Source of the DNA: Actinomadura nitritigenes
GTDB taxonomy: Bacteria > Actinomycetota > Actinomycetes > Streptosporangiales > Streptosporangiaceae
Reading direction: 5' to 3'
DNA length: 64,000 nucleotides
Assembly (NCBI RefSeq): GCF_017573545.1
Contig: NZ_JAGEOK010000001.1
Location: 248,001-312,000 of the forward strand
Each line of letters starts with the position of its first letter. Positions within the stretch are counted from its first letter, which is position 1. The position numbers and the translations under genes were made by a program. Shown here piece after piece: positions 1 to 64,000 of this stretch. The notes below the pieces were generated by a model, which made no database searches, was not told the DNA's origin, and saw only the letters and a list, made by a program, of their open reading frames with translations.

Positions 1-191
1 ATCCCCCCGAAAGTAGAACTTGACCCCGCCAATTGCTCACGGGAGTGACAAAAGACCCGGTCGCCGGCATGGGCGCTGAGCGACAGGACGCTCACCCTAT
101 GACAAAGGTTGACAACTCAACACGAACAAGGCGATTACGGAGCGTTAAATGATCTCTGCGCGCGGTACCGCCGGCCGTTCCGCCCCCGCCG

Positions 192-1742
192 CTACCTGGC
201 CGGGTACTCGTGCACGACGACGGCCGCGGCGCGCACGCCGGGGTGCCGCTGCAGCACCGCCTCGATCTCGCCCAGCTCCATCCGCACGCCGGAGATCTTC
301 ACCTGCCGGTCGACCCGCCCCAGGTACTGCAGGGTCGGGCGGTCCTCGCCGCCCGCCCCCGCGGGCAGCAGCCGCACGGCGTCGCCCGTCCGGTAGAGCC
401 GCCCGGTCGGCGACGGGCCGAACGGGTCCCGGTAGAACGCCTCCCGGGTCCGCGCGTCGTCGCCCAGGTAGCCGCGGCCGACGGCGACGCCGCCGACGAA
501 CAGCTCGCCGGTCTCGCCGGCGTCGCACGCCGTCCACGTCCCGTCGTCGCCCTCCCGCAGGACGTGCAGGCGCGCGTTGACGACCGGGGTGCCGATCGGC
601 AGCCGCAGCAGGTCGAGGTCCCCTCCGGTCACCGTGTGGTGGGTGACGTCGTCGGAGCACTCGGTGGGGCCGTAGGCGTTGAGCAGCCGCGCGTGCGGCA
701 TCGCCTCCAGCCAGCGGCGCGCCAGCTCCGCGGGCAGCTCCTCGCCCGTCGCGATCATCCAGCGCAGCCCGCCCAGAGGCCGTTCCCGGGCGGTCGTCCC
801 CCCGGACGGAGAGCCTTCCGCGGGCGCGCCGGGCAGGTCCTCCAGCAGGTGCCGGACCATGGTCGGGACCAGCTCGACGACGGTGATGCCCTGCTCGTCC
901 ACCGCGCGCGCGAACGCGACCGGGTCGTGGCCGACCTCGTCGCCGATCACGTCCACCCGGCCGCCGACCAGCAGCGGGGACAGCATCTGCCAGATCGAGA
1001 TGTCGAAGCCGAGCGGCGCGGTGAACGCGACCACGTCGTCCCCGGTCAGCTCCAGGTCGACGATCTTGGCCCAGAGGTGGTTGAGCATCCCCTGGTGCTC
1101 GACGACCGCGCCCTTCGGCCGGCCCGTGGACCCGGAGGTGAACAGCACGTACCGGGGGCGGTCCGGCCCGTGCAGGCGCGGCCCGCCCGCCCACGGCTCC
1201 AGGCCCGCCGCGTCCGCGGCGCGCAGCACCCGGCACCCGGCCTCCGCGGCGCCCTCCAGCAGCGCCGGCGCGCTCGCGCCGTCGTCCACCAGCACCAGCA
1301 CCGACGCGCCCGCCTGGTCGAGGACGTCGCGGACGCGCCCGGCCGGCCAGGTCTCGTCGGCCGGCACGTACAGCGCGCCGACCAGCTCGATCGCCAGGAA
1401 CGCCGCCACCACCGCGGCGCAGCGCCCGCCGCCGACCCCGACCACGGTGCCGGGCTCGACGCCCGCGCCCTCCAGCAGCGCGGCCAGCCGGCGCGCCTCC
1501 GCCGCGAGGCCGGCGTAGGACAGCGACCGGGTCCGGTCGGCCACCGCGGGCCGGTCCCGCTCGGCGGCGAACCGCTCCACCCGGACGATCAGCGGGTCGG
1601 CGAGATCGACCGCGCGCTCGCGCACCATCCCGTGCCGCGCCGCCAGCTCCCGCGCCCGCTCCGCCTCGCCGGCGGGCACGGCGAGGACGGGCAGGCCGTC
1701 CAGGGGCAGCAGCCGATCCACGGCCGGGCCGCGAGCGCTCAT
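192..1742 (-). CDS. Amino-acid adenylation (NRPS A-domain) protein, C-terminally short
   Basis: Adenylation enzyme that should activate an amino acid as aminoacyl-AMP for non-ribosomal peptide synthesis. Core motifs are clear: the P-loop-like FTSGSTGRPKG, FDISIW, NAYGPTE, the YRTGD motif and GRVDRQVKISG followed by MELGEIE. Aligned to GrsA, the pocket reads D235 I236 W239 E278 I299 T301 A322 D330 D331, unusually acidic, which suits a basic side chain. The protein stops about 20 residues after GEIE, so motifs A9 and A10 with the catalytic lysine are absent and no carrier domain follows. The ATG at 1742 has GGAGAG upstream; a GTG at 1748 is possible. It is divergent from sbnA/sbnB, suggesting diaminopropionate as substrate (inference). 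It may be a remnant. Confidence 0.85.
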   Translation of the reverse strand: MSARGPAVDRLLPLDGLPVLAVPAGEAERARELAARHGMVRERAVDLADPLIVRVERFAAERDRPAVADRTRSLSYAGLAAEARRLAALLEGAGVEPGTVVGVGGGRCAAVVAAFLAIELVGALYVPADETWPAGRVRDVLDQAGASVLVLVDDGASAPALLEGAAEAGCRVLRAADAAGLEPWAGGPRLHGPDRPRYVLFTSGSTGRPKGAVVEHQGMLNHLWAKIVDLELTGDDVVAFTAPLGFDISIWQMLSPLLVGGRVDVIGDEVGHDPVAFARAVDEQGITVVELVPTMVRHLLEDLPGAPAEGSPSGGTTARERPLGGLRWMIATGEELPAELARRWLEAMPHARLLNAYGPTECSDDVTHHTVTGGDLDLLRLPIGTPVVNARLHVLREGDDGTWTACDAGETGELFVGGVAVGRGYLGDDARTREAFYRDPFGPSPTGRLYRTGDAVRLLPAGAGGEDRPTLQYLGRVDRQVKISGVRMELGEIEAVLQRHPGVRAAAVVVHEYPAR

Positions 1743-1873
1743 CTTCACTCTCCGTGATGTCGTTCTTCTCCACCGTCATCGGCAAAAGAAGTGGAGGTCA
1801 TAGCTTATGTCCGGCTCCGGTCGGCGCCGCTCCGGATTCCGTGGATTGGACCCTACTCGCAGGTAATCGGGGG

Positions 1874-1902
1874 TTGCGACCGAACATGCCCGAAGGTACG
1901 GT
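1874..1902 (+). promoter_or_regulatory. Putative sigma-70-type promoter of sbnA-sbnB
   Basis: TTGCGA at 1874-1879 and TACGGT at 1897-1902 are separated by 17 bp, leaving a leader of about 75 nt before the GTG of sbnA. Judged by eye only. Confidence 0.4.
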
Positions 1903-1986
1903 GAGGCTCCGCCATGGTCTGGCGTGAGGCCCGCGGCGTACTCGGGGGAAGATGAGGGAATTGTTTCTTCATTCAAGGGTGACAGC

Positions 1987-2976
1987 GTGCCGATAATCAC
2001 CTCGCCGCAGGATTTCAATGTCGACGACCTTTACGTCGACCTACGCTCCGTCATCGACCGCCCGCTCTTCCTCAAATGCGAGGGATTCAATTTCGCCGGC
2101 TCGGTGAAACTGAAGGCCGCCGCCGCGATGGTGGAGGCCGCCGAACGCGAGGGCGTGCTCGCCCCCGGCTCGACGATCGTCGAGTCGTCCTCCGGCAACC
2201 TCGGCATCGCGCTCAGCCTGATCGCCGCCGACCGCGGCCTGCGGTTCGTCTGCGTCACCGACCCGCGCTGCAACCCCGCCTCGGTCAAGGTCATGCGCGC
2301 GCTCGGCGCGGAGGTCCGCGTCGTCGCCGACAAGGACGCCAACGGCGGCTACCTCGGCGGCCGCATCAAGTACGTCCAGGAGCTGTGCGCGTCCGGCGAC
2401 GGGTACGTCTGGCTGAACCAGTACGCCAACCGCAACAACTGGCTCGCCCACTACCGTGGGACCGCCCCGGCGATCGACAGGCAGTTCCCCGACCTGGAGG
2501 TCCTCTTCGTCGGGGCGGGCACCACCGGCACCCTCATGGGCTGCGCCCGCTACTTCCGCGAGCACCGCCGGCCCGTCACGATCGTGGCGGTCGACGCGGT
2601 CGGCTCGGTCACCTTCGGCGGCATCCCCGAGCGGCGGATGGTGCCCGGCCTCGGCACCAGCGCCAGGCCCGCGCTCGTCGACGAGTCCTACATCGACGAC
2701 GTCGTGCACGTCGCCGAGCCCGACACGATCCGCACCGTGCACGCGCTGTCCTCGCGCGGGTTCCTGTTCGGCGGCTCCACCGGCACCGTGGTGTCCGGCG
2801 CGTCCCGCTGGCTGGACGCCAAGTACCCCGGCGAGCAGCCCGTCGCCGTCGCCATCGCGCCCGACCTCGGCGAACGCTACCTCGACTCCCTTTACGACGA
2901 GAGCTGGCTCGGCGAGCACTTCGGCGAACTGCTCCCGGGGCTCGATCTCCCGGCCGCCGGTATTCTCGGCGTCTGA
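1987..2976 (+). CDS. sbnA: N-(2-amino-2-carboxyethyl)-L-glutamate synthase (2,3-diaminopropionate biosynthesis)
   Basis: PLP enzyme of the cysteine-synthase fold. The family condenses O-phospho-L-serine with L-glutamate to give N-(1-amino-1-carboxyl-2-ethyl)-glutamate, the first step to L-2,3-diaminopropionate. The PLP lysine is K41 in GSVKLKAA. ESSSGNLG is the substrate loop and GAGTTGT the glycine-rich phosphate loop. The length of 329 aa matches SbnA. The GTG at 1987 is chosen because AAGGGTGA precedes it; an in-frame GTG at 1924 would add 21 unsupported residues. It is followed 41 nt later by sbnB, so the two form an operon. Staphyloferrin B and several NRPS loci use this gene pair for monomer supply. 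Confidence 0.9.
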   Translation: MPIITSPQDFNVDDLYVDLRSVIDRPLFLKCEGFNFAGSVKLKAAAAMVEAAEREGVLAPGSTIVESSSGNLGIALSLIAADRGLRFVCVTDPRCNPASVKVMRALGAEVRVVADKDANGGYLGGRIKYVQELCASGDGYVWLNQYANRNNWLAHYRGTAPAIDRQFPDLEVLFVGAGTTGTLMGCARYFREHRRPVTIVAVDAVGSVTFGGIPERRMVPGLGTSARPALVDESYIDDVVHVAEPDTIRTVHALSSRGFLFGGSTGTVVSGASRWLDAKYPGEQPVAVAIAPDLGERYLDSLYDESWLGEHFGELLPGLDLPAAGILGV

Positions 2977-3017
2977 TCATCCCAGAGCACCACGAAAAGG
3001 ACATGGAGTTCCCCCCC

Positions 3018-4043
3018 ATGACGCAGGCCCCCACGTTCGCCGTGATCTCCGGCGCCCAGGTCCACGACGCGATCGCCGGGCGCGAGGAGCAGGTCATCGG
3101 CATGGTCGAGGCCGCCTACCGGCTGCACGGCGAGGGCCGCACCGTCAACCCCGACTCCTACTTCCTGCGGTTCCCGGACCGGCCGTCCGACCGGATCATC
3201 GCGCTGCCCGCCTCCGTCAAGGGCGACGTGGACGTGCACGGCATCAAGTGGATCTCCAGCTTCCCCGGCAACGTCGCGAACGGCATCCCCCGCGCGTCCG
3301 CCGTGCTGATCCTCAACGACGCCGAGACCGGCTACCCGTTCGCGTGCCTGGAGAGCTCCATCATCTCCGCCGCGCGGACCGCCGCGTCGGCGTCCCTCGC
3401 CGCCGCGACCCTCGCCGACCGGCGCGGCGACCGGCCCCGCCGGGTCGGCTTCATCGGCGTCGGCCTCATCGCCCGGTACATCCACACCTACCTGGCGGGC
3501 AACGGCTTCGCGTTCGACGAGCTCGGGATCCACGACCTGTCCGCCGAGCACGCCGAGGGCTTCAAGGGCTACCTCGAACGCTCCGAGAAGGGCACGGTCA
3601 CCGTCCACGACTCCGCCGAGTCGCTGATCCGCTCGTCCGACCTGATCGTCTTCGCCACCGTCGCGGGCGAGCCGCACGTCACCGACCCGGCCTGGTTCGC
3701 GCACGACCCGCTCGTGCTGCACGTCTCGCTGCGGGACCTCTCCCCCGAGATCATCCTGTCCGCGTACAACGTCGTGGACGACGTCGAGCACTGCATGAAG
3801 GCCAACACGTCGCCGCACCTGGCCGAGCAGAAGGTCGGCAACCGCGACTTCGTCGCCGGCACCCTCTACGACGTCCTCACCGGCGCCACCACCCCGCCCG
3901 CCGACAAGCCGGTGGTCTTCTCCCCGTTCGGCCTCGGCGTCCTCGACCTGGCCGTCGCCAAGTACGTCCACGACCAGGTCACCGCCGCCGGGGACCTGCA
4001 CACGATCCCCGGCTTCTTCCACGAGATGAAGCGCTACGGCTGA
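3018..4043 (+). CDS. sbnB: N-((2S)-2-amino-2-carboxyethyl)-L-glutamate dehydrogenase
   Basis: Member of the ornithine cyclodeaminase/mu-crystallin family. SbnB oxidatively splits the SbnA product with NAD to L-2,3-diaminopropionate plus 2-oxoglutarate. The Rossmann motif GFIGVGLIA lies near residue 145, after an N-terminal substrate domain containing GIKWISSFPGN. The length of 341 aa is usual. The ATG at 3018 is preferred over the in-frame ATG at 3003 because GGAG sits 8 nt before it, while the AAAGGAC before 3003 is too close. Directly downstream of sbnA on the same strand, so co-transcription is expected. Confidence 0.9.
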   Translation: MTQAPTFAVISGAQVHDAIAGREEQVIGMVEAAYRLHGEGRTVNPDSYFLRFPDRPSDRIIALPASVKGDVDVHGIKWISSFPGNVANGIPRASAVLILNDAETGYPFACLESSIISAARTAASASLAAATLADRRGDRPRRVGFIGVGLIARYIHTYLAGNGFAFDELGIHDLSAEHAEGFKGYLERSEKGTVTVHDSAESLIRSSDLIVFATVAGEPHVTDPAWFAHDPLVLHVSLRDLSPEIILSAYNVVDDVEHCMKANTSPHLAEQKVGNRDFVAGTLYDVLTGATTPPADKPVVFSPFGLGVLDLAVAKYVHDQVTAAGDLHTIPGFFHEMKRYG

Positions 4044-4114
4044 CCCGCGCCCCGGAGGGTCGGGCTCGTCCCGGCCGGGTGGATAGGAGGGGCGGGAGCG
4101 GGCACGTTCTCGCC

Positions 4115-4357
4115 ATGGACGAGCGAGACGATCCGCGCGGGGACGTTCAGGAGCTGAGCGACTTCGAGCTGGCGGTGTACGAGACCGTGGCGGAGATCGA
4201 CCTCGAGGGCAGGGCGGCCGACTTCGAGACGATCGAGCGGCTGATGGAGGCGCCCGAAGAGGACCTCTGGGCCGCGCTGGGCCACCTGGTGTCGATCAAC
4301 CACCTGCACTCCACCCCGAAGGGCTACGTCCTGGGCCCGCACGACTGGGACGCGTGA
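4115..4357 (+). CDS. Small hypothetical protein
   Basis: An 80-aa acidic protein with no family I recognise. Two helical stretches (LSDFELAVYETVAEIDLEG and FETIERLMEAPEEDLWAAL) are followed by a short strand-like tail ending YVLGPHDWDA, a pattern that could be a small winged-helix-like fold, although this is only an impression. No strong ribosome site is visible immediately before the ATG; the nearest purine-rich sequence, ATAGGAGGGG, is about 25 nt upstream. Codon bias is typical of real genes here. It lies between the sbn pair and an acyl-CoA dehydrogenase without an obvious link to either. Confidence 0.6.
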   Translation: MDERDDPRGDVQELSDFELAVYETVAEIDLEGRAADFETIERLMEAPEEDLWAALGHLVSINHLHSTPKGYVLGPHDWDA

Positions 4358-4465
4358 CCGGCGAGCGGGCGGGGTCCCGGTGAGCGGGAGCGGGGCGGGC
4401 CGAGCGGGGCGGCTGCGAGAGGATGGGCTGCTGCCGTGCACGTGTCGGGTCAGGGAGGCCGCCGG

Positions 4466-5557
4466 ATGGAGCTCGTCGTCACCGAGGAACAGCGGGAGCT
4501 GCGCGACGCGCTGCGGCGGTTCTTCGCCGACCGGTCGCCGTCCGCCGAGGTGCGGCGGCTGATGGAGACGGCCGAGGGCTACGACCCGAAGATGTGGGCG
4601 CAGATGGCGGAGCAGCTCGGGCTGCAGGGCCTGGCGATCCCCGAGGAGCACGGCGGCGCCGGCTTCGGCGTCCGCGAGCTGGCCGTGGTGTTCGAGGAGA
4701 TGGGGCGGGCGGTCGTGTGCGCGCCGTTCCTCGCCACGATCACCGCGGGGGAGGCGCTGCGGGCCGGGGACGGCGGGCACGACCTGCTGCCCGGCATCGC
4801 GGACGGTTCGACCATCGCCACGCTCGCGATCGCGGAGGACCGCGGAAGCTGGGACCTCGACGCAGTGGAGACGCGGTTCGAGGACGGCGTCCTGCGCGGC
4901 ACCAAGAGCTTCGTGCTCGACGGCTGCGTCGCCGGGCTCGTGCTCGTGGCGGCGAAGGGCGAGGACGGCGTCGGGCTCTACGCGGTGGACGCCGGTGCCG
5001 AGGGCATGACCAGGACGTCCATGCCGACGCTCGACCAGACGCGCAAGCTCGCCCGGATCGCGTTCGACGGGACCCCGGCGCGCGAGGTCGGCGGCGCGGA
5101 CGCGATCCGGCGCGCCCTGGACATCGCGGCGGTGGTGCTGGCGGCCGAGCAGCTCGGCGGCGCGCAGCGGACGCTGGACATGACGGTCGAGTACGCGAAG
5201 GTGCGGCACCAGTTCGGCCGCCCGATCGGGTCGTTCCAGGCGGTCAAGCACCGGTGCGCGGACATGTTCGTGCTGGTGGAGTCCGCGCGGTCGGCGGTGC
5301 TGAACGCGGCGGCCGCCGCCGACGAGGGCCCGGAGGAGCTGCCGCGCGCGGCGGCGCTGGCGAAGGCGTACTGCTCGGACGCGTTCTTCCACACGGCGGG
5401 CGAGGCGATCCAGCTGCACGGCGGCATCGGGTTCACCTGGGAGCACGACGCGCACCTGTACTTCAAGCGGGCGCAGTCGTCGCGGCAGCTGTTCGGGTCA
5501 CCGGACGCGCACCGGGAGCGGCTCGCCGCGCTCGCCGGCATCACGGGTGCAGCCTGA
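4466..5557 (+). CDS. Acyl-CoA dehydrogenase family protein
   Basis: FAD-dependent acyl-CoA dehydrogenase, 363 aa, that should introduce an alpha-beta double bond in an acyl-CoA thioester. The N-terminal helical domain starts TEEQRELRDALRRFF. The C-terminal part carries RHQFGRPIGSFQAVKH and LHGGIGFTWEHDAHLYFKRA, signatures of the actinobacterial FadE26/FadE28-like branch that handles bulky substrates such as steroid side chains. The usual catalytic glutamate position is not obvious, as in heteromeric members of that branch, so the protein may need a partner. The ATG at 4466 has GGGAGG 7 nt upstream. It converges with the DUF2000 gene, overlapping it by 17 bp. Confidence 0.85.
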   Translation: MELVVTEEQRELRDALRRFFADRSPSAEVRRLMETAEGYDPKMWAQMAEQLGLQGLAIPEEHGGAGFGVRELAVVFEEMGRAVVCAPFLATITAGEALRAGDGGHDLLPGIADGSTIATLAIAEDRGSWDLDAVETRFEDGVLRGTKSFVLDGCVAGLVLVAAKGEDGVGLYAVDAGAEGMTRTSMPTLDQTRKLARIAFDGTPAREVGGADAIRRALDIAAVVLAAEQLGGAQRTLDMTVEYAKVRHQFGRPIGSFQAVKHRCADMFVLVESARSAVLNAAAAADEGPEELPRAAALAKAYCSDAFFHTAGEAIQLHGGIGFTWEHDAHLYFKRAQSSRQLFGSPDAHRERLAALAGITGAA

Positions 5558-5951
5558 GCCCCTTCAGGGCCTTGTCCACGCCGTTCTTCGGCCCGTGGAC
5601 GGCGAACCCGACGAGCGGCATGTCCTCGGCGGTGACGGCGCGGACGGTGGCGCGGTTGGCCTCGTCGTGGCCGGTCTTGAACATGTCCTCGATGTAGACG
5701 GCGACGTCCATGCCGCGTGCGAGGGCCCGCGCGTGGGCGGCCTTGATCGCCCCGGCGCCGGCCTCGTAGACGAGGACGGGCTGGCGGAACATCGCGAGGT
5801 AGGCGTTGCCGGAGGCGTCCTCGTAGGGGTCGCCGACGACTCCGGGCACTCCCCCGGCCACCGCGCTCGCCAGGAACGCGGTGACGTTGAGCCGCTGCCA
5901 GGCCGCCAGGTCGTCGCGGACCACGATGCCGATCTTGGTGTCGAAGCGCAT
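5541..5951 (-). CDS. DUF2000 family protein
   Basis: A 136-aa protein of the DUF2000 family, cytosolic and functionally uncharacterised. It starts MRFDTKIGIVVRDDLAAWQRLNVTAF and contains the conserved YEAGAGAIKAAHARAL and DMFKTGHDEANRATV segments seen in the family. It is transcribed divergently from the AraC-type regulator that follows, an arrangement common when the regulator controls its neighbour. Its 3' end overlaps the convergent acyl-CoA dehydrogenase gene by 17 bp. The start at 5951 fits the family length, but only a weak GGAC lies before it. Confidence 0.8.
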   Translation of the reverse strand: MRFDTKIGIVVRDDLAAWQRLNVTAFLASAVAGGVPGVVGDPYEDASGNAYLAMFRQPVLVYEAGAGAIKAAHARALARGMDVAVYIEDMFKTGHDEANRATVRAVTAEDMPLVGFAVHGPKNGVDKALKGLRLHP

Positions 5952-6035
5952 GCCGTCCAGGCTGGCGCGGCGGGCGGGCGGCGGTCTTGGACGCTCGTGC
6001 GCCGGGCCGGTCCGGAGGCGGGCCAGACTGGGGGC

Positions 6036-6842
6036 GTGGACTGGAGCAGGTACTGGCGGTCGCCCGACCGCCCGCTGGAGGCGATGCACGCGCACTTCGA
6101 GCGGCACGCCTACCACCGGCACAGCCACGAGACGTACTCGTTCGGCGTCACCGAGGACGGCTACCAGGCGTTCAGGTGCCGGGGCGGCGCGCACACGAGC
6201 GCCGCCGGGATGGTCATCGCGTTCAACCCGGACGACCCGCACGACGGACGCCCGGCGGACGCGCTGGGCTTCACCTACCGGATCGTGCACATCGGCCCGG
6301 AGCTGGTGGCGGGGGTGCTGGCCGACATCGGGGGGCGTCCGGCGGGGCTCCCGCTGTTCGACGCCCCGGTGGTCGGCGATCCCGTCCTCGCCCGGAACCT
6401 GCGGGCCCTGCACGGCGCGCTGCTCGGCGGCGCCACGGCGCTGCGCCGGGACGAGCTGCTCACCGCGGCGGTCGGCGCGATGGTGAACCGCGCCGCGTCC
6501 GGGCGGCTGCGCGTCGGGCCGTCGTCCGGTGCCGCCGCGCGGGCCCGGCGCCGCCTGGAGGAGCGCTGCCTGGACGACATCGGGGCGGACGAGCTGGCGG
6601 AGGCGGCGGGGTGCAGCAGGTTCGCGCTGTACCGGGCGTTCCGCCGCGCGTACGGGATGGCGCCGAGCGACTACCAGCGGCAGCTGCGGCTGCGCGCGGC
6701 GCGGGTCCGGCTGGCGCGCGGCGAGCCGATCGGGGAGGTCGCGGCGGCGACGGGGTTCGCCGACCAGAGCCATCTGACGCGGTGGTTCGTCCGCTGCTAC
6801 GCGATGACGCCGGGGAGATTTCGAGCTGCCTGCGGCGATTGA
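6036..6842 (+). CDS. AraC family transcriptional regulator
   Basis: A 268-aa regulator with an N-terminal cupin-like sensor domain (HAYHRHSHETYSFGV, then GMVIAFNPDDPHDG) and a C-terminal double helix-turn-helix (residues about 165-265). The second HTH reads IGEVAAATGFADQSHLTRWFVRCYAMTPG, with the typical GFADQSHLTR core. This matches the AraC subgroup often found next to DUF2000 or amino-acid exporter genes. It is divergent from the DUF2000 gene, with 84 bp between the starts. The GTG at 6036 is chosen because it keeps the whole cupin; the ATG at 6084 would lose its first strand. Its effector cannot be told from sequence. Confidence 0.85.
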   Translation: MDWSRYWRSPDRPLEAMHAHFERHAYHRHSHETYSFGVTEDGYQAFRCRGGAHTSAAGMVIAFNPDDPHDGRPADALGFTYRIVHIGPELVAGVLADIGGRPAGLPLFDAPVVGDPVLARNLRALHGALLGGATALRRDELLTAAVGAMVNRAASGRLRVGPSSGAAARARRRLEERCLDDIGADELAEAAGCSRFALYRAFRRAYGMAPSDYQRQLRLRAARVRLARGEPIGEVAAATGFADQSHLTRWFVRCYAMTPGRFRAACGD

Positions 6843-6848
6843 GGAACA

Positions 6849-7856
6849 ATGTCGCCCATGATGCGGGCGAGCGGAGCGATGTTCGGACTGGCGTACGGGG
6901 ACGCACTGGGTGCGCCCACCGAGTTCCTCACGATGAAGCAGATCGGCCGGCGTTTCGGTGAGCTGGGCCCGGCGGAGCCGGAGGGCGATCCCGCCCTCGT
7001 CACCGACGACACGCAGATGGCGATCGCGGTCGGCCTCGCCCTCCTGGACGCGCTGGCGAACCCGCCGTTCACCCCCGACCTGGTCGCGCCGATGTGGCGG
7101 CGGCGGTTCGTGGACTGGCTGAACAGCCCCGACAACAACCGCGCTCCGGGCAACACGTGCCTTCAGGCCTGCCGGGGCCTGGCGGCCGGGCGGCCGTGGG
7201 TGGAGGCGACCGTCGCGGGCTCCAAGGGCTGCGGCGCGAACATGCGCGTGGCGCCGGTCGGGCTCGCGCCGGGCCTGACGGACGAGACGCGCGCGGGCGC
7301 GGCCCAGCTGCAGGCGGCGATGACGCACGGGCATCCGACGGGGCTGGCGGCGAGCGAGCTGACCGCGTTCGCCGTCCGCCTGCTCGCCGACGGCACGGCG
7401 CCCGCCGACCTGCCCGTCGCGCTGCGCGCCCGCTCCCACGAGCAGCGGTCCGTCTACCACGAGCGATGGCTCGGCACGCTGTGGCAGCGGCCCGGCATGG
7501 ACTCGCCCGAGACGTTCATCGCGCGGGGCTGGGACGAGTGCCTGGACGTCCTCGACCGGCTGGACGAGGCCCTCGCGCGGGGCGACCGCGCGTCCGACCC
7601 GTGCGAGATCACCGGTGCGGGCTGGTGCGCGGAGGAGGCGCTCGCCACCGGGCTGCTGTGCTTCCTGCTGTTCCCGGACGAGCCCGTCGCGGCGATCCGG
7701 CGCGGCGCGGCGAGCTCCGGCGACTCCGACTCGATCGCGTGCCTGGCGGGCGCGTTCGCGGGCGCGCACCTCGGCATGGACGCCTGGCCGGCCGCGTGGG
7801 CCGGGCGGATCGAGTACGCGGCCGAGCTGGCCCGGCTCGGGAGCGCCTGGGACTAG
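6849..7856 (+). CDS. ADP-ribosylglycohydrolase family protein
   Basis: A DraG/ARH-type hydrolase of 335 aa, expected to remove ADP-ribose from proteins or small molecules in the cytosol with two magnesium ions. The metal-binding acidic motifs are present: TDDT at 52-55 and GDSDSIA at 291-297, with GLAYGDALGAP at the N-terminus. GAGWCAEEALA in the C-terminal half is also typical. The ATG has GAGGA 4 nt upstream, overlapping the stop of the AraC gene (6 nt apart), so the two are probably co-transcribed. Substrate unknown; no ADP-ribosyltransferase is seen nearby. Confidence 0.87.
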   Translation: MSPMMRASGAMFGLAYGDALGAPTEFLTMKQIGRRFGELGPAEPEGDPALVTDDTQMAIAVGLALLDALANPPFTPDLVAPMWRRRFVDWLNSPDNNRAPGNTCLQACRGLAAGRPWVEATVAGSKGCGANMRVAPVGLAPGLTDETRAGAAQLQAAMTHGHPTGLAASELTAFAVRLLADGTAPADLPVALRARSHEQRSVYHERWLGTLWQRPGMDSPETFIARGWDECLDVLDRLDEALARGDRASDPCEITGAGWCAEEALATGLLCFLLFPDEPVAAIRRGAASSGDSDSIACLAGAFAGAHLGMDAWPAAWAGRIEYAAELARLGSAWD

Positions 7857-7894
7857 CGCCGGGCGGCGGCGCGGGGGGCTCCCCGGGAGCGCCC

Positions 7895-7940
7895 TTGACC
7901 TCCCGCCCGCCGAAAGCTAATATCATTAGCCATAGGGCTA
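7895..7940 (+). promoter_or_regulatory. Strong promoter with palindromic operator over the -10
   Basis: TTGACC (7895-7900), a 17-bp spacer and TAATAT (7918-7923) form a near-consensus sigma-70 promoter for the alpha/beta hydrolase gene. The perfect inverted repeat GCTAATATCATTAGC (7916-7930) covers the -10, and a second one, TAGCC-ATAG-GGCTA (7927-7940), overlaps its right end. A repressor site is likely; the regulator is not identified. Confidence 0.65.
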
Positions 7941-7962
7941 CACCGATGAACCGGAGCGCGCC

Positions 7963-8763
7963 ATGAGCGACCAGACGCAGTACCTCGACCTTCCCGGCGG
8001 GCGCCTCGCCTACGACGACGAGGGCGACGGGCCGCTCATCGTGTGCCTGCCGTCCATGCTCGACCTGCGGTCGCAGTTCCGGTTCCTCAGGCCGCGGCTG
8101 CTCGAGGCCGGATACCGGGTCGTCACCGTCGACCAGCGCGGGATGGGCGACAGCAGCGCCGCCTGGCCGGAGTACGGCAGCACGCCGCTGGCGCACGACC
8201 TGATGGCGCTGCTGCGGCACCTGGACGCCGGACCGGCCCTGGTCTACGGCTGCTCGAACGGGGCCGCGGCGGCCGTCTACGCCGCCGCCGAGGCGCCCGA
8301 GCTCGTCAGGGGCCTGGTCCTGGCGGCGCCGTTCGTCCGCAACGCCCAGGCGGGTCTGGCGATGAAGCTGACGATGGGGCTCTTCCGGATCCCCGGTCTG
8401 GCGCTGCCGCTGTACATGTCGTACTACCCCAAGTGGGAGCCGAAGCGCCCCGCCGACTTCGACGAGCACGCGGCCCTGCTCAAGGCCAACTTCAAGGAGC
8501 CGGGGCGCGGCAAGGTCATCGCCTCCTACATGGGCATGTCGCACGACGAGGCCGAGGCGCGGCTGGACAAGGTCACCGCCCCCGTCCTGGTCATCATGGG
8601 CACCGCCGACATCGACTGGCCCGACCCGGCCGCCGAGGCCGAGTGGGTCGCCGGGCGGCTGGACGGGAAGGTCGTCATGCTGGACGGCGCCGGGCACCAC
8701 CCGCACGTGGAGTTCCCCGCCGAGGTCACCGAGGCCGTCCGCACGTTCGACGCCGGCCTCTAG
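7963..8763 (+). CDS. Alpha/beta hydrolase
   Basis: A 266-aa serine hydrolase of the alpha/beta fold, without signal peptide. The nucleophile elbow is GCSNG with S98. The oxyanion region follows the first strand (LIVCLPSMLD), the acid probably lies in MGTADIDWPDP and the histidine in GAGHHPHVEFP. It starts YLDLPGGRLAYDDEGDGP, as in esterase, haloalkane-dehalogenase-like and epoxide-hydrolase-like members, so substrate cannot be named. GGAG precedes the ATG by 8 nt. Expression is probably controlled by the palindrome over its promoter. It converges with the next gene, overlapping by 4 bp. Confidence 0.87.
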   Translation: MSDQTQYLDLPGGRLAYDDEGDGPLIVCLPSMLDLRSQFRFLRPRLLEAGYRVVTVDQRGMGDSSAAWPEYGSTPLAHDLMALLRHLDAGPALVYGCSNGAAAAVYAAAEAPELVRGLVLAAPFVRNAQAGLAMKLTMGLFRIPGLALPLYMSYYPKWEPKRPADFDEHAALLKANFKEPGRGKVIASYMGMSHDEAEARLDKVTAPVLVIMGTADIDWPDPAAEAEWVAGRLDGKVVMLDGAGHHPHVEFPAEVTEAVRTFDAGL

Positions 8764-9194
8764 TCCTCCCGCGGAGGCGCGGCGGTCCAGCCCGTCCAGG
8801 CGTCGATGGTGATCGCGATGACCGGGCCCTCGGGCGGGCGGTCCCGGTACTGGGCGTAGCGCGCTGCGAGGAGCCGGACGGGCTCGGCGCGGCGCGCGTC
8901 GTCCTCGACGACGGCGGCGTGGCCGTCGACGCGGACCCACCAGAGCCGGTCCCAGTCGTCCTCGTAGTGGTCGGCGAGCAGCGCGACGCGCGGGTTGGCG
9001 CGGACGTTGGCCAGCCGCCGCAGGTCCCGCGTGCTCTTCGGCTTGTGGTCGACCGCGGTGTAGACCGACCCGCGGTGCACGGCGAACGTGACGGGGACCA
9101 GGTGCGGGCGGCCGTCCTCCCCGACGGTCGCGAGCCGCGCCACGGGGACGCTCGCGAGCAGCCGGCGCGCGTCGTCCGGTGAGAGCTTGGGCAC
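8760..9194 (-). CDS. PPOX-class F420-dependent oxidoreductase
   Basis: A 144-aa split-barrel flavin/deazaflavin-binding protein of the pyridoxamine-phosphate-oxidase superfamily (the TIGR03668-like, Rv1155-related group). The start KLSPDDARRLLASVPVARLATVGEDGRPHLVPVTF is the typical strand with the F420/FMN-contacting LVPVTF, and KPKSTRDLRRLANVRANPRVALL is the second family block. WWVRVDGHA follows. F420 use is inferred from family; the substrate is unknown. It is convergent with the alpha/beta hydrolase and divergent from a membrane protein 112 bp away. Confidence 0.85.
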   Translation of the reverse strand: MPKLSPDDARRLLASVPVARLATVGEDGRPHLVPVTFAVHRGSVYTAVDHKPKSTRDLRRLANVRANPRVALLADHYEDDWDRLWWVRVDGHAAVVEDDARRAEPVRLLAARYAQYRDRPPEGPVIAITIDAWTGWTAAPPRED

Positions 9195-9306
9195 GGGAGG
9201 CAGCCTGTCACGGCGCGGCCGCGGTTCGCAGGCTCCCCCGCGCGGGCGAGGCGGATCGCTCCCGGGCGGGAGGACCGGCGGGGCGCGGTCCGGAAGGCTC
9301 GGACCC

Positions 9307-10440
9307 GTGGAAACGATCTTCAGACGGTGGCCCGCGTGGGCCGGGTACGCGGCCGGCGCGTGGGCGGCGGCCGCGGCGGCGCCGACCCTCTACTGGGCCG
9401 CCGGAGGGACGGCCGGTTACCCGCTGCGGGACGTGCGGGGCGCGCATGCGGCGGCCTGGCCGATCGGGGCGGTCCTGCTGGCCGGCGGGATCATGGCGGT
9501 GGCGAGCGTCCGGGACGTCGGGCGGCTCATGCCGCGCGGCTGGCCGCTCGCGGGGCTCTGGGCGGCCTGCGCGGTGGCGGGCGCGGGGACGTTCGGGATC
9601 GTCATGAGCGCGCTCCAGTTGCTGTTCACCGGGACGGTGGACGACTGGCGGGTGTTCGGCGTCGAGGCGTCCTGCGCGGTCGGCGCGGCCCTGTTCGCGG
9701 GAGCGGCCGCGGCGTTCCGCCGCCGGACCGAGGGGATGTGCGCGCGCTGCGGTCTCGTGCACGCCGCGACGGGGGCCGCGAAGGCCCCGGCGCCGGTGAC
9801 GGACGCGCCGCGCGGCGTCCGCCGGGCGGCGTACGCGGGCGCGCTGGCGTTCGTCCCGTACATGGCGATGAAGACGACGTGGGCGTTCGGCGGGACGTTC
9901 GCGGGGATCCCGGGCGACGAGGTCGTCGCGGAGTTCCGCCGCAACGGCGCGTCCGGGCCGGTGCTGACGCTGGAGAGGTACGGACTGGACTTCACCACGC
10001 TGTCGGCGCTCGCGGGGATCTTCCTGCTGCTCGGGCTGACGCACCGCTGGGGGCAGGTGTTCCCGCGCTGGGCCCCGCCGCTCGCGGGCCGCCGGGTGCC
10101 GCGCTGGCTCCCGCTCGTCCCGGCGTGGCTCGGCGCCGCGACGCTCGGCCCGTACGGGGTCGTGGGCGCGCTCGCCTACCTGCTGCCGATCGCCGCCGGC
10201 GTCCGGGACCTCCCGCACGACGGGCTCATCAGCGGATGGTCCGGGTGGACGGTCGCCGCGTGCGGGATCGGCGCGTTCGGCGTCTACGGGGTCGCGCTCG
10301 GCGCCGCCGCGCTGTCGTACCAGCGGCGGACCCGGCCCCGCTGCGCCGCCGCTCTCCCGGGGGACACCGCCCTTCCGGGAGACACCGTCCTTCCGGGGGA
10401 CGCCGCCGTCCGGGCCGCCGCGCCGGAGGTCAGTCCCTGA
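9307..10440 (+). CDS. Multi-pass membrane protein, unknown function
   Basis: A 377-aa integral membrane protein with about eight hydrophobic segments spread over residues 12-355 and no recognised family. A cytosolic-type loop carries CARCGLVH (C145, C148), a lone CxxC pair. The C-terminal tail holds three copies of a six-residue unit, LPGD followed by T or A, from an 18-bp DNA repeat. The GTG at 9307 places the first hydrophobic segment near the N-terminus. Its 3' end overlaps the convergent enoyl-CoA hydratase gene by 11 bp. Confidence 0.75.
   Translation: METIFRRWPAWAGYAAGAWAAAAAAPTLYWAAGGTAGYPLRDVRGAHAAAWPIGAVLLAGGIMAVASVRDVGRLMPRGWPLAGLWAACAVAGAGTFGIVMSALQLLFTGTVDDWRVFGVEASCAVGAALFAGAAAAFRRRTEGMCARCGLVHAATGAAKAPAPVTDAPRGVRRAAYAGALAFVPYMAMKTTWAFGGTFAGIPGDEVVAEFRRNGASGPVLTLERYGLDFTTLSALAGIFLLLGLTHRWGQVFPRWAPPLAGRRVPRWLPLVPAWLGAATLGPYGVVGALAYLLPIAAGVRDLPHDGLISGWSGWTVAACGIGAFGVYGVALGAAALSYQRRTRPRCAAALPGDTALPGDTVLPGDAAVRAAAPEVSP
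10351..10404 (+). repeat. Three tandem 18-bp repeats in a coding region
   Basis: Units at 10351-10368, 10369-10386 and 10387-10404 differ at a few positions and encode (A/V)LPGD(T/A) repeats in the C-terminal tail of the membrane protein. Repeat number probably varies between strains. Confidence 0.7.
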
Positions 10441-11233
10441 AGTCCGGCGGGCGGTTCTGCCTGCGCGCCGCGATCGCCTCGTCGAAGTTCTGCGTGGTGA
10501 GCCGGACGTACAGCTGCCCGAGGCCCTCCTGGCCCATGTGCGCGTCGAGGCTCGACGCGTCCAGCCCGGACCACAGCGACCGCTTGGTCAGCTCGACGCC
10601 GGGGCGGCTGAACCCGGCGATCCGCTCGGCGAGGTCGTAGCAGGCGTCCAGCAGCTTGTCGCCGGGGACGGTGCGGGAGACCAGCCCGATCCGCTCGGCC
10701 TCGGCGGCGTCCACGTCCCGGCCGGACAGCATGATCTCGAACGCGCGGGACGCGCCGATCGCGCGCGGCAGCAGGTAGCTGAGGCCGAGCTCGCTCGCGG
10801 TCAGCCCGTTGTTGATCCCGGCGGCGCGGAACAGCGCGGTCTCGGCCGCGAGGCGGATGTCGGCGGCCAGGCTCAGGCACATCCCGCCGCCGATCGCCGG
10901 CCCGTTGATCGCCGCGATCACCGGCTGGTGGACGCGGCGCATCGCACGGACGACGTCGTCCAGCAGCTCCATCGAGCGCAGCGCGATCGTCGACAGGGTC
11001 AGCCCGTCGATGCCGGGGAGCGCGCCGGGCGACTCCAGGTCGGCGCCCGAGCAGAAGCCGCGCCCGGCGCCGGTGATGACGACGGCGCGGGTGTCGTTGT
11101 CGCGGCTCACCTCGTCGAGGGCCTCGCGGAAGGGCACCATGACGTCGAACGCCATCGCGTTCATCCGCTCGGGCCGGTTGAGGGTGATGAGCGTGACGTG
11201 CGGGCGCGGCTTGTCGATCAGGACGAAGGGCAA
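10430..11233 (-). CDS. Enoyl-CoA hydratase/isomerase family protein
   Basis: A crotonase-fold protein of 267 aa that hydrates or isomerises enoyl-CoA thioesters. The oxyanion-hole segments are RGFCSGADL (residues about 58-66) and GPAIGGGMCLSLAADIRLA. ASELGLSYLLPR carries the glutamate usual for hydratases. The start codon is TTG at 11233, supported by GGGAGG five nt upstream and by the absence of a better start; proteins of this family begin close to here. A perfect palindrome lies 18-33 bp before the start. It follows a class II aldolase gene on the same strand after 33 bp. Confidence 0.87.
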   Translation of the reverse strand: MPFVLIDKPRPHVTLITLNRPERMNAMAFDVMVPFREALDEVSRDNDTRAVVITGAGRGFCSGADLESPGALPGIDGLTLSTIALRSMELLDDVVRAMRRVHQPVIAAINGPAIGGGMCLSLAADIRLAAETALFRAAGINNGLTASELGLSYLLPRAIGASRAFEIMLSGRDVDAAEAERIGLVSRTVPGDKLLDACYDLAERIAGFSRPGVELTKRSLWSGLDASSLDAHMGQEGLGQLYVRLTTQNFDEAIAARRQNRPPDFRD

Positions 11234-11250
11234 CGGGACCTCCCGGGTCG

Positions 11251-11266
11251 CCTAGCAAGCGCTAGG
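11251..11266. promoter_or_regulatory. Perfect palindrome CCTAGC-N4-GCTAGG, putative operator
   Basis: The 6-4-6 inverted repeat lies just upstream of the enoyl-CoA hydratase start and directly after the stop of the class II aldolase gene. It resembles TetR-family operators found before fatty-acid genes of actinobacteria. No T-tract follows, so it is less likely a terminator. Confidence 0.5.
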
Positions 11267-11911
11267 TTACACAGGCGGGAACTCCGGCGGCGTGAGCCCC
11301 CGCTCGACCACCTTCGCCAGCTGCTCGTCCGTCAGGATCCGGGGCTCCCCGATCGTCCTGGCCCGGACGTAGACGCCGCACAGCCATTCCAGCAGCCGCG
11401 CGTTCTCGAACGCCTCGTCCAGGTCGCGGCCGATCGTGACGCCGCCGTGGTTGGCCATCAGCGCGGCGCGCTTGCCGCCCGCCATCGCGGCCCGCACGTT
11501 CTCGGCCAGCTCCGGCGTCCCGTAGGTGGCGTACTCGGCGACCTTCACCACGCCGCCCAGCAGCAGCGTGTTGTAGTGGATCGGCGGCAGCTCGGTCATC
11601 GTCGTCGCGACGACGGCGCCGTAGGTCGAATGGGTGTGGACGATCGCCGCCGCGGGCGTCCCCCCGTACAGCGCGAGATGCATCGGCGTCTCCGACGACG
11701 GCGCCCGGTCGCCGTCCACGAGCCGGGCGTCCAGGTTCACGACCGGGCAGTCCTCCGGCCGCATCCGGTCGAGCATCATCCCGCCCGGCGTCACCGCGAC
11801 CAGGTCCCCCGACCGTACGCTGACGTTGCCCGACGCGCCGGTCACCAGGCCCGTCTCGGCCAGCCTGCGGCCCACCGCGCACAGCGCGCGCCGCTCGTCC
11901 TCCAGCAACAT
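11267..11911 (-). CDS. Class II aldolase/adducin family protein (fuculose-phosphate-aldolase-like)
   Basis: A 214-aa zinc-dependent class II aldolase or epimerase of the FucA/AraD group, cytosolic. The metal ligands are visible: H92 and H94 in VHTHSTYG and H155 in MANHGG, with E74 (SSETPMH) as the likely catalytic acid. GASGNVSVR near residue 25 is the phosphate-binding loop. The ATG at 11911 is preferred over the GTG at 11926 because AGAGGG lies 6 nt before it. It is divergent, 73 bp apart, from a PfkB sugar kinase, a pairing that suggests a small sugar or sugar-acid pathway of kinase plus aldolase (inference). Confidence 0.88.
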   Translation of the reverse strand: MLLEDERRALCAVGRRLAETGLVTGASGNVSVRSGDLVAVTPGGMMLDRMRPEDCPVVNLDARLVDGDRAPSSETPMHLALYGGTPAAAIVHTHSTYGAVVATTMTELPPIHYNTLLLGGVVKVAEYATYGTPELAENVRAAMAGGKRAALMANHGGVTIGRDLDEAFENARLLEWLCGVYVRARTIGEPRILTDEQLAKVVERGLTPPEFPPV

Positions 11912-11984
11912 GCGAATCCCTCTCACGTTCTCGGCCCTGCCCGTCGTACGCTACGGCCCTGACGATCACGAGGGAGAACCCGGC

Positions 11985-12902
11985 ATGGCAACTGTGGTCA
12001 CGGTCGGAGCGCACATCCTGGACGTGCTGGCCCGCCCCGTCGAGGGCATCCCCGGCGGCCAGGACACCGTGGTCGTCGACCAGATCCGGGTGACCGCCGC
12101 CGGCGCCGCCGCCGGGACCGCGGTCGCGCTCGCCCGGCTCGGCAACCGCGTCGTCTCGGTCGGCGCGATCGGCGACGACGACCTCGGCGACCTGCTCGTC
12201 ACGATCATGAACCGGAACGGGGTGGACGTCACCGGGCTCGTCCGCCGCACCGCCGAGCAGACCAGCGCGTCGATCCTGCCGATCCGCCCGGACGGCGGCC
12301 GGCCGAGCTTCCACGTCCCCGGCGCGAACCTCACCCTCACCGCGGGCGCGGTCGAGCCCGGCCTGCTCGCCGCCGCCGGCGCCGTCCACCTCGGCGGCCC
12401 CGACGTCACGTTCGGGCTGAACGACCCGGAGTTCTTCGCGGCGCTCGACGCGGCCCGCGCGTCCGGGACCGTCGTCACGATGGACCTGCTGTCCAACATG
12501 CCCGACCTGGTCCGGGGCGCCGCCGCGTTCCTCCCGCACGTCGACCACTTCCTGCCCAACGAGGAGCAGGCCGCGGCGATGACCGGCGAGGACGACCCGG
12601 AGAAGGCCGCGCGCGCCCTGCTCGCCGAGGGGCCCTCCTCGGTCGTCGTGACGCTCGGCGCGGAGGGCAGCCTCGTCGCGACCGCCGGCGGCGCGCACCG
12701 GCTGCCCGCCCTGCCCGTCGAGGTCGTCGACACCACCGGCTGCGGCGACGCGTACTGCGCCGGGTTCATCACCGGCCTGGGCCAGGGCCGGGACGTCCTG
12801 GAGTCGGCCCGCTGGGGCACCGCCGCCGCCGCGACCGTCGCCCAGGGCCTCGGCTCCGACGCCGGCCTCACCGGCCTCGACTCCGTCCTCGCGCTGCTTT
12901 GA
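11985..12902 (+). CDS. PfkB-family carbohydrate kinase
   Basis: A ribokinase-fold sugar kinase, 305 aa. The anion-hole and catalytic-base signature reads DTTGCGDAYCAGF, with D255 as base; the usual alanine of TGAGD is replaced by cysteine. The N-terminal GAHILDVLARP and AAGAAAGTAVALARLG blocks form the sugar-binding region, and LPNEEQAAAMTGEDD is the typical PfkB segment before the ATP site. GAGGGAG precedes the ATG by 9 nt. Divergent from the class II aldolase; the two may act in sequence on one sugar. Specificity is not predictable. Confidence 0.88.
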   Translation: MATVVTVGAHILDVLARPVEGIPGGQDTVVVDQIRVTAAGAAAGTAVALARLGNRVVSVGAIGDDDLGDLLVTIMNRNGVDVTGLVRRTAEQTSASILPIRPDGGRPSFHVPGANLTLTAGAVEPGLLAAAGAVHLGGPDVTFGLNDPEFFAALDAARASGTVVTMDLLSNMPDLVRGAAAFLPHVDHFLPNEEQAAAMTGEDDPEKAARALLAEGPSSVVVTLGAEGSLVATAGGAHRLPALPVEVVDTTGCGDAYCAGFITGLGQGRDVLESARWGTAAAATVAQGLGSDAGLTGLDSVLALL

Positions 12903-13082
12903 TTGCACTGCCCTCGGCGGTCGGGCGCTGGGCGCCCTCCCTTCAACGGGCACTGCGGCGATCGCTGCATCGCTCCGGCTCGCCCGGGGGCTCGCTGCGC
13001 GATCGGGTTCTCGCACGCTCGAACTCGGCTTCGCTCGCGATCGCAGCGCTTGGGGTGGGAGCGTGGCCGGGCGCGGGCTGAG

Positions 13083-13097
13083 GCATTCATCGAATGC
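13083..13097. terminator. Hairpin between convergent genes
   Basis: GCATTC-ATC-GAATGC lies at the 3' end of the acyl-CoA synthetase gene and downstream of the PfkB gene, where a shared terminator is expected. No T-tract. The rest of 12903-13082 holds GCGATCGC-rich sequence with no gene I can support. Confidence 0.35.
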
Positions 13098-14639
13098 TCA
13101 GCGGGCGTCCTGCCAGTAGGGGTCGCGGAGGAGGCGCTTGTAGAGCTTGCCGGTGGGGGTGCGCGGCATCGCGTCGACGAAGTCGACCGAGCGCGGCGCC
13201 TTGTAGCCGGCGAGCGACGCGCGGACGTGCCCGATCAGCTCGTCCGCGAGGGCGGCGGACGGCTCGGCGCCGTCGGCGAGCTCGACGGCGGCCTTCACCT
13301 GCTCGCCGAACTCCTCGTCCGGGACGCCGAACACCGCGACGTCGCGGACCGCCGGATGGGTGATCAGCACGCCCTCGATCTCGGCCGGGTAGATGTTCAC
13401 CCCGCCGCTGATGATCATGTCGATGACCCGGTCGGCGAGGAAGAGGTAGCCGTCCTCGTCCAGGTATCCGGCGTCGCCGGTGGTGAAGAGGCCGTCGGCG
13501 CGGTGCACCGAGCGGGTCTTCTCCTCGTCGCCCCAGTACTCCACGTCGTCGCCGCTGGCGTAGCGGAACCAGATCTGGCCGCGCTCCCCCGGCGCGGCGG
13601 GCTCGCCGTCCTCGCGCAGGACGTGCACCTCGGTGGTGGGCAGCGGGCGGCCGACGCTGCCGGGCCGCTCCAGCCACTCGGACGCGGTGATGACGCTGTT
13701 CACCGACGCCTCGGTGGAGCCGTAGTACTCGTGCACGATCGGGCCGAACCAGTCGATCATCCGGCGCTTGACGTCCGGGGAGCACGGCGCGGCGCCGTGC
13801 CAGACGGCCTTCAGGGAGGCGCCGTCGAACGCCTTGCGGGTCGCCTCGTCCAGCCGCAGCAGCCGGACGAACTGGGTCGGGACCAGGTGCACGTTGGTGA
13901 TCGCGTGCTCGTCGACGAGCCGCAGCGTCTCGGCGGCGTCGAAGCCGCGGCGCATCACCACCGACCGCCCGGCGAGCAGGAAGACGTGCGACCACAGCCA
14001 CTGCGCCGAGTGGTACACGGGCCCGACGAGCAGCGTGCGGCCGTTCTCCGGGATCCGCAGGACGCCCGCCATCAGGTCGCCGAGCAGCCGCGCGTTCTCG
14101 ATCGGGCCGCCCGCGGCGGTGAGCTTGCGGGTGACGCCCTTGGGACGGCCGGTGGTGCCGGACGTGTAGAACATCGGCAGCCCCGTGGACGGGTCGGCGA
14201 TCTCCTCCTCGGCGCCCGTCGCGAGGAACTCCTCGTACGGGGTGAAGCCGCCGGCCGGCTCGCCGAACACGACGCGCGCGGTGAGCCCGAGGCCGGCGGA
14301 CGCCTCGCGCGCGACGCCGGCGAAGGCGTCCTCGGTGAACAGCACGCGGGCCCCGGCGTCCTGGAGGACGTAGCGCAGCTCGTCGGCGGTCCAGTGCCAG
14401 TTGACCAGCACGTAGCGCAGGCCGATGTGGCCGGCCGCGCACATCGCCTCGAAGAACTCGCGCCGGTTGCCGGAGTGGATCGCGATCACGTCCCCGGTGG
14501 CCAGCCCCAGGCCGCGCAGCGCGTTCGCCAGCCGGTCGGTCCTGGCGTCCAGCTCGCGCCAGGTGGTGGTGCCGCGCTCGTCGGTCAGCGCGGGCTCGTC
14601 CGGACGGGCGTCGGCGTGCGGGCGGAGCAGTTCGGCCAT
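13098..14639 (-). CDS. Acyl-CoA synthetase (AMP-binding, FadD-like)
   Basis: ATP-dependent carboxylate-CoA ligase of 513 aa. The AMP-binding P-loop is YTSGTTGRPKGV, followed by YYGSTEAS, FTTGDAGYLDEDGYL and the C-terminal PRTPTGKLYKRLL with the catalytic lysine. The pattern fits FadD enzymes acting on fatty acids or steroid side chains, with no carrier domain. The ATG at 14639 has AGGAGG six nt upstream; more upstream starts are unsupported. A CTAGA-N7-TCTAG repeat lies just before it. It lies downstream of an ACT-domain gene on the same strand. Confidence 0.88.
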   Translation of the reverse strand: MAELLRPHADARPDEPALTDERGTTTWRELDARTDRLANALRGLGLATGDVIAIHSGNRREFFEAMCAAGHIGLRYVLVNWHWTADELRYVLQDAGARVLFTEDAFAGVAREASAGLGLTARVVFGEPAGGFTPYEEFLATGAEEEIADPSTGLPMFYTSGTTGRPKGVTRKLTAAGGPIENARLLGDLMAGVLRIPENGRTLLVGPVYHSAQWLWSHVFLLAGRSVVMRRGFDAAETLRLVDEHAITNVHLVPTQFVRLLRLDEATRKAFDGASLKAVWHGAAPCSPDVKRRMIDWFGPIVHEYYGSTEASVNSVITASEWLERPGSVGRPLPTTEVHVLREDGEPAAPGERGQIWFRYASGDDVEYWGDEEKTRSVHRADGLFTTGDAGYLDEDGYLFLADRVIDMIISGGVNIYPAEIEGVLITHPAVRDVAVFGVPDEEFGEQVKAAVELADGAEPSAALADELIGHVRASLAGYKAPRSVDFVDAMPRTPTGKLYKRLLRDPYWQDAR

Positions 14640-14666
14640 CGGTCGCCTCCTGGAACGGGACAAATC

Positions 14667-14683
14667 CTAGAATCCGACTCTAG
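14667..14683. promoter_or_regulatory. Inverted repeat CTAGA-N7-TCTAG upstream of the acyl-CoA synthetase
   Basis: The repeat is 28-44 bp before the start codon, and on the minus strand it includes TAGGAT-like -10 sequence. It may be a repressor site overlapping the promoter. Confidence 0.35.
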
Positions 14684-14714
14684 AACCATCCCGGCGGCGT
14701 TGACCAGGGGCGGA

Positions 14715-15353
14715 TCACGACGTCCGGACGAGATCGGTGGCCAGCACCGCCTCCGCCGCGATGACCAGCTGCTCCAGCCGGAGCACCTCCGTCCGGTGGA
14801 ACGGCGGCGCCCCCTTCCGCGCGACGACCAGCGCGGCGCGCCCCGCCGACAGCGGGCAGACGGCGTACTCCGTGCCGTCCGTGCCGGTGAGGGCGCGCGG
14901 GCGCAGCGGCGGCAGCACCGGCAGCTCGCTGCCGGTCAGCCCGCCGATGCTGGCGTGCACCAGCACCGCCGAGTCCTGCTCCCCCACCTCCGCGATCCCC
15001 GCCCAGTCGGCGCTGAGGATGCCCGGCACCGCGTCGGCCAGCGTCGCCGCGCCGCGCTCGGGCACCGCCGCGACCTGGCCGATCACGGCGGCGTCGGGGA
15101 AGGCGCCCTGCGGCTCGACGGTCGGCCAGATGCCGACGATCTCCACGCCGTTCACCGAGCCGAGCCCGTCGCGCAGCCGCTCGACGCCCGCGCCCGCGGG
15201 CCAGGTGACGGTGAAGTCGTCCAGGGCCCGCCCGTTGTCGCGTTCCAGTACAGCCATCTGCGCGACGTCGGCGCCCGCGGCGCCCAGCGTCCGCGCCACC
15301 TGGCCCAGCGAGCCCGGGCGGTCGGGCAGCCGGACGCGGATCCGCAGCAACAT
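14715..15353 (-). CDS. ACT domain protein
   Basis: A 212-aa protein beginning with an ACT domain: LLRIRVRLPDRPGSLGQVARTLGAAGADVAQMAVLERD is the typical amino-acid-binding strand-helix start. A second, GAF-like region of about 120 residues follows (AGIAEVGEQDSAVLVHASIGG). Proteins of this type are thought to sense amino acids, but no partner is evident here. The ATG at 15353 is fixed by a near-perfect AAGGAGG seven to eight nt upstream; longer in-frame versions reach into the promoter region of the divergent GrpE-like gene. Confidence 0.78.
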   Translation of the reverse strand: MLLRIRVRLPDRPGSLGQVARTLGAAGADVAQMAVLERDNGRALDDFTVTWPAGAGVERLRDGLGSVNGVEIVGIWPTVEPQGAFPDAAVIGQVAAVPERGAATLADAVPGILSADWAGIAEVGEQDSAVLVHASIGGLTGSELPVLPPLRPRALTGTDGTEYAVCPLSAGRAALVVARKGAPPFHRTEVLRLEQLVIAAEAVLATDLVRTS

Positions 15354-15532
15354 CGCCACCTCCTTCTTCCGTGTGCCCCCAGCTTCCCGGAGACTCGTTT
15401 CCCACGTGTTACCCATTCGTGTCGACGCGAAGAAGTCGGTGCTGGAACGGCGGGCAGGCGTCAAACTAGAGTCCAATGAAGGTCAACAGCAGACCTATCG
15501 CCTCTGCCGCCTCATCATTAAGGTGACTGCAC

Positions 15533-16345
15533 GTGTCGAGCGACGGGGATCGCACAGTCAACGACGGGGCCGGATCCGGCATGGACGGCGCCGCGCCGGC
15601 GACGGACGGCGCGTCCGCTCCCGCCGAGGCCGCGCCGGGGGGCGCCGGGGACGGCCGCGCCGCCTTCGAGGCCGAGATCAGGGAGGCCCTGGCGGGGCTG
15701 ACCGCGCGGCTGGACCGCGAGCATGAGCGCGCCGCGCACCGGGAGGCGGTCATCGACCGGCTGCACGAGGAGAACCAGCGGCTGCGGCGCGGCGAGCTGC
15801 AGGCGATGCTGGAGCCCGTCCGGGCGGCGCTGTACCGGCTGCACGACCAGGCCCGCCGCGAGGCCGGCCGGCTGGCGGAGGCGGGCGCCGGCGATCCGCC
15901 CGACCCGGTCCGCACCGCCGGGCTGTTCACCGCCGTCGCCGACGACGTCGCCGACGCGCTGGCCCGGCTCGGCGTCGAGCGGTTCAGCGCGCGCCCCGGG
16001 GAGCCGTACGACGCGTCCCGGCACCGGCCCGTCGCCGTCACCCCGGTCGCCGACGCGGGCCGCGACGGCCTGGTGACCGGCGTGCAGGCGGACGGCTTCG
16101 AGCAGGGCGGCAAGGTGCTGCGCAAGGCGGCGGTCAGCGTCGGCCGGCTCGACCGGCCCGCGAACGGCACCACGAACGCGAGGGAAGGCGCGCGCCTGGA
16201 GGGGAGGGCGGCGGGCGGCGCCCCGGACGAGGCCGCGGACGGCACCGCGCGCGGCGCCGCGCCCGCCGTCAGGGCCGGGTCGGGACGCCCCCGCGCGGCC
16301 GGCCGCGGCGAGACGACGAACAACCGACTCGGCACCGATGGGTGA
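15533..16345 (+). CDS. GrpE-like nucleotide exchange factor
   Basis: A 270-aa cytosolic protein of the GrpE type, expected to release ADP from the Hsp70 encoded next. It has a long low-complexity N-terminus (1-40), a coiled-coil helix about 45-95 (FEAEIREALAGLTARLDREHER) and a short beta-like part with HRPVAVTPVADAGRDGLV, in the position of the GrpE head. The C-terminal 60 residues are low complexity again. The similarity is in layout rather than strict sequence, so this is a divergent, non-housekeeping copy. GTG start with AAGGTGA upstream. It overlaps or abuts the Hsp70 gene, so the two form one operon. Confidence 0.75.
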   Translation: MSSDGDRTVNDGAGSGMDGAAPATDGASAPAEAAPGGAGDGRAAFEAEIREALAGLTARLDREHERAAHREAVIDRLHEENQRLRRGELQAMLEPVRAALYRLHDQARREAGRLAEAGAGDPPDPVRTAGLFTAVADDVADALARLGVERFSARPGEPYDASRHRPVAVTPVADAGRDGLVTGVQADGFEQGGKVLRKAAVSVGRLDRPANGTTNAREGARLEGRAAGGAPDEAADGTARGAAPAVRAGSGRPRAAGRGETTNNRLGTDG

Positions 16346-16352
16346 GAGGGAC

Positions 16353-17936
16353 ATGGCTGTCTACGGGATCGACCTGGGAACCACGTACTCCTGCATTGCC
16401 TCCATCGACGACGTGGGGCGGCCGGCGGTCCTGCGGAACCTGGAGGGCACCGACACCACGCCGTCCGTGGTGTACTTCGAGAGCGGCGAGAACGTCGTCG
16501 TCGGCGCCACCGCGAAGGACACCGCGGTGCTGGAGCCCGACAACGTCGTCAGCCTGATCAAGCGCGACATGGGCCGGGACGTGACCCGCCCGATCCACGG
16601 GATCGACTTCACCCCCGAGGAGCTGTCGGCGTTCATCCTGCTGAAGCTCGCGACGGACGCGCGGACGACGACCGGCGAGGAGGCCCGCGACGTCGTCATC
16701 ACCGTCCCGGCGTACTTCGGCGCGGCCGAGCGCGACGCGACCCGCAAGGCGGGCCGGATCGCCGGGCTGAACGTCATCGACATCGTGTCCGAGCCGATCG
16801 CCGCCGCGATCACCTACGGCGTGCTGAACCCCGACGCCGACCGCACGATCCTGGTCTACGACCTCGGCGGCGGCACGTTCGACACGACCGTCATCGCGCT
16901 GCGCTCCGGGCACATCGAGGTGATCTGCACCGACGGCGACCACGAGCTGGGCGGCGCCGACTGGGACGCGCGGCTGGTGGAGTACCTGGCGGAGCGGTTC
17001 CGCGCCGAGCACCCCGACGCGGGCGACCCCCTCGACGACAAGCAGACCGAGCAGCAGCTGCGCCGCGACGCCGAGGACGCCAAGAAGGCGCTCACCACCC
17101 GCACCGCGCACACCGTCCGGGTGATGCACGCCGGGCGGGTCGCGACGATCGAGGTGACGCGGGAGAGGCTGGAGGAGCTGACCACGGACCTCCTCGACCG
17201 CACCGTGGAGATCACCGGGCGGACGCTGTCGACGGCCGCGGAGAAGGGCGTGCACGACTACGACGACCTGGTGCTGGTCGGCGGGTCGACGAAGATGCCG
17301 GTGGTGGCGGCGCGGCTGGAGACCGAGCTGGGGCTGAAGCCGCGCCTGCAGGACCCGGACCTCGCGGTCGCCAAGGGCGCCGCGCTGTACGCGTTCGAGG
17401 AGACCTACCGGCGGCTGATGCGGGAGGGCGCCGCCGAGCGCGCCGAGGAGATGGCGAGCCGGGCCGGGCTCTCGGCCGAGCAGCAGAAGCAGATCGCCGG
17501 GCGGCAGATCCGCACGGTCGCCTCGCACGCGTTCGGGATCGTGGTCGTCGACCGCGACTCCGGCGCCGAGCACGTCGCGCACCTGGTGCACGCCAACGAC
17601 GAGCTGCCGGCGGCCCGCACCGAGGACTTCTTCACCGTCTACGACGACCAGACCTCCGCCGACGTCCGGGTGATGGAGCAGGCGGGCAGCGTCGAGTCCG
17701 CGGAGCTGATCGACAACACCGAGATCGCGACCGGGGAGATCCGCGTCCCGCCGGGCAAGAAGGCGGGCTGGCCGATCGGCGTGACGTTCGCGCTCGACTC
17801 GTCCGGGCTGCTCAACGTGACGGCCGTGGAGAAGGAGTCCGGCGAGCGGCTGGAGCTGAAGGTGGACGTCGGGGGGATGTCGGAGGAGGAGGTCGAGCGC
17901 TCCCGCAAGGCCCTCTCCCGGGTCCAGGTGAGCTGA
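16353..17936 (+). CDS. Hsp70 (DnaK) family protein lacking the C-terminal lid
   Basis: An ATP-dependent chaperone of 527 aa. The ATPase domain shows YGIDLGTTYSC at the N-terminus, DLGGGTFDTT (about 170-180) and VLVGGSTKMPVV (about 308-320). A beta substrate-binding domain follows (about 380-500; GIVVVDRDSG to LNVTAVEKESGERLELK). It ends soon after, so the helical lid of DnaK (some 100 residues) is missing. No dnaJ or hspR is adjacent, so it is not the housekeeping dnaK locus. The ATG at 16353 has GAGAGG 4 nt upstream; an ATG at 16338 overlaps the GrpE stop. It is followed 16 nt later by the Fn3-like gene. Confidence 0.9.
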   Translation: MAVYGIDLGTTYSCIASIDDVGRPAVLRNLEGTDTTPSVVYFESGENVVVGATAKDTAVLEPDNVVSLIKRDMGRDVTRPIHGIDFTPEELSAFILLKLATDARTTTGEEARDVVITVPAYFGAAERDATRKAGRIAGLNVIDIVSEPIAAAITYGVLNPDADRTILVYDLGGGTFDTTVIALRSGHIEVICTDGDHELGGADWDARLVEYLAERFRAEHPDAGDPLDDKQTEQQLRRDAEDAKKALTTRTAHTVRVMHAGRVATIEVTRERLEELTTDLLDRTVEITGRTLSTAAEKGVHDYDDLVLVGGSTKMPVVAARLETELGLKPRLQDPDLAVAKGAALYAFEETYRRLMREGAAERAEEMASRAGLSAEQQKQIAGRQIRTVASHAFGIVVVDRDSGAEHVAHLVHANDELPAARTEDFFTVYDDQTSADVRVMEQAGSVESAELIDNTEIATGEIRVPPGKKAGWPIGVTFALDSSGLLNVTAVEKESGERLELKVDVGGMSEEEVERSRKALSRVQVS

Positions 17937-17952
17937 GGGCCGGCGCGCCGCG

Positions 17953-20625
17953 GTGACGTTCGACGAGGAGTACCGGCGGGAGGTGCTGGAGCCGGCGCGG
18001 GCCGCGGGCGACCAGCCGCCCGAGGACCTGCGCGTCCGGTACGCGCTGGCCGACCCGCTGTCCGGGCCGGGCGTCGAGGCGCGGGTGAAGCAGGTGCGGC
18101 AGTGCTGGCGGCGGGCGCGCGGCCAGCTGAAGTACCGCAAGCTGATCGACCGGCTGGAGGCCGAGCACCGGGAGCTGGCGCCGCTGTTCGCCGCCGCCGG
18201 GCACGGCGACCTGCGGGCGCTGGAGGAGCGGCTGGCGGGCGGCCGGGAGCGCGGCGAGCGGCGCCGCGCGCAGGCCCGCGCCGGGCTGGCGGACGCGGCC
18301 GGGTTCCTGCGCATGGTGACGCCCGCCGAGGTCGAGGCGATCGCCCGGTCGGGCGGGGTCGCGCGCGCCGAGCTGGAGCGGCTCGCCGCCGCCGAGGGCG
18401 TCACCGTCCGCGAGCCGGACCCGCTGCCGCCCGTCGCGCCGTACGCGGCGTACCGGAAGGTCCGCGAGTCGCTCGGCGTGCTCGGCAAGCGGCACCTGGC
18501 CGACTTCCTGTTCGGGGCGCGGATCGCGGGCCCGATCCGGGTGCTGGACGGCTTCACCGCGCCCGCGGCGCCGGGCGCGCCGGGGGCGTCGGCGCTGCGC
18601 GGCGGGGTGCTGCGGCTCGACGCGGACGCGGTCGCCGCCGCGGGCGACGAGTGGGCGCGCCGCAGCCGCGACACCAGCACCACGCACGCCGGGACCGTCC
18701 TGGCCGCGCTGCGGTCCGGCGCCGACCTGGCCGAACTCGTCCGCTACGACATCGTGGACCGGCTGCGGGAGCGGTTCCGGCAGCGGGCGTCCGAGCGGGC
18801 GCTGCTGCGGCACGCGACCGACGACCTCGGCGTCCACGCGGAGGACGCGCGGCGGCTGGTGTTCGCGGTGGTGCGGGAGACGGCCGGGGGCGGCGGCCTG
18901 GCCGGGCGGCTGCGCTCGCTGCTGGACGCGGGCGAGGTGTTCGCGGCGTCGGAGCTGGCGGACGCGTCCGCGATCCCCGCCGCCGGCGGGGCGGGCGAGC
19001 CGTCGGAGGAGGAGGTGCTCGCCGCCGAGGCGCGGCACCGCGTCGACACCGCGCTGCGGCTGCGCGAGAACGCCGCCGCCGAGCCCGACCCGGACCGGGC
19101 GTGGCGGCTGCTCGCCGACGCGCTGCGGCTCGTCCGCGACCTGCCCGGCGCCCGCGACCACCAGCGGCGGCTGCCGCCCAGGCCCGTCCCGGCGCTGCGC
19201 GCCGACGTCGACACGGGCGGGGCCGGCACGGGCGGGACCGGCGCCGCCGTCCGGCTGTCGTGGGAGCCGTCTCCGTCGACCGCCGGCGAGGTCGGCTACC
19301 GGCTCGTGCGGCGGACCGGGCGCCCCCCGCGCGGCGCCGGGGACGGCGAGGCGATCGCCGGGGAGCGCGACGAGCGGCCGCCGGTGAACGTCCCGCTGTA
19401 CTACGGCGCCGTCGCGGTGCGCGGCGACGCCGCCGCCCCGCCCGCCGTCGCGGGGCCGGTCGTCGTGCGTCCCGAGCCGGGCGAGGTCGAGCTGCTGGCC
19501 GGGGACGGGCAGGTCACCGGCCGGTGGCGGTGCCCGGCGGAGGCGGCGCGGGTCGTCGTCTCGCGGGACGGGGCGCCGGTCGAGGCGGGACGCGACGGGT
19601 TCCGCGAGCGGGTGCCGAACGGCCGCACCCACCACTACCTGATCAGCGCCGTCTACCTGGACGCGGCGGGCCGCGAGGTGGCCACGCCGGGCGTGCGGGC
19701 GTCGGTGACGCCGAGCGCGCCGCCCGTGCCGGTGTACGAGCTGGCCGCCGAGCCCGACCCGGCCGACCCGGGACTGCTGCGGGTGCGGTTCGCGCCGCCC
19801 CCGCACGGCACGGCGGAGCTGGTGCTGTCGCCGGTGCCGCCGCCGTGGCCGCGCAGCGCGCTGGTCCCGGTGGAGGAGGTCCGGCGAGCAACGCGGCGGC
19901 TCGCGTGCACGCCGGCGGCGGGCGGCCTCGCGGTACGGCCCGGCGCGGGCGGCTGGCTGCTCGCCGTGACCGTCGCCGAGGGCACCGCCGCGATCGGCGC
20001 GTACCACCGGTACGTGAACCTGCCCCCGCCGCGCCGGCTCGTCGCCGAGCGGCGCGGCGACCACGTGCACGTCGGGTTCGACTGGCCGCCGGACGTCGCG
20101 GAGGTCGACCTGGTGTACCGGATCGGCCGCGGCGCGCGCCGCTCCCCGGACCCGGACGCGGAGCGGCGCGCGACGGTCACCCGCGCCGCGTACGACACCC
20201 AGGGCGGCGTCCGGCTGCCGGTCCCCGAGGACGAGCCCGTCGAGCTGGCCGTGGCGGCGGCCGGCACCGTCGGCGGGACGCGGGTGACCGGCCCGCCGGC
20301 GACCGCCGAGGTCGAGGCGCGCACCGTCGTCCGCTACGACCTGGAGCGGACGGGGCCGCCGTGGCGGCGGTCGCTGACGCTGCGGCTCACCTGCTCGCGG
20401 CCGCTGCGGGTGGCGCGGCTGTCGCTGGTGCTGCGGCGCGGCCGGGTGATGCCGTACCGGGCGGGCGACGGCGAGACGCTCGGCGCGTGGGAGCAGGTGC
20501 CGGTGCCCGGCGAGCTCTCCGTGGCCGTCCCGGACGCGTCCGGGCCGTACTGGCTGCGCTGCTTCGCCGATGATGATGTCATCGAACTCACCGATCCCCC
20601 GATCCGCCGACTCCAGGTCCCGTGA
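17953..20625 (+). CDS. Large Fn3-like protein of the Hsp70-GTPase operon
   Basis: An 890-aa cytosolic protein without signal peptide or membrane segment. The first 180 residues are charged and helical (RVKQVRQCWRRARGQLKYRKLIDRLEAEHRELAPLF). The middle is alanine-rich helical, and from about residue 400 there are repeated beta-sandwich blocks that look like fibronectin type III (VRLSWEPSPSTAGEVGYRLVRRTG; further units near 500, 590, 680 and 790). Its place behind the lidless Hsp70 suggests a client- or scaffold-type partner. I recall SaeA-like Fn3 proteins in such loci but cannot confirm the family. The GTG start follows the Hsp70 stop by 16 nt, and its stop overlaps the next start (TGATG). 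Confidence 0.72.
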   Translation: MTFDEEYRREVLEPARAAGDQPPEDLRVRYALADPLSGPGVEARVKQVRQCWRRARGQLKYRKLIDRLEAEHRELAPLFAAAGHGDLRALEERLAGGRERGERRRAQARAGLADAAGFLRMVTPAEVEAIARSGGVARAELERLAAAEGVTVREPDPLPPVAPYAAYRKVRESLGVLGKRHLADFLFGARIAGPIRVLDGFTAPAAPGAPGASALRGGVLRLDADAVAAAGDEWARRSRDTSTTHAGTVLAALRSGADLAELVRYDIVDRLRERFRQRASERALLRHATDDLGVHAEDARRLVFAVVRETAGGGGLAGRLRSLLDAGEVFAASELADASAIPAAGGAGEPSEEEVLAAEARHRVDTALRLRENAAAEPDPDRAWRLLADALRLVRDLPGARDHQRRLPPRPVPALRADVDTGGAGTGGTGAAVRLSWEPSPSTAGEVGYRLVRRTGRPPRGAGDGEAIAGERDERPPVNVPLYYGAVAVRGDAAAPPAVAGPVVVRPEPGEVELLAGDGQVTGRWRCPAEAARVVVSRDGAPVEAGRDGFRERVPNGRTHHYLISAVYLDAAGREVATPGVRASVTPSAPPVPVYELAAEPDPADPGLLRVRFAPPPHGTAELVLSPVPPPWPRSALVPVEEVRRATRRLACTPAAGGLAVRPGAGGWLLAVTVAEGTAAIGAYHRYVNLPPPRRLVAERRGDHVHVGFDWPPDVAEVDLVYRIGRGARRSPDPDAERRATVTRAAYDTQGGVRLPVPEDEPVELAVAAAGTVGGTRVTGPPATAEVEARTVVRYDLERTGPPWRRSLTLRLTCSRPLRVARLSLVLRRGRVMPYRAGDGETLGAWEQVPVPGELSVAVPDASGPYWLRCFADDDVIELTDPPIRRLQVP

Positions 20626-21884
20626 TGACCAGACCCCTCGCCCGCCTGCCGGGCGCGCCCGCGCGGCTCTTCCCCCGGCACGGCGTCACCTGCCCGTACT
20701 GCTTCGCGTCCGTCGCGCCGCAGCGGATCCTGTTCCGCTGCCGCGGGCAGGCGGGGCGGCGGCAGGGCTGCGCGCCCGTCCTCGACGAGCGGCTGGCCGC
20801 CTACACGGGGTCGACGGCGGGCGCGTCGCTGCCGCCGGTGTTCGCCGCGCCGGGACGCAAGGGGCGCGCCGACTGCCCCGGGTGCGGCGTCCCGACGGGG
20901 AACCGGGCGTGCCCGGAGTGCCACAACCCGCTGCCGTCGGCGTACTGCGACTCCCCCGGCCGGATCGTCGCGCTGGTCGGCGCGAAGAACGCCGGCAAGA
21001 GCACCTACATCGCGGTGCTGCTGCACGAGCTGATGAACCGGGTCGGCACGGAGCTGGACTCCTCGCTCGTCGCGTGCGACGACCGGACCATCGAGCGCTA
21101 CAAGCGCGACTTCGCGCGGCCGCTGCTGGAGGAGCGGCGGCTGCTGCCGACGACCGCGAGCGCCGCGACGGGCCCGCGCGAGCCCCTCGTCTACCTGCTG
21201 ACGCGGACGCGGGCCGGCCGGTTCCGGCAGGGCCGGTTCGCCCGCCCGCGCAACGACTCGCTCGCGCTGGTGCTGTTCGACACCGCCGGCGAGGACCTGC
21301 GCAGCCGCGAGGCGACCGACCTGCACCTGCGCTACCTGGAGGCGGCGGACGCGATCATCTTCCTGGTCGACCCGCTGGAGCTGCCGGGCGCGCGGGCGGG
21401 GATCTCCGACACCGTCCCGGAGCCGCGCGGCTCCGGCGACGACGCCGGCGGCGAGCCGCTGGACATCATCGCGCGGGTCACCGACGCGCTGCGGCAACGG
21501 CACGGCACCCGTCCCGGCGAGCCGCTGCCGGTGCCGGTCGCGGTCGCCCTCACCAAGATCGACGCGCTGCGCCCGGACCTGCTGCGGCAGTCGGCGCTGC
21601 GCCGGTCCCGGTCCGGCGCGGGCGTCCTCGACCTCGACGACCGCGACGCGGTGGACGAGCAGGTCCGGGCGCTGCTGCACGAGTGGCAGGCCGGCCAGCT
21701 CGACACCTACCTCGGGCAGCAGTACGCCGAGCACGCGCTGTTCGGGCTGTCGGCGCTCGGCGGCGTCCCCGAGGACGGCCGGGTCGGCGCCGGCGGCGTC
21801 CGCCCGCACCGCGCCGAGGACCCGCTGCTGTGGCTGCTGTACCGGTTCGGGATGCTCGACGGCGTCCGCCCCGGGGGTTCGTGA
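20625..21884 (+). CDS. Zinc-ribbon TRAFAC-type GTPase
   Basis: A 419-aa predicted GTPase. The N-terminus has CPYC (24-27) and further cysteines in CPGC and CPEC (residues 84-99), giving two zinc-ribbon-like knuckles. The G1 loop is GAKNAGKST (119-127), G3 is FDTAGED (218-224) and G4 is TKID (310-313). This resembles the double-GTPase or GTPase-GAP1 systems listed in comparative genomics of bacterial conflict systems (recalled, not checked). The ATG at 20625 overlaps the upstream stop by one base, and the stop overlaps the next gene by GTGA, so translation is coupled. Confidence 0.85.
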   Translation: MTRPLARLPGAPARLFPRHGVTCPYCFASVAPQRILFRCRGQAGRRQGCAPVLDERLAAYTGSTAGASLPPVFAAPGRKGRADCPGCGVPTGNRACPECHNPLPSAYCDSPGRIVALVGAKNAGKSTYIAVLLHELMNRVGTELDSSLVACDDRTIERYKRDFARPLLEERRLLPTTASAATGPREPLVYLLTRTRAGRFRQGRFARPRNDSLALVLFDTAGEDLRSREATDLHLRYLEAADAIIFLVDPLELPGARAGISDTVPEPRGSGDDAGGEPLDIIARVTDALRQRHGTRPGEPLPVPVAVALTKIDALRPDLLRQSALRRSRSGAGVLDLDDRDAVDEQVRALLHEWQAGQLDTYLGQQYAEHALFGLSALGGVPEDGRVGAGGVRPHRAEDPLLWLLYRFGMLDGVRPGGS

Positions 21885-24199
21885 CGGTGGCGTGGCAGCT
21901 GCACTACACCTCCGCGCGGCGCGGGCCCACCGGCCGGGCCGGGTTCCAGTTCGTCGCGGAGACGCCGGGCCTGCCCGACGGGGTGCGGGCGGCGGTCACG
22001 CCGTACCTGTCGTACCGCCCGCCGCCGGACGCGCCGCTGTCCCCCGACGACGCCGAGCTGGACCGGTTCCCCGTCTCGCTGCTGTACGACCGGGTGGACG
22101 GGCGCCCGCTGCTGCTGCGCTGCCGCTACCTGGGCCGCGACTACTCCGGACGGTACGGCAACTTCTTCGCCCACGCGGTGGTCGCCGACCCCGACGAGCT
22201 GGAGGGGCTGCGTCCCGCCGAGCTGTGGCACGCGCCGATGTGGGCGCCGCTGCCCGGCGACGGCGACCTCGGCGAGCTGGACGACCTCGCGCCCGGCGCC
22301 GCGCTCGACCCCGAGTCGCTCGCGGAGTGGCTCGCGGGGTCCGGGCCGCCCGACGCGTACGGGACCCTCGCCCGGCTGGTGGACGCGGTCGCCGGCGTCC
22401 TCGGCCGGGGCCACGGCCGGATCGTGCTGGTCGCCGCCGACGTCGAGCTGATCGCCCGCTGGATCGCGGTGGTGTCGTACTCGCTGCCGGTCGCGGCGGC
22501 GGAGCGGCTGTCGTTCGTCACCTACACCGCCGATCCCGACGGCGCCGCGCAGCGCCTCGTCGGCACCACCCCGGACGTGTGGAACGCGGTGCGGCACCAC
22601 GCGTCCCACGCGCTGGCCGTCGACCTGCACGGCGGCCTCGGCGGCGCGGGCGGCGCGTCCCGCTTCGCGCGGACCGTCGCGGCGTGCTGGCGGGACGCCG
22701 ACTTCCCCGCCCTCGACGCGCTCGGCGAGCTCGCGCTGCCGGACGGCGCGGCACCGTGCGACCCGGCGGCGCTGGAGGGCGCCGCGGCGCTGCTGGCGCT
22801 GTGCCGCCGCGACGCGCCCGTCACCCCCGGCGAGGAGAGCGCGGCCGGGGCGCTGCTGTCGCGGCCGGGCGCGGTCGTCCCCGACTGGGTGTGGCGCGAC
22901 CTCGCGCCGGGCGTCGCGTCGATGGGCCTGGAGCTGGCGCTCGCCGTCCACGAGCGGGCCCTCGCGGCGGGCGCGACCGGCGTCGCGCGGGACTGCGCGG
23001 CGCGGATCGCGGTCCTCGCCCTGTCCGACCCGGCCGCGCGCGACCGGATGCCCGAGCTGCCGGAACGCGCCGACGAGCTGGAGCCGCGCGTGGCGCGGGC
23101 GCTCGCGGACGCGCCCGACCTGGCCGAGGTCGCGGCGGTCGCGGCGGTCGCCGCGCGCGCGGGCACCCGTGTCGATCTGGAGGGGCTCGCTGCGGCCGCC
23201 GCGGAGAAGGCCCGTCTCGGCGCCGCCGACCTGCCCGCCGCGTACCGCGCCTGCCCGGCCTCGGCGCGCAGCGCATTGCTGGAGGGCGCCATCACCGGCC
23301 TCGCCGAAGCCGGAGCGCGCGAACGGGCGGCCGCCCTCACGCCGGGCGCCTGCGACCTGCTCCACGAGCACGCGGCCGAGAGCCTCCGCGCGGTGCCCGC
23401 CGTCGCGGTCCCGGTGCTCGCCTCCGTCGGGCGGCGCGACCGCCGGCGCCGCATCGAGGCGACCGCCGGCCTCCTCCGCCTGAAGGGGGCGGACGTCGAG
23501 GCGGCGCTCGCGGAGGTGTGGGCGGTGCCGCCGACGGCGGCCGAGTGCGCGGACCTGCTCGACGCGCTCGGAAAGGAGCCGGCGGCGAGCCCGACGCTGG
23601 CGGCGCTGCCGTCGCGGACGTTCGAGCGCGCCGGCAGCGACGCCCTCGCCGACGCGCAGAGCCTGCGGCTCGCGGCGCTCGTGCCGTCGGTGCTGCCCGG
23701 CGGGCGCGCCGCCGCGGACGCCGCCGCCGTCCGCGCCTACGCCGACGCGATCACCGCCTCCCGGCCCGGCGAGGCGGCGCGGGCCATGGACGCGCTTGCG
23801 CGCGCGCAGGGCGCATCCGCTCGGCTCGTCGGCGAGGCGTTCGAGGCGGCGGCGCGGCGGCTGTGCCGCCGCCCGCCCGCGTTCCGCGCGGCACTGCTCG
23901 CCGCGGTGCCCGCACCCCTGCGGGCCCGGATCGCCGCGCGCTGGACGGCCGAGCTGCCCGCCCGCGCGCGCGCCGGCCGCGCCCAGCTGCGCGGCGCCGA
24001 CGTCGAGCGCCGCAACGACCTGATCGAGATCGTGCTGCGGCTGCGCACGCGCGGGATCACCGAACCGGACCTGGAGTCCTGGGCGCGCGGCGCCGCGGGC
24101 CGCTGGCTCGCCGCCCGGCAGCTCGACGCGCGCCTGGCCGACCGGCCGGAGCTGCGCGCCGCGCTGCAGGACCTCCTCGCCGGCGACGAGGGGAGGTGA
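21881..24199 (+). CDS. GTPase-associated protein 1 (GAP1)-like protein
   Basis: A 772-aa protein. The N-terminal 130 residues (WQLHYTSARRGPTGRAGFQFVAETPGLP through YGNFFAHAVV) match what I know as the GAP1 N-terminal domain type 2. The next 200 residues, with VVSYSLPVAAAERLSFVTYTADPDGA, correspond to its middle domain. The C-terminal 400 residues are alanine/arginine-rich helical repeats. The family is found only beside TRAFAC GTPases, and its biochemical role is unknown; an effector or adaptor that the GTPases control has been proposed. The GTG at 21881 overlaps the preceding stop (GTGA). The next GTPase gene starts 4 nt after its end. Confidence 0.8.
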   Translation: MTVAWQLHYTSARRGPTGRAGFQFVAETPGLPDGVRAAVTPYLSYRPPPDAPLSPDDAELDRFPVSLLYDRVDGRPLLLRCRYLGRDYSGRYGNFFAHAVVADPDELEGLRPAELWHAPMWAPLPGDGDLGELDDLAPGAALDPESLAEWLAGSGPPDAYGTLARLVDAVAGVLGRGHGRIVLVAADVELIARWIAVVSYSLPVAAAERLSFVTYTADPDGAAQRLVGTTPDVWNAVRHHASHALAVDLHGGLGGAGGASRFARTVAACWRDADFPALDALGELALPDGAAPCDPAALEGAAALLALCRRDAPVTPGEESAAGALLSRPGAVVPDWVWRDLAPGVASMGLELALAVHERALAAGATGVARDCAARIAVLALSDPAARDRMPELPERADELEPRVARALADAPDLAEVAAVAAVAARAGTRVDLEGLAAAAAEKARLGAADLPAAYRACPASARSALLEGAITGLAEAGARERAAALTPGACDLLHEHAAESLRAVPAVAVPVLASVGRRDRRRRIEATAGLLRLKGADVEAALAEVWAVPPTAAECADLLDALGKEPAASPTLAALPSRTFERAGSDALADAQSLRLAALVPSVLPGGRAAADAAAVRAYADAITASRPGEAARAMDALARAQGASARLVGEAFEAAARRLCRRPPAFRAALLAAVPAPLRARIAARWTAELPARARAGRAQLRGADVERRNDLIEIVLRLRTRGITEPDLESWARGAAGRWLAARQLDARLADRPELRAALQDLLAGDEGR

Positions 24200-24203
24200 G
24201 CCC

Positions 24204-25928
24204 GTGCAGATCCTGATCGCGCTGCTGCTGGTCGTCGTGTGGGCGGGGGCGATGTGGCTCGGGTTCTGGTACGTGTTCCCGGTGCTTTTCCCCGCGACGC
24301 TGATCGTCGCGGGCGCCGCCGCGCTCGGCGTCTACTACCTGAACGCGTGCCGCACGCTGGTGCCGTCCGCGCTCGACGGCCCGTCCCCCGTCGCCTCTCC
24401 GGACGTCGCCTACCGCAACTACCTGCTCGCCCAGGTGTGGCGGGACTGGTGGACGATCAGCCGGACGGTCGTCCCGCAGGTGTACCGGATCGCGTCCGGC
24501 ATCGTCGTCCGGCTCACCCGGACGCTGCTCGGCGGGCCGTGGGGGTTCTTCGCGTTCCCGATCTGGCTGTCGCTGTGCGCGGGGATCGCGGCGGCGGCCG
24601 TCCCGGCGGCGGGGTTCGTGCTGGCGCTGACCGTCCTGTACGGGGTCGTCGCGGCGGTCGGGCTGGCGGCGTGGCTGGCGTGCGTGCTGGTCCTCGCGGC
24701 CGTCGAGCGGGTCTTCATGGCGTACGGGCGGATCCTGCAGACCTGCCCGCACCCGTTCTGCTACGAGCGCATCGGCCTGCCCGAGTACGAGTGCCCGGGA
24801 TGCGGCGCCCGCCACCGGCGCCTGTCGCCGGGGGCCGCCGGGGCGTTCCGGCACGTGTGCCGGTGCGGCGCGCGGCTCCCCACGACCGTCCCGCTCGGCC
24901 GCTTCCGGCTCGCCGCGTACTGCCCGCACTGCGGCGGCCGCCTCCCCGAGCGCATCGGGCGCGTCCGCGTTGAGCCGCTGCCCTTCGTCGGCGGGCCCGC
25001 CGCCGGGAAGACCACGTTCATGTTCCTCGGCATCCGGGCGCTGCACGCGCGCGCCCGGTCCGTCCAGGGGCGGCTGGCGTTCGTGGAGGAGCGGCACGCG
25101 CAGGCGTACGCGGGCGCCATCCGCGAGTTCCAGCGCGGCGGGCGCCCCGCCAAGACCGGCCCGGAGCTGCCGCTCGCCACCATGGTCGACGTCGACCTGC
25201 CCGGCCGCGCCCGCCGCATCCTCTACCTGTTCGACCCGGCGGGCGAGCACTACACCGGCGCCACCGAGGTCGAGTCGCTGCGCTACCTCGACCACGGCGA
25301 GGCGCTGCTGTTCGTCGTCGACCCGTTCGCGCTCCCCCAGGTCCGCCGCGCGCTCACCGAGGACGAGCGGAACCTCGTCGACCAGGCCGCCGCCTCGTCG
25401 GAGGAGGACCCCGCCGACACCCTCCAGCGGGTCCTGAACGACCTGCGCTCCCGGTCCGACCAGGGCCGGCAGAAGCGCGTCGCGGTCATCGTCACCAAGG
25501 CCGACCTGCTCGCCCGCACCGAGATCGGCCGCTGCCTCGGCCACGACGGCGACGTCCGGGCCTGGCTCGGCGGCGTCGGGCTCGGCAACACCGTCCGCAC
25601 CCTCGACCAGGTCGCCGGGCAGGTCCGCTACTTCGCCTCCGGCCTGGCCACCGAGCCCGCCGACGTCGCGGACCTGCTCGGCTGGGCGTCCGGGCTCGCC
25701 CCCGCCGCCCCGTCCGGCCGCGACCATCCCCTCACCGCCGGCGACGCGCAGGAGGTCCCCGGCACCGCGCCGCTGCGCGCCCCCTGGCCGGTCCGCGGGC
25801 GCGGCTCGGCCCGTGTCCCCGCCGGCTACCAGGCCGGACGCTGGGCGGTGCTGTGCGGGCTGTCGGTGCTCACGGTCGCGGCCGTCACCGGCGCCGTGGT
25901 GGCCGCCGCGGAGCGGTTCCCCTACTGA
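24204..25928 (+). CDS. Membrane-anchored zinc-ribbon GTPase (double-GTPase-2 type)
   Basis: A 574-aa protein. Membrane segments lie at about 3-45, 112-142 and 144-172, with a last one at about 548-568. Between them is a zinc-ribbon region (CPHPFC at 181, CPGC at 197, CRCG at 219, CPHC at 240). The GTPase core follows: G1 GGPAAGKTT (263-271), G3 FDPAGEHY (343-350) and G4 TKAD (431-434). The fourth gene of the coupled Fn3-GTPase-GAP1-GTPase block, it would place the system at the membrane. GTG start with GGAGGTGA upstream. A GC-rich imperfect hairpin follows the stop. Confidence 0.83.
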   Translation: MQILIALLLVVVWAGAMWLGFWYVFPVLFPATLIVAGAAALGVYYLNACRTLVPSALDGPSPVASPDVAYRNYLLAQVWRDWWTISRTVVPQVYRIASGIVVRLTRTLLGGPWGFFAFPIWLSLCAGIAAAAVPAAGFVLALTVLYGVVAAVGLAAWLACVLVLAAVERVFMAYGRILQTCPHPFCYERIGLPEYECPGCGARHRRLSPGAAGAFRHVCRCGARLPTTVPLGRFRLAAYCPHCGGRLPERIGRVRVEPLPFVGGPAAGKTTFMFLGIRALHARARSVQGRLAFVEERHAQAYAGAIREFQRGGRPAKTGPELPLATMVDVDLPGRARRILYLFDPAGEHYTGATEVESLRYLDHGEALLFVVDPFALPQVRRALTEDERNLVDQAAASSEEDPADTLQRVLNDLRSRSDQGRQKRVAVIVTKADLLARTEIGRCLGHDGDVRAWLGGVGLGNTVRTLDQVAGQVRYFASGLATEPADVADLLGWASGLAPAAPSGRDHPLTAGDAQEVPGTAPLRAPWPVRGRGSARVPAGYQAGRWAVLCGLSVLTVAAVTGAVVAAAERFPY

Positions 25929-26074
25929 ACCCGCCACCGGGCCCGCGAGGCGCGCCCGGGTGTGACGCATCGCACTTCCTGACGCGGCAGATAACGGACC
26001 GTCATCCGGTTACAGCCTCTCGGAGCCGGCCGACCCCGCCGGCTCCCCCAGCCGACCGACCGAGAGGTGAGGAC

Positions 26075-26683
26075 ATGACGACGATCGCGCCCGAAGGGCT
26101 GCTCGCCATCGACGCGTCCGCGCAGGACCTGCTGTTCCGCGAGGCCCGCACCGCCAACACCTTCAGCGACGAGCCCGTGACCGACGATCAGCTCCGCGCG
26201 ATCTACGACCTGGTCAAGTGGGCGCCGACCGCGATGAACGCCCAGCCGCTGCGCCTCGTCGCCGTCCACACCCCGCAGGCGCGCGAGCGGCTCCTGCCGC
26301 TGATGGCCGAGGGGAACCGCGCCAAGACCGCGTCCGCGCCGCTCACCCTCATCGTCGCCGCCGACGAGGACTTCCACGAGCACCTCCCCGTCACCTTCCC
26401 GCACCGGGAGGGCGCCCGCGAGGCCATGCACGCCAACCCCGGCCGCCCCGCCATGGCCCGCTTCAACGCCTCCATCCAGCTCGGCTACCTCATCCTCGGC
26501 ATCCGCGCCGCCGGCCTCGCCGCCGGCCCGATGGCGGGCTTCGACGCCGCCGCCGTCGAGAAGGAGTTCCTCGAGGGCAACCAGCGCGCCATCGCCGTCG
26601 TCAACGCCGGCAAGCCCGGCCCGGACGCCTGGTTCCCCCGCAACCCCCGCCTCGAGTTCGAGCAGGCGGTGAAGGTTGTCTGA
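26075..26683 (+). CDS. Malonic semialdehyde reductase-like nitroreductase
   Basis: A 202-aa FMN-dependent nitroreductase-fold protein of the RutE/YdfN type that reduces malonic semialdehyde to 3-hydroxypropionate. Family landmarks are LLFREARTANTFSDEPVTDDQLRAIYDLVKWAPTAMNAQPLR at the N-terminus (FMN contacts) and SIQLGYLILGIRAAGLAAGPMAGFD. No other rut gene is nearby, so a general detoxifying role is equally possible. The ATG at 26075 has GGTGAGGAC upstream. The next gene, an exporter, starts inside its last codons, so they form an operon. Confidence 0.85.
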   Translation: MTTIAPEGLLAIDASAQDLLFREARTANTFSDEPVTDDQLRAIYDLVKWAPTAMNAQPLRLVAVHTPQARERLLPLMAEGNRAKTASAPLTLIVAADEDFHEHLPVTFPHREGAREAMHANPGRPAMARFNASIQLGYLILGIRAAGLAAGPMAGFDAAAVEKEFLEGNQRAIAVVNAGKPGPDAWFPRNPRLEFEQAVKVV

Positions 26684-27914
26684 ACCCCCCGCCGGGACGG
26701 CCGCGCCCGCGGGCGCGGCCGCCCGCGCGGACCGGCGGGTCGCGCTGATCCTGGTGCTGGGCGCGCTGAGCGCGATGGCGCCGCTGTCGATCGACATGTA
26801 CCTGCCGGCGCTGCCCCGGGTCGCGTCCGACCTGTCGACGGGCGCGGTGCAGGCGCAGCTCACCCTGACCGCCTGCGTGGCCGGGCTGGCCGTGGGTCAG
26901 GCCGTCGCGGGGCCGCTGAGCGACGCGCTCGGGCGGCGCAGGCCGCTGCTCGCCGGGCTGGCCGCGTACGCCGTCGCGTCGCTGCTGTGCGTCGCGGCGC
27001 CGAACGTGGAGACCCTGATCACGCTGCGGGTCGTGCAGGGCGCGGCCGGGGCGGCGGGGATCGTCATCGCGCGCGCCGTCGTCCGGGACCTGTACGACGG
27101 GGCGGCGGCGGCGCGGTTCTTCTCCTCGCTGATGCTCGTCAACGGGCTCGCGCCGATCCTGGCACCGGTCATCGGCGGGCAGCTGCTGCGGGTCATGCCG
27201 TGGCCCGGCGTCTTCGGCGTGCTGACCGGGATCGGCGTCGCGCTGCTCCTGGCGACGCTCGCCGGGCTCGGCGAGACCCTGCCGCCGGAGCGGCGGGAGA
27301 CCGGCGGCCTGCGCGCGACCGCCCGGACGTTCGGGGCGCTCGCGCGCGACCGGTCGTTCACCGGCCCCGCGCTGGCGCTCGCGCTGGCGTTCGCCGCGAT
27401 GTTCACCTACATCTCCGGCTCGCCGTTCGTCCTGCAGGACGTCTACCACCTCTCGCCGCAGGCGTTCAGCGTCGCCTTCGGCGTGAACTCGCTGGGCATC
27501 GTCGCGGCGGGCCAGGTCGGCGGGCGGCTCGCCGGGCGCGTGCCGCTGGGCCGGCTGATGGCGGCGGGACTGGCGACCGTCGCGGCGGGCGGGCTGCTGC
27601 TCCTCGGCGCCGTGCTCGCCGGGGGCGGGCTGCCCGCGGTGCTGCCGGCGCTGTTCCTCGTCGCGTCCGGGCAGGGGCTGATCATGCCGAACGCGACGGC
27701 GCTCGCGCTGGCCGGCCGGCCGCCGCGGGTCACCGGGAGCGCGTCGGCGCTGCTCGGCCTGTCGCAGTTCGCGCTCGGCGGGGCCGCCGGCCCGCTCGCC
27801 GGGATCGCCGGGCCGCGCACGGCGGTGCCCATGGCGGTGGCCATCGCGGTGCTGTCGCTGCTCGCCGCCGCCGTCGCCGCGGCCGCGCCGCCGAGGGTTG
27901 CGTCAGCGAACTGA
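26676..27914 (+). CDS. MFS multidrug transporter, Bcr/CflA family
   Basis: A 412-aa, twelve-helix major-facilitator exporter of the drug:proton antiporter Bcr/CflA group. The family start ALSAMAPLSIDMYLPALPRVASDL is plain, and the loop 2-3 motif is GPLSDALGRRRPLLAG. It would export an amphipathic drug or metabolite across the inner membrane. The start is taken as TTG at 26676, overlapping the nitroreductase stop by 8 bp; any later start would cut the first membrane helix. It may work with the nitroreductase in resistance to a compound (inference). Confidence 0.85.
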   Translation: MSEPPAGTAAPAGAAARADRRVALILVLGALSAMAPLSIDMYLPALPRVASDLSTGAVQAQLTLTACVAGLAVGQAVAGPLSDALGRRRPLLAGLAAYAVASLLCVAAPNVETLITLRVVQGAAGAAGIVIARAVVRDLYDGAAAARFFSSLMLVNGLAPILAPVIGGQLLRVMPWPGVFGVLTGIGVALLLATLAGLGETLPPERRETGGLRATARTFGALARDRSFTGPALALALAFAAMFTYISGSPFVLQDVYHLSPQAFSVAFGVNSLGIVAAGQVGGRLAGRVPLGRLMAAGLATVAAGGLLLLGAVLAGGGLPAVLPALFLVASGQGLIMPNATALALAGRPPRVTGSASALLGLSQFALGGAAGPLAGIAGPRTAVPMAVAIAVLSLLAAAVAAAAPPRVASAN

Positions 27915-27928
27915 CCGTGCGTACGGTC
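27898..27928 (+). promoter_or_regulatory. Putative leaderless promoter and TetR-like operator
   Basis: TTGCGT (27898-27903), 18 bp and TACGGT (27922-27927) lie 6 nt before the GTG of the LLM gene. The perfect palindrome GACCGT-GCGT-ACGGTC (27913-27928) covers the -10. Confidence 0.45.
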
Positions 27929-27933
27929 GGGAC

Positions 27934-28848
27934 GTGATCGTTCGCATCGGCATGGCGCCCGCGCCCGGCGCGCTCGGACCCGACTCCCTCACCGCCCTCG
28001 TCCTCGGCCTCGAACGCGAGGGCTTCGACTCGCTCTGGGTCTCCGAGCGGGCGTCCGGACCGGCGCTCGATCCCGTCGTCGTCCTCGCGCACGCGGCGGC
28101 GCTGACGTCCAGGATCAAGCTCGGCACCGCGGTCATGACGGTGCCCGGCCGCTCCCCCGCCCTGCTCGCCAAGGAGCTGGCGTCCCTGGACGTGCTGTCG
28201 CGCGGCCGGCTGCTGCCCGCGTTCGGGCTCGGCCAGCGGCTGCCCGCCGAGCAGCAGGCGTTCGGCGTCCGCCGGGAGGAGCGCGCCGCGATCTTCGAGG
28301 AGGCGCTGCCGCTGCTGCGCCGCTTCTGGGCCGGCGACGCCGTCGTCCACGACGGCGCGCGCTTCCGCTACGACGGGCTGCGGATCGAGCCGAGGCCCGT
28401 CAAGGGCGGCTTCGACGTGTGGATGGGCGGGACGTCGGACGCGGAGCTGCGCCGCACCGGGCGGCTGTCGGACGGCTGGCTCGCCGCGTTCACCACGCCC
28501 GCCGAGGCCGAGCGCGGCCGCGTCGCGGTGCAGGAGGCCGCCGCGGCCGCCGGGCGCGAGATCGAGGAGGAGCACTTCGGCGCCGTCGTCCCGTACCGGC
28601 GCGGCCCCCTGCCCGAGGAGGCGGCGGCCCGGTTCGCGCGCGTCCGCAGGATCAGCGGCCCGGCCGATCCCGCCGACGTCGTCCCCGACCTCGACGGCCT
28701 GGAGGCGCACCTCAAGCGGCTGGTGGAGGCGGGCCTGTCCAAGTTCGTCCTCGCCCCGCTGTCCGCCCCGGACGACTGGAACGCCGAACTCGCCGACCTC
28801 CGCGACGCGGCGCTGTTCCTGCAATCCCGGCCCAGGCGCCTCGCCTAG
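27934..28848 (+). CDS. LLM-class F420-dependent oxidoreductase
   Basis: A 304-aa TIM-barrel protein of the luciferase-like monooxygenase class, in the F420-using actinobacterial branch. Landmarks are GLEREGFDSLWVSERASGPALDPVVVLAHAAALTSRIKLGTAVMTVPGRSP and LASLDVLSRGRLLPAFGLGQ. FDVWMGGTSDAELRRTGRLSDGW carries the usual substrate and cofactor loop. The oxidation substrate cannot be told. The GTG at 27934 follows a palindrome and -10 by 6 nt. Downstream, a 20-bp perfect hairpin separates it from the convergent TetR gene. Confidence 0.85.
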   Translation: MIVRIGMAPAPGALGPDSLTALVLGLEREGFDSLWVSERASGPALDPVVVLAHAAALTSRIKLGTAVMTVPGRSPALLAKELASLDVLSRGRLLPAFGLGQRLPAEQQAFGVRREERAAIFEEALPLLRRFWAGDAVVHDGARFRYDGLRIEPRPVKGGFDVWMGGTSDAELRRTGRLSDGWLAAFTTPAEAERGRVAVQEAAAAAGREIEEEHFGAVVPYRRGPLPEEAAARFARVRRISGPADPADVVPDLDGLEAHLKRLVEAGLSKFVLAPLSAPDDWNAELADLRDAALFLQSRPRRLA

Positions 28849-28969
28849 TCGGCTCGCCCCCTGACCGGTCTCGGGCGAGCGCGGCATCGCTTCGCGATCT
28901 GGCCGGGCTCCCCGAGGGGCGGTGTCCTGGTGGGGACAGCCCCCGCCCCCGGCGAAGCGGACTGACCGG

Positions 28970-29019
28970 CGCCCTCGACTGACCGGCGCTCCGTTCCGGG
29001 CGCCGGTCAGTCGAGGGCG
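28970..29019. terminator. 20-bp perfect hairpin, bidirectional terminator
   Basis: Arms 28970-28989 and 29000-29019 are exactly complementary, with a 10-nt loop. The right arm includes the stop codon of the convergent TetR gene (29007-29009). No T-tract on either side, as is common in GC-rich actinomycetes. Confidence 0.75.
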
Positions 29020-29633
29020 GCGAGGATGAAGTCGGCGACCTCGGCGGCCAGGTCGGCGGCGGGCTTCGGGCCGTCGGCCCGGTACCAGCGCGGGAGCTGG
29101 TTCACCATGCCGAGCGCGACGATCGTGACGGTGTCGGCGGGCGTCGGGGTGGTGAACGAGCCGTCCCGCTTGCCCTGCTCGACGAGCCCGCGGAAGGTGT
29201 TGTGGTACCGGCGGCGGTCGGCGCGGACGGCGTGCATGCGGACGTCGTCGAGCCGGTGCATCTCGCGGCCGAACACCTTCGCCTCGTCGATGTGCTCGGC
29301 GGTGCTGAGGATCAGCCCGGTGAGCACCCGGCGGACGGCCTCGCGCGGCGGGAGCCCCTCGGCGAGGACGGCGTCGAGGTCGGCGAGCTGCCGCGCGATG
29401 AGCGAGTGGTAGATCTCGTAGAGCAGGGCGTCCTTGGAGTCGAAGTAGTGGTAGAGGGCGCCCTTGGTGACCTCGGCGGCCTCGACGATGCCCTGGACGG
29501 ACGTCCCGTCGAAGCCGCGCTCGGCGAACAGCCGCAGGGCGGCGTCCAGGATGCGCCGCTCCACGGGGCTGCGCCGGACCGGCGCGGGCTCCGCGCCGTC
29601 CGCCGCCGCGTCCGTAGGCTGGGTCTCGGTCAT
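29007..29633 (-). CDS. TetR/AcrR family transcriptional regulator
   Basis: A 208-aa one-domain-plus-HTH repressor. The N-terminal HTH (about 30-75) reads RRILDAALRLFAERGFDGTSVQGIVEAAEVTKGALYHYFDSKDALL. The C-terminal ligand domain is of the KstR2-like type found in fatty-acid and steroid regulators. The ATG at 29633 is fixed by GGGGAGGAG; longer versions run through the operator. A perfect ACCGACCGGTCGGT palindrome lies between it and the divergent phosphotriesterase gene, so it probably represses itself and that gene. Confidence 0.87.
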   Translation of the reverse strand: MTETQPTDAAADGAEPAPVRRSPVERRILDAALRLFAERGFDGTSVQGIVEAAEVTKGALYHYFDSKDALLYEIYHSLIARQLADLDAVLAEGLPPREAVRRVLTGLILSTAEHIDEAKVFGREMHRLDDVRMHAVRADRRRYHNTFRGLVEQGKRDGSFTTPTPADTVTIVALGMVNQLPRWYRADGPKPAADLAAEVADFILAALD

Positions 29634-29685
29634 CGGCGCTCCTCCCCATTGACGCGCCCGCGTCCACGGACATAGCTTGCCAGAA

Positions 29686-29699
29686 ACCGACCGGTCGGT
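29686..29699. promoter_or_regulatory. Perfect 14-bp palindrome, TetR operator
   Basis: ACCGACC-GGTCGGT sits 52 bp before the TetR start and 37 bp before the phosphotriesterase start, in the shared intergenic region. It is a typical TetR-family operator shape. Confidence 0.7.
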
Positions 29700-29736
29700 A
29701 TGCACCCGTCCCAGCCTGGATCGAGGGAGATCCCTG

Positions 29737-30717
29737 ATGCCCGCAGTCGAGACCGTCCGCGGACCCGTCGACGTCGCCGCCCTGGGTCGCACGTACATGC
29801 ACGAGCACGTCTTCTGCCTCAGCGCCGAGCACGTCGAGAACTACGGCGCGGGCGACTGGTGGGACGAGGAGGAGAAGGTCGCCGACGCGGTGGCCAAGCT
29901 GCGGGAGCTGCCCGCGCGCGGCATCACCGCGATCGCGGACCCGACCGTGTGGGGCCTCGGCCGCTACATCCCGCGCATCCAGCGGATCGCCGAGCAGGTC
30001 CCCGAGCTCAACATCATCGCGGCCACCGGGATCTACACCTACAACGACCTGCCGTTCCAGTTCCACTACCGCGGGCCGGGAACGCTGATGGACGACGGCC
30101 ACGACCCGATGGTCGGCTACTTCGTCCGCGACCTGACGCAGGGCATCGCCGGCACCGGCGTCAAGGCCGCGTTCCTCAAGTGCGCGATGGACGCGCCGGG
30201 CCTCACCCCCGGCGTCGAGCGGGTGCTGCGGGCCGTCGCGGCCGCGCACCGGGAGACGGGCGCCCCGGTGACGGTGCACACCGAGAGCTCGATCCACGCG
30301 GGCCGGACGGTCGTGGAGATCCTCGGCAAGGAGGGCGTCGACCTGAGCAAGGTCGTCGTCGGGCACGCCGGGGACAGCAACGACCTCGACTACCTGATGG
30401 AGCTGGCGGACACCGGCGCGATCCTCGGCATGGACCGGTTCGGCCTGGACGTCATCAACCCGACCGCCGACCGGGTCAGGACCGTCGCGGCGCTGTGCGA
30501 GCGCGGCTACGCCGACCGGATGGTGCTCAGCCACGACGCGAGCTGCTTCATCGACTGGTTCGGTCCCGACCCGGCGACCGTCCCGGCGTTCGCGCCGAAC
30601 TGGAACTACCGGCACATCAGCGACGACGTGCTGCCCGCACTGCGCGAGGCGGGCGTGCCGGACGGGCAGATCGACCAGATGCTCGTCGCGAACCCGCGCC
30701 GCTACTTCACCCGCTGA
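29737..30717 (+). CDS. Phosphotriesterase-family metal-dependent hydrolase (likely lactonase)
   Basis: A 326-aa amidohydrolase-superfamily enzyme of the phosphotriesterase type. All binuclear-centre ligands are seen: H22 and H24 (YMHEHVF), the carbamylated K148 (AAFLKCAMD), H181 (VTVHTES), H210 (VVGHAGD) and D267 (LSHDASC). This fits phosphotriesterase-like lactonases, which hydrolyse N-acyl-homoserine or other lactones, with organophosphate cleavage as a side activity. The ATG at 29737 has GAGGGAG upstream. Divergent from a TetR repressor through a perfect operator, so probably substrate-induced. A GC hairpin follows. Confidence 0.87.
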   Translation: MPAVETVRGPVDVAALGRTYMHEHVFCLSAEHVENYGAGDWWDEEEKVADAVAKLRELPARGITAIADPTVWGLGRYIPRIQRIAEQVPELNIIAATGIYTYNDLPFQFHYRGPGTLMDDGHDPMVGYFVRDLTQGIAGTGVKAAFLKCAMDAPGLTPGVERVLRAVAAAHRETGAPVTVHTESSIHAGRTVVEILGKEGVDLSKVVVGHAGDSNDLDYLMELADTGAILGMDRFGLDVINPTADRVRTVAALCERGYADRMVLSHDASCFIDWFGPDPATVPAFAPNWNYRHISDDVLPALREAGVPDGQIDQMLVANPRRYFTR

Positions 30718-30719
30718 CA

Positions 30720-30739
30720 GCGCGCGCCACGGCGCGCGC
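30720..30739 (+). terminator. GC hairpin after the phosphotriesterase gene
   Basis: GCGCGCGCC and GGCGCGCGC are separated by two bases, giving an effective stem of about 7 bp with a 6-nt loop directly after the stop codon. Confidence 0.45.
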
Positions 30740-30870
30740 CTCGCAGCCGGGCGGCGTCTCCCGAGCGCGTCTCCATCCATAACGGTTAGCCATGAGGTGG
30801 TCAAGAAGCCGTCTCAAGGACTAATCCCCCCGGATCGGGAATCATGGGTGGAAACTGCTAGGAGGCGCCG

Positions 30871-31959
30871 GTGAACGAGGTCTTCGAGCATCGCGGGCTC
30901 CGCGCCGCGATCCCCATGCTGCTGGTGGCGCTGCTGGTCCTCGTCGCGCCCGGCTGCCAGGCGCTCGACCGCGGCGGTGCGGGCCCGGAGGACGTCCCGC
31001 CGCCGGTCAAGACGCCGGTCGTCCAGCACGAGAAGCCGAGCGGGCGCCGCCCCGGCGTCGTCAACATCGACACCGAGCAGGGCCTGAACAGCACCCGCGC
31101 CGCCGGCACCGGGATCGTCATGGACCCCTCCGGGCTGGTGCTGACCAACAACCACGTCATCCAGGGCGCCACCACGATCAAGGGCACCGACACCGACAAC
31201 CGGCGCTCCTACACCGCCCAGATCGTCGGCTACGACCGGCAGAGCGACGTCGCCGTGATCCGGCTGTTCGGCGCCGCCCGGCTGAAGGCCGCGGTGTTCG
31301 GCGACCCGTCCTCGGTGGGCGTCGGCGACCCCGTCACCGCCGTCGGCAACGCCGGCGGCAAGGGCGGCACCCCGACGGTCGTCACCGGCAAGGTCACCTC
31401 GCTGGACCAGACGGTCACCGCCCGCGACGACAGCGACGGCACCTCCGAGCGGCTCACCGGCATGATCGAGACGAGCGCGCCGATCAGGCCGGGCGACTCC
31501 GGCGGCCCGCTGCTGAACACCCGCGGCCGGGTCATCGGCATCAACACCGCGGCGTCCGCGTCGTTCACCGTCGGCAGGTCCAAGCCGAAGGGCACCCACC
31601 GCGGCTACGCCATCCCGTCCGACCGGGCCCTCGCGATCGCCCGGCAGATCGCCCGCGGCCAGGCGTCGGCGACCGTGCACATCGGCCCGACCGCCATGCT
31701 CGGGGTGAAGGTCCGCTCCGGCGACACCCAGGGCGCCCAGGTGGCCGAGGTCGTGCCCGGCACCCCGGCCGACGAGGCCGGCGTCCCGGTCGGCGCCACG
31801 ATCATCTCGCTCGGCGGCGCCACGGTCGACTCGCCGACGACGCTCACCGGGCTGATGCTCGCCCACCATCCCGGCGAGACCGTCCGGCTGGAATGGTTCA
31901 CCGCCCAGGGCACCCGGTCGGCCGCCGCGCTCCGCCTGGCCGACGGCCCGCCGCAGTAG
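30871..31959 (+). CDS. HtrA-like S1C serine protease with PDZ domain, probable lipoprotein
   Basis: A 362-aa exported trypsin-like protease. A hydrophobic signal segment (residues 11-27) ends in APGC with C29, a passable lipobox. The catalytic triad is H95 (TNNHVI), D126 (SDVAVIRL) and S210 (RPGDSGGPL). A PDZ domain follows (about 270-355; LGVKVRSGDTQGAQVAEVVPGTPADEAGVPVGATI). The role is quality control or regulated cleavage outside the membrane. The GTG at 30871 has AGGAGG 5 nt upstream. It stands alone, with 153 bp before it and the molybdoenzyme gene 111 bp after. Confidence 0.87.
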   Translation: MNEVFEHRGLRAAIPMLLVALLVLVAPGCQALDRGGAGPEDVPPPVKTPVVQHEKPSGRRPGVVNIDTEQGLNSTRAAGTGIVMDPSGLVLTNNHVIQGATTIKGTDTDNRRSYTAQIVGYDRQSDVAVIRLFGAARLKAAVFGDPSSVGVGDPVTAVGNAGGKGGTPTVVTGKVTSLDQTVTARDDSDGTSERLTGMIETSAPIRPGDSGGPLLNTRGRVIGINTAASASFTVGRSKPKGTHRGYAIPSDRALAIARQIARGQASATVHIGPTAMLGVKVRSGDTQGAQVAEVVPGTPADEAGVPVGATIISLGGATVDSPTTLTGLMLAHHPGETVRLEWFTAQGTRSAAALRLADGPPQ

Positions 31960-32070
31960 CCCGGGCGTCCTCGCGGCGGCGCCCGGGCCCCCGCTGGACG
32001 CGACTGGCCCGCGCGGAGACGGCCCGCGGCGTGCGACAGTGGAGGCACCCGACCCGCGAGGATGTGAACC

Positions 32071-34347
32071 ATGACCCGCAAGGCGCCCGCCGACGACTTC
32101 GACGACACCGGGATGCGGGTGTCGGAGCCGAAGACGTGGGCCGCCGGCGTCCCCGGCGTCACGGCGGCGCTGCGCCAGTCCTACGACCAGATGGGCGTCC
32201 GCCGGACGGCGCTGACGCTGCTGCGCGTCAACCAGAAGCAGGGGTTCGACTGCCCCGGCTGCGCGTGGCCGGAGGGCGACCACCGGCACGTCGCCGAGTT
32301 CTGCGAGAACGGCGCCAAGGCCGTCGCGGAGGAGGCGACGACGCGGCGCGTCACCCGCGAGTTCTTCGCCGCGCACACCGTGGACGAGCTGGCCGGGCGC
32401 TCCGACCACTGGCTCGGGCAGCAGGGCCGGCTGACCGAGCCGATGCTGAAGCGCGCCGGGTCCGCGCACTACGAGCCGGTGTCGTGGGACGAGGCGATCG
32501 GGCTGCTGGCGGCGGAGCTGAAGGCGCTGGACTCCCCCGACGAGGCCGTCTTCTACACCTCGGGGCGCACCAGCAACGAGGCCGCGTTCGCCTACCAGCT
32601 GTTCGCCCGCGCGTTCGGCACCAACAACCTGCCCGACTGCAGCAACATGTGCCACGAGTCGTCCGGGTCGGCGCTCGGCGAGACGATCGGCGTCGGCAAG
32701 GGCTCGGTGCTGCTGGAGGACCTCTACCGGGCCGACCTGATCTTCGTCGTCGGGCAGAACCCCGGCACCAACCACCCGCGCATGCTGTCCGCGCTGGAGC
32801 GGGCCAAGAAGGGCGGCGCGCGGATCGTCGCGGTGAACCCGCTGCCCGAGGCCGGGCTGATGCGGTTCAAGAACCCGCAGCGCCCGTCCGGCGTCACCGG
32901 GCACGGCACCGCGCTCGCCGACCGGTTCCTGCAGATCCGGCTGAACGGCGACCTCGCGCTCTTCCAGGCGCTGAACCGGATGCTCCTGGAGTCCGACGCG
33001 CCCGGCGCCCTCGACCGGGAGTTCCTCGACGCCCACACCCACGGGTTCGAGGCGTTCGAGAGGCACGTCCGCGGCCTCGACTGGGACGACGTCCTGGAGG
33101 CGACCGGGCTGACCCGCGGCGAGATCGCCGCGACGCTCGGGGACGTCCTCGCGTCGGAGCGGATCGTGGTGTGCTGGGCGATGGGCCTCACCCAGCACCG
33201 CAACTCGGTGCCGACGATCCGCGAGGTCGTCAACTTCCTGCTGCTGCGCGGCAACATCGGCCGGCCCGGCGCGGGCGTCTGCCCGGTCCGCGGCCACTCC
33301 AACGTCCAGGGCGACCGGACGATGGGCATCTACGAGAAGCCCAAGCCCGAGTTCCTCGACGCGCTCGCCGCGGAGTTCGCGTTCGACCCGCCGCGCGAGC
33401 ACGGCCTCGACACCGTCGACGCGATCCGCGCGATGCGCGACGGCAAGGCCACGGTGTTCCTCGGCATGGGCGGCAACTTCGTCCGCGCCACGCCCGACTC
33501 CGACGTCACCGAGAGGGCGCTGCGCTCCTGCCGGCTCACCGCGCAGGTGTCGACGAAGCTGAACCGCTCGCACGCGGTGACCGGCGAGCTCGCCCTCATC
33601 CTGCCGACGCTCGGCCGCACCGAGCGCGACGAGCAGGCGTCCGGGCCGCAGTTCGTCTCGGTCGAGGACTCCATGGGCATGGTGCACGCCTCCCGCGGCC
33701 GCCTCGCGCCCGCCTCGGAGCACCTGCTCTCCGAGGTCGCGATCGTCTGCCGCCTCGCCCGCGCGACGCTCGGCGGGTCCGGCATCGCCTGGGACGCGAT
33801 GGAACGCGACTACGACGTGATCCGCGACCACGTGTCCCGCGTCGTCCCCGGCTTCGCCGACTACAACGCCCGCGTCCGCGAGCCCGGCGGCTTCACCCTC
33901 CCGCACGCGCCGCGCGACGAGCGCCGCTTCCCGACCGCCACCGGCAAGGCCAACCTCACCGTCAACGAGCTGGAGGTGCTGCGCGTCCCGGAGGGGCGGC
34001 TGCTGCTCCAGACCGTCCGCAGCCACGACCAGTACAACACCACCATCTACGGCCTGGACGACCGCTACCGCGGCGTCAAGGCGGGGCGCCGCGTCGTGTT
34101 CGTCAACCCCGAGGACCTGGCCGGGCTCGGCATCGCCGACGGCGCCACGGTCGACCTGGTGTCGGAGTGGACCGACGGCGTCGAGCGCCGCGCCCCCGCC
34201 TTCCGCGCCGTGGCCTACCCGACCGCCCGCGGCTGCGCCGCCGCCTACTTCCCGGAGACGAACGTCCTGGTCCCCCTCGACAGCACCGCCGAGGTCAGCA
34301 ACACCCCCACCTCCAAGTCCGTGATCATCCGTCTGGTCCCGGCCTGA
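32071..34347 (+). CDS. FdhF/YdeP family molybdopterin oxidoreductase
   Basis: A 758-aa cytosolic molybdenum enzyme of the formate-dehydrogenase-H/YdeP family. CPGC near residue 60 is the remnant of the iron-sulfur motif of this group. YTSGRTSNEAAFAYQLFARAFGTNNLPDCSNMCHE and VGQNPGTNHPRML are the cofactor-binding blocks, and LLQTVRSHDQYNTTIYGLDDRYRGVKAGRR lies in the C-terminal domain. The family is linked to acid resistance in E. coli, but the physiological substrate is unknown. No electron-transfer subunit is adjacent. GAGGA before the ATG. Confidence 0.9.
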   Translation: MTRKAPADDFDDTGMRVSEPKTWAAGVPGVTAALRQSYDQMGVRRTALTLLRVNQKQGFDCPGCAWPEGDHRHVAEFCENGAKAVAEEATTRRVTREFFAAHTVDELAGRSDHWLGQQGRLTEPMLKRAGSAHYEPVSWDEAIGLLAAELKALDSPDEAVFYTSGRTSNEAAFAYQLFARAFGTNNLPDCSNMCHESSGSALGETIGVGKGSVLLEDLYRADLIFVVGQNPGTNHPRMLSALERAKKGGARIVAVNPLPEAGLMRFKNPQRPSGVTGHGTALADRFLQIRLNGDLALFQALNRMLLESDAPGALDREFLDAHTHGFEAFERHVRGLDWDDVLEATGLTRGEIAATLGDVLASERIVVCWAMGLTQHRNSVPTIREVVNFLLLRGNIGRPGAGVCPVRGHSNVQGDRTMGIYEKPKPEFLDALAAEFAFDPPREHGLDTVDAIRAMRDGKATVFLGMGGNFVRATPDSDVTERALRSCRLTAQVSTKLNRSHAVTGELALILPTLGRTERDEQASGPQFVSVEDSMGMVHASRGRLAPASEHLLSEVAIVCRLARATLGGSGIAWDAMERDYDVIRDHVSRVVPGFADYNARVREPGGFTLPHAPRDERRFPTATGKANLTVNELEVLRVPEGRLLLQTVRSHDQYNTTIYGLDDRYRGVKAGRRVVFVNPEDLAGLGIADGATVDLVSEWTDGVERRAPAFRAVAYPTARGCAAAYFPETNVLVPLDSTAEVSNTPTSKSVIIRLVPA

Positions 34348-34364
34348 CCGTCTAGGCTCGGGGC

Positions 34365-35018
34365 ATGACGAACCTGCCGGAGCACGCCGGTACGCCGGAG
34401 ATGCGGGCCGGTGACGCCGACCGCGACCGGGTCGCGCAGGTGCTGCGCGACGCGGCCGGCGACGGACGGCTCACGCTCGAGGAGCTCGACGAGCGCCTGG
34501 ACGCGGTGTACGCGGCGAAGACCTACGCCGACCTGGAGCCGCTCACCCGCGACCTGCCGGTGACGGGGACGGGCACCGCGCCCGCTCCCCTCGGCGGCGC
34601 CGACCGGCGCCCGGTCGACGGCGCCCCGTCCTGGTCGTCCGGCATCGGCGTCATGAGCGGCTTCACCCGGACCGGCGTGTGGAACGTCCCCCGGGCGTTC
34701 ACCGCGTTCGCGTTCTGGGGCGGCGGCAAGATCGACCTGCGCGAGGCCCGCTTCACCGGCTCCGAGGTGACGATCCGCGCGTTCGCCCTCATGGGCGGCG
34801 TCCAGATCATCGTGCCCGACGACATCACGGTGCACGTCAAGGGCATCGGCGTCATGGGCGGGTTCGACCACGGCGCGAGCGCCGCCGGCGCCCCCGGCTC
34901 CCCCACGGTCGTCGTGAAGGGCTTCGCGTTCTGGGGCGGCGTGGACGTCAAGCGCAAGCCCCGCCGCCGGCAGAAGAAGCTCCGCAACGAACCGGAGGAC
35001 CGCGGACCCGGCGACTGA
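34365..35018 (+). CDS. DUF1707 / LiaF-like domain protein
   Basis: A 217-aa protein with an N-terminal DUF1707 domain (MRAGDADRDRVAQVLRDAAGDGRLTLEELDERLDAVYAAKTYADLEPLTRDLP, residues about 13-66). The C-terminal half has the repeated AFAFWGGGKIDLREA / FALMGGVQIIVPDDITVHVKGIGVMGGF / FAFWGGVDV pattern of the cell-wall-stress LiaF (DUF2154) family. No membrane helix is evident. It probably senses or responds to envelope stress (inference). It starts 18 nt after the molybdoenzyme gene and converges with the aldo/keto reductase. Confidence 0.82.
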   Translation: MTNLPEHAGTPEMRAGDADRDRVAQVLRDAAGDGRLTLEELDERLDAVYAAKTYADLEPLTRDLPVTGTGTAPAPLGGADRRPVDGAPSWSSGIGVMSGFTRTGVWNVPRAFTAFAFWGGGKIDLREARFTGSEVTIRAFALMGGVQIIVPDDITVHVKGIGVMGGFDHGASAAGAPGSPTVVVKGFAFWGGVDVKRKPRRRQKKLRNEPEDRGPGD

Positions 35019-35031
35019 GCCGCGCGTCCGG

Positions 35032-36054
35032 CTATGGCGCCGCCGCGGTGGTCCGGTCGACCAGGGCGGAGCCGAAGACCCACGAGGACGTCTGGGCGAT
35101 GAAGTCGCCGGGGAATCCGAGGGCGAAGCCGGTGGCCTCCTCCAGCCGGGTGACGGCCTCGGCCGGCAGGGCCAGGTCGGCGGCGGCGAGGTTGTCGCGG
35201 AGCTGGTCCGCGGTGCGGGCTCCGACGATGGGACGGATCGCGCGGGAGCGGTTCATCGTCCAGGCGATCGCCACCTGCGAGGGGGTGGCACCGATCTCGC
35301 CGGCGACGTCCTGGACGGCGCGGGCGACGGCGTGGTCCCGGTCCGAAAGGGACGCCGAGGACAGCCGGCCGCCGGCGGCGGACGCCGGACGCCCGTACTT
35401 GCCGGTCAGCACCCCGCCGGCCAGCGGGCTCCACGCGGTGACGCCGAGGCCGAGCGACTCGGCCATCGGCAGGAGCTCGCGTTCGATGTCGCGCTGGAGC
35501 AGGCTGTAGGGGACCTGCAGGCCGATGAACGGGCTCCAGCCGTGCCACTGCGCCAGCGTGTTGGCGCGGGCGACGACCCAGGCCGGCGCGTCGGAGATGC
35601 CGACGTACAGCACCTTGCCCGCCTGCACCGCGTCGTCCAGCGCCCGCATCGTCTCCTCGATCGGCGTGTGCCGGTCCCACATGTGCACCCAGTAGACGTC
35701 CACGTAGTCGGTGCGCAGGCGGCGGAGGCTGGTCTCCAGGGACGCCCGCAGGTTCTTGCGGTGGTTCCCGGCGGCGTTGGGGTCGGCGCGGTCGCGGGAG
35801 ACCGTGTACTTCGTCCCGAGGACGAACGAGTCGCGGCGGCCGCCGAGCAGCTCGCCGAGGAACTCCTCGCTCGCCCCGTCGCGGTAGTTGACGGCGGTGT
35901 CGATCATGTTGCCGCCGGTCTCGGCGTACAGGTCCAGCATCCGCCGGCATTCCGGCATCGGCGCGCCGACCCCGCCCTGCTCCCCGAACGTCATCGCGCC
36001 CAGGACCAGGTCGGAGACGCGGAGGCCGCTCGTCCCGAGAGTGCGGTACCTCAT
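35032..36054 (-). CDS. Aldo/keto reductase
   Basis: A 340-aa NADPH-dependent TIM-barrel reductase. The catalytic tetrad is visible as D52, Y57, K82 and H124 (IDTAVNYRDG, GTKYT, YWVHMWD). The start MRYRTLGTSGLRVSDLVLGAMTFG and the C-terminal cofactor region PIVGARTADQLRDNLAAADL match the AKR family that includes YajO-like and Kv-beta-like reductases. Substrate unknown. Its ATG overlaps the VOC stop by 4 bp (ATGA), so the two are translated together under the TetR gene on the other side. Confidence 0.88.
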   Translation of the reverse strand: MRYRTLGTSGLRVSDLVLGAMTFGEQGGVGAPMPECRRMLDLYAETGGNMIDTAVNYRDGASEEFLGELLGGRRDSFVLGTKYTVSRDRADPNAAGNHRKNLRASLETSLRRLRTDYVDVYWVHMWDRHTPIEETMRALDDAVQAGKVLYVGISDAPAWVVARANTLAQWHGWSPFIGLQVPYSLLQRDIERELLPMAESLGLGVTAWSPLAGGVLTGKYGRPASAAGGRLSSASLSDRDHAVARAVQDVAGEIGATPSQVAIAWTMNRSRAIRPIVGARTADQLRDNLAAADLALPAEAVTRLEEATGFALGFPGDFIAQTSSWVFGSALVDRTTAAAP

Positions 36055-36497
36055 GCCGTCGCCGATCCGCCGAACAGCTCGGCGGCCCGCTCCGCGATCT
36101 CCTCCTGCGATACGTCCCGCACGTGCTGGTCCAGGGCCCAGCGGTGCCCGAACGGGTCCAGGAACTGGCCGGTGCGGTCGCCCCAGAACGCGTCGTGCAC
36201 CGGCTCGAAGACCGTGGCGCCGGCCCGCAGCGCGCGGGCTGCGGCGGCGTCCGCGTCGGAGACCTCGACGTGCAGGGCGGCGGGCGTGCCGCCCAGCGCG
36301 GCCGGGGTGCGCATCCCCCGCTCGGGCATCTCTCCCGCGACCGCCAGGACGGTGTCGCCGAGGAGCAGTTCGACGGTCAGGGTGCGGCCGCCGGGAAGCG
36401 TGAGGCGGCTCGTCTCCCGAGCTCCGAACGCCTCGGCATACCAGGAGGCGGCCTGGTCCGGGTCGCCGACCACCAAATGAATCGCTATCTGCGTCAT
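36051..36497 (-). CDS. VOC (glyoxalase/bleomycin-resistance) family protein, PhnB-like
   Basis: A 148-aa vicinal-oxygen-chelate protein. The fold is seen in TQIAIHLVVGDPDQAASWYAEAFGARE, LLLGDTVLAVAGEMPERG, AALHVEVSDADAAAARALRAGATVFEPVHDAFWGDRTGQFLDPFGHRWAL. This matches the PhnB-like branch. Function unknown; the coupling to an aldo/keto reductase suggests aldehyde or electrophile handling. The ATG at 36497 lies exactly 7 nt after a TATGGT -10, so the mRNA may be leaderless; an ATG at 36509 would fall inside the operator. Confidence 0.82.
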   Translation of the reverse strand: MTQIAIHLVVGDPDQAASWYAEAFGARETSRLTLPGGRTLTVELLLGDTVLAVAGEMPERGMRTPAALGGTPAALHVEVSDADAAAARALRAGATVFEPVHDAFWGDRTGQFLDPFGHRWALDQHVRDVSQEEIAERAAELFGGSATA

Positions 36498-36504
36498 GGC
36501 CCGG

Positions 36505-36549
36505 ACCATACAACGTGTCTGAACATCTTGTCCATACAGTCTGTATGGT
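36505..36549. promoter_or_regulatory. Divergent promoters with two copies of a TetR operator
   Basis: Operator 1 is CATACA-ACG-TGTCTG (36507-36521) and operator 2 is the perfect CCATACAG-T-CTGTATGG (36532-36548). Each contains, in outward orientation, a TATGGT -10 placed 7 nt before a start codon: VOC at 36497 on the minus strand and TetR at 36557 on the plus strand. TGGACA at 36529-36534 (minus) is a fitting -35, 18 bp from its -10. Confidence 0.7.
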
Positions 36550-36556
36550 CCAGGTT

Positions 36557-37213
36557 ATGATGGGCGCCATGGTTTCGAAGCGGCCCGTGAACCCTACCCG
36601 CCGGTCCGGATCGTCCCCGGCCTCCGCCGAACTGCGGGAACGCATCCTGCGCGCCACGCGCACGCTGCTGCAGGAGCACCGCTTCGACGGCCTCAGCGTG
36701 GCCGACGTCCTCACCGCCGCCGAGGTCTCCCGGGCCAGCTTCTACTTCTACTTCCCGAGCAAGCAGGCCGTGCTCGGCGAGCTCGTGCGCGAGGCCGTCG
36801 CGCAGGGGCAGCAGGCGGCACGCCCGTGGATCGACCAGGAGCAGGATCCGGTCTCCGCGCTCCGGGCCGGCGTGACCGCCGGGGCCCGGCTGTGGCGCGA
36901 CAACGCCGGCGTTCTCATGGCCATCGTGGAGAGCTGGGCCTCGGACGAGGGCCTGCGGGAGCTGTGGCTCCAGCAGATGGACCTGTTCACGGACGCCGCC
37001 GCGGCGCGCATCGAGTCCGACCCCGCCGCCCGCCGGCGGCTCGGCTCGATGGACACGCGCGCCGTGGCCGCGTCGCTGACCTGGCTGGGAGAACGCCTCT
37101 ACTACCTCGCCGCGGCCGGAGTCCCGCCGTTCGACGACGAGGAGGTCCTGATCGACGTCCTCACCAACGCCTGGATCTCGACCCTCTACGGCGGCGACCC
37201 CCCGGGCGCCTGA
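36557..37213 (+). CDS. TetR/AcrR family transcriptional regulator
   Basis: A 218-aa regulator with HTH SAELRERILRATRTLLQEHRFDGLSVADVLTAAEVSRASFYFYFPSKQAVLGEL (about 20-70) and a helical ligand domain related to the EthR type (VLMAIVESWASDEGLRELW). The start is uncertain: ATG 36557 is chosen since it lies 7 nt after TATGGT, as for the divergent VOC gene; ATG 36569 is the next choice. It surely controls itself and VOC-AKR through the duplicated operator. The ligand may be a hydrophobic or reactive compound (inference). Confidence 0.86.
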   Translation: MMGAMVSKRPVNPTRRSGSSPASAELRERILRATRTLLQEHRFDGLSVADVLTAAEVSRASFYFYFPSKQAVLGELVREAVAQGQQAARPWIDQEQDPVSALRAGVTAGARLWRDNAGVLMAIVESWASDEGLRELWLQQMDLFTDAAAARIESDPAARRRLGSMDTRAVAASLTWLGERLYYLAAAGVPPFDDEEVLIDVLTNAWISTLYGGDPPGA

Positions 37214-37255
37214 TCCCCATCACCCGGCACAGCCCTTCCCCACGGGAAACGCGGG

Positions 37256-37969
37256 TCAGCCGGCGAGGCGGTCGAGCCATTCGGCGAGGAGGGCGGTCTC
37301 GGCGGGGCTGAGGCCGGAGGGCGGGTCGGCGGACAGGGCGGCGCGGAGGGCGACCGCGGACGCGGCGCGGGTGTCGCGGGGGTCCGGTCCGCTCGGGGGG
37401 TCCGGTTCGCTCCGGGCGCCGGCCGGGACGGTCACCGCGGCGAGGACGGCCTCGCGGGTGCGGGCGGACAGGTCGCCGCCGTCGTCGCCGTTCGCGATGA
37501 GGAAGAGCACGACGCCGACGCCGGCGGCCTGGATCATCCGCGCGGCGGCGTCCACGGAGACGCGGAGGCGGCCCGCGCGGGCGACGGCGCCGACGAGGCC
37601 GAGCAGGATGGCGTACGCCTCGTCGACGGCGGGCGTGGTGCGCGGCGTCCCGTACATCAGCGCGTAGACGGCCGGGTTCGTCAGGCCGAACTCGACGTGC
37701 ACGTCCCAGCCGTGCCGCAGGTCCTCGACCGGGTCGCCGGACGCGGCCATGGCGCGCTTGCCCGCCAGGTACTCCTCGAAGCCGCGGGCGGCGACGGCGT
37801 CGAACAGGCCCTGCTTGTCGCCGAAGTGGTGGTAGAGGGTGGGCGCGCCGACGCCCGCGGCGGCGCAGACGGCGCGGGTGGAGACGGGCTCGCCGCCGGA
37901 TTCGGCGATCAGCCGGGCGGCCGCCCGCAGGATGCGGTCCCGCCCGTCGGTGTCCTTCTGCGCGCTCAC
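37256..37969 (-). CDS. TetR/AcrR family regulator with WHG-type C-terminus
   Basis: A 237-aa regulator. The HTH is GRDRILRAAARLIAESGGEPVSTRAVCAAAGVGAPTLYHHFGDKQGLFDAV (about 9-60), and the ligand domain has FGLTNPAVYALMYG, typical of the WHG/TetR_C_33 group. The start is GTG at 37969, without ribosome site but 7 nt after TAGCAT on the minus strand, so the transcript may be leaderless. It is divergent from the zinc alcohol dehydrogenase; a CGATATATCG palindrome lies between them. It converges with the upstream TetR gene at a 42-bp gap. Confidence 0.85.
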   Translation of the reverse strand: MSAQKDTDGRDRILRAAARLIAESGGEPVSTRAVCAAAGVGAPTLYHHFGDKQGLFDAVAARGFEEYLAGKRAMAASGDPVEDLRHGWDVHVEFGLTNPAVYALMYGTPRTTPAVDEAYAILLGLVGAVARAGRLRVSVDAAARMIQAAGVGVVLFLIANGDDGGDLSARTREAVLAAVTVPAGARSEPDPPSGPDPRDTRAASAVALRAALSADPPSGLSPAETALLAEWLDRLAG

Positions 37970-38067
37970 AACATCGATGCTACAGAACTCTCGCGAGCGT
38001 CGTTAGGCGGGCGTGACGTGGGCATACCAGGGTCGGATCCCTTCCGATGTAGCGTCACTATAGAAGT

Positions 38068-38077
38068 CGATATATCG
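38068..38077. promoter_or_regulatory. CGATATATCG palindrome between TetR and ADH
   Basis: A 10-bp perfect palindrome in an AT-richer patch 54 bp before the ADH start; TATAGA at 38059-38064 is a possible -10. A candidate operator for the divergent TetR. Confidence 0.35.
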
Positions 38078-38130
38078 TTGCTTTCAGGCGGTCGCGATCC
38101 GGCCGCCCCCGTCTACGAGAGGAACGCGAG

Positions 38131-39144
38131 ATGCGCAGCGCCGTTCTCACCGAAAAGGGCAAGCCGCTGGAGATCGTCGAGCGGGAGGTGCCGGAGCCGG
38201 GGCCCGGCGAGATCCTCGTCAGGGTCACCGCCTGCGGGATGTGCTTCTCCGAGGTCGGGCTGGTGCACGGGAACTACCCGTTCGCGCGGTTCCCGACCGT
38301 GCCGGGGCACGAGATCAGCGGGGTCGTCGAGGCGCTCGGGCCGGGCGTCGAGTGGCCCGAGCCCGGCACGCCGGTGGGCGGCCAGTGGATCTACGGCTCG
38401 TGCGGGCGCTGCGACCAGTGCGTGCGCGGGGACCAGATCCTGTGCACCGGCGCGCCCCGCCGGGTCACCGGGATCACCGACGACGGCGGGTACGCCGAGT
38501 ACTACATCGCCCGCGCCGGGTTCGTCACCCCGCTGCCCGCCGGCCTGGACCCGGTCGCCGCGGCGCCGCTGATGTGCGCCGGGATCACCGCGTTCAACGG
38601 GCTGCGGCACGCGGGCGCGACGGCCGGCTCGCGCGTCGCGGTGCTCGGCACCGGCGGCGTCGGGGAGATGGCGATCCGGTTCGCGGCCGCGATGGGCGCC
38701 CGCGTCGCCGCGGTGTCCCGGTCGCGCCGCGCCGAGAACGAGACGCGCCGCCGGGGCGCCGAACTCTACGTCGCCACCGACGAGCAGGACCCGGCCGACG
38801 CGCTGCGGAACTGGGGCGGAGCCGACGTCATCGTGAACACCACGCCGAGCACCGCGCCCGCGCAGGCCGCGCTCGGCGGCGTCGCGCCGGACGGCACCCT
38901 GCTGTTCCTCGGCGTCGGCGCCGACCACCTGGAGGTGGCGCCCGGCCTCCTCGTGATGAACCGGGTGCGGGTGATGGGCACCCCGTCGGGGTCCCCGCAC
39001 GACCTGCGCGACACCCTCGCGTTCGCCGCCGCGCACGGGATCCTCCCGGACGTCACCCCGGTCACCCTGGACGAGGCGCCCGCCGTCCTCGCCACGATGG
39101 TCGAGGGCCGCCACCACGGCCGGTCCGTCATCACGTTCGGCTGA
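38131..39144 (+). CDS. Zinc-dependent alcohol dehydrogenase
   Basis: A 337-aa medium-chain dehydrogenase. Catalytic zinc ligands are C35 (ACGMCFSE) and the histidine of GHEISG. The structural zinc loop is CGRCDQCVRGDQILC. The NAD(P) Rossmann motif is VLGTGGVGEMA (about 170-180). This is the ADH group acting on primary alcohols or 2,3-diols; the substrate is unknown. GAGAGGAACGCGAG precedes the ATG. Divergent from a WHG-type TetR, the probable regulator. It overlaps the convergent amidase gene by 14 bp. Confidence 0.88.
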   Translation: MRSAVLTEKGKPLEIVEREVPEPGPGEILVRVTACGMCFSEVGLVHGNYPFARFPTVPGHEISGVVEALGPGVEWPEPGTPVGGQWIYGSCGRCDQCVRGDQILCTGAPRRVTGITDDGGYAEYYIARAGFVTPLPAGLDPVAAAPLMCAGITAFNGLRHAGATAGSRVAVLGTGGVGEMAIRFAAAMGARVAAVSRSRRAENETRRRGAELYVATDEQDPADALRNWGGADVIVNTTPSTAPAQAALGGVAPDGTLLFLGVGADHLEVAPGLLVMNRVRVMGTPSGSPHDLRDTLAFAAAHGILPDVTPVTLDEAPAVLATMVEGRHHGRSVITFG

Positions 39145-40525
39145 ACCGCCTCCACGGCCGCGCCTGCTCGTAGGCACGGCAGGCGGCCATGACCAGGGCG
39201 TCGGCGTGCCGGGCGCCGACGACCTGGAGGCCGACGGGCAGCCCGTCCGCGGTGAACCCGCACGGCAGGCTCGCGGCGGGCTGCTGGGTCATGTTGAACG
39301 GGTAGGTGAACGGCGTCCAGGACGTCCACCGGGGCGACGGCGAGCCCGGCGGGACCTCCAGCCCCGCCTCGAACGCGGCGATCGGCATCGTCGGGGTGAG
39401 CAGCAGGTCGTAGCGGTCGTGGAACCGCCCCATGATCCGGCCGAGCTCCATGCGGCGCGCGGTCGCGGTGAGGTACTCGACGGCCGAGTAGCGGGCGCCC
39501 TGCTCGCAGATCTCGCGCAGGCCGGGGTCGAGCCGGGCCCGCTGCTCGGGGGCGAGGTGCTCGACCACCTTCGCGGCGCCGGCGAACCAGAGCACCTCGA
39601 AGTCGGCGACGGGATCGGCGAAGCCCGGAGCGGCCTGCTCCACCTTGGCGCCCAGCTCGGTGAACGCCTCGGCCGCGGCGGCCACCGAGGCCGCCACCTC
39701 AGGGTCGACCCGGGCGAAGCCGAGGTCGGGGCTGAAGGCGACGCGCAGCCCGGTGAGGTCGCGCGGCCCCCCGCCGGTGAACGGGTCGGCGGGCGGCGGC
39801 AGGGACGACCAGTCCCGCGCGTCGGCGCCGCACACGGCGTCCAGCAGCAGCTCCGCGTCCGCGACGGTGTTGGTCATCGGCCCGGTGTGCGCGAGCGTCC
39901 CGAACGGGCTCGCCGGGTAGTGCGGGATGCGGCCGTAGGTCGGCTTGATGGTGAAGGTCCCGGTGAACGCGGCGGGGATGCGCACCGAGCCGCCGCCGTC
40001 GGTGCCGAGCGCGAGCGGCGCCATGCCCGCCGCGACGGCCGCCGCCGCGCCGCCGCTGGACCCGCCGGGCGTACGGGCGGTGTCCCACGGGTTGCGGGTG
40101 ATCCCGGTGAGCGGGTTGTCGGTGACGCCCTTCCACGCGAACTCCGGCGTGGTCGTCTTGCCGACGAACACCGCGCCCTGCTCGCGCAGCCGCGCGACGG
40201 ACGGGGCGTCCTCCGTCCACGGCCCGGCGGGGTCGATCGTCGTGGACCCGCGCAGCGTCGGCCAGCCGCGGGTGAGCAGCACGTCCTTGATCGAGACGGG
40301 CACGCCGTCGAGCGTCCCGAGGGTCTCGCCGCGCCGCCACCGCTCGGCCGAGGCCCGCGCCGCCTCCAGCGTGGCGTCCGGGTCGAGCAGGCAGAACGCG
40401 TTGAGCTCGGGGTCGTCCCGGTCGATCCGCGCGAGGACGGCCTCGGCGGCCTCGACGGGCGAGAGCTCCTTCGCCCGGTACGCCTCCAGCAGCTCGACGG
40501 CGGTCAGGTCTGCCGCGTCCGTCAT
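39131..40525 (-). CDS. Amidase (amidase signature family)
   Basis: A 464-aa amidohydrolase. The Ser-cisSer-Lys triad is K80 (VSIKDV), S156 (GGSSGG) and S180 (TDGGGSVRIP), with the 24-residue serine spacing of the family. It would hydrolyse an amide to acid plus ammonia in the cytosol. The ATG at 40525 is fixed by GAGGAGG. It starts 5 nt after the 2-hydroxyacid dehydrogenase stop, so the two form an operon, transcribed from a promoter that shares its GntR operator with the divergent DUF3830-isomerase operon. It therefore probably acts in the same pathway, perhaps supplying a dicarboxylate. Confidence 0.88.
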   Translation of the reverse strand: MTDAADLTAVELLEAYRAKELSPVEAAEAVLARIDRDDPELNAFCLLDPDATLEAARASAERWRRGETLGTLDGVPVSIKDVLLTRGWPTLRGSTTIDPAGPWTEDAPSVARLREQGAVFVGKTTTPEFAWKGVTDNPLTGITRNPWDTARTPGGSSGGAAAAVAAGMAPLALGTDGGGSVRIPAAFTGTFTIKPTYGRIPHYPASPFGTLAHTGPMTNTVADAELLLDAVCGADARDWSSLPPPADPFTGGGPRDLTGLRVAFSPDLGFARVDPEVAASVAAAAEAFTELGAKVEQAAPGFADPVADFEVLWFAGAAKVVEHLAPEQRARLDPGLREICEQGARYSAVEYLTATARRMELGRIMGRFHDRYDLLLTPTMPIAAFEAGLEVPPGSPSPRWTSWTPFTYPFNMTQQPAASLPCGFTADGLPVGLQVVGARHADALVMAACRAYEQARPWRRFSRT

Positions 40526-40530
40526 GGCGG

Positions 40531-41559
40531 TTACCTCCTCTGCCCGGCGTACGGGCTCGGTGCGGCCCCGGCGTCCGGGCGCACGTAGCCCAGCCGCTTG
40601 TCGACGACGTTGCGCAGCTCGCGGCCGTGCACGAACCGGTCGAGGTTGTCGGTGAACAGCCGGACCAGCTCGTCGCGCCAGCCGACGGCGTCCCCCGACA
40701 TGTGCGGCGACACGATCACGCCGGGCATGGCCCACAGCGGCGAGGACGGCGCGAGCGGCTCGTCCACGAACACGTCGAGCGCCGCGCCCGCGATGCGGCC
40801 GGCGCGCAGCGCCTCGACCAGGTCGTCCTCGGCGACCAGCGGCCCGCGCCCGACGTTGATCAGCCGCGCGGACGGCCGCATCCGGGCGAGCGCCGCGGCG
40901 TCGACCATGTTCCGGGTGGCGGGGGTGAGCGGCGCGGCGAGCACGACGTAGTCGGCCTCGGCGAGCGCGTCGTGCAGCCGCTCCATCGGGTGGACGACGC
41001 CGAAGTCGGGGTCGCCCTCGCGGGCGGTGCGGCCCGCGCCCGCCACGCGCAGCCCGGCGGCGGCGAGCCGGCGGGCGATGGCGCGGCCGATCGGCCCGGT
41101 GCCGGCGACCAGCGCGCGGGCCCCGGTGATCCGCTCGGTCTCGCGGTGCCGCCAGCGCCGCTCGTCCTGCAACCGGACGGTGGCCGGCAGGTCCTTGGCG
41201 AAGGCGAGCACCAGGCCGAGGACGTATTCGGCGATCGGCTCGTCGAACACCCCTCGCGAATTGGTGACGATGGTGTTGCTCTCCACCAGGTCAGGGAAGA
41301 GCAGGCGGTCGACGCCGGCGCTCGCGATGTGGACCCAGCGGGGACCGCCCTCGCGGGGCCACGCCGCCGCCAGCGCGTCCGACCAGAAGTCCCACATGAA
41401 CAGCGCGTCGCAGCCGGGAAGGGCGCCCGCGAGCTGCGGTTTCCGCACGTAGACGACCTGCGCGAGGCGCTCGGCGGCCGCCATCCCGGGCGGCGGGACG
41501 TCGTCCCGGAGCACCACCACGCGGGGCGGCTCACCGGACGCGTTCGGACCTGGCTCCAT
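40531..41559 (-). CDS. D-isomer-specific 2-hydroxyacid dehydrogenase
   Basis: A 342-aa NAD(P)-dependent dehydrogenase of the D-2-hydroxyacid (GhrA-like) family. The NAD motif is VAGTGPIGRAIARRLA. The catalytic arginine lies in INVGRGPLV, the glutamate in DVFVDEPL and the histidine in VSPHMSGDAVGW. It reduces a 2-keto acid or oxidises a D-2-hydroxy acid. It is the first gene of the minus-strand operon with the amidase, driven by TTGACA-17-TAGCGT whose -35 lies inside the GntR operator at 41638-41651. Confidence 0.87.
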   Translation of the reverse strand: MEPGPNASGEPPRVVVLRDDVPPPGMAAAERLAQVVYVRKPQLAGALPGCDALFMWDFWSDALAAAWPREGGPRWVHIASAGVDRLLFPDLVESNTIVTNSRGVFDEPIAEYVLGLVLAFAKDLPATVRLQDERRWRHRETERITGARALVAGTGPIGRAIARRLAAAGLRVAGAGRTAREGDPDFGVVHPMERLHDALAEADYVVLAAPLTPATRNMVDAAALARMRPSARLINVGRGPLVAEDDLVEALRAGRIAGAALDVFVDEPLAPSSPLWAMPGVIVSPHMSGDAVGWRDELVRLFTDNLDRFVHGRELRNVVDKRLGYVRPDAGAAPSPYAGQRR

Positions 41560-41612
41560 CGGCGGCCACTTTCGGAGTTCCGGAATTTACGGGAAGGCAA
41601 CATCGGGAGGCA

Positions 41613-41651
41613 TTGACACGCTAGGAACGCTTCGTAGGATTGTCAACAATC
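41613..41651. promoter_or_regulatory. Face-to-face promoters sharing one GntR operator
   Basis: Plus strand: TTGACA (41613-41618), 16 bp, TAGGAT (41635-41640). Minus strand: TTGACA (41646-41641), 17 bp, TAGCGT (41623-41618). The palindrome GATTGT-CA-ACAATC (41638-41651) overlaps the plus -10 and the minus -35, so one bound regulator would block both. The 41652-41807 leader holds no separate gene I can support. Confidence 0.75.
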
Positions 41652-41807
41652 AGCGGGGATGGACCGCCAGGTGGCCGCGCTGATCGTGCTGCAAGACCGT
41701 CGCAACCGTATTGCCCAAGGCCAGGACGCGTCCCAGAGCGCTCTAACGCAAGAGTCCTTTCGGGTGGCGACGCTCTCGCTCACCCCCTGTCCACGGGGAG
41801 GTCCGGC

Positions 41808-42302
41808 ATGCCCAGGCTCATGACCATCTCACTGGAGAAGCGCGGCGTGTCCTGCGTCGCCGAACTCCTCGAGAAGGACGCGCCGCGCACCTGCGAGGCG
41901 GTATGGCGCGCCCTGCCGCTCGGCGGGGACGCGTACCACGCCAAGTACGCCCGCAACGAGGTCTACACGATGGTGGAGCGGTTCGCCGAGGACGAGATCG
42001 GGCTGGAGAACCCGACGGTGACACCGATCCCCGGCGACGTCGTCTACTTCTCCTTCCACGGCGGCATGCTCGACCGGGCGTTCAAGGAGGAGAAGAACAT
42101 CCACGAGCTGCCCGGCGTCATCGACCTCGCGATCTTCTACGGCCGCAACAACCTGCTGCTGAACGGCGACGTCGGCTGGGTGCCCGGCAACGTGTACGCG
42201 ACGATCGTCGACGGGCTGGACCGGATGGCCGAGGCGTGCAACGACGTCTGGCGGTCCGGCGCCGTCGGCGAGCGCCTGGTCTACCGCCGGCACGAGTCCT
42301 AG
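41808..42302 (+). CDS. DUF3830 family protein (cyclophilin-like)
   Basis: A 164-aa protein of DUF3830, a cyclophilin-like beta-barrel family of unknown activity. Conserved features are LPLGGDAYHAKYARNEVYTMV, PGDVVYFSFHGGML and FYGRNNLLLNGDVGWVPGNVYATI. Members are usually found beside amidase, racemase and GntR genes, as here. It is the first gene of the plus-strand operon. The ATG at 41808 has GGGGAGG 5 nt upstream and a leader of about 160 nt. A binding or accessory role for the isomerase pair is possible (inference). Confidence 0.84.
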   Translation: MPRLMTISLEKRGVSCVAELLEKDAPRTCEAVWRALPLGGDAYHAKYARNEVYTMVERFAEDEIGLENPTVTPIPGDVVYFSFHGGMLDRAFKEEKNIHELPGVIDLAIFYGRNNLLLNGDVGWVPGNVYATIVDGLDRMAEACNDVWRSGAVGERLVYRRHES

Positions 42303-42306
42303 AGCG

Positions 42307-43080
42307 GTGGCCGCGCAGATGACATTCGACCCCACGCTGGTCGTCGGGCCCGAGCTGGTGGCGCAGCAGGGCATCGGCGTGGTCGCGCCGTTCGACTTCG
42401 CGCTCGACCGCGAGCTGTGGCGGTGGACCCCCGACGACGTGTCGCTCTTCATGACCCGGCTGCCGTACGTCCCGGTGCCCGTCACCGTCGAGATGGCCTC
42501 GGCGCTGTCGGACCACTCGATCGTCCGGCAGGCGACCCGGGACGTGCTCGCGCCGGAGCCGCTCGCGGTCGCCTACGCCTGCGCGTCCGGCAGCTTCATC
42601 CGCGGCAGGGCCGGCGAGCTGGCGCTGCACAGCACGATGGCCGCGGCGGGCGCGCCCGCGGTCGCGACCACGTCCGGCGCGCTGGTGGAGTCGCTGCGGC
42701 TGCTGAACGCGGGCCGGATCGCGGTGGTGACGCCCTACATCGACGCGGTCACCGAGCGGCTCGTCTCGTTCCTCGGCGAGTACGGCATCGAGGTGGTGTC
42801 GTCGGTCGGGATGGGGCTGCTCAGCCACATCTGGAAGGTCGGCTACGGCGAGATCGTCAGCGCGGTCTCGTCGGTGGACCGGCCCGAGGCCGAGGCGGTC
42901 TTCATCAGCTGCACCAACGTGCCGACCTACGACATCATCGCCCCGCTGGAGCAGATGATCGGCAAGCCGGTGCTCACCGCCAACCAGGTCACCATGTGCT
43001 CGGCGCTGCGCGCGATGGGCCGCGCGGCGGCCGGTCCCGGGCAGTGGCTGGTGCAGCTCGGCAGCCCGACGGCCGCCTGA
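42307..43080 (+). CDS. Maleate cis-trans isomerase-like protein (Asp/Glu racemase superfamily), two-cysteine form
   Basis: A 257-aa cofactor-independent enzyme of the aspartate/glutamate racemase superfamily, in the maleate isomerase/arylmalonate decarboxylase branch. Both catalytic cysteines are present: C92 in YACASGSF and C202 in FISCTNVPTYD. It could isomerise or racemise a dicarboxylate or alpha-substituted acid. GTG at 42307 is 4 nt after the DUF3830 stop; ATG 42319 is possible. It is homologous to the next gene, with shared blocks (GKPVLTANQV). Confidence 0.85.
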   Translation: MAAQMTFDPTLVVGPELVAQQGIGVVAPFDFALDRELWRWTPDDVSLFMTRLPYVPVPVTVEMASALSDHSIVRQATRDVLAPEPLAVAYACASGSFIRGRAGELALHSTMAAAGAPAVATTSGALVESLRLLNAGRIAVVTPYIDAVTERLVSFLGEYGIEVVSSVGMGLLSHIWKVGYGEIVSAVSSVDRPEAEAVFISCTNVPTYDIIAPLEQMIGKPVLTANQVTMCSALRAMGRAAAGPGQWLVQLGSPTAA

Positions 43081-43115
43081 CGTCCCATGATCGGCAAAGG
43101 CATGATCGATCAAGT

Positions 43116-43130
43116 TAGGATTGTCGACAA
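43116..43130 (+). promoter_or_regulatory. Second GntR operator with internal -10
   Basis: TAGGAT (43116-43121) is followed by the perfect palindrome TTGTCGACAA (43121-43130), ending one base before the ATG at 43132. A weak internal promoter with near-leaderless start is likely; no good -35 is seen. Confidence 0.6.
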
Positions 43131-43131
43131 C

Positions 43132-43899
43132 ATGCAGCACAATGGTCCCGCCGCGGGGTTCCTCTACCCCGGCCGCAGCGCCGAGGACGACTACCCCGCG
43201 ATCGAGCGCGCGCTGGGCGACGTCAGCCTGCCGGTCGTGCACACGCTGATGCGCGAGGACGCCCACCGGGTGGACGCGCTGCTGGACATCGGCGGCGACG
43301 ACGTGCTCGGCGAGGGCGCCCGCGCGCTGCGCGCGATGGGCGTGCTCGCCGCCGTGTGGGCGTGCACGAGCGGCAGCTTCGTGTTCGGCTGGGACGGCGC
43401 CGCCGCGCAGGTCCGGGGCGTCCGCGACGCCGCGGGCGTGCCCGCGTCCAGCACGTCGTTCGCGTTCGTGCACGCGGCCCGCGCGCTCGGCCTGCGCCGG
43501 GTCGCCGTGGCCGCGACCTATCCGGCCGACGTCGCCGAGCGGTTCGGCGCGTTCCTCGGCCACGCCGGCATCGAGGTGGTGGCGCTGTCCTGCCGGGGCA
43601 TCGTCACCGCCGCCGAGGTCGGCACCCTCGGCCGCGACGAGGTCCTGGAGTTCGTCGCGGCCAACGACCATCCCGACGCCGAGGCGGTGCTGGTGCCCGA
43701 CACCGCGCTGCACACCGTGGCCTGGCTCGACGAGCTGGAGCGACGGGTCGGCAAGCCGGTGCTCACCGCCAACCAGGTGAGCGTGTGGGAAGGGCTGCGG
43801 CTCGCCGCCGGCCGGGCCGGGCTCGCGCCGCGCGCCGGGCTCGGCCGGCTGTTCGCCGCCCCCGCCCCGGCGCCGGGAGCAGATCCCTGGCAGCTATGA
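43132..43899 (+). CDS. Maleate isomerase-like paralog lacking the second catalytic cysteine
   Basis: A 255-aa paralog of the preceding protein. The first cysteine is kept (C78, VWACTSGSF), but the second position is aspartate D190 (LVPDTALHT instead of ISCTNVPT). Classical two-cysteine racemisation is therefore impossible; it could be a decarboxylase-like or hydratase-like variant, or a non-catalytic partner of the first paralog. The ATG at 43132 directly follows an operator; in-frame ATGs at 43087 and 43102 lie before it and would put the operator inside the gene. The GntR gene follows after 16 nt. Confidence 0.84.
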   Translation: MQHNGPAAGFLYPGRSAEDDYPAIERALGDVSLPVVHTLMREDAHRVDALLDIGGDDVLGEGARALRAMGVLAAVWACTSGSFVFGWDGAAAQVRGVRDAAGVPASSTSFAFVHAARALGLRRVAVAATYPADVAERFGAFLGHAGIEVVALSCRGIVTAAEVGTLGRDEVLEFVAANDHPDAEAVLVPDTALHTVAWLDELERRVGKPVLTANQVSVWEGLRLAAGRAGLAPRAGLGRLFAAPAPAPGADPWQL

Positions 43900-43915
43900 C
43901 GAAAGGGGCCCGCCG

Positions 43916-44575
43916 ATGGGCCGGTTGGGTGAGCTGGAACCCGTCCCGCGCAGGTCGACGGTCGAGATCGTGTCCGACGAGCTGCGCTCGGCGATCATGT
44001 ACGGGGCGCTGGAGCCGGGCGCGCAGCTCGGCGAGGCGGAGCTGGCCGCGCGGCTCGGCATCAGCCGCGGCCCGCTGCGCGAGGCGATGCAGCGCCTCGT
44101 CCAGGAGGGACTGCTGGTCAGCGAGCCGCACCGCGGCCTCTTCGTGATCACCTTGGACGAGGGCGACGTCGAGGACGTCTACCTCACCCGGCTGGCCATC
44201 GAGCGGGCCGCCTGCCAGCTGATCATGCAGCGCAACCGGGGCGAGGCGGTCGCCCGGCTCACCGAGGCCCTGGAGGCGCTGATCGACGCGGCGCGCGAGC
44301 GGGACCGGGTCGCGATGAGCGACGCCGACCAGGCGTTCCACGAGGTGCTGGTCAGCTCGTCCGGCAGCCCGCGGCTGGAGCGGATGGCGCACACGCTGCT
44401 GGTGGAGACGCGGATGTGCCTGAACGCGCTGCAGGACACCTACCCCGAGCCGTCGGAGCTGGTCGAGGAGCACCGCCGGCTGGTGGACGCGATCGGCGAC
44501 GGCGAGGAGGAGCGGCTGCTCCAGCTGATCGAGGAGCACATGACCGACTCGATCCACCGCCTGCGCGCCTCGTAG
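43916..44575 (+). CDS. GntR family regulator, FCD domain
   Basis: A 219-aa regulator. The winged HTH (about 12-80) reads STVEIVSDELRSAIMYGALEPGAQLGEAELAARLGISRGPLREAMQRLVQEGLL. The FCD ligand domain (about 90-215) has the metal-binding type pattern with DADQAFHEVLV, EEHRRLVDAI and EEHM. It very probably binds the three TTGTCRACAA operators at 41638, 43121 and 44618, and so controls the amidase-dehydrogenase operon, the DUF3830-isomerase operon (including itself) and the aminotransferase. The effector is probably a pathway acid. AAAGGGG precedes the ATG. Confidence 0.88.
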   Translation: MGRLGELEPVPRRSTVEIVSDELRSAIMYGALEPGAQLGEAELAARLGISRGPLREAMQRLVQEGLLVSEPHRGLFVITLDEGDVEDVYLTRLAIERAACQLIMQRNRGEAVARLTEALEALIDAARERDRVAMSDADQAFHEVLVSSSGSPRLERMAHTLLVETRMCLNALQDTYPEPSELVEEHRRLVDAIGDGEEERLLQLIEEHMTDSIHRLRAS

Positions 44576-44586
44576 GAGGGGTCCCC

Positions 44587-44633
44587 TGGACATCCGGTCC
44601 CGGGCGACCTAGCGTGCAGATTGTCGACAATCT
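44587..44633 (+). promoter_or_regulatory. Third GntR operator downstream of the aminotransferase promoter
   Basis: TGGACA (44587-44592), 17 bp, TAGCGT (44610-44615), then the perfect 16-bp palindrome AGATTGTC-GACAATCT (44618-44633), placed over the expected transcription start. Confidence 0.75.
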
Positions 44634-44646
44634 ACCGGAGGACGCG

Positions 44647-45900
44647 ATGGCTCAGCTCTCACCCCTGCTCAAGCAGGCCACCCCCGTCCTGGCCGAGCGC
44701 GGCGAGGGGGTCTACCTCTACGACGCCGACGGCCGCCGCCACCTGGACTTCACCGCGGGCATCGGCGTCACCAACACGGGGCACTGCCATCCGCGCGTCG
44801 TGGAGGCGGCGCGCGAGCAGGTCGGCACGCTGATCCACGGCCAGTACACGACGGTGATGCACCGGCCGCTGCTGCGCCTGGTCGAGGCGCTCGGCGACGT
44901 CCTGCCGGACGGCCTGGACTCGCTGTTCTTCCTCAACAGCGGCAGCGAGGCCGTCGAGGCCTCCATCCGGCTCGCCCGGCACGCCACCGGGCGGCAGAAC
45001 ATCGTCGTCTTCCACGGCTCCTTCCACGGGCGGACGATGGGCGCCGCCGCCCTCACGACCGCGGGCACCAAGTTCCGCGCGGGCATCGGCCCGCTGATGC
45101 CGGGCGTCGCCGTCGCGCCGTTCCCGCAGGCCTACCGGTACGGGTGGGACGAGGACGAGGCGACCCGGTTCGCGCTGCGCGAGCTGGACTACGCGCTCGC
45201 CACGTCCAGCCCCGCGTCCGACACCGCCGCGTTCGTCGTCGAGCCGGTGCTCGGCGAGGGCGGCTACATCCCGGCGCCGCCCGCGTTCCTGGAGGGGCTG
45301 CGCGAGCGCGCCGACCGGCACGGGATCCTGCTCGTGGTGGACGAGGTGCAGACCGGGTACGGCCGGACGGGCCGGTTCTGGGGCCACCAGCACGCGGCGG
45401 TCCGTCCCGACGTGCTGATCACCGCGAAGGGGCTGGCCAGCGGGTTCCCGCTGTCGGCGATCGCGGCGCCGACGGCGCTGATGGAGAAGGCGTGGCCGGG
45501 CTCGCAGGGCGGCACCTACGGCGGCAACGCGGTCGCGTGCGCCGCCGCGCTCGCCACCCTGGAGGTGATCCGGGACGAGAACCTGGTCGAGAACGCGGCG
45601 GTGCTCGGCGCCCGGCTGAACGAGGGCCTGCGCGAGGTCGCGGCCGACCATCCGGAGATCGGCGACGTGCGCGGCCTCGGGCTGATGCAGGCCTGCGAGT
45701 TCAGCACGCCGGACGGCGAGCCCGACACGGCCGCCGCCCAGCGCGCCCACCGCGCGGCCGCCGAGCAGGGACTGCTGCTGCTCACGTGCGGCGCGTTCGG
45801 CAACGTCGTCCGGATGATCCCGCCGCTGGTGGTGGACGCGTCCCAGATCGACGACGCCCTCGCGCTGTGGGCCAAGGCGGTCGCCGGCGCGGCCGGCTAG
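44647..45900 (+). CDS. Class III aminotransferase (4-aminobutyrate aminotransferase-like)
   Basis: A 417-aa PLP aminotransferase of subgroup II. The PLP lysine is K261 (LITAKGLASG), with D232 (LVVDEVQTGYGRTG) and NSGSEAVEASIRLAR as the phosphate loop. It transfers an omega- or distal amino group to 2-oxoglutarate, giving a semialdehyde. The GGAGGA before the ATG and the operator upstream place it in the GntR regulon. A beta- or gamma-amino acid arising from the amidase/isomerase pathway is a possible substrate (inference). It overlaps the convergent small membrane gene by 4 bp. Confidence 0.87.
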   Translation: MAQLSPLLKQATPVLAERGEGVYLYDADGRRHLDFTAGIGVTNTGHCHPRVVEAAREQVGTLIHGQYTTVMHRPLLRLVEALGDVLPDGLDSLFFLNSGSEAVEASIRLARHATGRQNIVVFHGSFHGRTMGAAALTTAGTKFRAGIGPLMPGVAVAPFPQAYRYGWDEDEATRFALRELDYALATSSPASDTAAFVVEPVLGEGGYIPAPPAFLEGLRERADRHGILLVVDEVQTGYGRTGRFWGHQHAAVRPDVLITAKGLASGFPLSAIAAPTALMEKAWPGSQGGTYGGNAVACAAALATLEVIRDENLVENAAVLGARLNEGLREVAADHPEIGDVRGLGLMQACEFSTPDGEPDTAAAQRAHRAAAEQGLLLLTCGAFGNVVRMIPPLVVDASQIDDALALWAKAVAGAAG

Positions 45901-46046
45901 GGCGGGTCCTTGGGCCCGGTCCTGCGGTAGACGATCGTGAGGACCACCACCAGCACGACCAGTGCCGCCAGCACGATCGCGCCCTTGAGCAGACGGTCCA
46001 GGAGCAGCTCGGTGAGCAGCTCGCCGTCACCGGTCGCGACGATCAC
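45897..46046 (-). CDS. Small single-pass membrane protein (49 aa)
   Basis: A 49-residue protein: GTG at 46046 with GGAGGG 5 nt before it, ending YRRTGPKDPP. Residues about 21-40 (GAIVLAALVVLVVVLTIVY) form one hydrophobic helix with basic residues after it. It overlaps the end of the upstream small membrane gene by 20 bp, a typical coupled pair. No family known. It is too short for most gene callers, but start, ribosome site and context agree. Confidence 0.6.
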   Translation of the reverse strand: MIVATGDGELLTELLLDRLLKGAIVLAALVVLVVVLTIVYRRTGPKDPP

Positions 46047-46401
46047 CGGTTCCCTCCGTCCGGCGGGTCTCGGCGCGGTCCAGGTAGTGCAGGGCGCCGC
46101 GGACGGCGAGCCGGCCGAGTCCGGACGGGCCGCCGCCGCGCGGCCCGCCGGACACGCCGGGGCCCGCGTACCGGACGCCGGTCGAGCGGCCGACCTGTCG
46201 GCCGGCCGGGCGGTCGGCCTGCCGGTCGGCCGGGCGGTCGGCCCACGCGCGGACGGCCGGTTCGAGCAGCCGCCGGGCCTGGCCGAGCCGGCCCCGCCGC
46301 TTCAGCGCGATCGCCGTGGTGAACCCCGCGATGATCAGCAGCGTGATCCCGCCGACGATGATCGCGAACCGGATGAGCAGGAGGTCCATCACCTGTTGCA
46401 C
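46027..46401 (-). CDS. Small membrane protein with low-complexity tail
   Basis: A 124-aa protein. One membrane helix at about 6-33 (LLLIRFAIIVGGITLLIIAGFTTAIAL) is followed by an RRGRLGQARRLLEPAVRAW helix and an arginine-rich tail with repeats of the type DRPADRQADRPAGRQ. The GTG at 46401 has GGGGAGAGG just upstream. It is divergent from a TetR gene through two operator-like repeats, so both this pair and the TetR may be co-regulated. Function unknown. Confidence 0.65.
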   Translation of the reverse strand: MQQVMDLLLIRFAIIVGGITLLIIAGFTTAIALKRRGRLGQARRLLEPAVRAWADRPADRQADRPAGRQVGRSTGVRYAGPGVSGGPRGGGPSGLGRLAVRGALHYLDRAETRRTEGTGDRRDR

Positions 46402-46426
46402 GCCCCTCTCCCCCCTCGGTCTCGTT

Positions 46427-46469
46427 TTTAGCTTGCCCGTGCTAAATTCACTCTAGCACGAGCGTGCTA
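46427..46469. promoter_or_regulatory. Two tandem inverted repeats before the TetR gene
   Basis: TTTAGC-N8-GCTAAA (46427-46446) and the perfect TAGCACG-AG-CGTGCTA (46454-46469). Both share TAGC...GCTA ends. TATAAA at 46468-46473 is a likely -10 for the TetR gene, 6 nt before its ATG. Confidence 0.6.
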
Positions 46470-46479
46470 TAAAGGGTCC

Positions 46480-47130
46480 ATGCCGAAGATCGTCGATCCC
46501 GAGGCGCGGCGCCGCGAGGTGGCCGAGGCCGTGTTCCGGGTCGCCCGCCGGGACGGCCTGGAGCAGGCGTCGCTGCGCAACGTGGCCGCCGAGGCGGACC
46601 TCGCGATCGGGTCCGTGCGGCACTACTTCGGCGGCCAGGCCGACATCATGATCTTCGCGATGCGGTACTTCGCCGAGCGGGCCGGCGAGCGGATGCGGCG
46701 CCGCGCGGGCGGGCTCGCCGTCCCGGACCCGGCGGCCCCTCCCGCCGAGCACATGGCGACGCTGGAGGCGCTGTTCGCCGAGCTGCTACCGCTGGACGCC
46801 GAGCGGCGCGAGGAGGCCGAGGTGTGGCTGGCGTTCTCCGTCGGCGCCCGCACCCGCCCCGAGCTGCGGCCGCTCGCCCGGGAGATGCACGACGACCTGC
46901 GCTCGATCGCGGTGCGCGTGCTGGAGGCGGCCGGCCGCGCCGGCGTCCTGCGGCCGGGCCTCGACATCGCCGCGGAGGCGGCGCGGGTGCACGCACTGGT
47001 CGACGGGCTGACGCTGCACGCCGTCCTGCAGCCGGAGAGCACCGGCCCGGAGGAGATGCGGACGGTGCTGCGCCGCCATATCGGCGAGCTCACCGGACTC
47101 CCCGCCGAGGACGGGGGCGGCACCCGGTAG
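46480..47130 (+). CDS. TetR/AcrR family transcriptional regulator (BetI-like C-terminus)
   Basis: A 216-aa regulator. HTH: RRREVAEAVFRVARRDGLEQASLRNVAAEADLAIGSVRHYFGGQADIMIFAM (about 9-60). The C-terminal domain (EEAEVWLAFSVGARTRPELRPLAREMHDDLRSI, then DIAAEAARVHALVDGLTLHAVLQP) belongs to the BetI/TetR_C_6 type. It lies next to two operator-like repeats, which probably mediate autoregulation and control of the divergent small membrane proteins. AAAGGG close before the ATG could serve as ribosome site. Confidence 0.86.
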   Translation: MPKIVDPEARRREVAEAVFRVARRDGLEQASLRNVAAEADLAIGSVRHYFGGQADIMIFAMRYFAERAGERMRRRAGGLAVPDPAAPPAEHMATLEALFAELLPLDAERREEAEVWLAFSVGARTRPELRPLAREMHDDLRSIAVRVLEAAGRAGVLRPGLDIAAEAARVHALVDGLTLHAVLQPESTGPEEMRTVLRRHIGELTGLPAEDGGGTR

Positions 47131-47190
47131 GGACGCCCGCCCGACGGGGGCTGCTAGATTCCGAACCTCGTTCTCATCGAGGAGGGCGCG

Positions 47191-48330
47191 TTGACCCCCT
47201 GGCAGACCCCCGAGCGCGCGGCGCTCCGCGAGCTCGTCCGCGACTTCACCGCGCGGGAGATCGTCCCGTCGCTGCCGGAGTGGGAGGACGCCGGGGAGCT
47301 GCCCCGGTCCCTGCACCGCCGGGCCGCCGACGCGGGCATCCTCGGCGCCGGGTTCCCCGAGGAGGCCGGCGGCTCGGGCGGCGAGCTGTTCGACGCGCTG
47401 ATCGTCGCCGAGGAGATCATCCAGGCGGGCGGGTCGGGCGGCGTCGTCGCGTCGCTGTTCACCCACGGCATCGCCCTCCCCCACCTCATCGCGTCCGGCG
47501 GCGAGGACCTGATCGACCGGTTCGCGCGGCCCGTGCTGGCCGGCGAGAAGATCGGCGCGCTCGGCGTCACCGAGCCCGGGACCGGCTCCGACGTCGCGGG
47601 CATCCGCACCACCGCCGTCCGCGACGGCGACGCCTACGTCGTCAACGGCGCCAAGATGTTCATCACCTCCGGCGTGCGCGCCGACTTCGTCACCACCGCC
47701 GTCCGCACCGGCGAACCGGGTTTCGGCGGGATCTCGCTGATCGTCATCGAGAAGGGGACGCCCGGCTTCACCGTCTCCAAGGCGCTGCGCAAGATGGGCT
47801 GGCAGTGCTCCGACACCGCCGAGCTGGCCTTCGCCGACGTCCGGGTGCCCGCAGCGAACCTGATCGGCGCCGAGAACAGCGGGTTCCTGCAGATCGTGCA
47901 GAACTTCGTCACCGAGCGGCTGTCCCTGGCCGTCCAGGCGTACGCGACCGCGCAGCGCTGCCTCGACCTCACGCTGAGCTGGATCCGGGACCGCGAGACG
48001 TTCGGCCGCCCGCTGTCGTCCCGCCAGCTCGTCCGGCACAAGGTCGCCGAGATGGCCCGGCAGGTGGACGTGGCGCGCGCCTACACCCGCTCGGTCGCCG
48101 AACGGCACGCCGCGGGCGAGGACGTGCTCACCGAGACCGCGTACGCGAAGAACACCGCCGTCCACGCGTGCGAGCACGTCGTCCACGAGGCGGTGCAGCT
48201 GCACGGCGGGATGGGCTACATGCGGGAGTCCGAGGTGGAGCGCCACTACCGCGACGCCCGCCTCCTCGGCATCGGCGGCGGCACCACCGAGATCATGAAC
48301 GAGATCGTCGCGAAGCGCCTCGGGCTCTGA
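47191..48330 (+). CDS. Acyl-CoA dehydrogenase (FadE-like)
   Basis: A 379-aa canonical acyl-CoA dehydrogenase. FAD/substrate motifs are VTEPGTGSDVAGIRTTA, GAKMFITSG and RETFGRPLSSRQLVRHKVAEMA. HGGMGYMRESEVERHYRDARLLGIGGGTTEIMNEIVAKRLG closes the protein, with the glutamate of TTEIM region. It oxidises saturated acyl-CoA, passing electrons to ETF. The start is TTG at 47191 with GAGGAGGG six nt upstream. Downstream, a 14-bp perfect hairpin separates it from the lipase gene; lipase and FadE could serve one lipid pathway. Confidence 0.88.
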   Translation: MTPWQTPERAALRELVRDFTAREIVPSLPEWEDAGELPRSLHRRAADAGILGAGFPEEAGGSGGELFDALIVAEEIIQAGGSGGVVASLFTHGIALPHLIASGGEDLIDRFARPVLAGEKIGALGVTEPGTGSDVAGIRTTAVRDGDAYVVNGAKMFITSGVRADFVTTAVRTGEPGFGGISLIVIEKGTPGFTVSKALRKMGWQCSDTAELAFADVRVPAANLIGAENSGFLQIVQNFVTERLSLAVQAYATAQRCLDLTLSWIRDRETFGRPLSSRQLVRHKVAEMARQVDVARAYTRSVAERHAAGEDVLTETAYAKNTAVHACEHVVHEAVQLHGGMGYMRESEVERHYRDARLLGIGGGTTEIMNEIVAKRLGL

Positions 48331-48346
48331 GCGCGCCGGGCGCGGC

Positions 48347-48387
48347 GCGGCGCCCGGCGGTGAAAGGGGAAAGCCGCCGGGCGCCGC
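48347..48387. terminator. 14-bp hairpin between convergent FadE and lipase genes
   Basis: Arms 48347-48360 and 48374-48387 are perfectly complementary, with a 13-nt loop. Its mid-position suggests a terminator for both genes. Confidence 0.7.
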
Positions 48388-48402
48388 CTCTCTCCGGGAA
48401 CG

Positions 48403-49260
48403 TCAGCCGAGCGGGTTGCCGCAGTCGATGGGCCAGTACGGGCCCCAGACGTCGAGCGAGTTCTCCACGAACTTGATCATTACGGGGTCGAACGCGATGC
48501 CCACGTGCGCGTTGGTGTCGCTCGCGCACTTGTCCTGCAGCAGCACGTTCTGCGCGTTCGAGCCGTTCAGGAACTCCGAGGTGTACGGCGTGACGACCTC
48601 GTCGTACTTGGTGGACAGCACGATGTACTGCACGCCGGGCACCGTGTCGCCGCCCGCGTTGAGGTTCTTCAGGAAGTCGGAGTCGGTGATCTGCTCGCCC
48701 GCCGCCGGCGCGGCCTTCACCACGGCCTGCGTGATGCCGAGCAGGCTGCCGAGCGTGACGAGGCCGTCCAGGTTCGTCCCGTGGTTGGACGGCACGATCC
48801 CGATCAGCTTGTTGACCTTCGACGCGCCGCCGAGGAACTTCAGGTAGTAGCGGGGCATCATCCCGCCCTGGGAGTGCCCGACCATGTCGACCTTCGAGGC
48901 GCCGGTCGCGGCCAGCACCTTGTCGACGAACGCCGACAGCTGGCCCGCGGACTCGGCGATCTCACCGGTGCCCTGGATCGGGGCGTCCTGCGCGCCGCCG
49001 TAGTTGAGCGCGTAGACGCAGTATCCGGCCTTCTTCAGCGCGGGTGAGAGCTTCTGCCAGTTGAAGGCCATGTTCTCGAACGTGCCGTGCACCAGCACCA
49101 CCGGGCGCGGGTGCAGGAACGACGGTTTGCAGTTCCAGTCGTTGGCGCCGTCCGGGCTCGTCTCCGCGTGGGCCGCGGGCGCCGCCACGGCGGACAGCCC
49201 GACGGCGGTGGGGATCGCCGCGGCGATGACGGCCCAGGACTTGAGTCGCCTGAAACGCAT
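48403..49260 (-). CDS. Secreted triacylglycerol lipase/esterase (class 2 type)
   Basis: A 285-aa exported lipase. A signal peptide (RFRR, hydrophobic 9-28) ends in AHA, with cleavage after A32. The oxyanion loop is VLVHGTFEN. The catalytic residues are S130 (GHSQGG), D220 (STKYDEVVTPY) and H252 (NAHVGIAFD). Three cysteine pairs are possible (C44, C81, C245, C282). The second ATG (49260) is chosen: AGGGAG lies 6 nt before it but touches the first ATG (49266). A 12-bp hairpin lies in the leader. Confidence 0.88.
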   Translation of the reverse strand: MRFRRLKSWAVIAAAIPTAVGLSAVAAPAAHAETSPDGANDWNCKPSFLHPRPVVLVHGTFENMAFNWQKLSPALKKAGYCVYALNYGGAQDAPIQGTGEIAESAGQLSAFVDKVLAATGASKVDMVGHSQGGMMPRYYLKFLGGASKVNKLIGIVPSNHGTNLDGLVTLGSLLGITQAVVKAAPAAGEQITDSDFLKNLNAGGDTVPGVQYIVLSTKYDEVVTPYTSEFLNGSNAQNVLLQDKCASDTNAHVGIAFDPVMIKFVENSLDVWGPYWPIDCGNPLG

Positions 49261-49294
49261 GTTCATCTCCCTGGAAGCGGGCACGCCGAAAGGT

Positions 49295-49331
49295 GGCCGG
49301 AACCCGGAATGCGGGAACGCGGGTTCCGGCC
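49295..49331. promoter_or_regulatory. Leader hairpin upstream of the lipase gene
   Basis: GGCCGGAACCCG (49295-49306) and CGGGTTCCGGCC (49320-49331) are perfect complements with a 13-nt loop, about 35-71 bp before the lipase start. In 49332-49509 I see no gene. Confidence 0.45.
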
Positions 49332-49509
49332 GCGGATCGTCGTGAGATCGGGGGTGGGTGCGGCCGCGCTGATCAGCTGAGGTGCTGACAAGGTACGGCC
49401 GCGTTTCCGCGCGGTCTTGTGGCAGGACTCGCCACTTGCCCCGGGGAATTGTCAGGCGGCTCACAACCGGGTCCGCCGCACTCCCTCCGACCTGCGGCGC
49501 GGCCGTGTA

Positions 49510-50169
49510 CTACGGTGCGCCCGCGAGCCCGTCGACCAGCGCGCGCAGGCCCTCGAGGTAGGTGTCCTGCGCGGTCAGCGCCGCCCAGCGGTCGGAGACC
49601 TCCGCCAGGCGGGGCAGCTCGGCGGCGTCGATGTCGGCGAACACCCGCTCGCGGTAGGTCGGCCGCTCGTCGCCGTCCCGGCGCCGTGCCGCCGCGGCGC
49701 GCACGATGATCTCCCCGGCGGTGTAGTACCAGATCGCGCGGTACGCGTGGACGGCCCGCTCGGGGCTCAGCCCGCTCTCCTCCAGGCCGTCCAGGATCTG
49801 CTCGACGAACCACAGCGCCGACCGCGACATCAGGTCGTCGGCCGTGAGCACCTCCGCGATCCAGGGGCACGCGGCGAGCGTCTCCCGGATGGCGGCGGCC
49901 GCCGCCACGACCCGCTCGCGGGGATCAGCGGGCAGGTCGGGCCGGCGCGCCATCCGCGCGGCGTAGTCGTCCAGCAGCAGGACGAGCAGCTGCTCCTTGT
50001 CGCGGACGTGGTGGTACAGCGCCATCGGCGTGCTGCCGATCTCCTTGGCCAGCCGCCGCATCGTCAGCCGGTCCACGCCCTCCGCGTCCACGATCCGGCG
50101 CGCGGTCTCGACGATCTCGGCGCGGGAGATCCGGGGCGGCCTGCCCCGCTGGGCGGACGGTTGCGGCAT
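49510..50169 (-). CDS. TetR family regulator (TetR_C-type) of the MFS-cupin operon
   Basis: A 219-aa regulator. HTH: SRAEIVETARRIVDAEGVDRLTMRRLAKEIGSTPMALYHHVRDKEQLLVLLLDDY (about 15-68), the form seen in TetR-class repressors of antibiotic exporters. The C-terminal domain includes CPWIAEVLTADDLMSRSALWFVEQILDGLEESGLS. Divergent from an MFS exporter gene, 53 bp apart; a TATACATGTACA near-palindrome over the exporter start is the likely operator. Ligand probably the exported compound. Confidence 0.87.
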   Translation of the reverse strand: MPQPSAQRGRPPRISRAEIVETARRIVDAEGVDRLTMRRLAKEIGSTPMALYHHVRDKEQLLVLLLDDYAARMARRPDLPADPRERVVAAAAAIRETLAACPWIAEVLTADDLMSRSALWFVEQILDGLEESGLSPERAVHAYRAIWYYTAGEIIVRAAAARRRDGDERPTYRERVFADIDAAELPRLAEVSDRWAALTAQDTYLEGLRALVDGLAGAP

Positions 50170-50187
50170 GCCCCCATCATCCCGGAC

Positions 50188-50229
50188 TCGACAGCCGGGC
50201 CCGCCGTCGTTACTTTCTATACATGTACA
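50188..50229 (+). promoter_or_regulatory. Leaderless promoter of the MFS gene with near-palindromic operator
   Basis: TCGACA (50188-50193), 17 bp, TACTTT (50211-50216), then 6 nt to the ATG at 50223. TATACATGTACA (50218-50229) covers the start codon. Confidence 0.55.
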
Positions 50230-51665
50230 AAAAAGAATGGGCCCGGCCCCGGGCGGTGCTGGCGGCGGCCTGTGTCGCCCAGTTCGTCTTCGCGCTCGAC
50301 ATGGCGGTGATGAACGTCGCGCTCCCGGCGATCAGGACCGCCCTCGGCTTCGCACCGGTCGACCTGTCCTGGGTCGTCCACGTCTACGCGCTCGCCTTCG
50401 GCGGGTTCCTGCTGCTCGGCGGCCGGGCCTGCGACCTGTACGGGCGGCGCCGGATGTTCGTCCTCGGCCTGACCGTGTTCGGACTGTGCTCGCTCGCCGG
50501 CGGAATCGCCCAGGCGCCGTGGCAGCTCGTCGCGGCGCGCGCCGGCCAGGGCCTCGGCGCCGCCGCCGCGGCACCGGCCTCGCTGGCCCTGCTGACCACC
50601 ACGTTCACCGAGGGCCGCGCGCGCGTGCGCGCCCTGGGCGTCTGGAGCGCGATGAACGCGGCGGGCGGCGCCCTCGGCGTCCTCGCGGGCGGCGTGCTCA
50701 CCGAGTACGCGGGCTGGCGCTGGGTGATGCTGGTCAACCTGCCGTTCGTCGCGCTCACCCTCGCGCTCGTCCCGGCCGGCGTGGCCGCCCACGCGCGCAC
50801 GGGCCCGCGCGAGCGGATGGACGTCCCCGGCGCGCTCCTCGCGACCGCCGGTTTCGGGCTGCTCGTCTTCGGCGTGGTGCGCACCGACGCCGTCGGCTGG
50901 ACGGCCCCGGCGACCCTCGCCCGCCTCGCCGCCGCGGCCCTGCTCCTCGCGGCCTTCGCCGCCGTCGAGACCCGGGTCCGCGCGCCGCTCGTCCGGCTCG
51001 GCCTGCTGCGCGGCCGGTGGGTGGCGGGCGCGAACCTGATCGTCTTCCTGGCGGCGGCGGGCCAGTTCGCCGCGTTCTACTTCGTCTCCCTCTACATGCA
51101 GCAGGTGCTGCACATGGGCGCCGCCGAGACCGGCCTGGCCTTCCTGCCCTTCTCGGCGGGCGTCGTCCTCGGCACGCTGCTCGCGACCCGGGTCGCCGGG
51201 AACCGCTCGCCCCGCGCGGCGCTCGTCCCGGGCAGCCTGCTCGCCGCCGCGGGCCTGGCCTGGTTCACCCGGATCAGCCCGGACGGCGGCTTCCTCACCG
51301 ACGTGCTCGGCCCGTCGGTGGTGGGCAGCGTCGGCATCGGGCTCGTGCTCGCCCCGGTCGCCGCCGCCGCGACCACCGGCGTCGCGGCGCGCGAGGCGGG
51401 GATGGCCTCGGGGCTGCTCAACAGCTCCCGCCAACTCGGCGGCTGCGTCGGCCTCGCCGCTCTCGCCACGGCCGCCGCCCACCGCACCGGCGGCGCGACC
51501 TCGCCGTCCGCCCTGAACGGCGGTTACGCGCTGAGCCTCACCGTCTCCGCGGCCCTGTTCGTCCTCGCCGCACTCGTGGCACTGGCCCTCCCCCGCCGGG
51601 AGGGGGCCGCGTCCGCGCCGTCCGCCGCCCCGGCGGAGAACCGACTGGAAGGAACACCGTCATGA
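50223..51665 (+). CDS. MFS transporter, DHA2 family
   Basis: A 480-aa drug exporter with about fourteen membrane helices. Family motifs are FALDMAVMNVALPAIRTALGF in helix 1, LGGRACDLYGRRRMFVLGL in loop 2-3 and VWSAMNAAGGALGVLAGGVLTEYAGWRWVMLVNLP in helix 5 (motif C). It uses the proton gradient to expel antibiotics or metabolites. The ATG at 50223 has no ribosome site but stands 6 nt after a -10. Its stop overlaps the cupin start (ATGA). Controlled by the divergent TetR. Confidence 0.87.
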   Translation: MYKKEWARPRAVLAAACVAQFVFALDMAVMNVALPAIRTALGFAPVDLSWVVHVYALAFGGFLLLGGRACDLYGRRRMFVLGLTVFGLCSLAGGIAQAPWQLVAARAGQGLGAAAAAPASLALLTTTFTEGRARVRALGVWSAMNAAGGALGVLAGGVLTEYAGWRWVMLVNLPFVALTLALVPAGVAAHARTGPRERMDVPGALLATAGFGLLVFGVVRTDAVGWTAPATLARLAAAALLLAAFAAVETRVRAPLVRLGLLRGRWVAGANLIVFLAAAGQFAAFYFVSLYMQQVLHMGAAETGLAFLPFSAGVVLGTLLATRVAGNRSPRAALVPGSLLAAAGLAWFTRISPDGGFLTDVLGPSVVGSVGIGLVLAPVAAAATTGVAAREAGMASGLLNSSRQLGGCVGLAALATAAAHRTGGATSPSALNGGYALSLTVSAALFVLAALVALALPRREGAASAPSAAPAENRLEGTPS

Positions 51666-52042
51666 CGCAGACGATCGACATGTTCGCGCTCGCCCTCGAC
51701 TTCTATCCGGACGGCGCGGTGGGGAGCGCCGAGCACCGGATGACCACCGACGACGGCGGGTGGCAGGTGGCGACGTTCCACGTCGAGACCGACGCGGACG
51801 TCCACGCCGACCACTGGGAGGTGCATCCGGCCGCCGAGGAGGCGGTCTGCTGCCTGGCCGGCGGCGGGGTCCGCATGTACTTCCGCCCCGAGGAGCCCGG
51901 CGGCGAGGAGGAGATGGTCCGGCTCCCCGCGGGCCGCGCCGTGATCGTCCCCCGGGGCCGTTGGCACCGCCTCGAACTGGACGGCCCGAGCGACATCATG
52001 TCCATCACCCTGCGGCGGGGCTCCCGGCAGGAAGGACGCTGA
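51662..52042 (+). CDS. Cupin domain protein
   Basis: A 126-aa single-domain cupin. The conserved pieces are HADHWEVHPAAEEAVCCLAGGGVRMYF and the second motif LPAGRAVIVPRGRWHRLELDGPS with histidine. It is probably metal-binding and cytosolic. Its ATG overlaps the MFS stop by 4 bp, so it is co-translated with the exporter and may modify or bind the exported compound (inference). Confidence 0.78.
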   Translation: MTQTIDMFALALDFYPDGAVGSAEHRMTTDDGGWQVATFHVETDADVHADHWEVHPAAEEAVCCLAGGGVRMYFRPEEPGGEEEMVRLPAGRAVIVPRGRWHRLELDGPSDIMSITLRRGSRQEGR

Positions 52043-52047
52043 CGGCG

Positions 52048-52088
52048 CCCGGCGGGCGCCCGGCCGCGGGGCCGGGCCGCCCGCCGGG
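52048..52088. terminator. Long GC hairpin between cupin and racemase genes
   Basis: An inner 8-bp and an outer 10-bp stem are separated by one bulged base, with loop GCGG at 52066-52069. Located between convergent genes. Confidence 0.65.
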
Positions 52089-52093
52089 GCGCG

Positions 52094-53236
52094 TCAGGCC
52101 TGGGCGACGGCGCCGTCGGCGAGGAGGGCGTCGATGTCGTCGAAGCCGAGGTCCTCCAGGACGGCGCGGGTCTGGCCGCCGGGCAGGACGGGGAGCCCGT
52201 CGGTGTCGGTGGCGGTGCGGGAGAAGCGCGGCGCCGGAGCGGGCTGGCGGTGGCCCGCGCGCTCGGGGAAGACGTCGCGGGCGGTGTTGAAGGGGTGCTC
52301 CTTGGCCTCGTTCATCGACAGGACGGGCGCCACGCACGCGTCGCTGGGCACGAAGACCTCGGTCCACTCGTCGCGGGTCCTCGCCTTGAAGGCGGCGGCG
52401 AAGCGCTCCCGCATCTCGGGCCACCGGGCGCGGTCGTACTGCTCGGGAAGGCCCTCGGTGTCGATGCCGAGGCGGCGGACGAACTCGGCGTAGAACTGGG
52501 GCTCGATCGCGCCGACCGCCATGTGCCCGCCGTCGGCGGTCTCGTACACGTCGTACCAGGGGGCGCCGGTGTCGAGCATGTTGACGCCGCGCTGGTCCTC
52601 CCAGATGCCGCCCGCGAGGAAGCCGTGGATGAAGGTGGACAGGTGGGCGGCGCCGTCCACGATGGCGGTGTCGACGACCTGCCCGCGCCCGCTGGTCTTG
52701 GCCTCCAGCAGGGCGGCGAGGACGCCGACGACGAGGTACATGCTGCCGCCGGCGAAGTCCCCGAGCAGGTTCAGCGGGACCTGCGGCGGGCCACCGGCGC
52801 GGCCGATGGCGTGCAGCGCGCCGGTGATGGCGATGTAGCCGATGTCGTGGCCGGCGGTCTGCGCAAGCGGGCCCTCCTGGCCCCAGCCGGTCATCCGGCC
52901 GTAGACGAGCCGGGGGTTGCGGGCGAGGCAGTCGTCCGGGCCGAGGCCGAGGCGCTCGGTGACGCCCGGCCGGAAGCCCTCGATCAGGACGTCGGACCGC
53001 TCGACGAGGCGGAGCACGACCTCCTTGCCCTTCTCGCTCTTGAGGTCGATGGCGATCGAGCGCTTGCCGCGGTTGCTGAAGTCGGTGCCGCCGGTGGCGG
53101 CGTCCCGCACCGCGGACGCGCGGTCGACCCGGATGACGTCGGCGCCGAGGTCGGCGAGCAGCATCGCGGCGAACGGCCCCGGCCCGATCCCGGCCAGCTC
53201 GACCACGCGCACTCCGGAGAGCGGCCCCTTGCCCAT
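52094..53236 (-). CDS. mcr: Alpha-methylacyl-CoA racemase (CaiB/BaiF CoA-transferase family III)
   Basis: A 380-aa enzyme that interconverts 2R- and 2S-methylacyl-CoA, needed before beta-oxidation of branched chains and steroid side chains. The catalytic residues keep the exact spacing of M. tuberculosis MCR: H130 (TAGHDIGY), D160 (LLGDFAGG) and E245 (AIEPQFY), equal to H126/D156/E241 there. Other marks are GIGPGPFAAMLLADLGADVIRVDR and DVLIEGFRPGVTERLG. The ATG at 53236 has AAAGGGG upstream. It fits functionally with the FadE and FadD genes of the window, but they are not in an operon. Confidence 0.9.
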   Translation of the reverse strand: MGKGPLSGVRVVELAGIGPGPFAAMLLADLGADVIRVDRASAVRDAATGGTDFSNRGKRSIAIDLKSEKGKEVVLRLVERSDVLIEGFRPGVTERLGLGPDDCLARNPRLVYGRMTGWGQEGPLAQTAGHDIGYIAITGALHAIGRAGGPPQVPLNLLGDFAGGSMYLVVGVLAALLEAKTSGRGQVVDTAIVDGAAHLSTFIHGFLAGGIWEDQRGVNMLDTGAPWYDVYETADGGHMAVGAIEPQFYAEFVRRLGIDTEGLPEQYDRARWPEMRERFAAAFKARTRDEWTEVFVPSDACVAPVLSMNEAKEHPFNTARDVFPERAGHRQPAPAPRFSRTATDTDGLPVLPGGQTRAVLEDLGFDDIDALLADGAVAQA

Positions 53237-53370
53237 CTGCAGCCCCTTTCGGTCCCACCTGATCTCCGCCGGGAGCCGGCCCCGGGGCGGTCTCCCCGCG
53301 ACCGGCGCTGAATCCCGTTCGGTCACCCTAGTGTGCCCGACCGCGGTAAGTGGGTTCTGACCGGCCCCGT

Positions 53371-54948
53371 TCAGCGGGACGCGGCGGTGACCGCGACCGG
53401 GACGTTCGGGCCGCGCTCCGGCCGGGCGACCAGCAGCCGGTGAGCGGTCGTGGCGGGGCCGAGCGGCCCCCGCGCCCGCGGGACGAGCCCGGACGCGGCG
53501 GCGGCGAGGTAGTACCAGCGGCCCGACGGCGACTGCCACCAGGTGCCCGACACCGGGCGCCGGGCGTCGCAGGGGCCGGTGTCGTGCGGCCGGTCGGCGA
53601 CGAGCGTGGACGCGCCGGCCCGCCCGCCGCCGGCATAGGTCGTCCGGGTGCAGAACCAGCCGGCGGGCGCGCCGCCGTGCGGGAGCGTCCCCGACCAGAA
53701 CTCCCAGGCCATGGCGTCGGTGACGGGGCGGCTCCGCGGCGGTTCGAGGCAGCCGAGGCGGTTCCAGGTCCGCACCGCGCCGGGGCCGAGGCGGGCGGGC
53801 GCGTCGGGCGGCCCGCCGGGCGCGTGGTCGGGCGAGTGGTAGGTGAGGACGGTGGCGCGCGGGCCGCCGAGGTAGCCGAGCGTGCGGTCGCCGAGGTGGA
53901 AGAGCGGGCCGCGCCCGCAGGGGGTGGCGGCGGGCGCGGGCGCGACGACGCCGTCGCGGACGGGCAGGGCGGCGCCCGCGAGGGTGCGGGGCGCCGGTTC
54001 CCAGGGGGCGAGGAGGTAGCGTCCGCCGCCGAGGGCGATCGGGGCGGACGGGTCGGTGCCGGCGGTGACGACGTCCAGGCCGGGCGGGATATAGCGGGCG
54101 ACGCGGTCGCCGCGCCGCATCAGCGCGAGCGGCGCGCCGCCCGCGTGCCCCGCGTAGAGGAGCTGGGCGGTGCCGCCGCCGGGGCTCCGGTCGCCCTTGG
54201 CCGCCGCCCATGCGGCGGCGGCGCGGTCGAGGAACGCGCGGTCGCCGGTGAGGTCGCCGCGGGCGGGCCAGGCGTCCAGGGTGCGGGCGCCGCGCGTCCA
54301 GGCGGACGGCGGGGCCGAGGCGAGCCGCAGGCCCGGGGCGGCGGCGTCCGGCCGTCCCGAACCGGTGTGGATCAGCACGCCGAGCAGCGCGGTGGTGAGC
54401 GCGGCGGCGGTCGCCAGCGGCAGCACCGAGCGGGTCCGGACGGGGCGCAGGTGCGCCGGGTCGAACCGCTCGGCGCGGCGCGGGACGGGGATCGAGACGG
54501 CGCAGGCGGCGTCGATGACGGGCCAGGGGTCGCGCACCCGCAGCTCCCGGAGCTGGTCGCGGACGGCGTACTTCGGCAGGCCCTCGATGCGCAGCAGCAC
54601 GTAGGCGACCCGGACGTAGGGGTCGAGCTCGGCGAGCGCGGCGGTCAGCGCCGGGTCGGGCAGCCGCGCGGGCAGCGCGCGCAGCCAGGGGCCGAGGCCG
54701 ATGTGCAGGCGGCGGGCGGGGCGCAGCGCGCGGCGCAGCACGCGGGTGCGGCGGCGGGCGAGGCCGGGGGCGGTGCGGTCGCGCGGACCGCGGGCGGTGG
54801 CGTCCACGATCCGGCGGGCGACCGCCAGCCGGTAGACGCGCTTTCCGCGGCCCGGAAGAACGAAATACGCCATCCGAACGAGATTTCCGTAATGCGATTT
54901 CCTGGGCGGCGATTCCTGCGCCGGCTGCGCGATGACGTCCTCCGTCAC
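53371..54948 (-). CDS. Hypothetical protein with one membrane segment
   Basis: A 525-aa protein I do not recognise. Residues 1-175 are arginine-rich and helical, likely cytosolic (RVAYVLLRIEGLPKYAVRDQLRELRV). One membrane helix is at about 183-203 (VLPLATAAALTTALLGVLIHTG), and the remaining 320 residues would be outside, with six cysteines and many glycines and tryptophans (GTWWQSPSGRWYYLAAAA). The layout recalls sigma-factor-related or anti-sigma-like exported-sensor proteins, without motif proof. GTG at 54948 with GGGAGGGG upstream. A kinase remnant lies just beyond its start. Confidence 0.65.
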   Translation of the reverse strand: MTEDVIAQPAQESPPRKSHYGNLVRMAYFVLPGRGKRVYRLAVARRIVDATARGPRDRTAPGLARRRTRVLRRALRPARRLHIGLGPWLRALPARLPDPALTAALAELDPYVRVAYVLLRIEGLPKYAVRDQLRELRVRDPWPVIDAACAVSIPVPRRAERFDPAHLRPVRTRSVLPLATAAALTTALLGVLIHTGSGRPDAAAPGLRLASAPPSAWTRGARTLDAWPARGDLTGDRAFLDRAAAAWAAAKGDRSPGGGTAQLLYAGHAGGAPLALMRRGDRVARYIPPGLDVVTAGTDPSAPIALGGGRYLLAPWEPAPRTLAGAALPVRDGVVAPAPAATPCGRGPLFHLGDRTLGYLGGPRATVLTYHSPDHAPGGPPDAPARLGPGAVRTWNRLGCLEPPRSRPVTDAMAWEFWSGTLPHGGAPAGWFCTRTTYAGGGRAGASTLVADRPHDTGPCDARRPVSGTWWQSPSGRWYYLAAAASGLVPRARGPLGPATTAHRLLVARPERGPNVPVAVTAASR

Positions 54949-55130
54949 GGCGGGCCCCTCCCCCTTCCGTCCCCGGGCGCGGCGTTCCTCGCACCGCGGA
55001 GACCGAGGTTATGCGGCACCGGCGCGCACTGGAGCGGAATTGGGGCAACGATGAGCAAGGCCAAAAGAAATGTCATCCTATTTCCGCACGGATAAGGCGC
55101 AGAGCCCCAGACGCCGCCCCGCCGATCACC

Positions 55131-55325
55131 GGGCGGCTGTCGGGGCACCCGACCATCGTGACGGTGCTGGACACGGGGATGACCCGGTCCGGACGCCCCT
55201 ACATCGCGATGGAGTACTTCGAGCACGGCGCGCTCACCGACCGGCTCGCCCGGGAGGGGCCGCTGCCGGTCGCCGAGGCGCTGCGCATCGGGGTGAAGAT
55301 GGCCGGCGCGCTCGCCCTGTCGCGC
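55131..55325 (+). pseudogene. Fragment of a Ser/Thr protein kinase
   Basis: About 65 codons read LSGHPTIVTVLDTGMTRSG, RPYIAMEYFEHGALTDRLA, then REGPLPVAEALRIGVKMAGALALS. This is the alphaC-beta4-beta5-alphaD-alphaE segment of a PknB/PknK-type kinase. The glycine loop and VAIK lysine are missing upstream, and HRDIKPxN and DFG downstream. After LALS the frame goes into unrelated sequence. It is therefore a decayed internal fragment. The rest of 54949-55503 shows no further gene; a 14-codon reading frame at 55051 is not convincing. Confidence 0.75.
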
Positions 55326-55503
55326 GGCGGCGGCCACGACGAGCCGCCCGACACGAACGGGACGGCGAGCACGCCCGCCGCGTCGGGTCAGCAGGGCGGC
55401 GGGAACGCTCCGCCGACCGCCGCGCTGCGGCTGCCGAAGGGCAGGGCCGCGGACGTGGCGTGGTCGGCGCCCCGCGTGCGTGCACGACAAGGCGCGTCCC
55501 GCG

Positions 55504-56436
55504 TCATGGCCGCAGGGCGTCCGCGTACGCCGGGACGGTGATGTTGCGGCCGGACACGACCACGACCGGCCGTCCGGTGATCTCGACCTTGCCGGCCAGC
55601 ACCGCCGCGACGCCCGCCGCGCCCGCGCCCTCGGCGACCAGGCCGTGCTCGGCGAACAGCCAGCGCAGCGCGGTGCGGATCTCCGCGTCGGTGACGGCGG
55701 TCAGCGTCGCGTCCGCCCCGATCACCTCCGGCGTCACGCAGCCGGCCTCCAGGTTCCCCGGCAGCCCGTCGGCGAACGTCTCGCCGACCTCCACCTCGAC
55801 GACCCGCCCGGCGGCGACCGACGCCGACACGCCACGCGACACCGCCGACTCCACCCCGACGATCCGCACGCCGCCGCGCTCGCGCGCCCACATGCTGAGC
55901 CCGGCGAGCAGCCCGCCGCCGCCGACCGGCGCGATCACCGTGAGCGGGCCGTCCGCCTGCGCGTCCAGCTCCCGGCCGATGGTGCCCTGCCCCGCGATGA
56001 CCGCCGGGTCGTTGTAGGGCGAGACGTAGTGGCCGGGCAGCGTCATCGCGTGCGCCTCGGCCTCGTCGTAGGTGTCGCCGTGCAGGACGAGCCGGACCGG
56101 GAACGCGCCGATCCGATCCACCTTCACCTCGGACGCCCGCCTCGACACGACCACCGTCACGTCCGCGCCCGACCTCGCCGCCGCGTACCCCATCCCGAGG
56201 CCGTGGTTGCCGGCGCTCGCGGTGACGGCCGGCGCGCCGTCCGGCAGCGCCGCCACGGCGGCGAGCGCGCCGCGCACCTTGAACGAGCCGGTCGGCTGGA
56301 AGGTCTCCAGTTTCAGCAGCGCGTCCGGTGCCAGGCCGGACGGGACGGCGGGCGTCGGCGCGAGCACCCCGGACACCGCCTCCCAGGCCAGCTCCAGGTC
56401 CAGGGAGCCCGGCACGCGGACCTGCCGGGCCGTCAC
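55504..56436 (-). CDS. Threonine/serine dehydratase-like PLP enzyme
   Basis: A 310-aa fold-type-II PLP enzyme. The PLP lysine is in QPTGSFKVRGA, the asparagine loop is SAGNHGLG and the tetraglycine phosphate loop is PVGGGGLLAGL. This matches catabolic threonine dehydratases/serine racemases without a regulatory ACT domain. It deaminates threonine or serine, or racemises serine. The GTG at 56436 overlaps the stop of the small membrane gene (GTGA), so translation is coupled. An upstream extension would replace the neighbour's frame. Confidence 0.86.
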   Translation of the reverse strand: MTARQVRVPGSLDLELAWEAVSGVLAPTPAVPSGLAPDALLKLETFQPTGSFKVRGALAAVAALPDGAPAVTASAGNHGLGMGYAAARSGADVTVVVSRRASEVKVDRIGAFPVRLVLHGDTYDEAEAHAMTLPGHYVSPYNDPAVIAGQGTIGRELDAQADGPLTVIAPVGGGGLLAGLSMWARERGGVRIVGVESAVSRGVSASVAAGRVVEVEVGETFADGLPGNLEAGCVTPEVIGADATLTAVTDAEIRTALRWLFAEHGLVAEGAGAAGVAAVLAGKVEITGRPVVVVSGRNITVPAYADALRP

Positions 56437-56627
56437 GAGCCGTCCCCCGGCGCTCCGTGCCCCTCCGTCCGGTCCAGCCGCTCGTGCAGCCGGCTCCGGA
56501 TCTCCTCCGGCGTGTACGCGCGGCGCCGCCGCTCGGAGCGCACGATCACCGCACCGGTCGCCGCCACGCCGAGGAACCCCGCGACGCCCAGCGCCTTCCA
56601 CAGGCCGGCCCTTCTCCACCACCGCAT
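56433..56627 (-). CDS. Small membrane protein (64 aa)
   Basis: A 64-aa protein, MRWWRRAGLWKALGVAGFLG at the start, one membrane helix at about 10-30, then RSERRRRAYTPEEIRSRLHERL. The tail helix resembles that of small actinobacterial membrane proteins of unknown role. Its stop overlaps the dehydratase GTG by GTGA. The ATG at 56627 lacks a ribosome site and stands 6 nt after TACCGT on its strand, only 18 bp from the divergent ATG. Confidence 0.65.
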   Translation of the reverse strand: MRWWRRAGLWKALGVAGFLGVAATGAVIVRSERRRRAYTPEEIRSRLHERLDRTEGHGAPGDGS

Positions 56628-56645
56628 ACGGCTACGGTATCGATC
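56628..56645. promoter_or_regulatory. 18-bp divergent start-to-start gap with overlapping -10 elements
   Basis: The plus strand holds TACGGT at 56633-56638, 7 nt before the ATG at 56646. The minus strand holds TACCGT at 56639-56634, 6 nt before the ATG at 56627. The two -10s overlap on TACGGTA. No room exists for ribosome sites, so both transcripts should be leaderless. No good -35 is seen for either. Confidence 0.5.
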
Positions 56646-57287
56646 ATGCCGGGCACGAGCATCTCCCTCGACGAGGCCGCCGACCTGACCCGCACCGGCG
56701 ACGTGTGGGTGTTCCGCGGCCGGACGGTCGCCGACCGCGCCATCCAGATGACGACGAACAGCCCGGTGAACCACGTCGGCATGTCGCTGGTCATCGACGA
56801 CCTGCCGCCGCTGATGTGGCACGCCGAGCTCGGCCGCTCGCTGCCGGACCTGTGGTCGGGCGGCCACCAGCGCGGCGCGCAGCTGCACGACCTGCGCGAC
56901 GCGGTGCTGACCTGGGGCGACCGTTACGGGCAGCGCGCCTGGCTGCGGCAGCTCGACCCTCCGGTGTCGGGGGCGATGGAGGACGCGGCGCTGCGCGCGG
57001 TGGCCCGGCTGGACGGCACGCCGTTCCCGTCCACGTCGCGGCTGGCGTCGCGGTGGCTGCGCGGCCGGGTCCCGATCCGCCGCCCGGCCGAGCGCGACAC
57101 GAACCTGGAGACGGCGTTCTGCGCGGAGATCGTCGCGGTGACGTACCAGGCGATGGGGCTGCTGCCGAAGGGCCGCCGCCCGAACTGGTTCGACCCGGGC
57201 CGGTTCTGGAGCGGCGACGACCTGGACCTGGAGTCGGGCGCGGTCCTCGGCGGCGAGATCGCCGTCAGCCTGCCCGCGCGTCCCTAG
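56646..57287 (+). CDS. Permuted papain-like (NlpC/P60-type, YiiX-like) protein
   Basis: A 213-aa protein with histidine before cysteine: H43 in NSPVNHVGMSLVID and C159 in ETAFCAEIVAVTYQAMGLLP, the order of circularly permuted NlpC/P60 proteins (YiiX/YaeF, LRAT-like). Such proteins cleave or transfer amide/thioester bonds in cell-wall or lipid substrates. No signal peptide is seen, so it may act inside the cell. ATG without ribosome site. The 225 bp after it (57288-57512) contain nothing I can support. Confidence 0.8.
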   Translation: MPGTSISLDEAADLTRTGDVWVFRGRTVADRAIQMTTNSPVNHVGMSLVIDDLPPLMWHAELGRSLPDLWSGGHQRGAQLHDLRDAVLTWGDRYGQRAWLRQLDPPVSGAMEDAALRAVARLDGTPFPSTSRLASRWLRGRVPIRRPAERDTNLETAFCAEIVAVTYQAMGLLPKGRRPNWFDPGRFWSGDDLDLESGAVLGGEIAVSLPARP

Positions 57288-57512
57288 CGCGGCGGTCGCG
57301 CAGCGACCGGGGGGCAGGCGGCGGCGGAGGCGCCCGGCCCTCGCGGTGACGAGGCGTCCGAGCCGGTCGATGTGGTGCCAGGCCCGGTCGGCGTCGCCCG
57401 GGTCCGCGTCTCCGCGTCCACCCCGCCGCTCTCGGTCGTCAACTGCACCCCCGGACGGTCGGCGCGGGGAACGACCCTGTTCACGCGACGGTGGGCGTGA
57501 TGTGGATCATCG

Positions 57513-59090
57513 TCAGCCGAGCGGCAGGTCCAGGCTCGACGGCGACCGGACGGTGACCGTGGACCCCGGCACGTCGGCGTCGCCGTAGAGCGGGTCCTTG
57601 GTGTCGACGACGAGCATGAGCCGGTGCCCGGCCGGCACGTCGTAGGCGGCGGCCTGGAGCCGGATCGGGACCTCGACGGTCTTGCCTGGTGCGGCCTTGA
57701 GCAGGGTGTAGGCGTTCTGGCCGATGAGACGGCCGGTCCCGGCGGCGTCCACGTCGTACAGGTAGGAGACCAGCGTCGCGGACTTCGCGGACGGCGTCAC
57801 CGACAGGGTCAGGTCAGGGATCCCGCGCACGCGCCGGGTCGCGGTGAGGACGGGCGTGGTCCAGACCCCGGCGGCCCACCGGGAGATCTGCGCGGTGGCG
57901 ACCTGGTTGGGGATGCCGAACGTCTGGAGCCCGTTGCTGATGATCGGCAAGCCGGCGGTGGCACCGCTGTCCGCGCCCGCCGGAAGCGGCTTGGCCCAGC
58001 CGGCCGGGGCCGCGGCGCCAAGCGAGCCGGCGGCGCCGAGGTCAAGGTGCTCGGTCCGCTTCGTCATGGACGCGACGGTCCGGTACCTCTCGACCGTGCG
58101 GGTCCAGGCGGTCTCGGAGGAGATCGCGGGCTCGCGGTCGATGCCGTTGCGCGCGCCGGTGAGGTAGCGGTCGAACCAGCGCTGCGCGTCGTCCCAGGTC
58201 CGCGAGGGGACGCCGAGGAGGCCGGTCGCGTTCGCGGTGGCGTGGTCGCCGATCGACAGGTCGAGGCGCTTCGGGCCGGTGAGCCCGGTGAAGTGGGCGA
58301 GGAGCTGGTTGGGCGGGAAGAGCGTCTCGCCGTAGCCGTTGCTCAAGAAGACCGGCACCTTGCGCGCGTTGAGCCGGGCCCGGTAGGTGCCGGGCGAGCG
58401 GACGGCGCCCCACGCGAGCAGGTCGGGGATGTTCCGGTTCGCACCGAAGTCGTCCATGATCTGCGCGGTGCGGGGGCTGAACCGGCCGGTGAGCCGCCCG
58501 GCCACGTTCAGCAGGGCGTACACCCCCATGTGCCGGGTCTCGTTGGCGTAGAGGGACTGGATCATGTCGCCCCAGGTGTCCATCGCGACGACGGCCGCGA
58601 CCCTGGTGTCGCGGGCGGCGACCATCTGGCTGATGCCCGAGCCGTAGGACAGGCCCGCCATCCCGATCCTGGCGCGGTCCACGTCGGTGTGGGCGATGAG
58701 CCAGTCGATGGCCTTGGAGCCGTCCGCCCAGTCGTCCGGCCCTGCCACGTCGATGCCTCCGCCGGAGTCGTAGAAGCCCCGCGCGGTGTAGCTGAGGACG
58801 ATGTAGCCCTTGTCGGCGAGCTTCGCGGCCTGCGCGATGTACTCGTGGTCCTCCAGCGACCAGCTGGAGATGAACACCACGGCCGGGTGCGGTCCCGGCG
58901 TGCGCGGGACGAAGACGTTGCCGTCGAGCTTCACCCCGCCGGTGCTCGGGACGGCGATCTCCCGGTAGTCGTACGGGACCGCCGCCCGCCGCACCGTTCC
59001 GGCGCTCGCAGTCGCGGTGGGCGCCGCCACCGCGAGCACGCCCCCGAGGACGCCGCTGAGCCCGAGCGCCGCGGCCTTCCGTCCGATCAC
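57513..59090 (-). CDS. Secreted CocE/NonD-type (X-Pro dipeptidyl-peptidase S15 family) hydrolase
   Basis: A 525-aa exported serine hydrolase. The signal peptide (1-30) ends in ASA. The alpha/beta core has YTARGFYDSGGGIDV and the nucleophile elbow GLSYGSG with S148; the histidine is probably in LSIGDHATANA. The C-terminal jelly-roll domain (about 370-525; LTLSVTPSAKSATLVSYLYDVDAAG to RLMLVVDTKDPLY) is typical of the CocE/PepX group. It cleaves esters, beta-lactam side chains or X-Pro dipeptides outside the cell. GTG start with GAGGAGCG. A CAGTA-N6-TACTG repeat lies just upstream. Confidence 0.86.
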   Translation of the reverse strand: MIGRKAAALGLSGVLGGVLAVAAPTATASAGTVRRAAVPYDYREIAVPSTGGVKLDGNVFVPRTPGPHPAVVFISSWSLEDHEYIAQAAKLADKGYIVLSYTARGFYDSGGGIDVAGPDDWADGSKAIDWLIAHTDVDRARIGMAGLSYGSGISQMVAARDTRVAAVVAMDTWGDMIQSLYANETRHMGVYALLNVAGRLTGRFSPRTAQIMDDFGANRNIPDLLAWGAVRSPGTYRARLNARKVPVFLSNGYGETLFPPNQLLAHFTGLTGPKRLDLSIGDHATANATGLLGVPSRTWDDAQRWFDRYLTGARNGIDREPAISSETAWTRTVERYRTVASMTKRTEHLDLGAAGSLGAAAPAGWAKPLPAGADSGATAGLPIISNGLQTFGIPNQVATAQISRWAAGVWTTPVLTATRRVRGIPDLTLSVTPSAKSATLVSYLYDVDAAGTGRLIGQNAYTLLKAAPGKTVEVPIRLQAAAYDVPAGHRLMLVVDTKDPLYGDADVPGSTVTVRSPSSLDLPLG

Positions 59091-59106
59091 TGACCGCTCC
59101 TCGCCC

Positions 59107-59122
59107 CAGTAAGTGGATACTG
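59107..59122. promoter_or_regulatory. Inverted repeat CAGTA-N6-TACTG upstream of the CocE-like gene
   Basis: Sits 17-32 bp before the start codon in an AT-richer patch, a position suited to an operator. No cognate regulator is adjacent. Confidence 0.3.
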
Positions 59123-59313
59123 ACCAAGAGAACGGCGTTCAGCATGGCAGAGCCGACCGGGGTTGTCACGGGCGATCCACCCCTCATTGGGACGAGTCGT
59201 CCAATGTCGGTAGCGGCGGTCATCACCTGATCCCGAGCGTCGCGAACCGAACGCGAACGTTATCCCCGACGTCCTAATGTTGGGCATCCCCGACCGACGA
59301 CCCCGAGGTGGAC

Positions 59314-60051
59314 GTGGAACACGCAAGCATCGCCGACCTGTGGAACCGGGTGACGGGAACGCAGCCGGACCCCCCGTGGTGGCTCGTCGTCCTCGTCGGC
59401 GCCGTCGCGCTCGCCGCGGTGCTGCACGGCCCCACCTGGCGGGTCGCGCGCAACACGGTGACGATCGCGCACGAGGGCGGGCACGCGCTGATCGCCCTGC
59501 TCACCGGCCGCAAGCTGGACGGCATCAAGCTGCACTCCGACACCTCGGGCGTCACCGTCTCGCGCGGCAGGCCGCACGGCCCCGGAATGATCTTCACCGC
59601 GATGGCCGGGTACGTGACGCCGCCGCTGCTCGGCCTGTTCTTCGCGCTGCTGCTCGCCGCCGGCCGCATCACGCTGATGCTCTGGTTCACCCTCGCCCTG
59701 CTCGCCGCGATGCTCGTGATGATCCGCAACGCCTACGGCGCGCTGTCGGTCGTCGCGACCGGCGCGGTCGTCTTCCTGGTGTCGTGGTTCGGCGGCGCCG
59801 AGGTGCAGGCCGGCTTCGCCTACCTCGCCGCGTGGTTCCTGCTCCTCGCCGCGACCCGGCCGGTGATCGAGCTGCAGCGGATGCGCGCCCGGCACATGGC
59901 GCCGAGCTCCGACGCCGACCAGCTCGCGCACCTCACCGGCGTCCCGGGCCTGGCGTGGGTCACCCTGTTCGGCGCCACCGCGCTCGTCGCCCTCCTCGCC
60001 GGCGGCGCCCTCCTCTTCCCCGACGTCTCCCTCCACCTCCCCGGCCGGTGA
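59314..60051 (+). CDS. M50-like membrane metallopeptidase
   Basis: A 245-aa membrane protein of the M50B type. The zinc motif is HEGGH (H53, E54, H57) in TVTIAHEGGHALIALLTGR, within a polytopic protein with about six hydrophobic segments. The family is intramembrane protease-like (SpoIVFB/site-2-protease-related). No PDZ domain. It may cleave a membrane regulator. The GTG at 59314 is preferred over 59308 since GAGG lies 5 nt before it. Stand-alone gene between the CocE-like gene (divergent) and the SWIM operon. Confidence 0.83.
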   Translation: MEHASIADLWNRVTGTQPDPPWWLVVLVGAVALAAVLHGPTWRVARNTVTIAHEGGHALIALLTGRKLDGIKLHSDTSGVTVSRGRPHGPGMIFTAMAGYVTPPLLGLFFALLLAAGRITLMLWFTLALLAAMLVMIRNAYGALSVVATGAVVFLVSWFGGAEVQAGFAYLAAWFLLLAATRPVIELQRMRARHMAPSSDADQLAHLTGVPGLAWVTLFGATALVALLAGGALLFPDVSLHLPGR

Positions 60052-60133
60052 GCCCGCCTCCCGCCGCGCGAGCCGCCCGCTTCCAGGCCGCCCACCAGGC
60101 GGCTCCCGGTCGCGGCCGGGGGAACGTGACGCT

Positions 60134-60160
60134 GGGAATGTCGGACGGGGCGGATAGTTT
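60134..60160 (+). promoter_or_regulatory. SigR/SigH-like promoter of the SWIM operon
   Basis: GGGAAT (60134-60139), 17 bp, GTT (60157-60159), with the GTG start only 7 nt further. It resembles the GGAAT-N18-GTT pattern of thiol-oxidative-stress ECF sigma factors, one base short in spacing. TAGTTT (60155-60160) would alternatively be a sigma-70 -10. Confidence 0.4.
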
Positions 60161-60166
60161 CGGGGG

Positions 60167-61465
60167 GTGAGCGGTCGATGGGATCGGGGGCGGGTCGCCG
60201 CGCTGGCGCCGGACACGGCGTCCGCGAAGGCGGCCGGCGGCATCGCCCGGCCGGCCCGGTGGGGCGGGACGGGCTGCGACGACGAGGCCGTCTGGGGCGA
60301 GTGCCAGGGCAGCGGCGGCAGTGTCTACCGGGCGTGCGCCGACCTGGCCGGGCCGGCGTTCCGCTGCACGTGCCCGAGCCGCAAGGTCCCGTGCAAGCAC
60401 GTCCTCGGGCTGCTGCTCCTGTGGTCGGACGGGACGGTCGCGGCCGGGGCGCGTCCCGGCTGGGCGGCCGAGTGGATCGAGCAGCGCCGCGACCGGGCCG
60501 GGAAGGCGCACGAGCGCAAGGCGGCGGGGGCGGCCAAGGCGCGTGACCCGAAGACGGTGGAGCGGCGCGAGCGGCGGGTCGAGGACGGGCTCGCCGAGCT
60601 CGACCAGTGGCTCCGCGACCAGGTGACGCACGGGCTCGCGCAGGCGGAGAAGGCGCCCTACGGACTGTGGGACGACGCCGCGCGCCGGCTCGTCGACGCG
60701 CAGGCCGGCGCGCTGGCGGGGCAGGTCAGGGCGCTCGCGGCGATCCCCCGGCAGCCGGGCTGGCCCGACCGGCTGCTGGAGGAGTACGCGCTGCTGCGGC
60801 TGCTCGTCCGGGCCTACCGGCGGCGCGACGAGCTGCCCGGCGGCCTGCGCGACACCGTGCGTTCGCGGGTCGGGTTCACCGTCGCGCAGGACGACGTGCT
60901 CGGCCACGGGGAGCACGTCCGGGACCGCTGGTGCGTGACGGGGGCGCGGGACACCGTGCAGGACCAGCTCACCACCCGCCGGATCTGGCTGCGGGGGCGC
61001 GAGAGCGGGCGTCCGGCGCTCGTGCTGTCGTTCGCCGCGCCCGGCGCCGCCCTGGACTCCTCGCTGGTCGTCGGCACGGAGGTCGAGGCCGAGCTGGCCT
61101 TCTACCCGGGGGCACGGCCGCTGCGGGCGCTGGTCGCCGACCGCCACGGCCCGGCCGTCCCGGCGACGCCCGGCGGGACGTCCGTCGCCGGGTTCCTGGA
61201 CGAGCACGCCGCGGCGCTGGCGAGCGACCCGTGGCTGGAGCGCTGGCCCGCGACGCTGGACGGGGTGCGGCTCGCCCGCGGTGAGGGCGGGGGCCTGCAC
61301 GTGGTCGACGAGGCGGGCGACGCGCTGCCGCTGCGGACGGCCGATCCCTGGCGGCTGCTCGCGGTGTCCGGCGGCGGGCCCGTCACGCTCGCCGGGGAGT
61401 GGACGCCGGAGGGGCTCCGGCCGCTGACCGCCTGGCAGGCCGACGAAGGGGCCGTGCCGCTGTGA
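60167..61465 (+). CDS. SWIM zinc-finger protein
   Basis: A 432-aa protein. The SWIM motif CxCx(6)CxH is C67, C69, C76 and H78 (FRCTCPSRKVPCKHVLGL). Residues 100-150 form a charged helix and the rest is of unknown fold (LVLSFAAPGAALDSSLVVGTEVEAELAFYPG). SWIM fingers bind DNA or proteins. It is first in the operon with DUF5691 and MoxR ATPase, a combination known from comparative genomics of predicted NTPase-based conflict or stress systems. The GTG lies 7 nt after a possible ECF-type promoter. It overlaps the next gene by GTGA. Confidence 0.87.
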   Translation: MSGRWDRGRVAALAPDTASAKAAGGIARPARWGGTGCDDEAVWGECQGSGGSVYRACADLAGPAFRCTCPSRKVPCKHVLGLLLLWSDGTVAAGARPGWAAEWIEQRRDRAGKAHERKAAGAAKARDPKTVERRERRVEDGLAELDQWLRDQVTHGLAQAEKAPYGLWDDAARRLVDAQAGALAGQVRALAAIPRQPGWPDRLLEEYALLRLLVRAYRRRDELPGGLRDTVRSRVGFTVAQDDVLGHGEHVRDRWCVTGARDTVQDQLTTRRIWLRGRESGRPALVLSFAAPGAALDSSLVVGTEVEAELAFYPGARPLRALVADRHGPAVPATPGGTSVAGFLDEHAAALASDPWLERWPATLDGVRLARGEGGGLHVVDEAGDALPLRTADPWRLLAVSGGGPVTLAGEWTPEGLRPLTAWQADEGAVPL

Positions 61466-63048
61466 CCGGCTGGAACGAGCACGTCACCGCGGCGCTCCTC
61501 GGCACCGAGCGCCGCGACCCGCCCGTCCTGCCGGAGGCGCCGGACGGCCCCGGCACCGACAAGGCGGGCCGGCTGCTGGACCAGGCCGCGCTGCTGACCG
61601 TCGCGCGGCGGGCCGGGCGCGTCCCCGGGCGCGGAGCCGCCGAGGTGATCGCCCCGGCGCCCGCCGAGGAGGCGCCGGTCGTGCCGCCCGCGGCGGCCGA
61701 CCGGCTCGGCCGGATCCTGCGCGGCGAGTACGTCCAGGTGCTGCCCGAGTGGCTGGACGCGGCGGCGGCGCGCGGGCTGCGGGTGCCGGCGCGCCTGCTG
61801 CCCGACCTGCTCGAACGCGGCCGGGGCGACCGGATGCTGCGGCCGTCGATCAGCCGCGCGGCCGGGCGGCGCGGCGTGTGGCTGGCGCTGCGGAACACCG
61901 ACTGGGCGTACCTGGTCGGGGCGGGCGGCGATCCGGGCGGCGGCGCCGAGGTATGGGAGACCGGCACCCGCAACCAGCGGGCCGCGCACCTGACCGCGCT
62001 GCGCCGCACCGATCCCGCCGCCGCCCGCGAGGCGCTGCGGGAGACGTGGGCGAAGGAGCCCGCGCCCGACCGCGCCGCGTTCCTCGGCACGTTCCGGACC
62101 GGGCTGTCGCCCGACGACGAGGAGTTCCTGGAGTCGGTGCTGGAGGACCGCGGCAAGGACGTCCGGCAGCTCGCCGCCGACCTGCTCGCCCGGCTGCCCG
62201 GCTCCCCGTACGGGGAGCGGATGGCCGCGCGCGCCCGCTCCTGCCTGGTCCCGCGGGTGCGCACCGTGCGGGGCCGCGAGCAGACGTGGATCATGGTCGA
62301 GCCGCCGGCCGCGCACGACGAGGACCTGGCGCGCGACGGGGTCCCGTTCCATCCCGGCGGGTCGTTCGCGCCCGGCGGCGGAGGGCGCCCGGTGGGGACG
62401 CGGGCGGCCTGGCTGCGCGAGATCCTCGCCCGCACGCCGCTCGGCACCTGGACGGACCTGTTCGGGCTGCCGCCGATGGAGATCGTGTGCCTGCCGGTGG
62501 CGGCGGCCGGGGCGGCCGAGGGGCGGCCCGGCCGGGACGAGCACGACGGCGACGCCCGCGACGTGCACATCGGGTGGGCGCGTGCCGCGCTGAAGCAGCA
62601 GGACGCCGCGTGGGCGCGCGCGCTGCTGAAGGGCGGCGTCATGGTGGACGAGCCCGGCGCGCTCGCCGACCTGCTGGCGGTCCTGCCCGCCGGCGAGCGG
62701 GACGCCGCGGCGGCGGGGCTGATCCGCTGGGTGGAGGGCCGCTCCGAGCTGCCGCCCATCCTGGAGCGGGTGCCCGGGCCGTGGACCGGCGACCTCGCGG
62801 CCGCCGTGGTCGGCACGCTCGCCGCGTCCGCCGGGCGGCCCGCCTCCACCCGCCGCGACGAGCACGCCCTGACCCAGCTGTGCCGGCTCGCCGAGCAGCG
62901 CCTCGACCCGTCCGCCGCGTCCCGGCTGGAGGAGCTGCTCGCCCGGCGCCCGGCCGAGGAGCCGGGGCGGGCCCTGCCGCGGGCCGTCCCGGCCCTGATC
63001 ACCACCCTGCGCTTCCGCGACGAGATGCTGAAGGAGCTCGCCCCGTGA
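61462..63048 (+). CDS. DUF5691 family protein
   Basis: A 528-aa protein of the DUF5691 family, predominantly helical repeat-like (RTDPAAAREALRETWAKEPAPDRAAFLGTFRTGLSPDDEEFLESVLEDRGKDVRQLAADLLARLPGS is HEAT-like). It begins TGWNEHVTAALLGTERRDPP, the family start. Found beside SWIM and MoxR genes; thought to be a scaffold or client-binding factor for the AAA ATPase. The GTG overlaps the SWIM stop, and its stop overlaps the MoxR start (both GTGA), so the three are translationally coupled. Confidence 0.83.
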   Translation: MTGWNEHVTAALLGTERRDPPVLPEAPDGPGTDKAGRLLDQAALLTVARRAGRVPGRGAAEVIAPAPAEEAPVVPPAAADRLGRILRGEYVQVLPEWLDAAAARGLRVPARLLPDLLERGRGDRMLRPSISRAAGRRGVWLALRNTDWAYLVGAGGDPGGGAEVWETGTRNQRAAHLTALRRTDPAAAREALRETWAKEPAPDRAAFLGTFRTGLSPDDEEFLESVLEDRGKDVRQLAADLLARLPGSPYGERMAARARSCLVPRVRTVRGREQTWIMVEPPAAHDEDLARDGVPFHPGGSFAPGGGGRPVGTRAAWLREILARTPLGTWTDLFGLPPMEIVCLPVAAAGAAEGRPGRDEHDGDARDVHIGWARAALKQQDAAWARALLKGGVMVDEPGALADLLAVLPAGERDAAAAGLIRWVEGRSELPPILERVPGPWTGDLAAAVVGTLAASAGRPASTRRDEHALTQLCRLAEQRLDPSAASRLEELLARRPAEEPGRALPRAVPALITTLRFRDEMLKELAP

Positions 63049-64000
63049 CCGAACCCGTGACCGGAGATCCCGTGCCCGCCGGGGTGCTGCGCCCGCACGC
63101 CGAGCAGGAGTACGCCGGCGAGCTGGCCCGGCTGGCCGAGCACGACGACCGGCCCCGGCCGCCGGGCTGGCGGCTGTCGCCGTGGGCCGTCACGACGTAC
63201 CTGCTCGGCGGGGAGCTGCCCGACGGCACCGTGGTCTCGCCGAAGTACGTCGGCCGGCGGCGGCTGATGGAGGTCGCGGTGGCGACGCTGGCGACCGACC
63301 GGGCGCTGCTGCTGCTCGGCGTGCCCGGCACCGCGAAGACGTGGGTGTCGGAGCACCTCGCCGCGGCGATCAGCGGCGACTCGACGCTGCTGGTGCAGGG
63401 GACGGCCGGGACGGCGGAGGAGGCGATCCGCTACGGCTGGAACTACGCGCGGCTGCTCGCGGAGGGGCCGTCGGAGAAGGCGCTGGTGGAGAGCCCGCTG
63501 ATACGGGCGATGCGGCGCGGGTCGGTGGCGCGGATCGAGGAGCTGACCCGGATGCCGTCCGACGTCCAGGACGCCCTGATCACGGTGCTGTCGGAGAAGA
63601 CGCTGCCGGTCCCGGAGCTGAGCACCGAGGTGCAGGCGCGCAAGGGCTTCACGGTCATCGCGACCGCGAACGACCGCGACCGGGGCGTGAACGAGCTGTC
63701 CAGCGCGCTGCGGCGGCGGTTCAACACGGTGGTGCTGCCGCTGCCCGACACCGTCGAGGACGAGGTGGACATCGTGGCCCGCCGCGTCGACCGGATCGGC
63801 GCGCCGCTGGAGCTGCCGCAGGCCCCGGCGGGCCTGGAGGAGATCCGGCGGGTCGTCACCGTGTTCCGGGAGCTGCGCTCGGGGCTGACCGCCGACGGCC
63901 GCACGAAGCTGAAGTCGCCGAGCGGGACGCTCAGCACCGCCGAGGCCATCTCGGTGATCACCAGCGGGCTGGCGCTCGCCGCGCACTTCGGCGACGGGGT
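63045..64000 (+). CDS. MoxR-family AAA ATPase (3' end outside window)
   Basis: At least 318 residues, open to the right edge. The Walker A is GVPGTAKT (92-99) and Walker B has ARIEEL with E165/E166. The sensor region TVIATANDRDRGVNELSSALRRRFN and arginine finger are present. This is the MoxR branch, which works with VWA-domain proteins in metal or complex assembly. The GTG at 63045 overlaps the DUF5691 stop. I expect DUF5682 and VWA genes beyond the edge (inference). Confidence 0.87.
   Translation, partial: MTEPVTGDPVPAGVLRPHAEQEYAGELARLAEHDDRPRPPGWRLSPWAVTTYLLGGELPDGTVVSPKYVGRRRLMEVAVATLATDRALLLLGVPGTAKTWVSEHLAAAISGDSTLLVQGTAGTAEEAIRYGWNYARLLAEGPSEKALVESPLIRAMRRGSVARIEELTRMPSDVQDALITVLSEKTLPVPELSTEVQARKGFTVIATANDRDRGVNELSSALRRRFNTVVLPLPDTVEDEVDIVARRVDRIGAPLELPQAPAGLEEIRRVVTVFRELRSGLTADGRTKLKSPSGTLSTAEAISVITSGLALAAHFGDG

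Follow-up and report, generated by a model that had tools for sequence, protein, structure and literature searches.

A Cys/Asp member of the Asp/Glu racemase superfamily in an actinomycete gene set with a probable role in the breakdown of an ectoine-type salt-stress protectant

Among the named members of the Asp/Glu racemase superfamily that work with one cysteine, arylmalonate decarboxylase (AMDase) keeps the second, C188, according to the available part of PMC12576825, and so does EcL-DER (Thr83/Cys197), according to that of PMC12661438. AMDases are marked by Gly74 in place of the first cysteine (PMC4996985, Table 4), and the engineered variant G74C/C188S makes the opposite enantiomer, again as given in the available part of PMC12576825. 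The preliminary description of the DNA analysed here called it unusual to keep the first cysteine alone, which agrees with these two enzymes as far as those sources go; a literature search combining maleate isomerase, AMDase, cysteine and superfamily found no paper. On the side of ectoine catabolism, the putative clusters of Gram-positive bacteria are treated as provisional and without biochemical confirmation in the available part of a 2026 survey (PMC13188858), which began from EutD and EutB. PMC13189361 makes no mention of ehu, degradation or catabolism, and a literature search, followed in small part only, found no title on Gram-positive ectoine catabolism.

The window, a 64,000-nucleotide stretch of the Actinomadura nitritigenes genome, carries a gene set that is common to many actinomycetes, including Actinomadura, Nocardiopsis, Pseudonocardia, Saccharopolyspora, Streptomyces and others. 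On the minus strand lie an amidase of the amidase signature family (AMI, 39131–40561, start codon provisional; PF01425, 348 bits; PRK06169 equivalog NF004815, 774 bits against a cut-off of 506), conserved within the cluster across the loci of relatives, and a D-isomer-specific 2-hydroxyacid dehydrogenase (HADH, 40531–41559; PF02826, 172 bits), also conserved in relatives and transcribed divergently from DUF3830-P1. The plus strand encodes a DUF3830 protein (41808–42302; PF12903, 214 bits), two PF17645 (Amdase) proteins, P1 (42307–43080) and P2 (43132–43899), a GntR-family regulator of the FCD type (43916–44575; PF07729 and PF00392) and a class-III aminotransferase (AT3, 44647–45900; PF00202, 407 bits), with a proposed start at ATG 44647 after GGAGG, which is accompanied by an SSADH-like gene in many relatives. 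The probable function of this gene set is the breakdown of a salt-stress protectant of the ectoine type. We put at about 0.5 the joint reading in which the cluster is a single GntR-controlled catabolic regulon for an ectoine-type compatible solute, P1 moves a proton reversibly and P2 is a one-way enzyme based on Asp190. The reading builds on which residues are present and how well they are conserved, on the predicted fold, and on the gene neighbourhood and a shared operator-like site, and we infer every chemical step of the pathway.

The window contains exactly three copies of TTGTNNACAA, at three cluster promoters: TTGTCAACAA, a palindrome-like site (41640–41649) in the divergent promoter between HADH and DUF3830, and the palindrome TTGTCGACAA, which lies immediately 5′ of the P2 start codon (43121–43130) and again 5′ of the aminotransferase gene (44621–44630). 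The pattern TTGTYRACAA is found at the promoters of dehydrogenase-amidase/DUF3830-P1, of P2-GntR and of the aminotransferase. The 80 named loci, 1,551,179 bases in all, contain it 162 times, compared with 1, 0 and 5 times for three controls built in the same form. It is present within the cluster in 65/65 named loci with the GntR gene, against 1/15 without it, and in a second set in 36/37 against 0/10; the exceptions are L142, with the GntR gene and no site, and L182, with a site and no GntR match. This enrichment, the tracking of the GntR gene and the three promoter positions suggest one regulon, as the joint reading has it, in which the regulator would bind the operator-like palindrome that we propose as its operator. 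The whole genome holds six TTGTCRACAA sites, and the three extra ones (two inside ORFs, one 77 nt 5′ of a PIG-L gene) were set aside, being at background level (4 strand-hits for the reversed control vs 10).

The preliminary description did not recognize the pathway, which can now be narrowed down: synteny and the shared operator-like site connect it with ectoine/hydroxyectoine transport, and a few loci add a connection with an ectoine-hydrolase-like gene. The palindrome lies between P2 and ehuB in L047, L048, L126 and L127, and 5′ of ehuB in L144; in L047, EhuB, EhuC, EhuD and EhuA score 256.0, 254.2, 280.4 and 378.3 bits, all above the NCBIfam equivalog cut-offs. The ehu genes also adjoin P1/P2 in 12/15 named Streptomyces loci, and in loci of this type both GntR and the palindrome are absent. 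In Microlunatus speluncae (L227), P1 and P2 flank a EutD-like gene of full length and a gene for an ArgE/DapE deacylase, a EutD-like gene adjoins P1 in L125, and a Sinorhizobium plasmid carries a P1-like gene (37%) about 5 kb from ehuCDAB. Within the order to which the window belongs, 126 of the 128 P2-positive genomes (E ≤ 1e-60) encode at least one of EhuB (122) and ectoine synthase (122), with order-wide totals of 157 for EhuB and 167 for EctC. By a hand count, EhuB is found in 20/21 genera with P2 vs 12/49 other genera, kinship being taken into account by such genus counts only; in the genus of the window, EhuB and EctC are nevertheless both encoded by 10/12 genomes that lack P2, and a phylum-wide sample has P2 in only 24/396 genomes. 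In the A. nitritigenes genome itself the cluster in the window contains no ehu genes, which adjoin ectABCD on another contig (C48) where the palindrome is absent, so that the link to the transporter rests on relatives.

It is possible, although we do not favour it, that the regulon acts on some other amino-acid-like or amide compound and has co-opted an Ehu-type importer, since such genes may serve other solutes. EutD (DoeA) has no match above its cut-off of 613 bits in the A. nitritigenes genome (best 56.6), and EutB none above 413 in 14/14 genomes, this one and 13 others (best 286); the EutD-like genes of relatives, at 421.6 and 393.6 bits, are likewise under the EutD cut-off. In addition, the annotation of the S. 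meliloti ehu-eut region shows no amidase, hydroxyacid dehydrogenase or DUF3830 gene. However, the Ehu equivalogs carry the same operator-like site as the cluster, EutD-like and deacylase genes occur inside it in few loci, and the co-occurrence with EhuB or ectoine synthase (126/128) also speaks for ectoine. In the joint reading, the substrate of the regulon (amidase, 2-hydroxyacid dehydrogenase, DUF3830, P1, P2, aminotransferase and, in many relatives, the SSADH-like gene) would most likely be ectoine and/or 5-hydroxyectoine or a breakdown product, with a corresponding inducer.

The two PF17645 proteins exceed the gathering score of 25.9 bits (P1 83.7, P2 91.7 in its long form), which places them in the Asp/Glu racemase superfamily. 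P1, counted from GTG 42307, has C92 and C202, and both are kept in 68/68 rows of the ortholog alignment and 77/77 of the named-locus set, as in the two-Cys maleate isomerases and racemases. The P2 ORF opens at ATG 43087, from which its residues would be C93 and D205; counted from ATG 43132 they are C78 and D190. The latter start is probably the true one, with the first 15 codons of the long ORF not translated, because the four codons before it (IVDN) run through the palindrome at 43121–43130 that recurs before other cluster genes, and because matches to distant orthologs begin at about residue 18–23 of the long form. In phmmer and profile alignments, C78 aligns with AMDase position 74 and D190 with position 188.

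Conservation bears out the Cys/Asp arrangement that the preliminary description had reported for P2 and shows that it did not arise by chance; both ORFs lie at the coordinates given there, on the plus strand. In a set of 77 ortholog rows (76 fetched, 29 of them from the genus of the window, plus the window), position 190 is Asp in 74 and Gly in 3, and position 78 is Cys in 68 and Ser in 9, so Asp190 is kept more strictly than Cys78; we quote this set in preference to one of 52 rows in which the window's own copy recurs (L001, L002). No row has a cysteine at the second site, and the two-Cys pattern of maleate isomerases and racemases is thus absent from P2. Both residues are kept in 81/81 sequences from the 80 named loci and the window, a set chosen for likeness to P2 that overlaps in species with the 77 rows and for which a gap in L174 was resolved. 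The relative from Nitratireductor is likewise C/D. The only other cysteine of P2 (C169 in the long form, C154 in the short) could have taken over in the active site, and the preliminary description had named this as what would overturn its claim; we rejected it, as this residue is Cys in only 30/77 rows and 8 of the 9 Ser-type P2s lack cysteine altogether. The same Ser-type proteins tell against the earlier idea that the remaining cysteine defines the chemistry of P2.

The PDB list searched contains no P2 structure; the AF2 model of P2 (pLDDT 92) is closest to the engineered AMDase G74C/C188S (3IXL; Z 31.6, rmsd 2.2, 231 aligned), which is first in both structure lists, but its lead of 0.1 Z over wild-type AMDase and 0.2 over maleate isomerase 4FQ5 is a tie. 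AMDase of Bordetella bronchiseptica (PF17645, NF052327; 3DG9) matches the predicted fold with Z 31.5, rmsd 2.1, 227 aligned and 29% identity. P2 could accordingly be read as a natural mirror of AMDase, that is, a cofactor-free malonate-type decarboxylase protonating from Cys78 as the engineered enzyme does, and AMDase variants are also its best sequence matches, with T75/S76 and Y126 of the AMDase dioxyanion hole (T75, S76, Y126, G189) retained as T79/S80 and Y130. We consider this unlikely: the proposed proton donor is Ser in the nine rows mentioned, G74, C188 and G189 of AMDase are Cys, Asp and Thr (T191) in P2, and the AMDase equivalog cut-off of 225 bits is missed by both proteins (P1 85.2, P2 93.5). 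Of the AMDase pocket (L40, V43, Y48, V156, M159), V156 and M159 correspond to A160 and V163, the N-terminal part being not reliably aligned; in the stretches where the hydrophobic pocket roughly corresponds, polar D43, H45, R46 and E162 are invariant in structure alignment A3. P1 has in Cys202 a counterpart of AMDase Cys188, yet the Gly74 position is Cys in P1, as it is in P2.

An improbable reading makes P2 a one-way racemase or epimerase with an unbalanced Cys78/Asp190 pair, a mirrored EcL-DER; that enzyme shares the fold and, as the available part of PMC12661438 has it, works with an unbalanced Thr/Cys pair. The role of racemase in this set, however, seems already to be filled by the two-Cys P1. 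The Ser found at site 1 also speaks against this reading but is not decisive, because OpaE with a first-site Ser retained 4.8% activity.

It is more doubtful still that P2 is a pseudoenzyme, acting as a non-catalytic partner or sensor of the pathway. Both sites do vary in some lineages (S/G in L149 and L154, C/G in L150), most Ser-type proteins are Cys-free, and P2s with Gly190 or Ser78 may in part be inactive. But no P1, AMI, DUF3830 or GntR was found at the loci of the S/G and C/G forms, and all 37 rows of A3 share Asp190, Thr191, His194 and TANQV (212–216); A3, like A4, takes part of the named orthologs (36/80 and 30/76, respectively) plus the window. Moreover, P2 is the member retained where P1 and DUF3830 are missing from the locus (G102, G097, G341).

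P1 and P2 had been described as an isomerase pair whose second copy lost a cysteine. Their phylogeny revises this view: P1 and P2 are each monophyletic with 99/99 support, which indicates separate old subfamilies, and a recent duplication of P1 giving P2 was rejected by the tree. The exact sister of P2 (Nitratireductor, RhizJag or the Sinorhizobium P1-like sequence) is uncertain because of long branches, and EutA joins neither subfamily with support; a Halomonas fragment was excluded, and the X letters put for in-frame stops in tblastn fragments were removed. An obligate P1/P2 heteromer, also suggested earlier, is very improbable and was rejected, even though the genes are adjacent, the fold is shared and complementary active-site halves are conceivable, since P2 occurs without a P1 ortholog in the assembly of 9/20 genomes chosen for this test, three of which (G102, G097, G341) have its C and D intact, and since the two genes lie 2–10 kb apart in L050, L049, L139 and L126 and are divergent in L142.

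For the joint reading, P1 would be a two-Cys enzyme of the EutA/maleate isomerase/racemase kind that probably moves a proton reversibly, as a racemase, epimerase or isomerase. In P2 the asymmetric pair would work differently: Asp190 would act as general acid/base on one face of a bound carboxylate, and Cys78, which is Ser in some lineages, would hold or protonate the other face together with Thr79/Ser80. The substrate would then react in one direction only, by elimination, decarboxylation or tautomerisation, and would not be racemised; a new reaction is possible. More tentatively, actinomycetes may have their own ectoine/5-hydroxyectoine regulon, run by an FCD-type GntR at TTGTYRACAA and largely without EutB/EutD, that includes a new branch of the Asp/Glu racemase superfamily with catalysis on the site-2 Asp; the cysteine would be dispensable in this branch, as natural Cys-free members exist.

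These findings offer a concrete actinomycete regulon whose operator, inducer and mutant phenotype can all be tested. A EutD-like gene occurs in 1/80 named loci, and an approach starting from EutD and EutB, like that of PMC13188858, would therefore probably miss the present cluster in most genomes. DUF3830, which no paper found in our literature search names, gains a context from the cluster. P2 is a natural case of the cysteine arrangement that was introduced into AMDase by engineering in order to invert its stereochemistry, here facing a conserved Asp, and its natural Cys-to-Ser variants illustrate what this fold may be capable of in the absence of thiols.

Among the known systems, AMDase G74C/C188S has, like P2, a cysteine at the first site alone, but it was made in the laboratory for arylmalonates and has Ser at the second site in place of the conserved Asp. 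The maleate cis-trans isomerases (2XEC, 4FQ5, NdpH) share the fold, and their two catalytic cysteines are as in P1, whose Foldseek list they lead, near AMDase and 4IX1, at 20–26% identity; the second is missing from P2. EutA of Sinorhizobium meliloti (TIGR02990), of the same superfamily, adjoins ehuABCD and is C/C like P1, to which it is 34% identical over 82%, yet its equivalog cut-off of 318 bits is reached by neither protein (P1 99.5, P2 93.5). The ehuABCD-eutABCDE operon, as far as the available parts of PMC5924519 and PMC13188858 and the S. meliloti region describe it, differs from the cluster in having EutD and EutB, which stay below cut-off here (in the A. nitritigenes genome and in 14 genomes, respectively), and a MocR/GabR-type regulator, EnuR, where the cluster has an FCD-type GntR; the cluster has instead the amidase, the 2-hydroxyacid dehydrogenase, DUF3830 and a second racemase-type gene. 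What the two have in common, within those sources, is the EhuABCD importer (here in relatives), an Asp/Glu-racemase-type gene, an aminotransferase, an SSADH-like gene and a regulator of the GntR superfamily.

The residue pattern of the preliminary description is borne out in the sequences of the two adjacent isomerase-type paralogs, both PF17645 proteins: P1 (42307-43080) has C92 and C202, and P2 (start 43132, ORF opening at 43087) has C78 and D190, in the numbering of that description, which align with positions 74 and 188 of arylmalonate decarboxylase (AMDase). P1 keeps both cysteines in all 68 aligned rows and in 77/77 of the named set, defined as the 80 closest matches to P2, while the C/D pair is intact in all 81 P2s of the named set and the window, and is also present in a protein from an alphaproteobacterial plasmid (Nitratireductor thuwali, 41% over 70%). 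The P2 pattern is real and part of a conserved subfamily. Since the second site is Asp in 74 of 77 P2 rows (Gly in 3) and the first site Cys in 68 (Ser in 9), the Asp is, as judged from the alignment, the mark of the P2 family and the Cys the softer residue, which reverses the emphasis placed on the missing second-site cysteine. The conserved Asp, the cysteine-free relatives and the ectoine-linked regulon are more surprising than the lost cysteine.

The nine Ser-type rows, eight of them wholly without cysteine, fall into two sorts. Four come from a single distant family (f21; L137, L142, L143, L153), where the amidase, 2-hydroxyacid dehydrogenase, DUF3830, P1 and FCD-type GntR regulator genes are all there; these clusters also carry a Glu/Leu-dehydrogenase-like gene, with a cysteine-free P2 (Ser/Asp) and a P1 that retains both Cys. 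The other five come from genus g72 (L149, L154-L157), and a search of these loci for P1, amidase, DUF3830 and GntR found none. There, and at L150, where the same four were not found, P2 adjoins the ectoine/hydroxyectoine importer genes ehuBCDA and has Ser and/or Gly at the two catalytic sites; these P2s are apparently decaying or re-purposed copies.

The AlphaFold2 models are of good quality for both P2 (pLDDT 92.0, pTM 0.92) and P1 (pLDDT 88.0, pTM 0.87). The top P2 match in Foldseek (E 2.3e-17) and VIA is 3IXL, the engineered AMDase G74C/C188S (Z 31.6, rmsd 2.2, 231 residues in VIA), although wild-type AMDase (3DG9, Z 31.5) and a maleate isomerase (4FQ5, Z 31.4) are level with it. Among the P1 matches, those to maleate isomerase, 4IX1 and AMDase score close to one another. 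This predicted common fold is no proof of function.

An obligate P1-P2 heteromer, as proposed earlier, is very unlikely, because 9 of the 20 genomes selected for a test with a P1 profile carry P2 but no P1 ortholog (G102, G097, G341, G367, G537, G526, G451, G713, G590). In G102 and G097 the cluster reads amidase, 2-hydroxyacid dehydrogenase, P2, GntR, succinate-semialdehyde dehydrogenase (SSADH), class-III aminotransferase, with P1 and DUF3830 absent from it. The idea of a recent duplication whose second copy lost a cysteine fares no better: in a maximum-likelihood tree built from 49 sequences, including 14 P1 and 19 P2 rows, P1 and P2 each form a single clade (99/99), which makes the pair two old subfamilies rather than a fresh duplicate. 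The proteins from Nitratireductor and Rhizobium jaguaris join P2 (100/99), and the EutA pair (S. meliloti, Leisingera) lies apart, its placement relative to P1 lacking support. The distribution of P2 is scattered, not universal (128/345 genomes of the order at E ≤ 1e-60; 24/396 in a phylum-wide sample at E ≤ 1e-20); the closest named relatives at the locus are Actinomadura species, and the genome of the window has 10.6 Mb.

The codons preceding 43132 include a palindrome, TTGTCGACAA. The form TTGTNNACAA has three copies in the window, at 41640 (between the 2-hydroxyacid dehydrogenase and DUF3830 genes), 43121 (before P2) and 44621 (before the aminotransferase), and TTGTCRACAA is present at six distinct places genome-wide. 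The 80 named loci, 1,551,179 bases in all, contain 162 occurrences of TTGTYRACAA (three control patterns: 1, 0 and 5), with at least one site within the cluster in 65/65 loci that have the GntR gene and in 1/15 (L182) that do not; in a second set the figures are 36/37, the exception being L142, and 0/10. FCD-type GntR regulators commonly have such palindromes, and from the co-occurrence of site and gene we infer that the GntR protein binds the palindrome.

At L128 (G342:C54:6501-26500), in the region 8728-10185, a second P1-like gene (50% to P1) is followed on the same strand by a GntR-like stretch (40%) and preceded by TTGTCGACAA (10175); another palindrome lies at 7243, and a gene for a ProP-like transporter is close by. 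This may be a pared-down version of the regulon. A further TTGTCAACAA in the window's own genome (G000:C15:143489-143498; L281, L287) lies 77 nt before a PIG-L/RraA-like/PrpF gene run, which resembles the gallate (galBCD-type) lower pathway; its position may be due to chance. A zinc alcohol dehydrogenase gene (38131-39144) and a TetR gene (37256-37969) lie beside the amidase in the window, an arrangement found in only 7 of the 80 named loci, all Actinomadura; within the window no palindrome occurs at either gene, and both are probably outside the regulon. The amidase end of the cluster has a MadR-like response regulator beside it in one part of the order (L035, L042, L045, L046, L051, L052 and others), and in several loci a MadS-like sensor kinase as well; at L035, where the regulator was scored, it stayed below cut-off.

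The regulon suggests a tie between the P1/P2 pair and ectoine-type solutes. At L047 (G341) each of the four genes divergent from P2 scores above its NCBIfam equivalog cut-off (EhuB, EhuC, EhuD and EhuA), and the palindrome lies in the common promoter; it also lies between P2 and ehuB in L048, L126 and L127, and upstream of ehuB in L144. Of 15 named Streptomyces loci, 12 have ehu genes beside the cluster (L215, L224-L226, L229, L230, L232-L236, L239; not L208, L214, L237), these 12 having neither GntR nor palindrome. In Microlunatus speluncae (L227; order P1, M24, M20, P2) a 396-aa stretch matches only the two ectoine hydrolase families of NCBIfam at E ≤ 1e-20 (393.6 bits, below the cut-off of 613), and an ArgE/DapE deacylase also lies between P1 and P2. 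A gene similar to that of the ectoine hydrolase EutD adjoins P1 at L125 (421.6 bits), and a plasmid of Sinorhizobium carries a P1 relative (37%) some 5 kb away from ehuCDAB, beside an aldehyde dehydrogenase and an aminotransferase annotated as ectB. Among the 345 genomes of the order, 128 have P2, 157 EhuB and 167 ectoine synthase (EctC); P2 co-occurs with EhuB in 122 and with ectoine synthase in 122, and with neither in 2, and EhuB is present in 20 of 21 P2 genera (hand count). At the threshold applied, ectoine synthase is missing from four genomes that have P2 and EhuB (G149, G156, G180, G341), a pattern consistent with consuming the solute and not making it.

Against the link, ehu lies together with ectABCD away from the cluster in the window's genome (L129, G000:C48:12001-32000; ehuA-D adjoin ectD, ectC, ectB and ectA at about 7587-14142), with no palindrome there. 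Judging from these genes, the organism is probably able both to synthesize ectoine and hydroxyectoine and to take them up. No EutD above cut-off was found in this genome, and no EutB in it and 13 others; 10 of 12 P2-less genomes of the genus still carry both EhuB and EctC.

The residues, their conservation, the predicted fold, the operator-like pattern and the neighbourhood are observed; the catabolic steps that follow are proposed. The substrate would be imported by Ehu or another carrier, opened and de-amidated by an EutD-like enzyme, deacylase or amidase, and transaminated and oxidized by the class-III aminotransferase and the SSADH-like enzyme; P1 and P2 would rearrange a chiral, probably hydroxylated, carboxylate, with the 2-hydroxyacid dehydrogenase participating in the redox step. 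The Cys/Cys pair of P1 is indicative of reversible proton transfer. For P2 the best rival explanation is a mirror AMDase, and the natural Cys-to-Ser forms speak against its thiol dependence; we favour a one-way reaction with Asp190 as the putative working acid/base and Cys78, or Ser, on the opposite face. Ectoine pathways are described in PMC5924519 and PMC13188858. AMDase C188 and the G74C/C188S variant (PMC12576825) serve as reference points, with the AMDase criteria of Tables 4 and 5 of PMC4996985; according to PMC12661438, EcL-DER has an unbalanced catalytic pair, and OpaE retains 4.8% activity as C90S and 0.3% or less as C199S.
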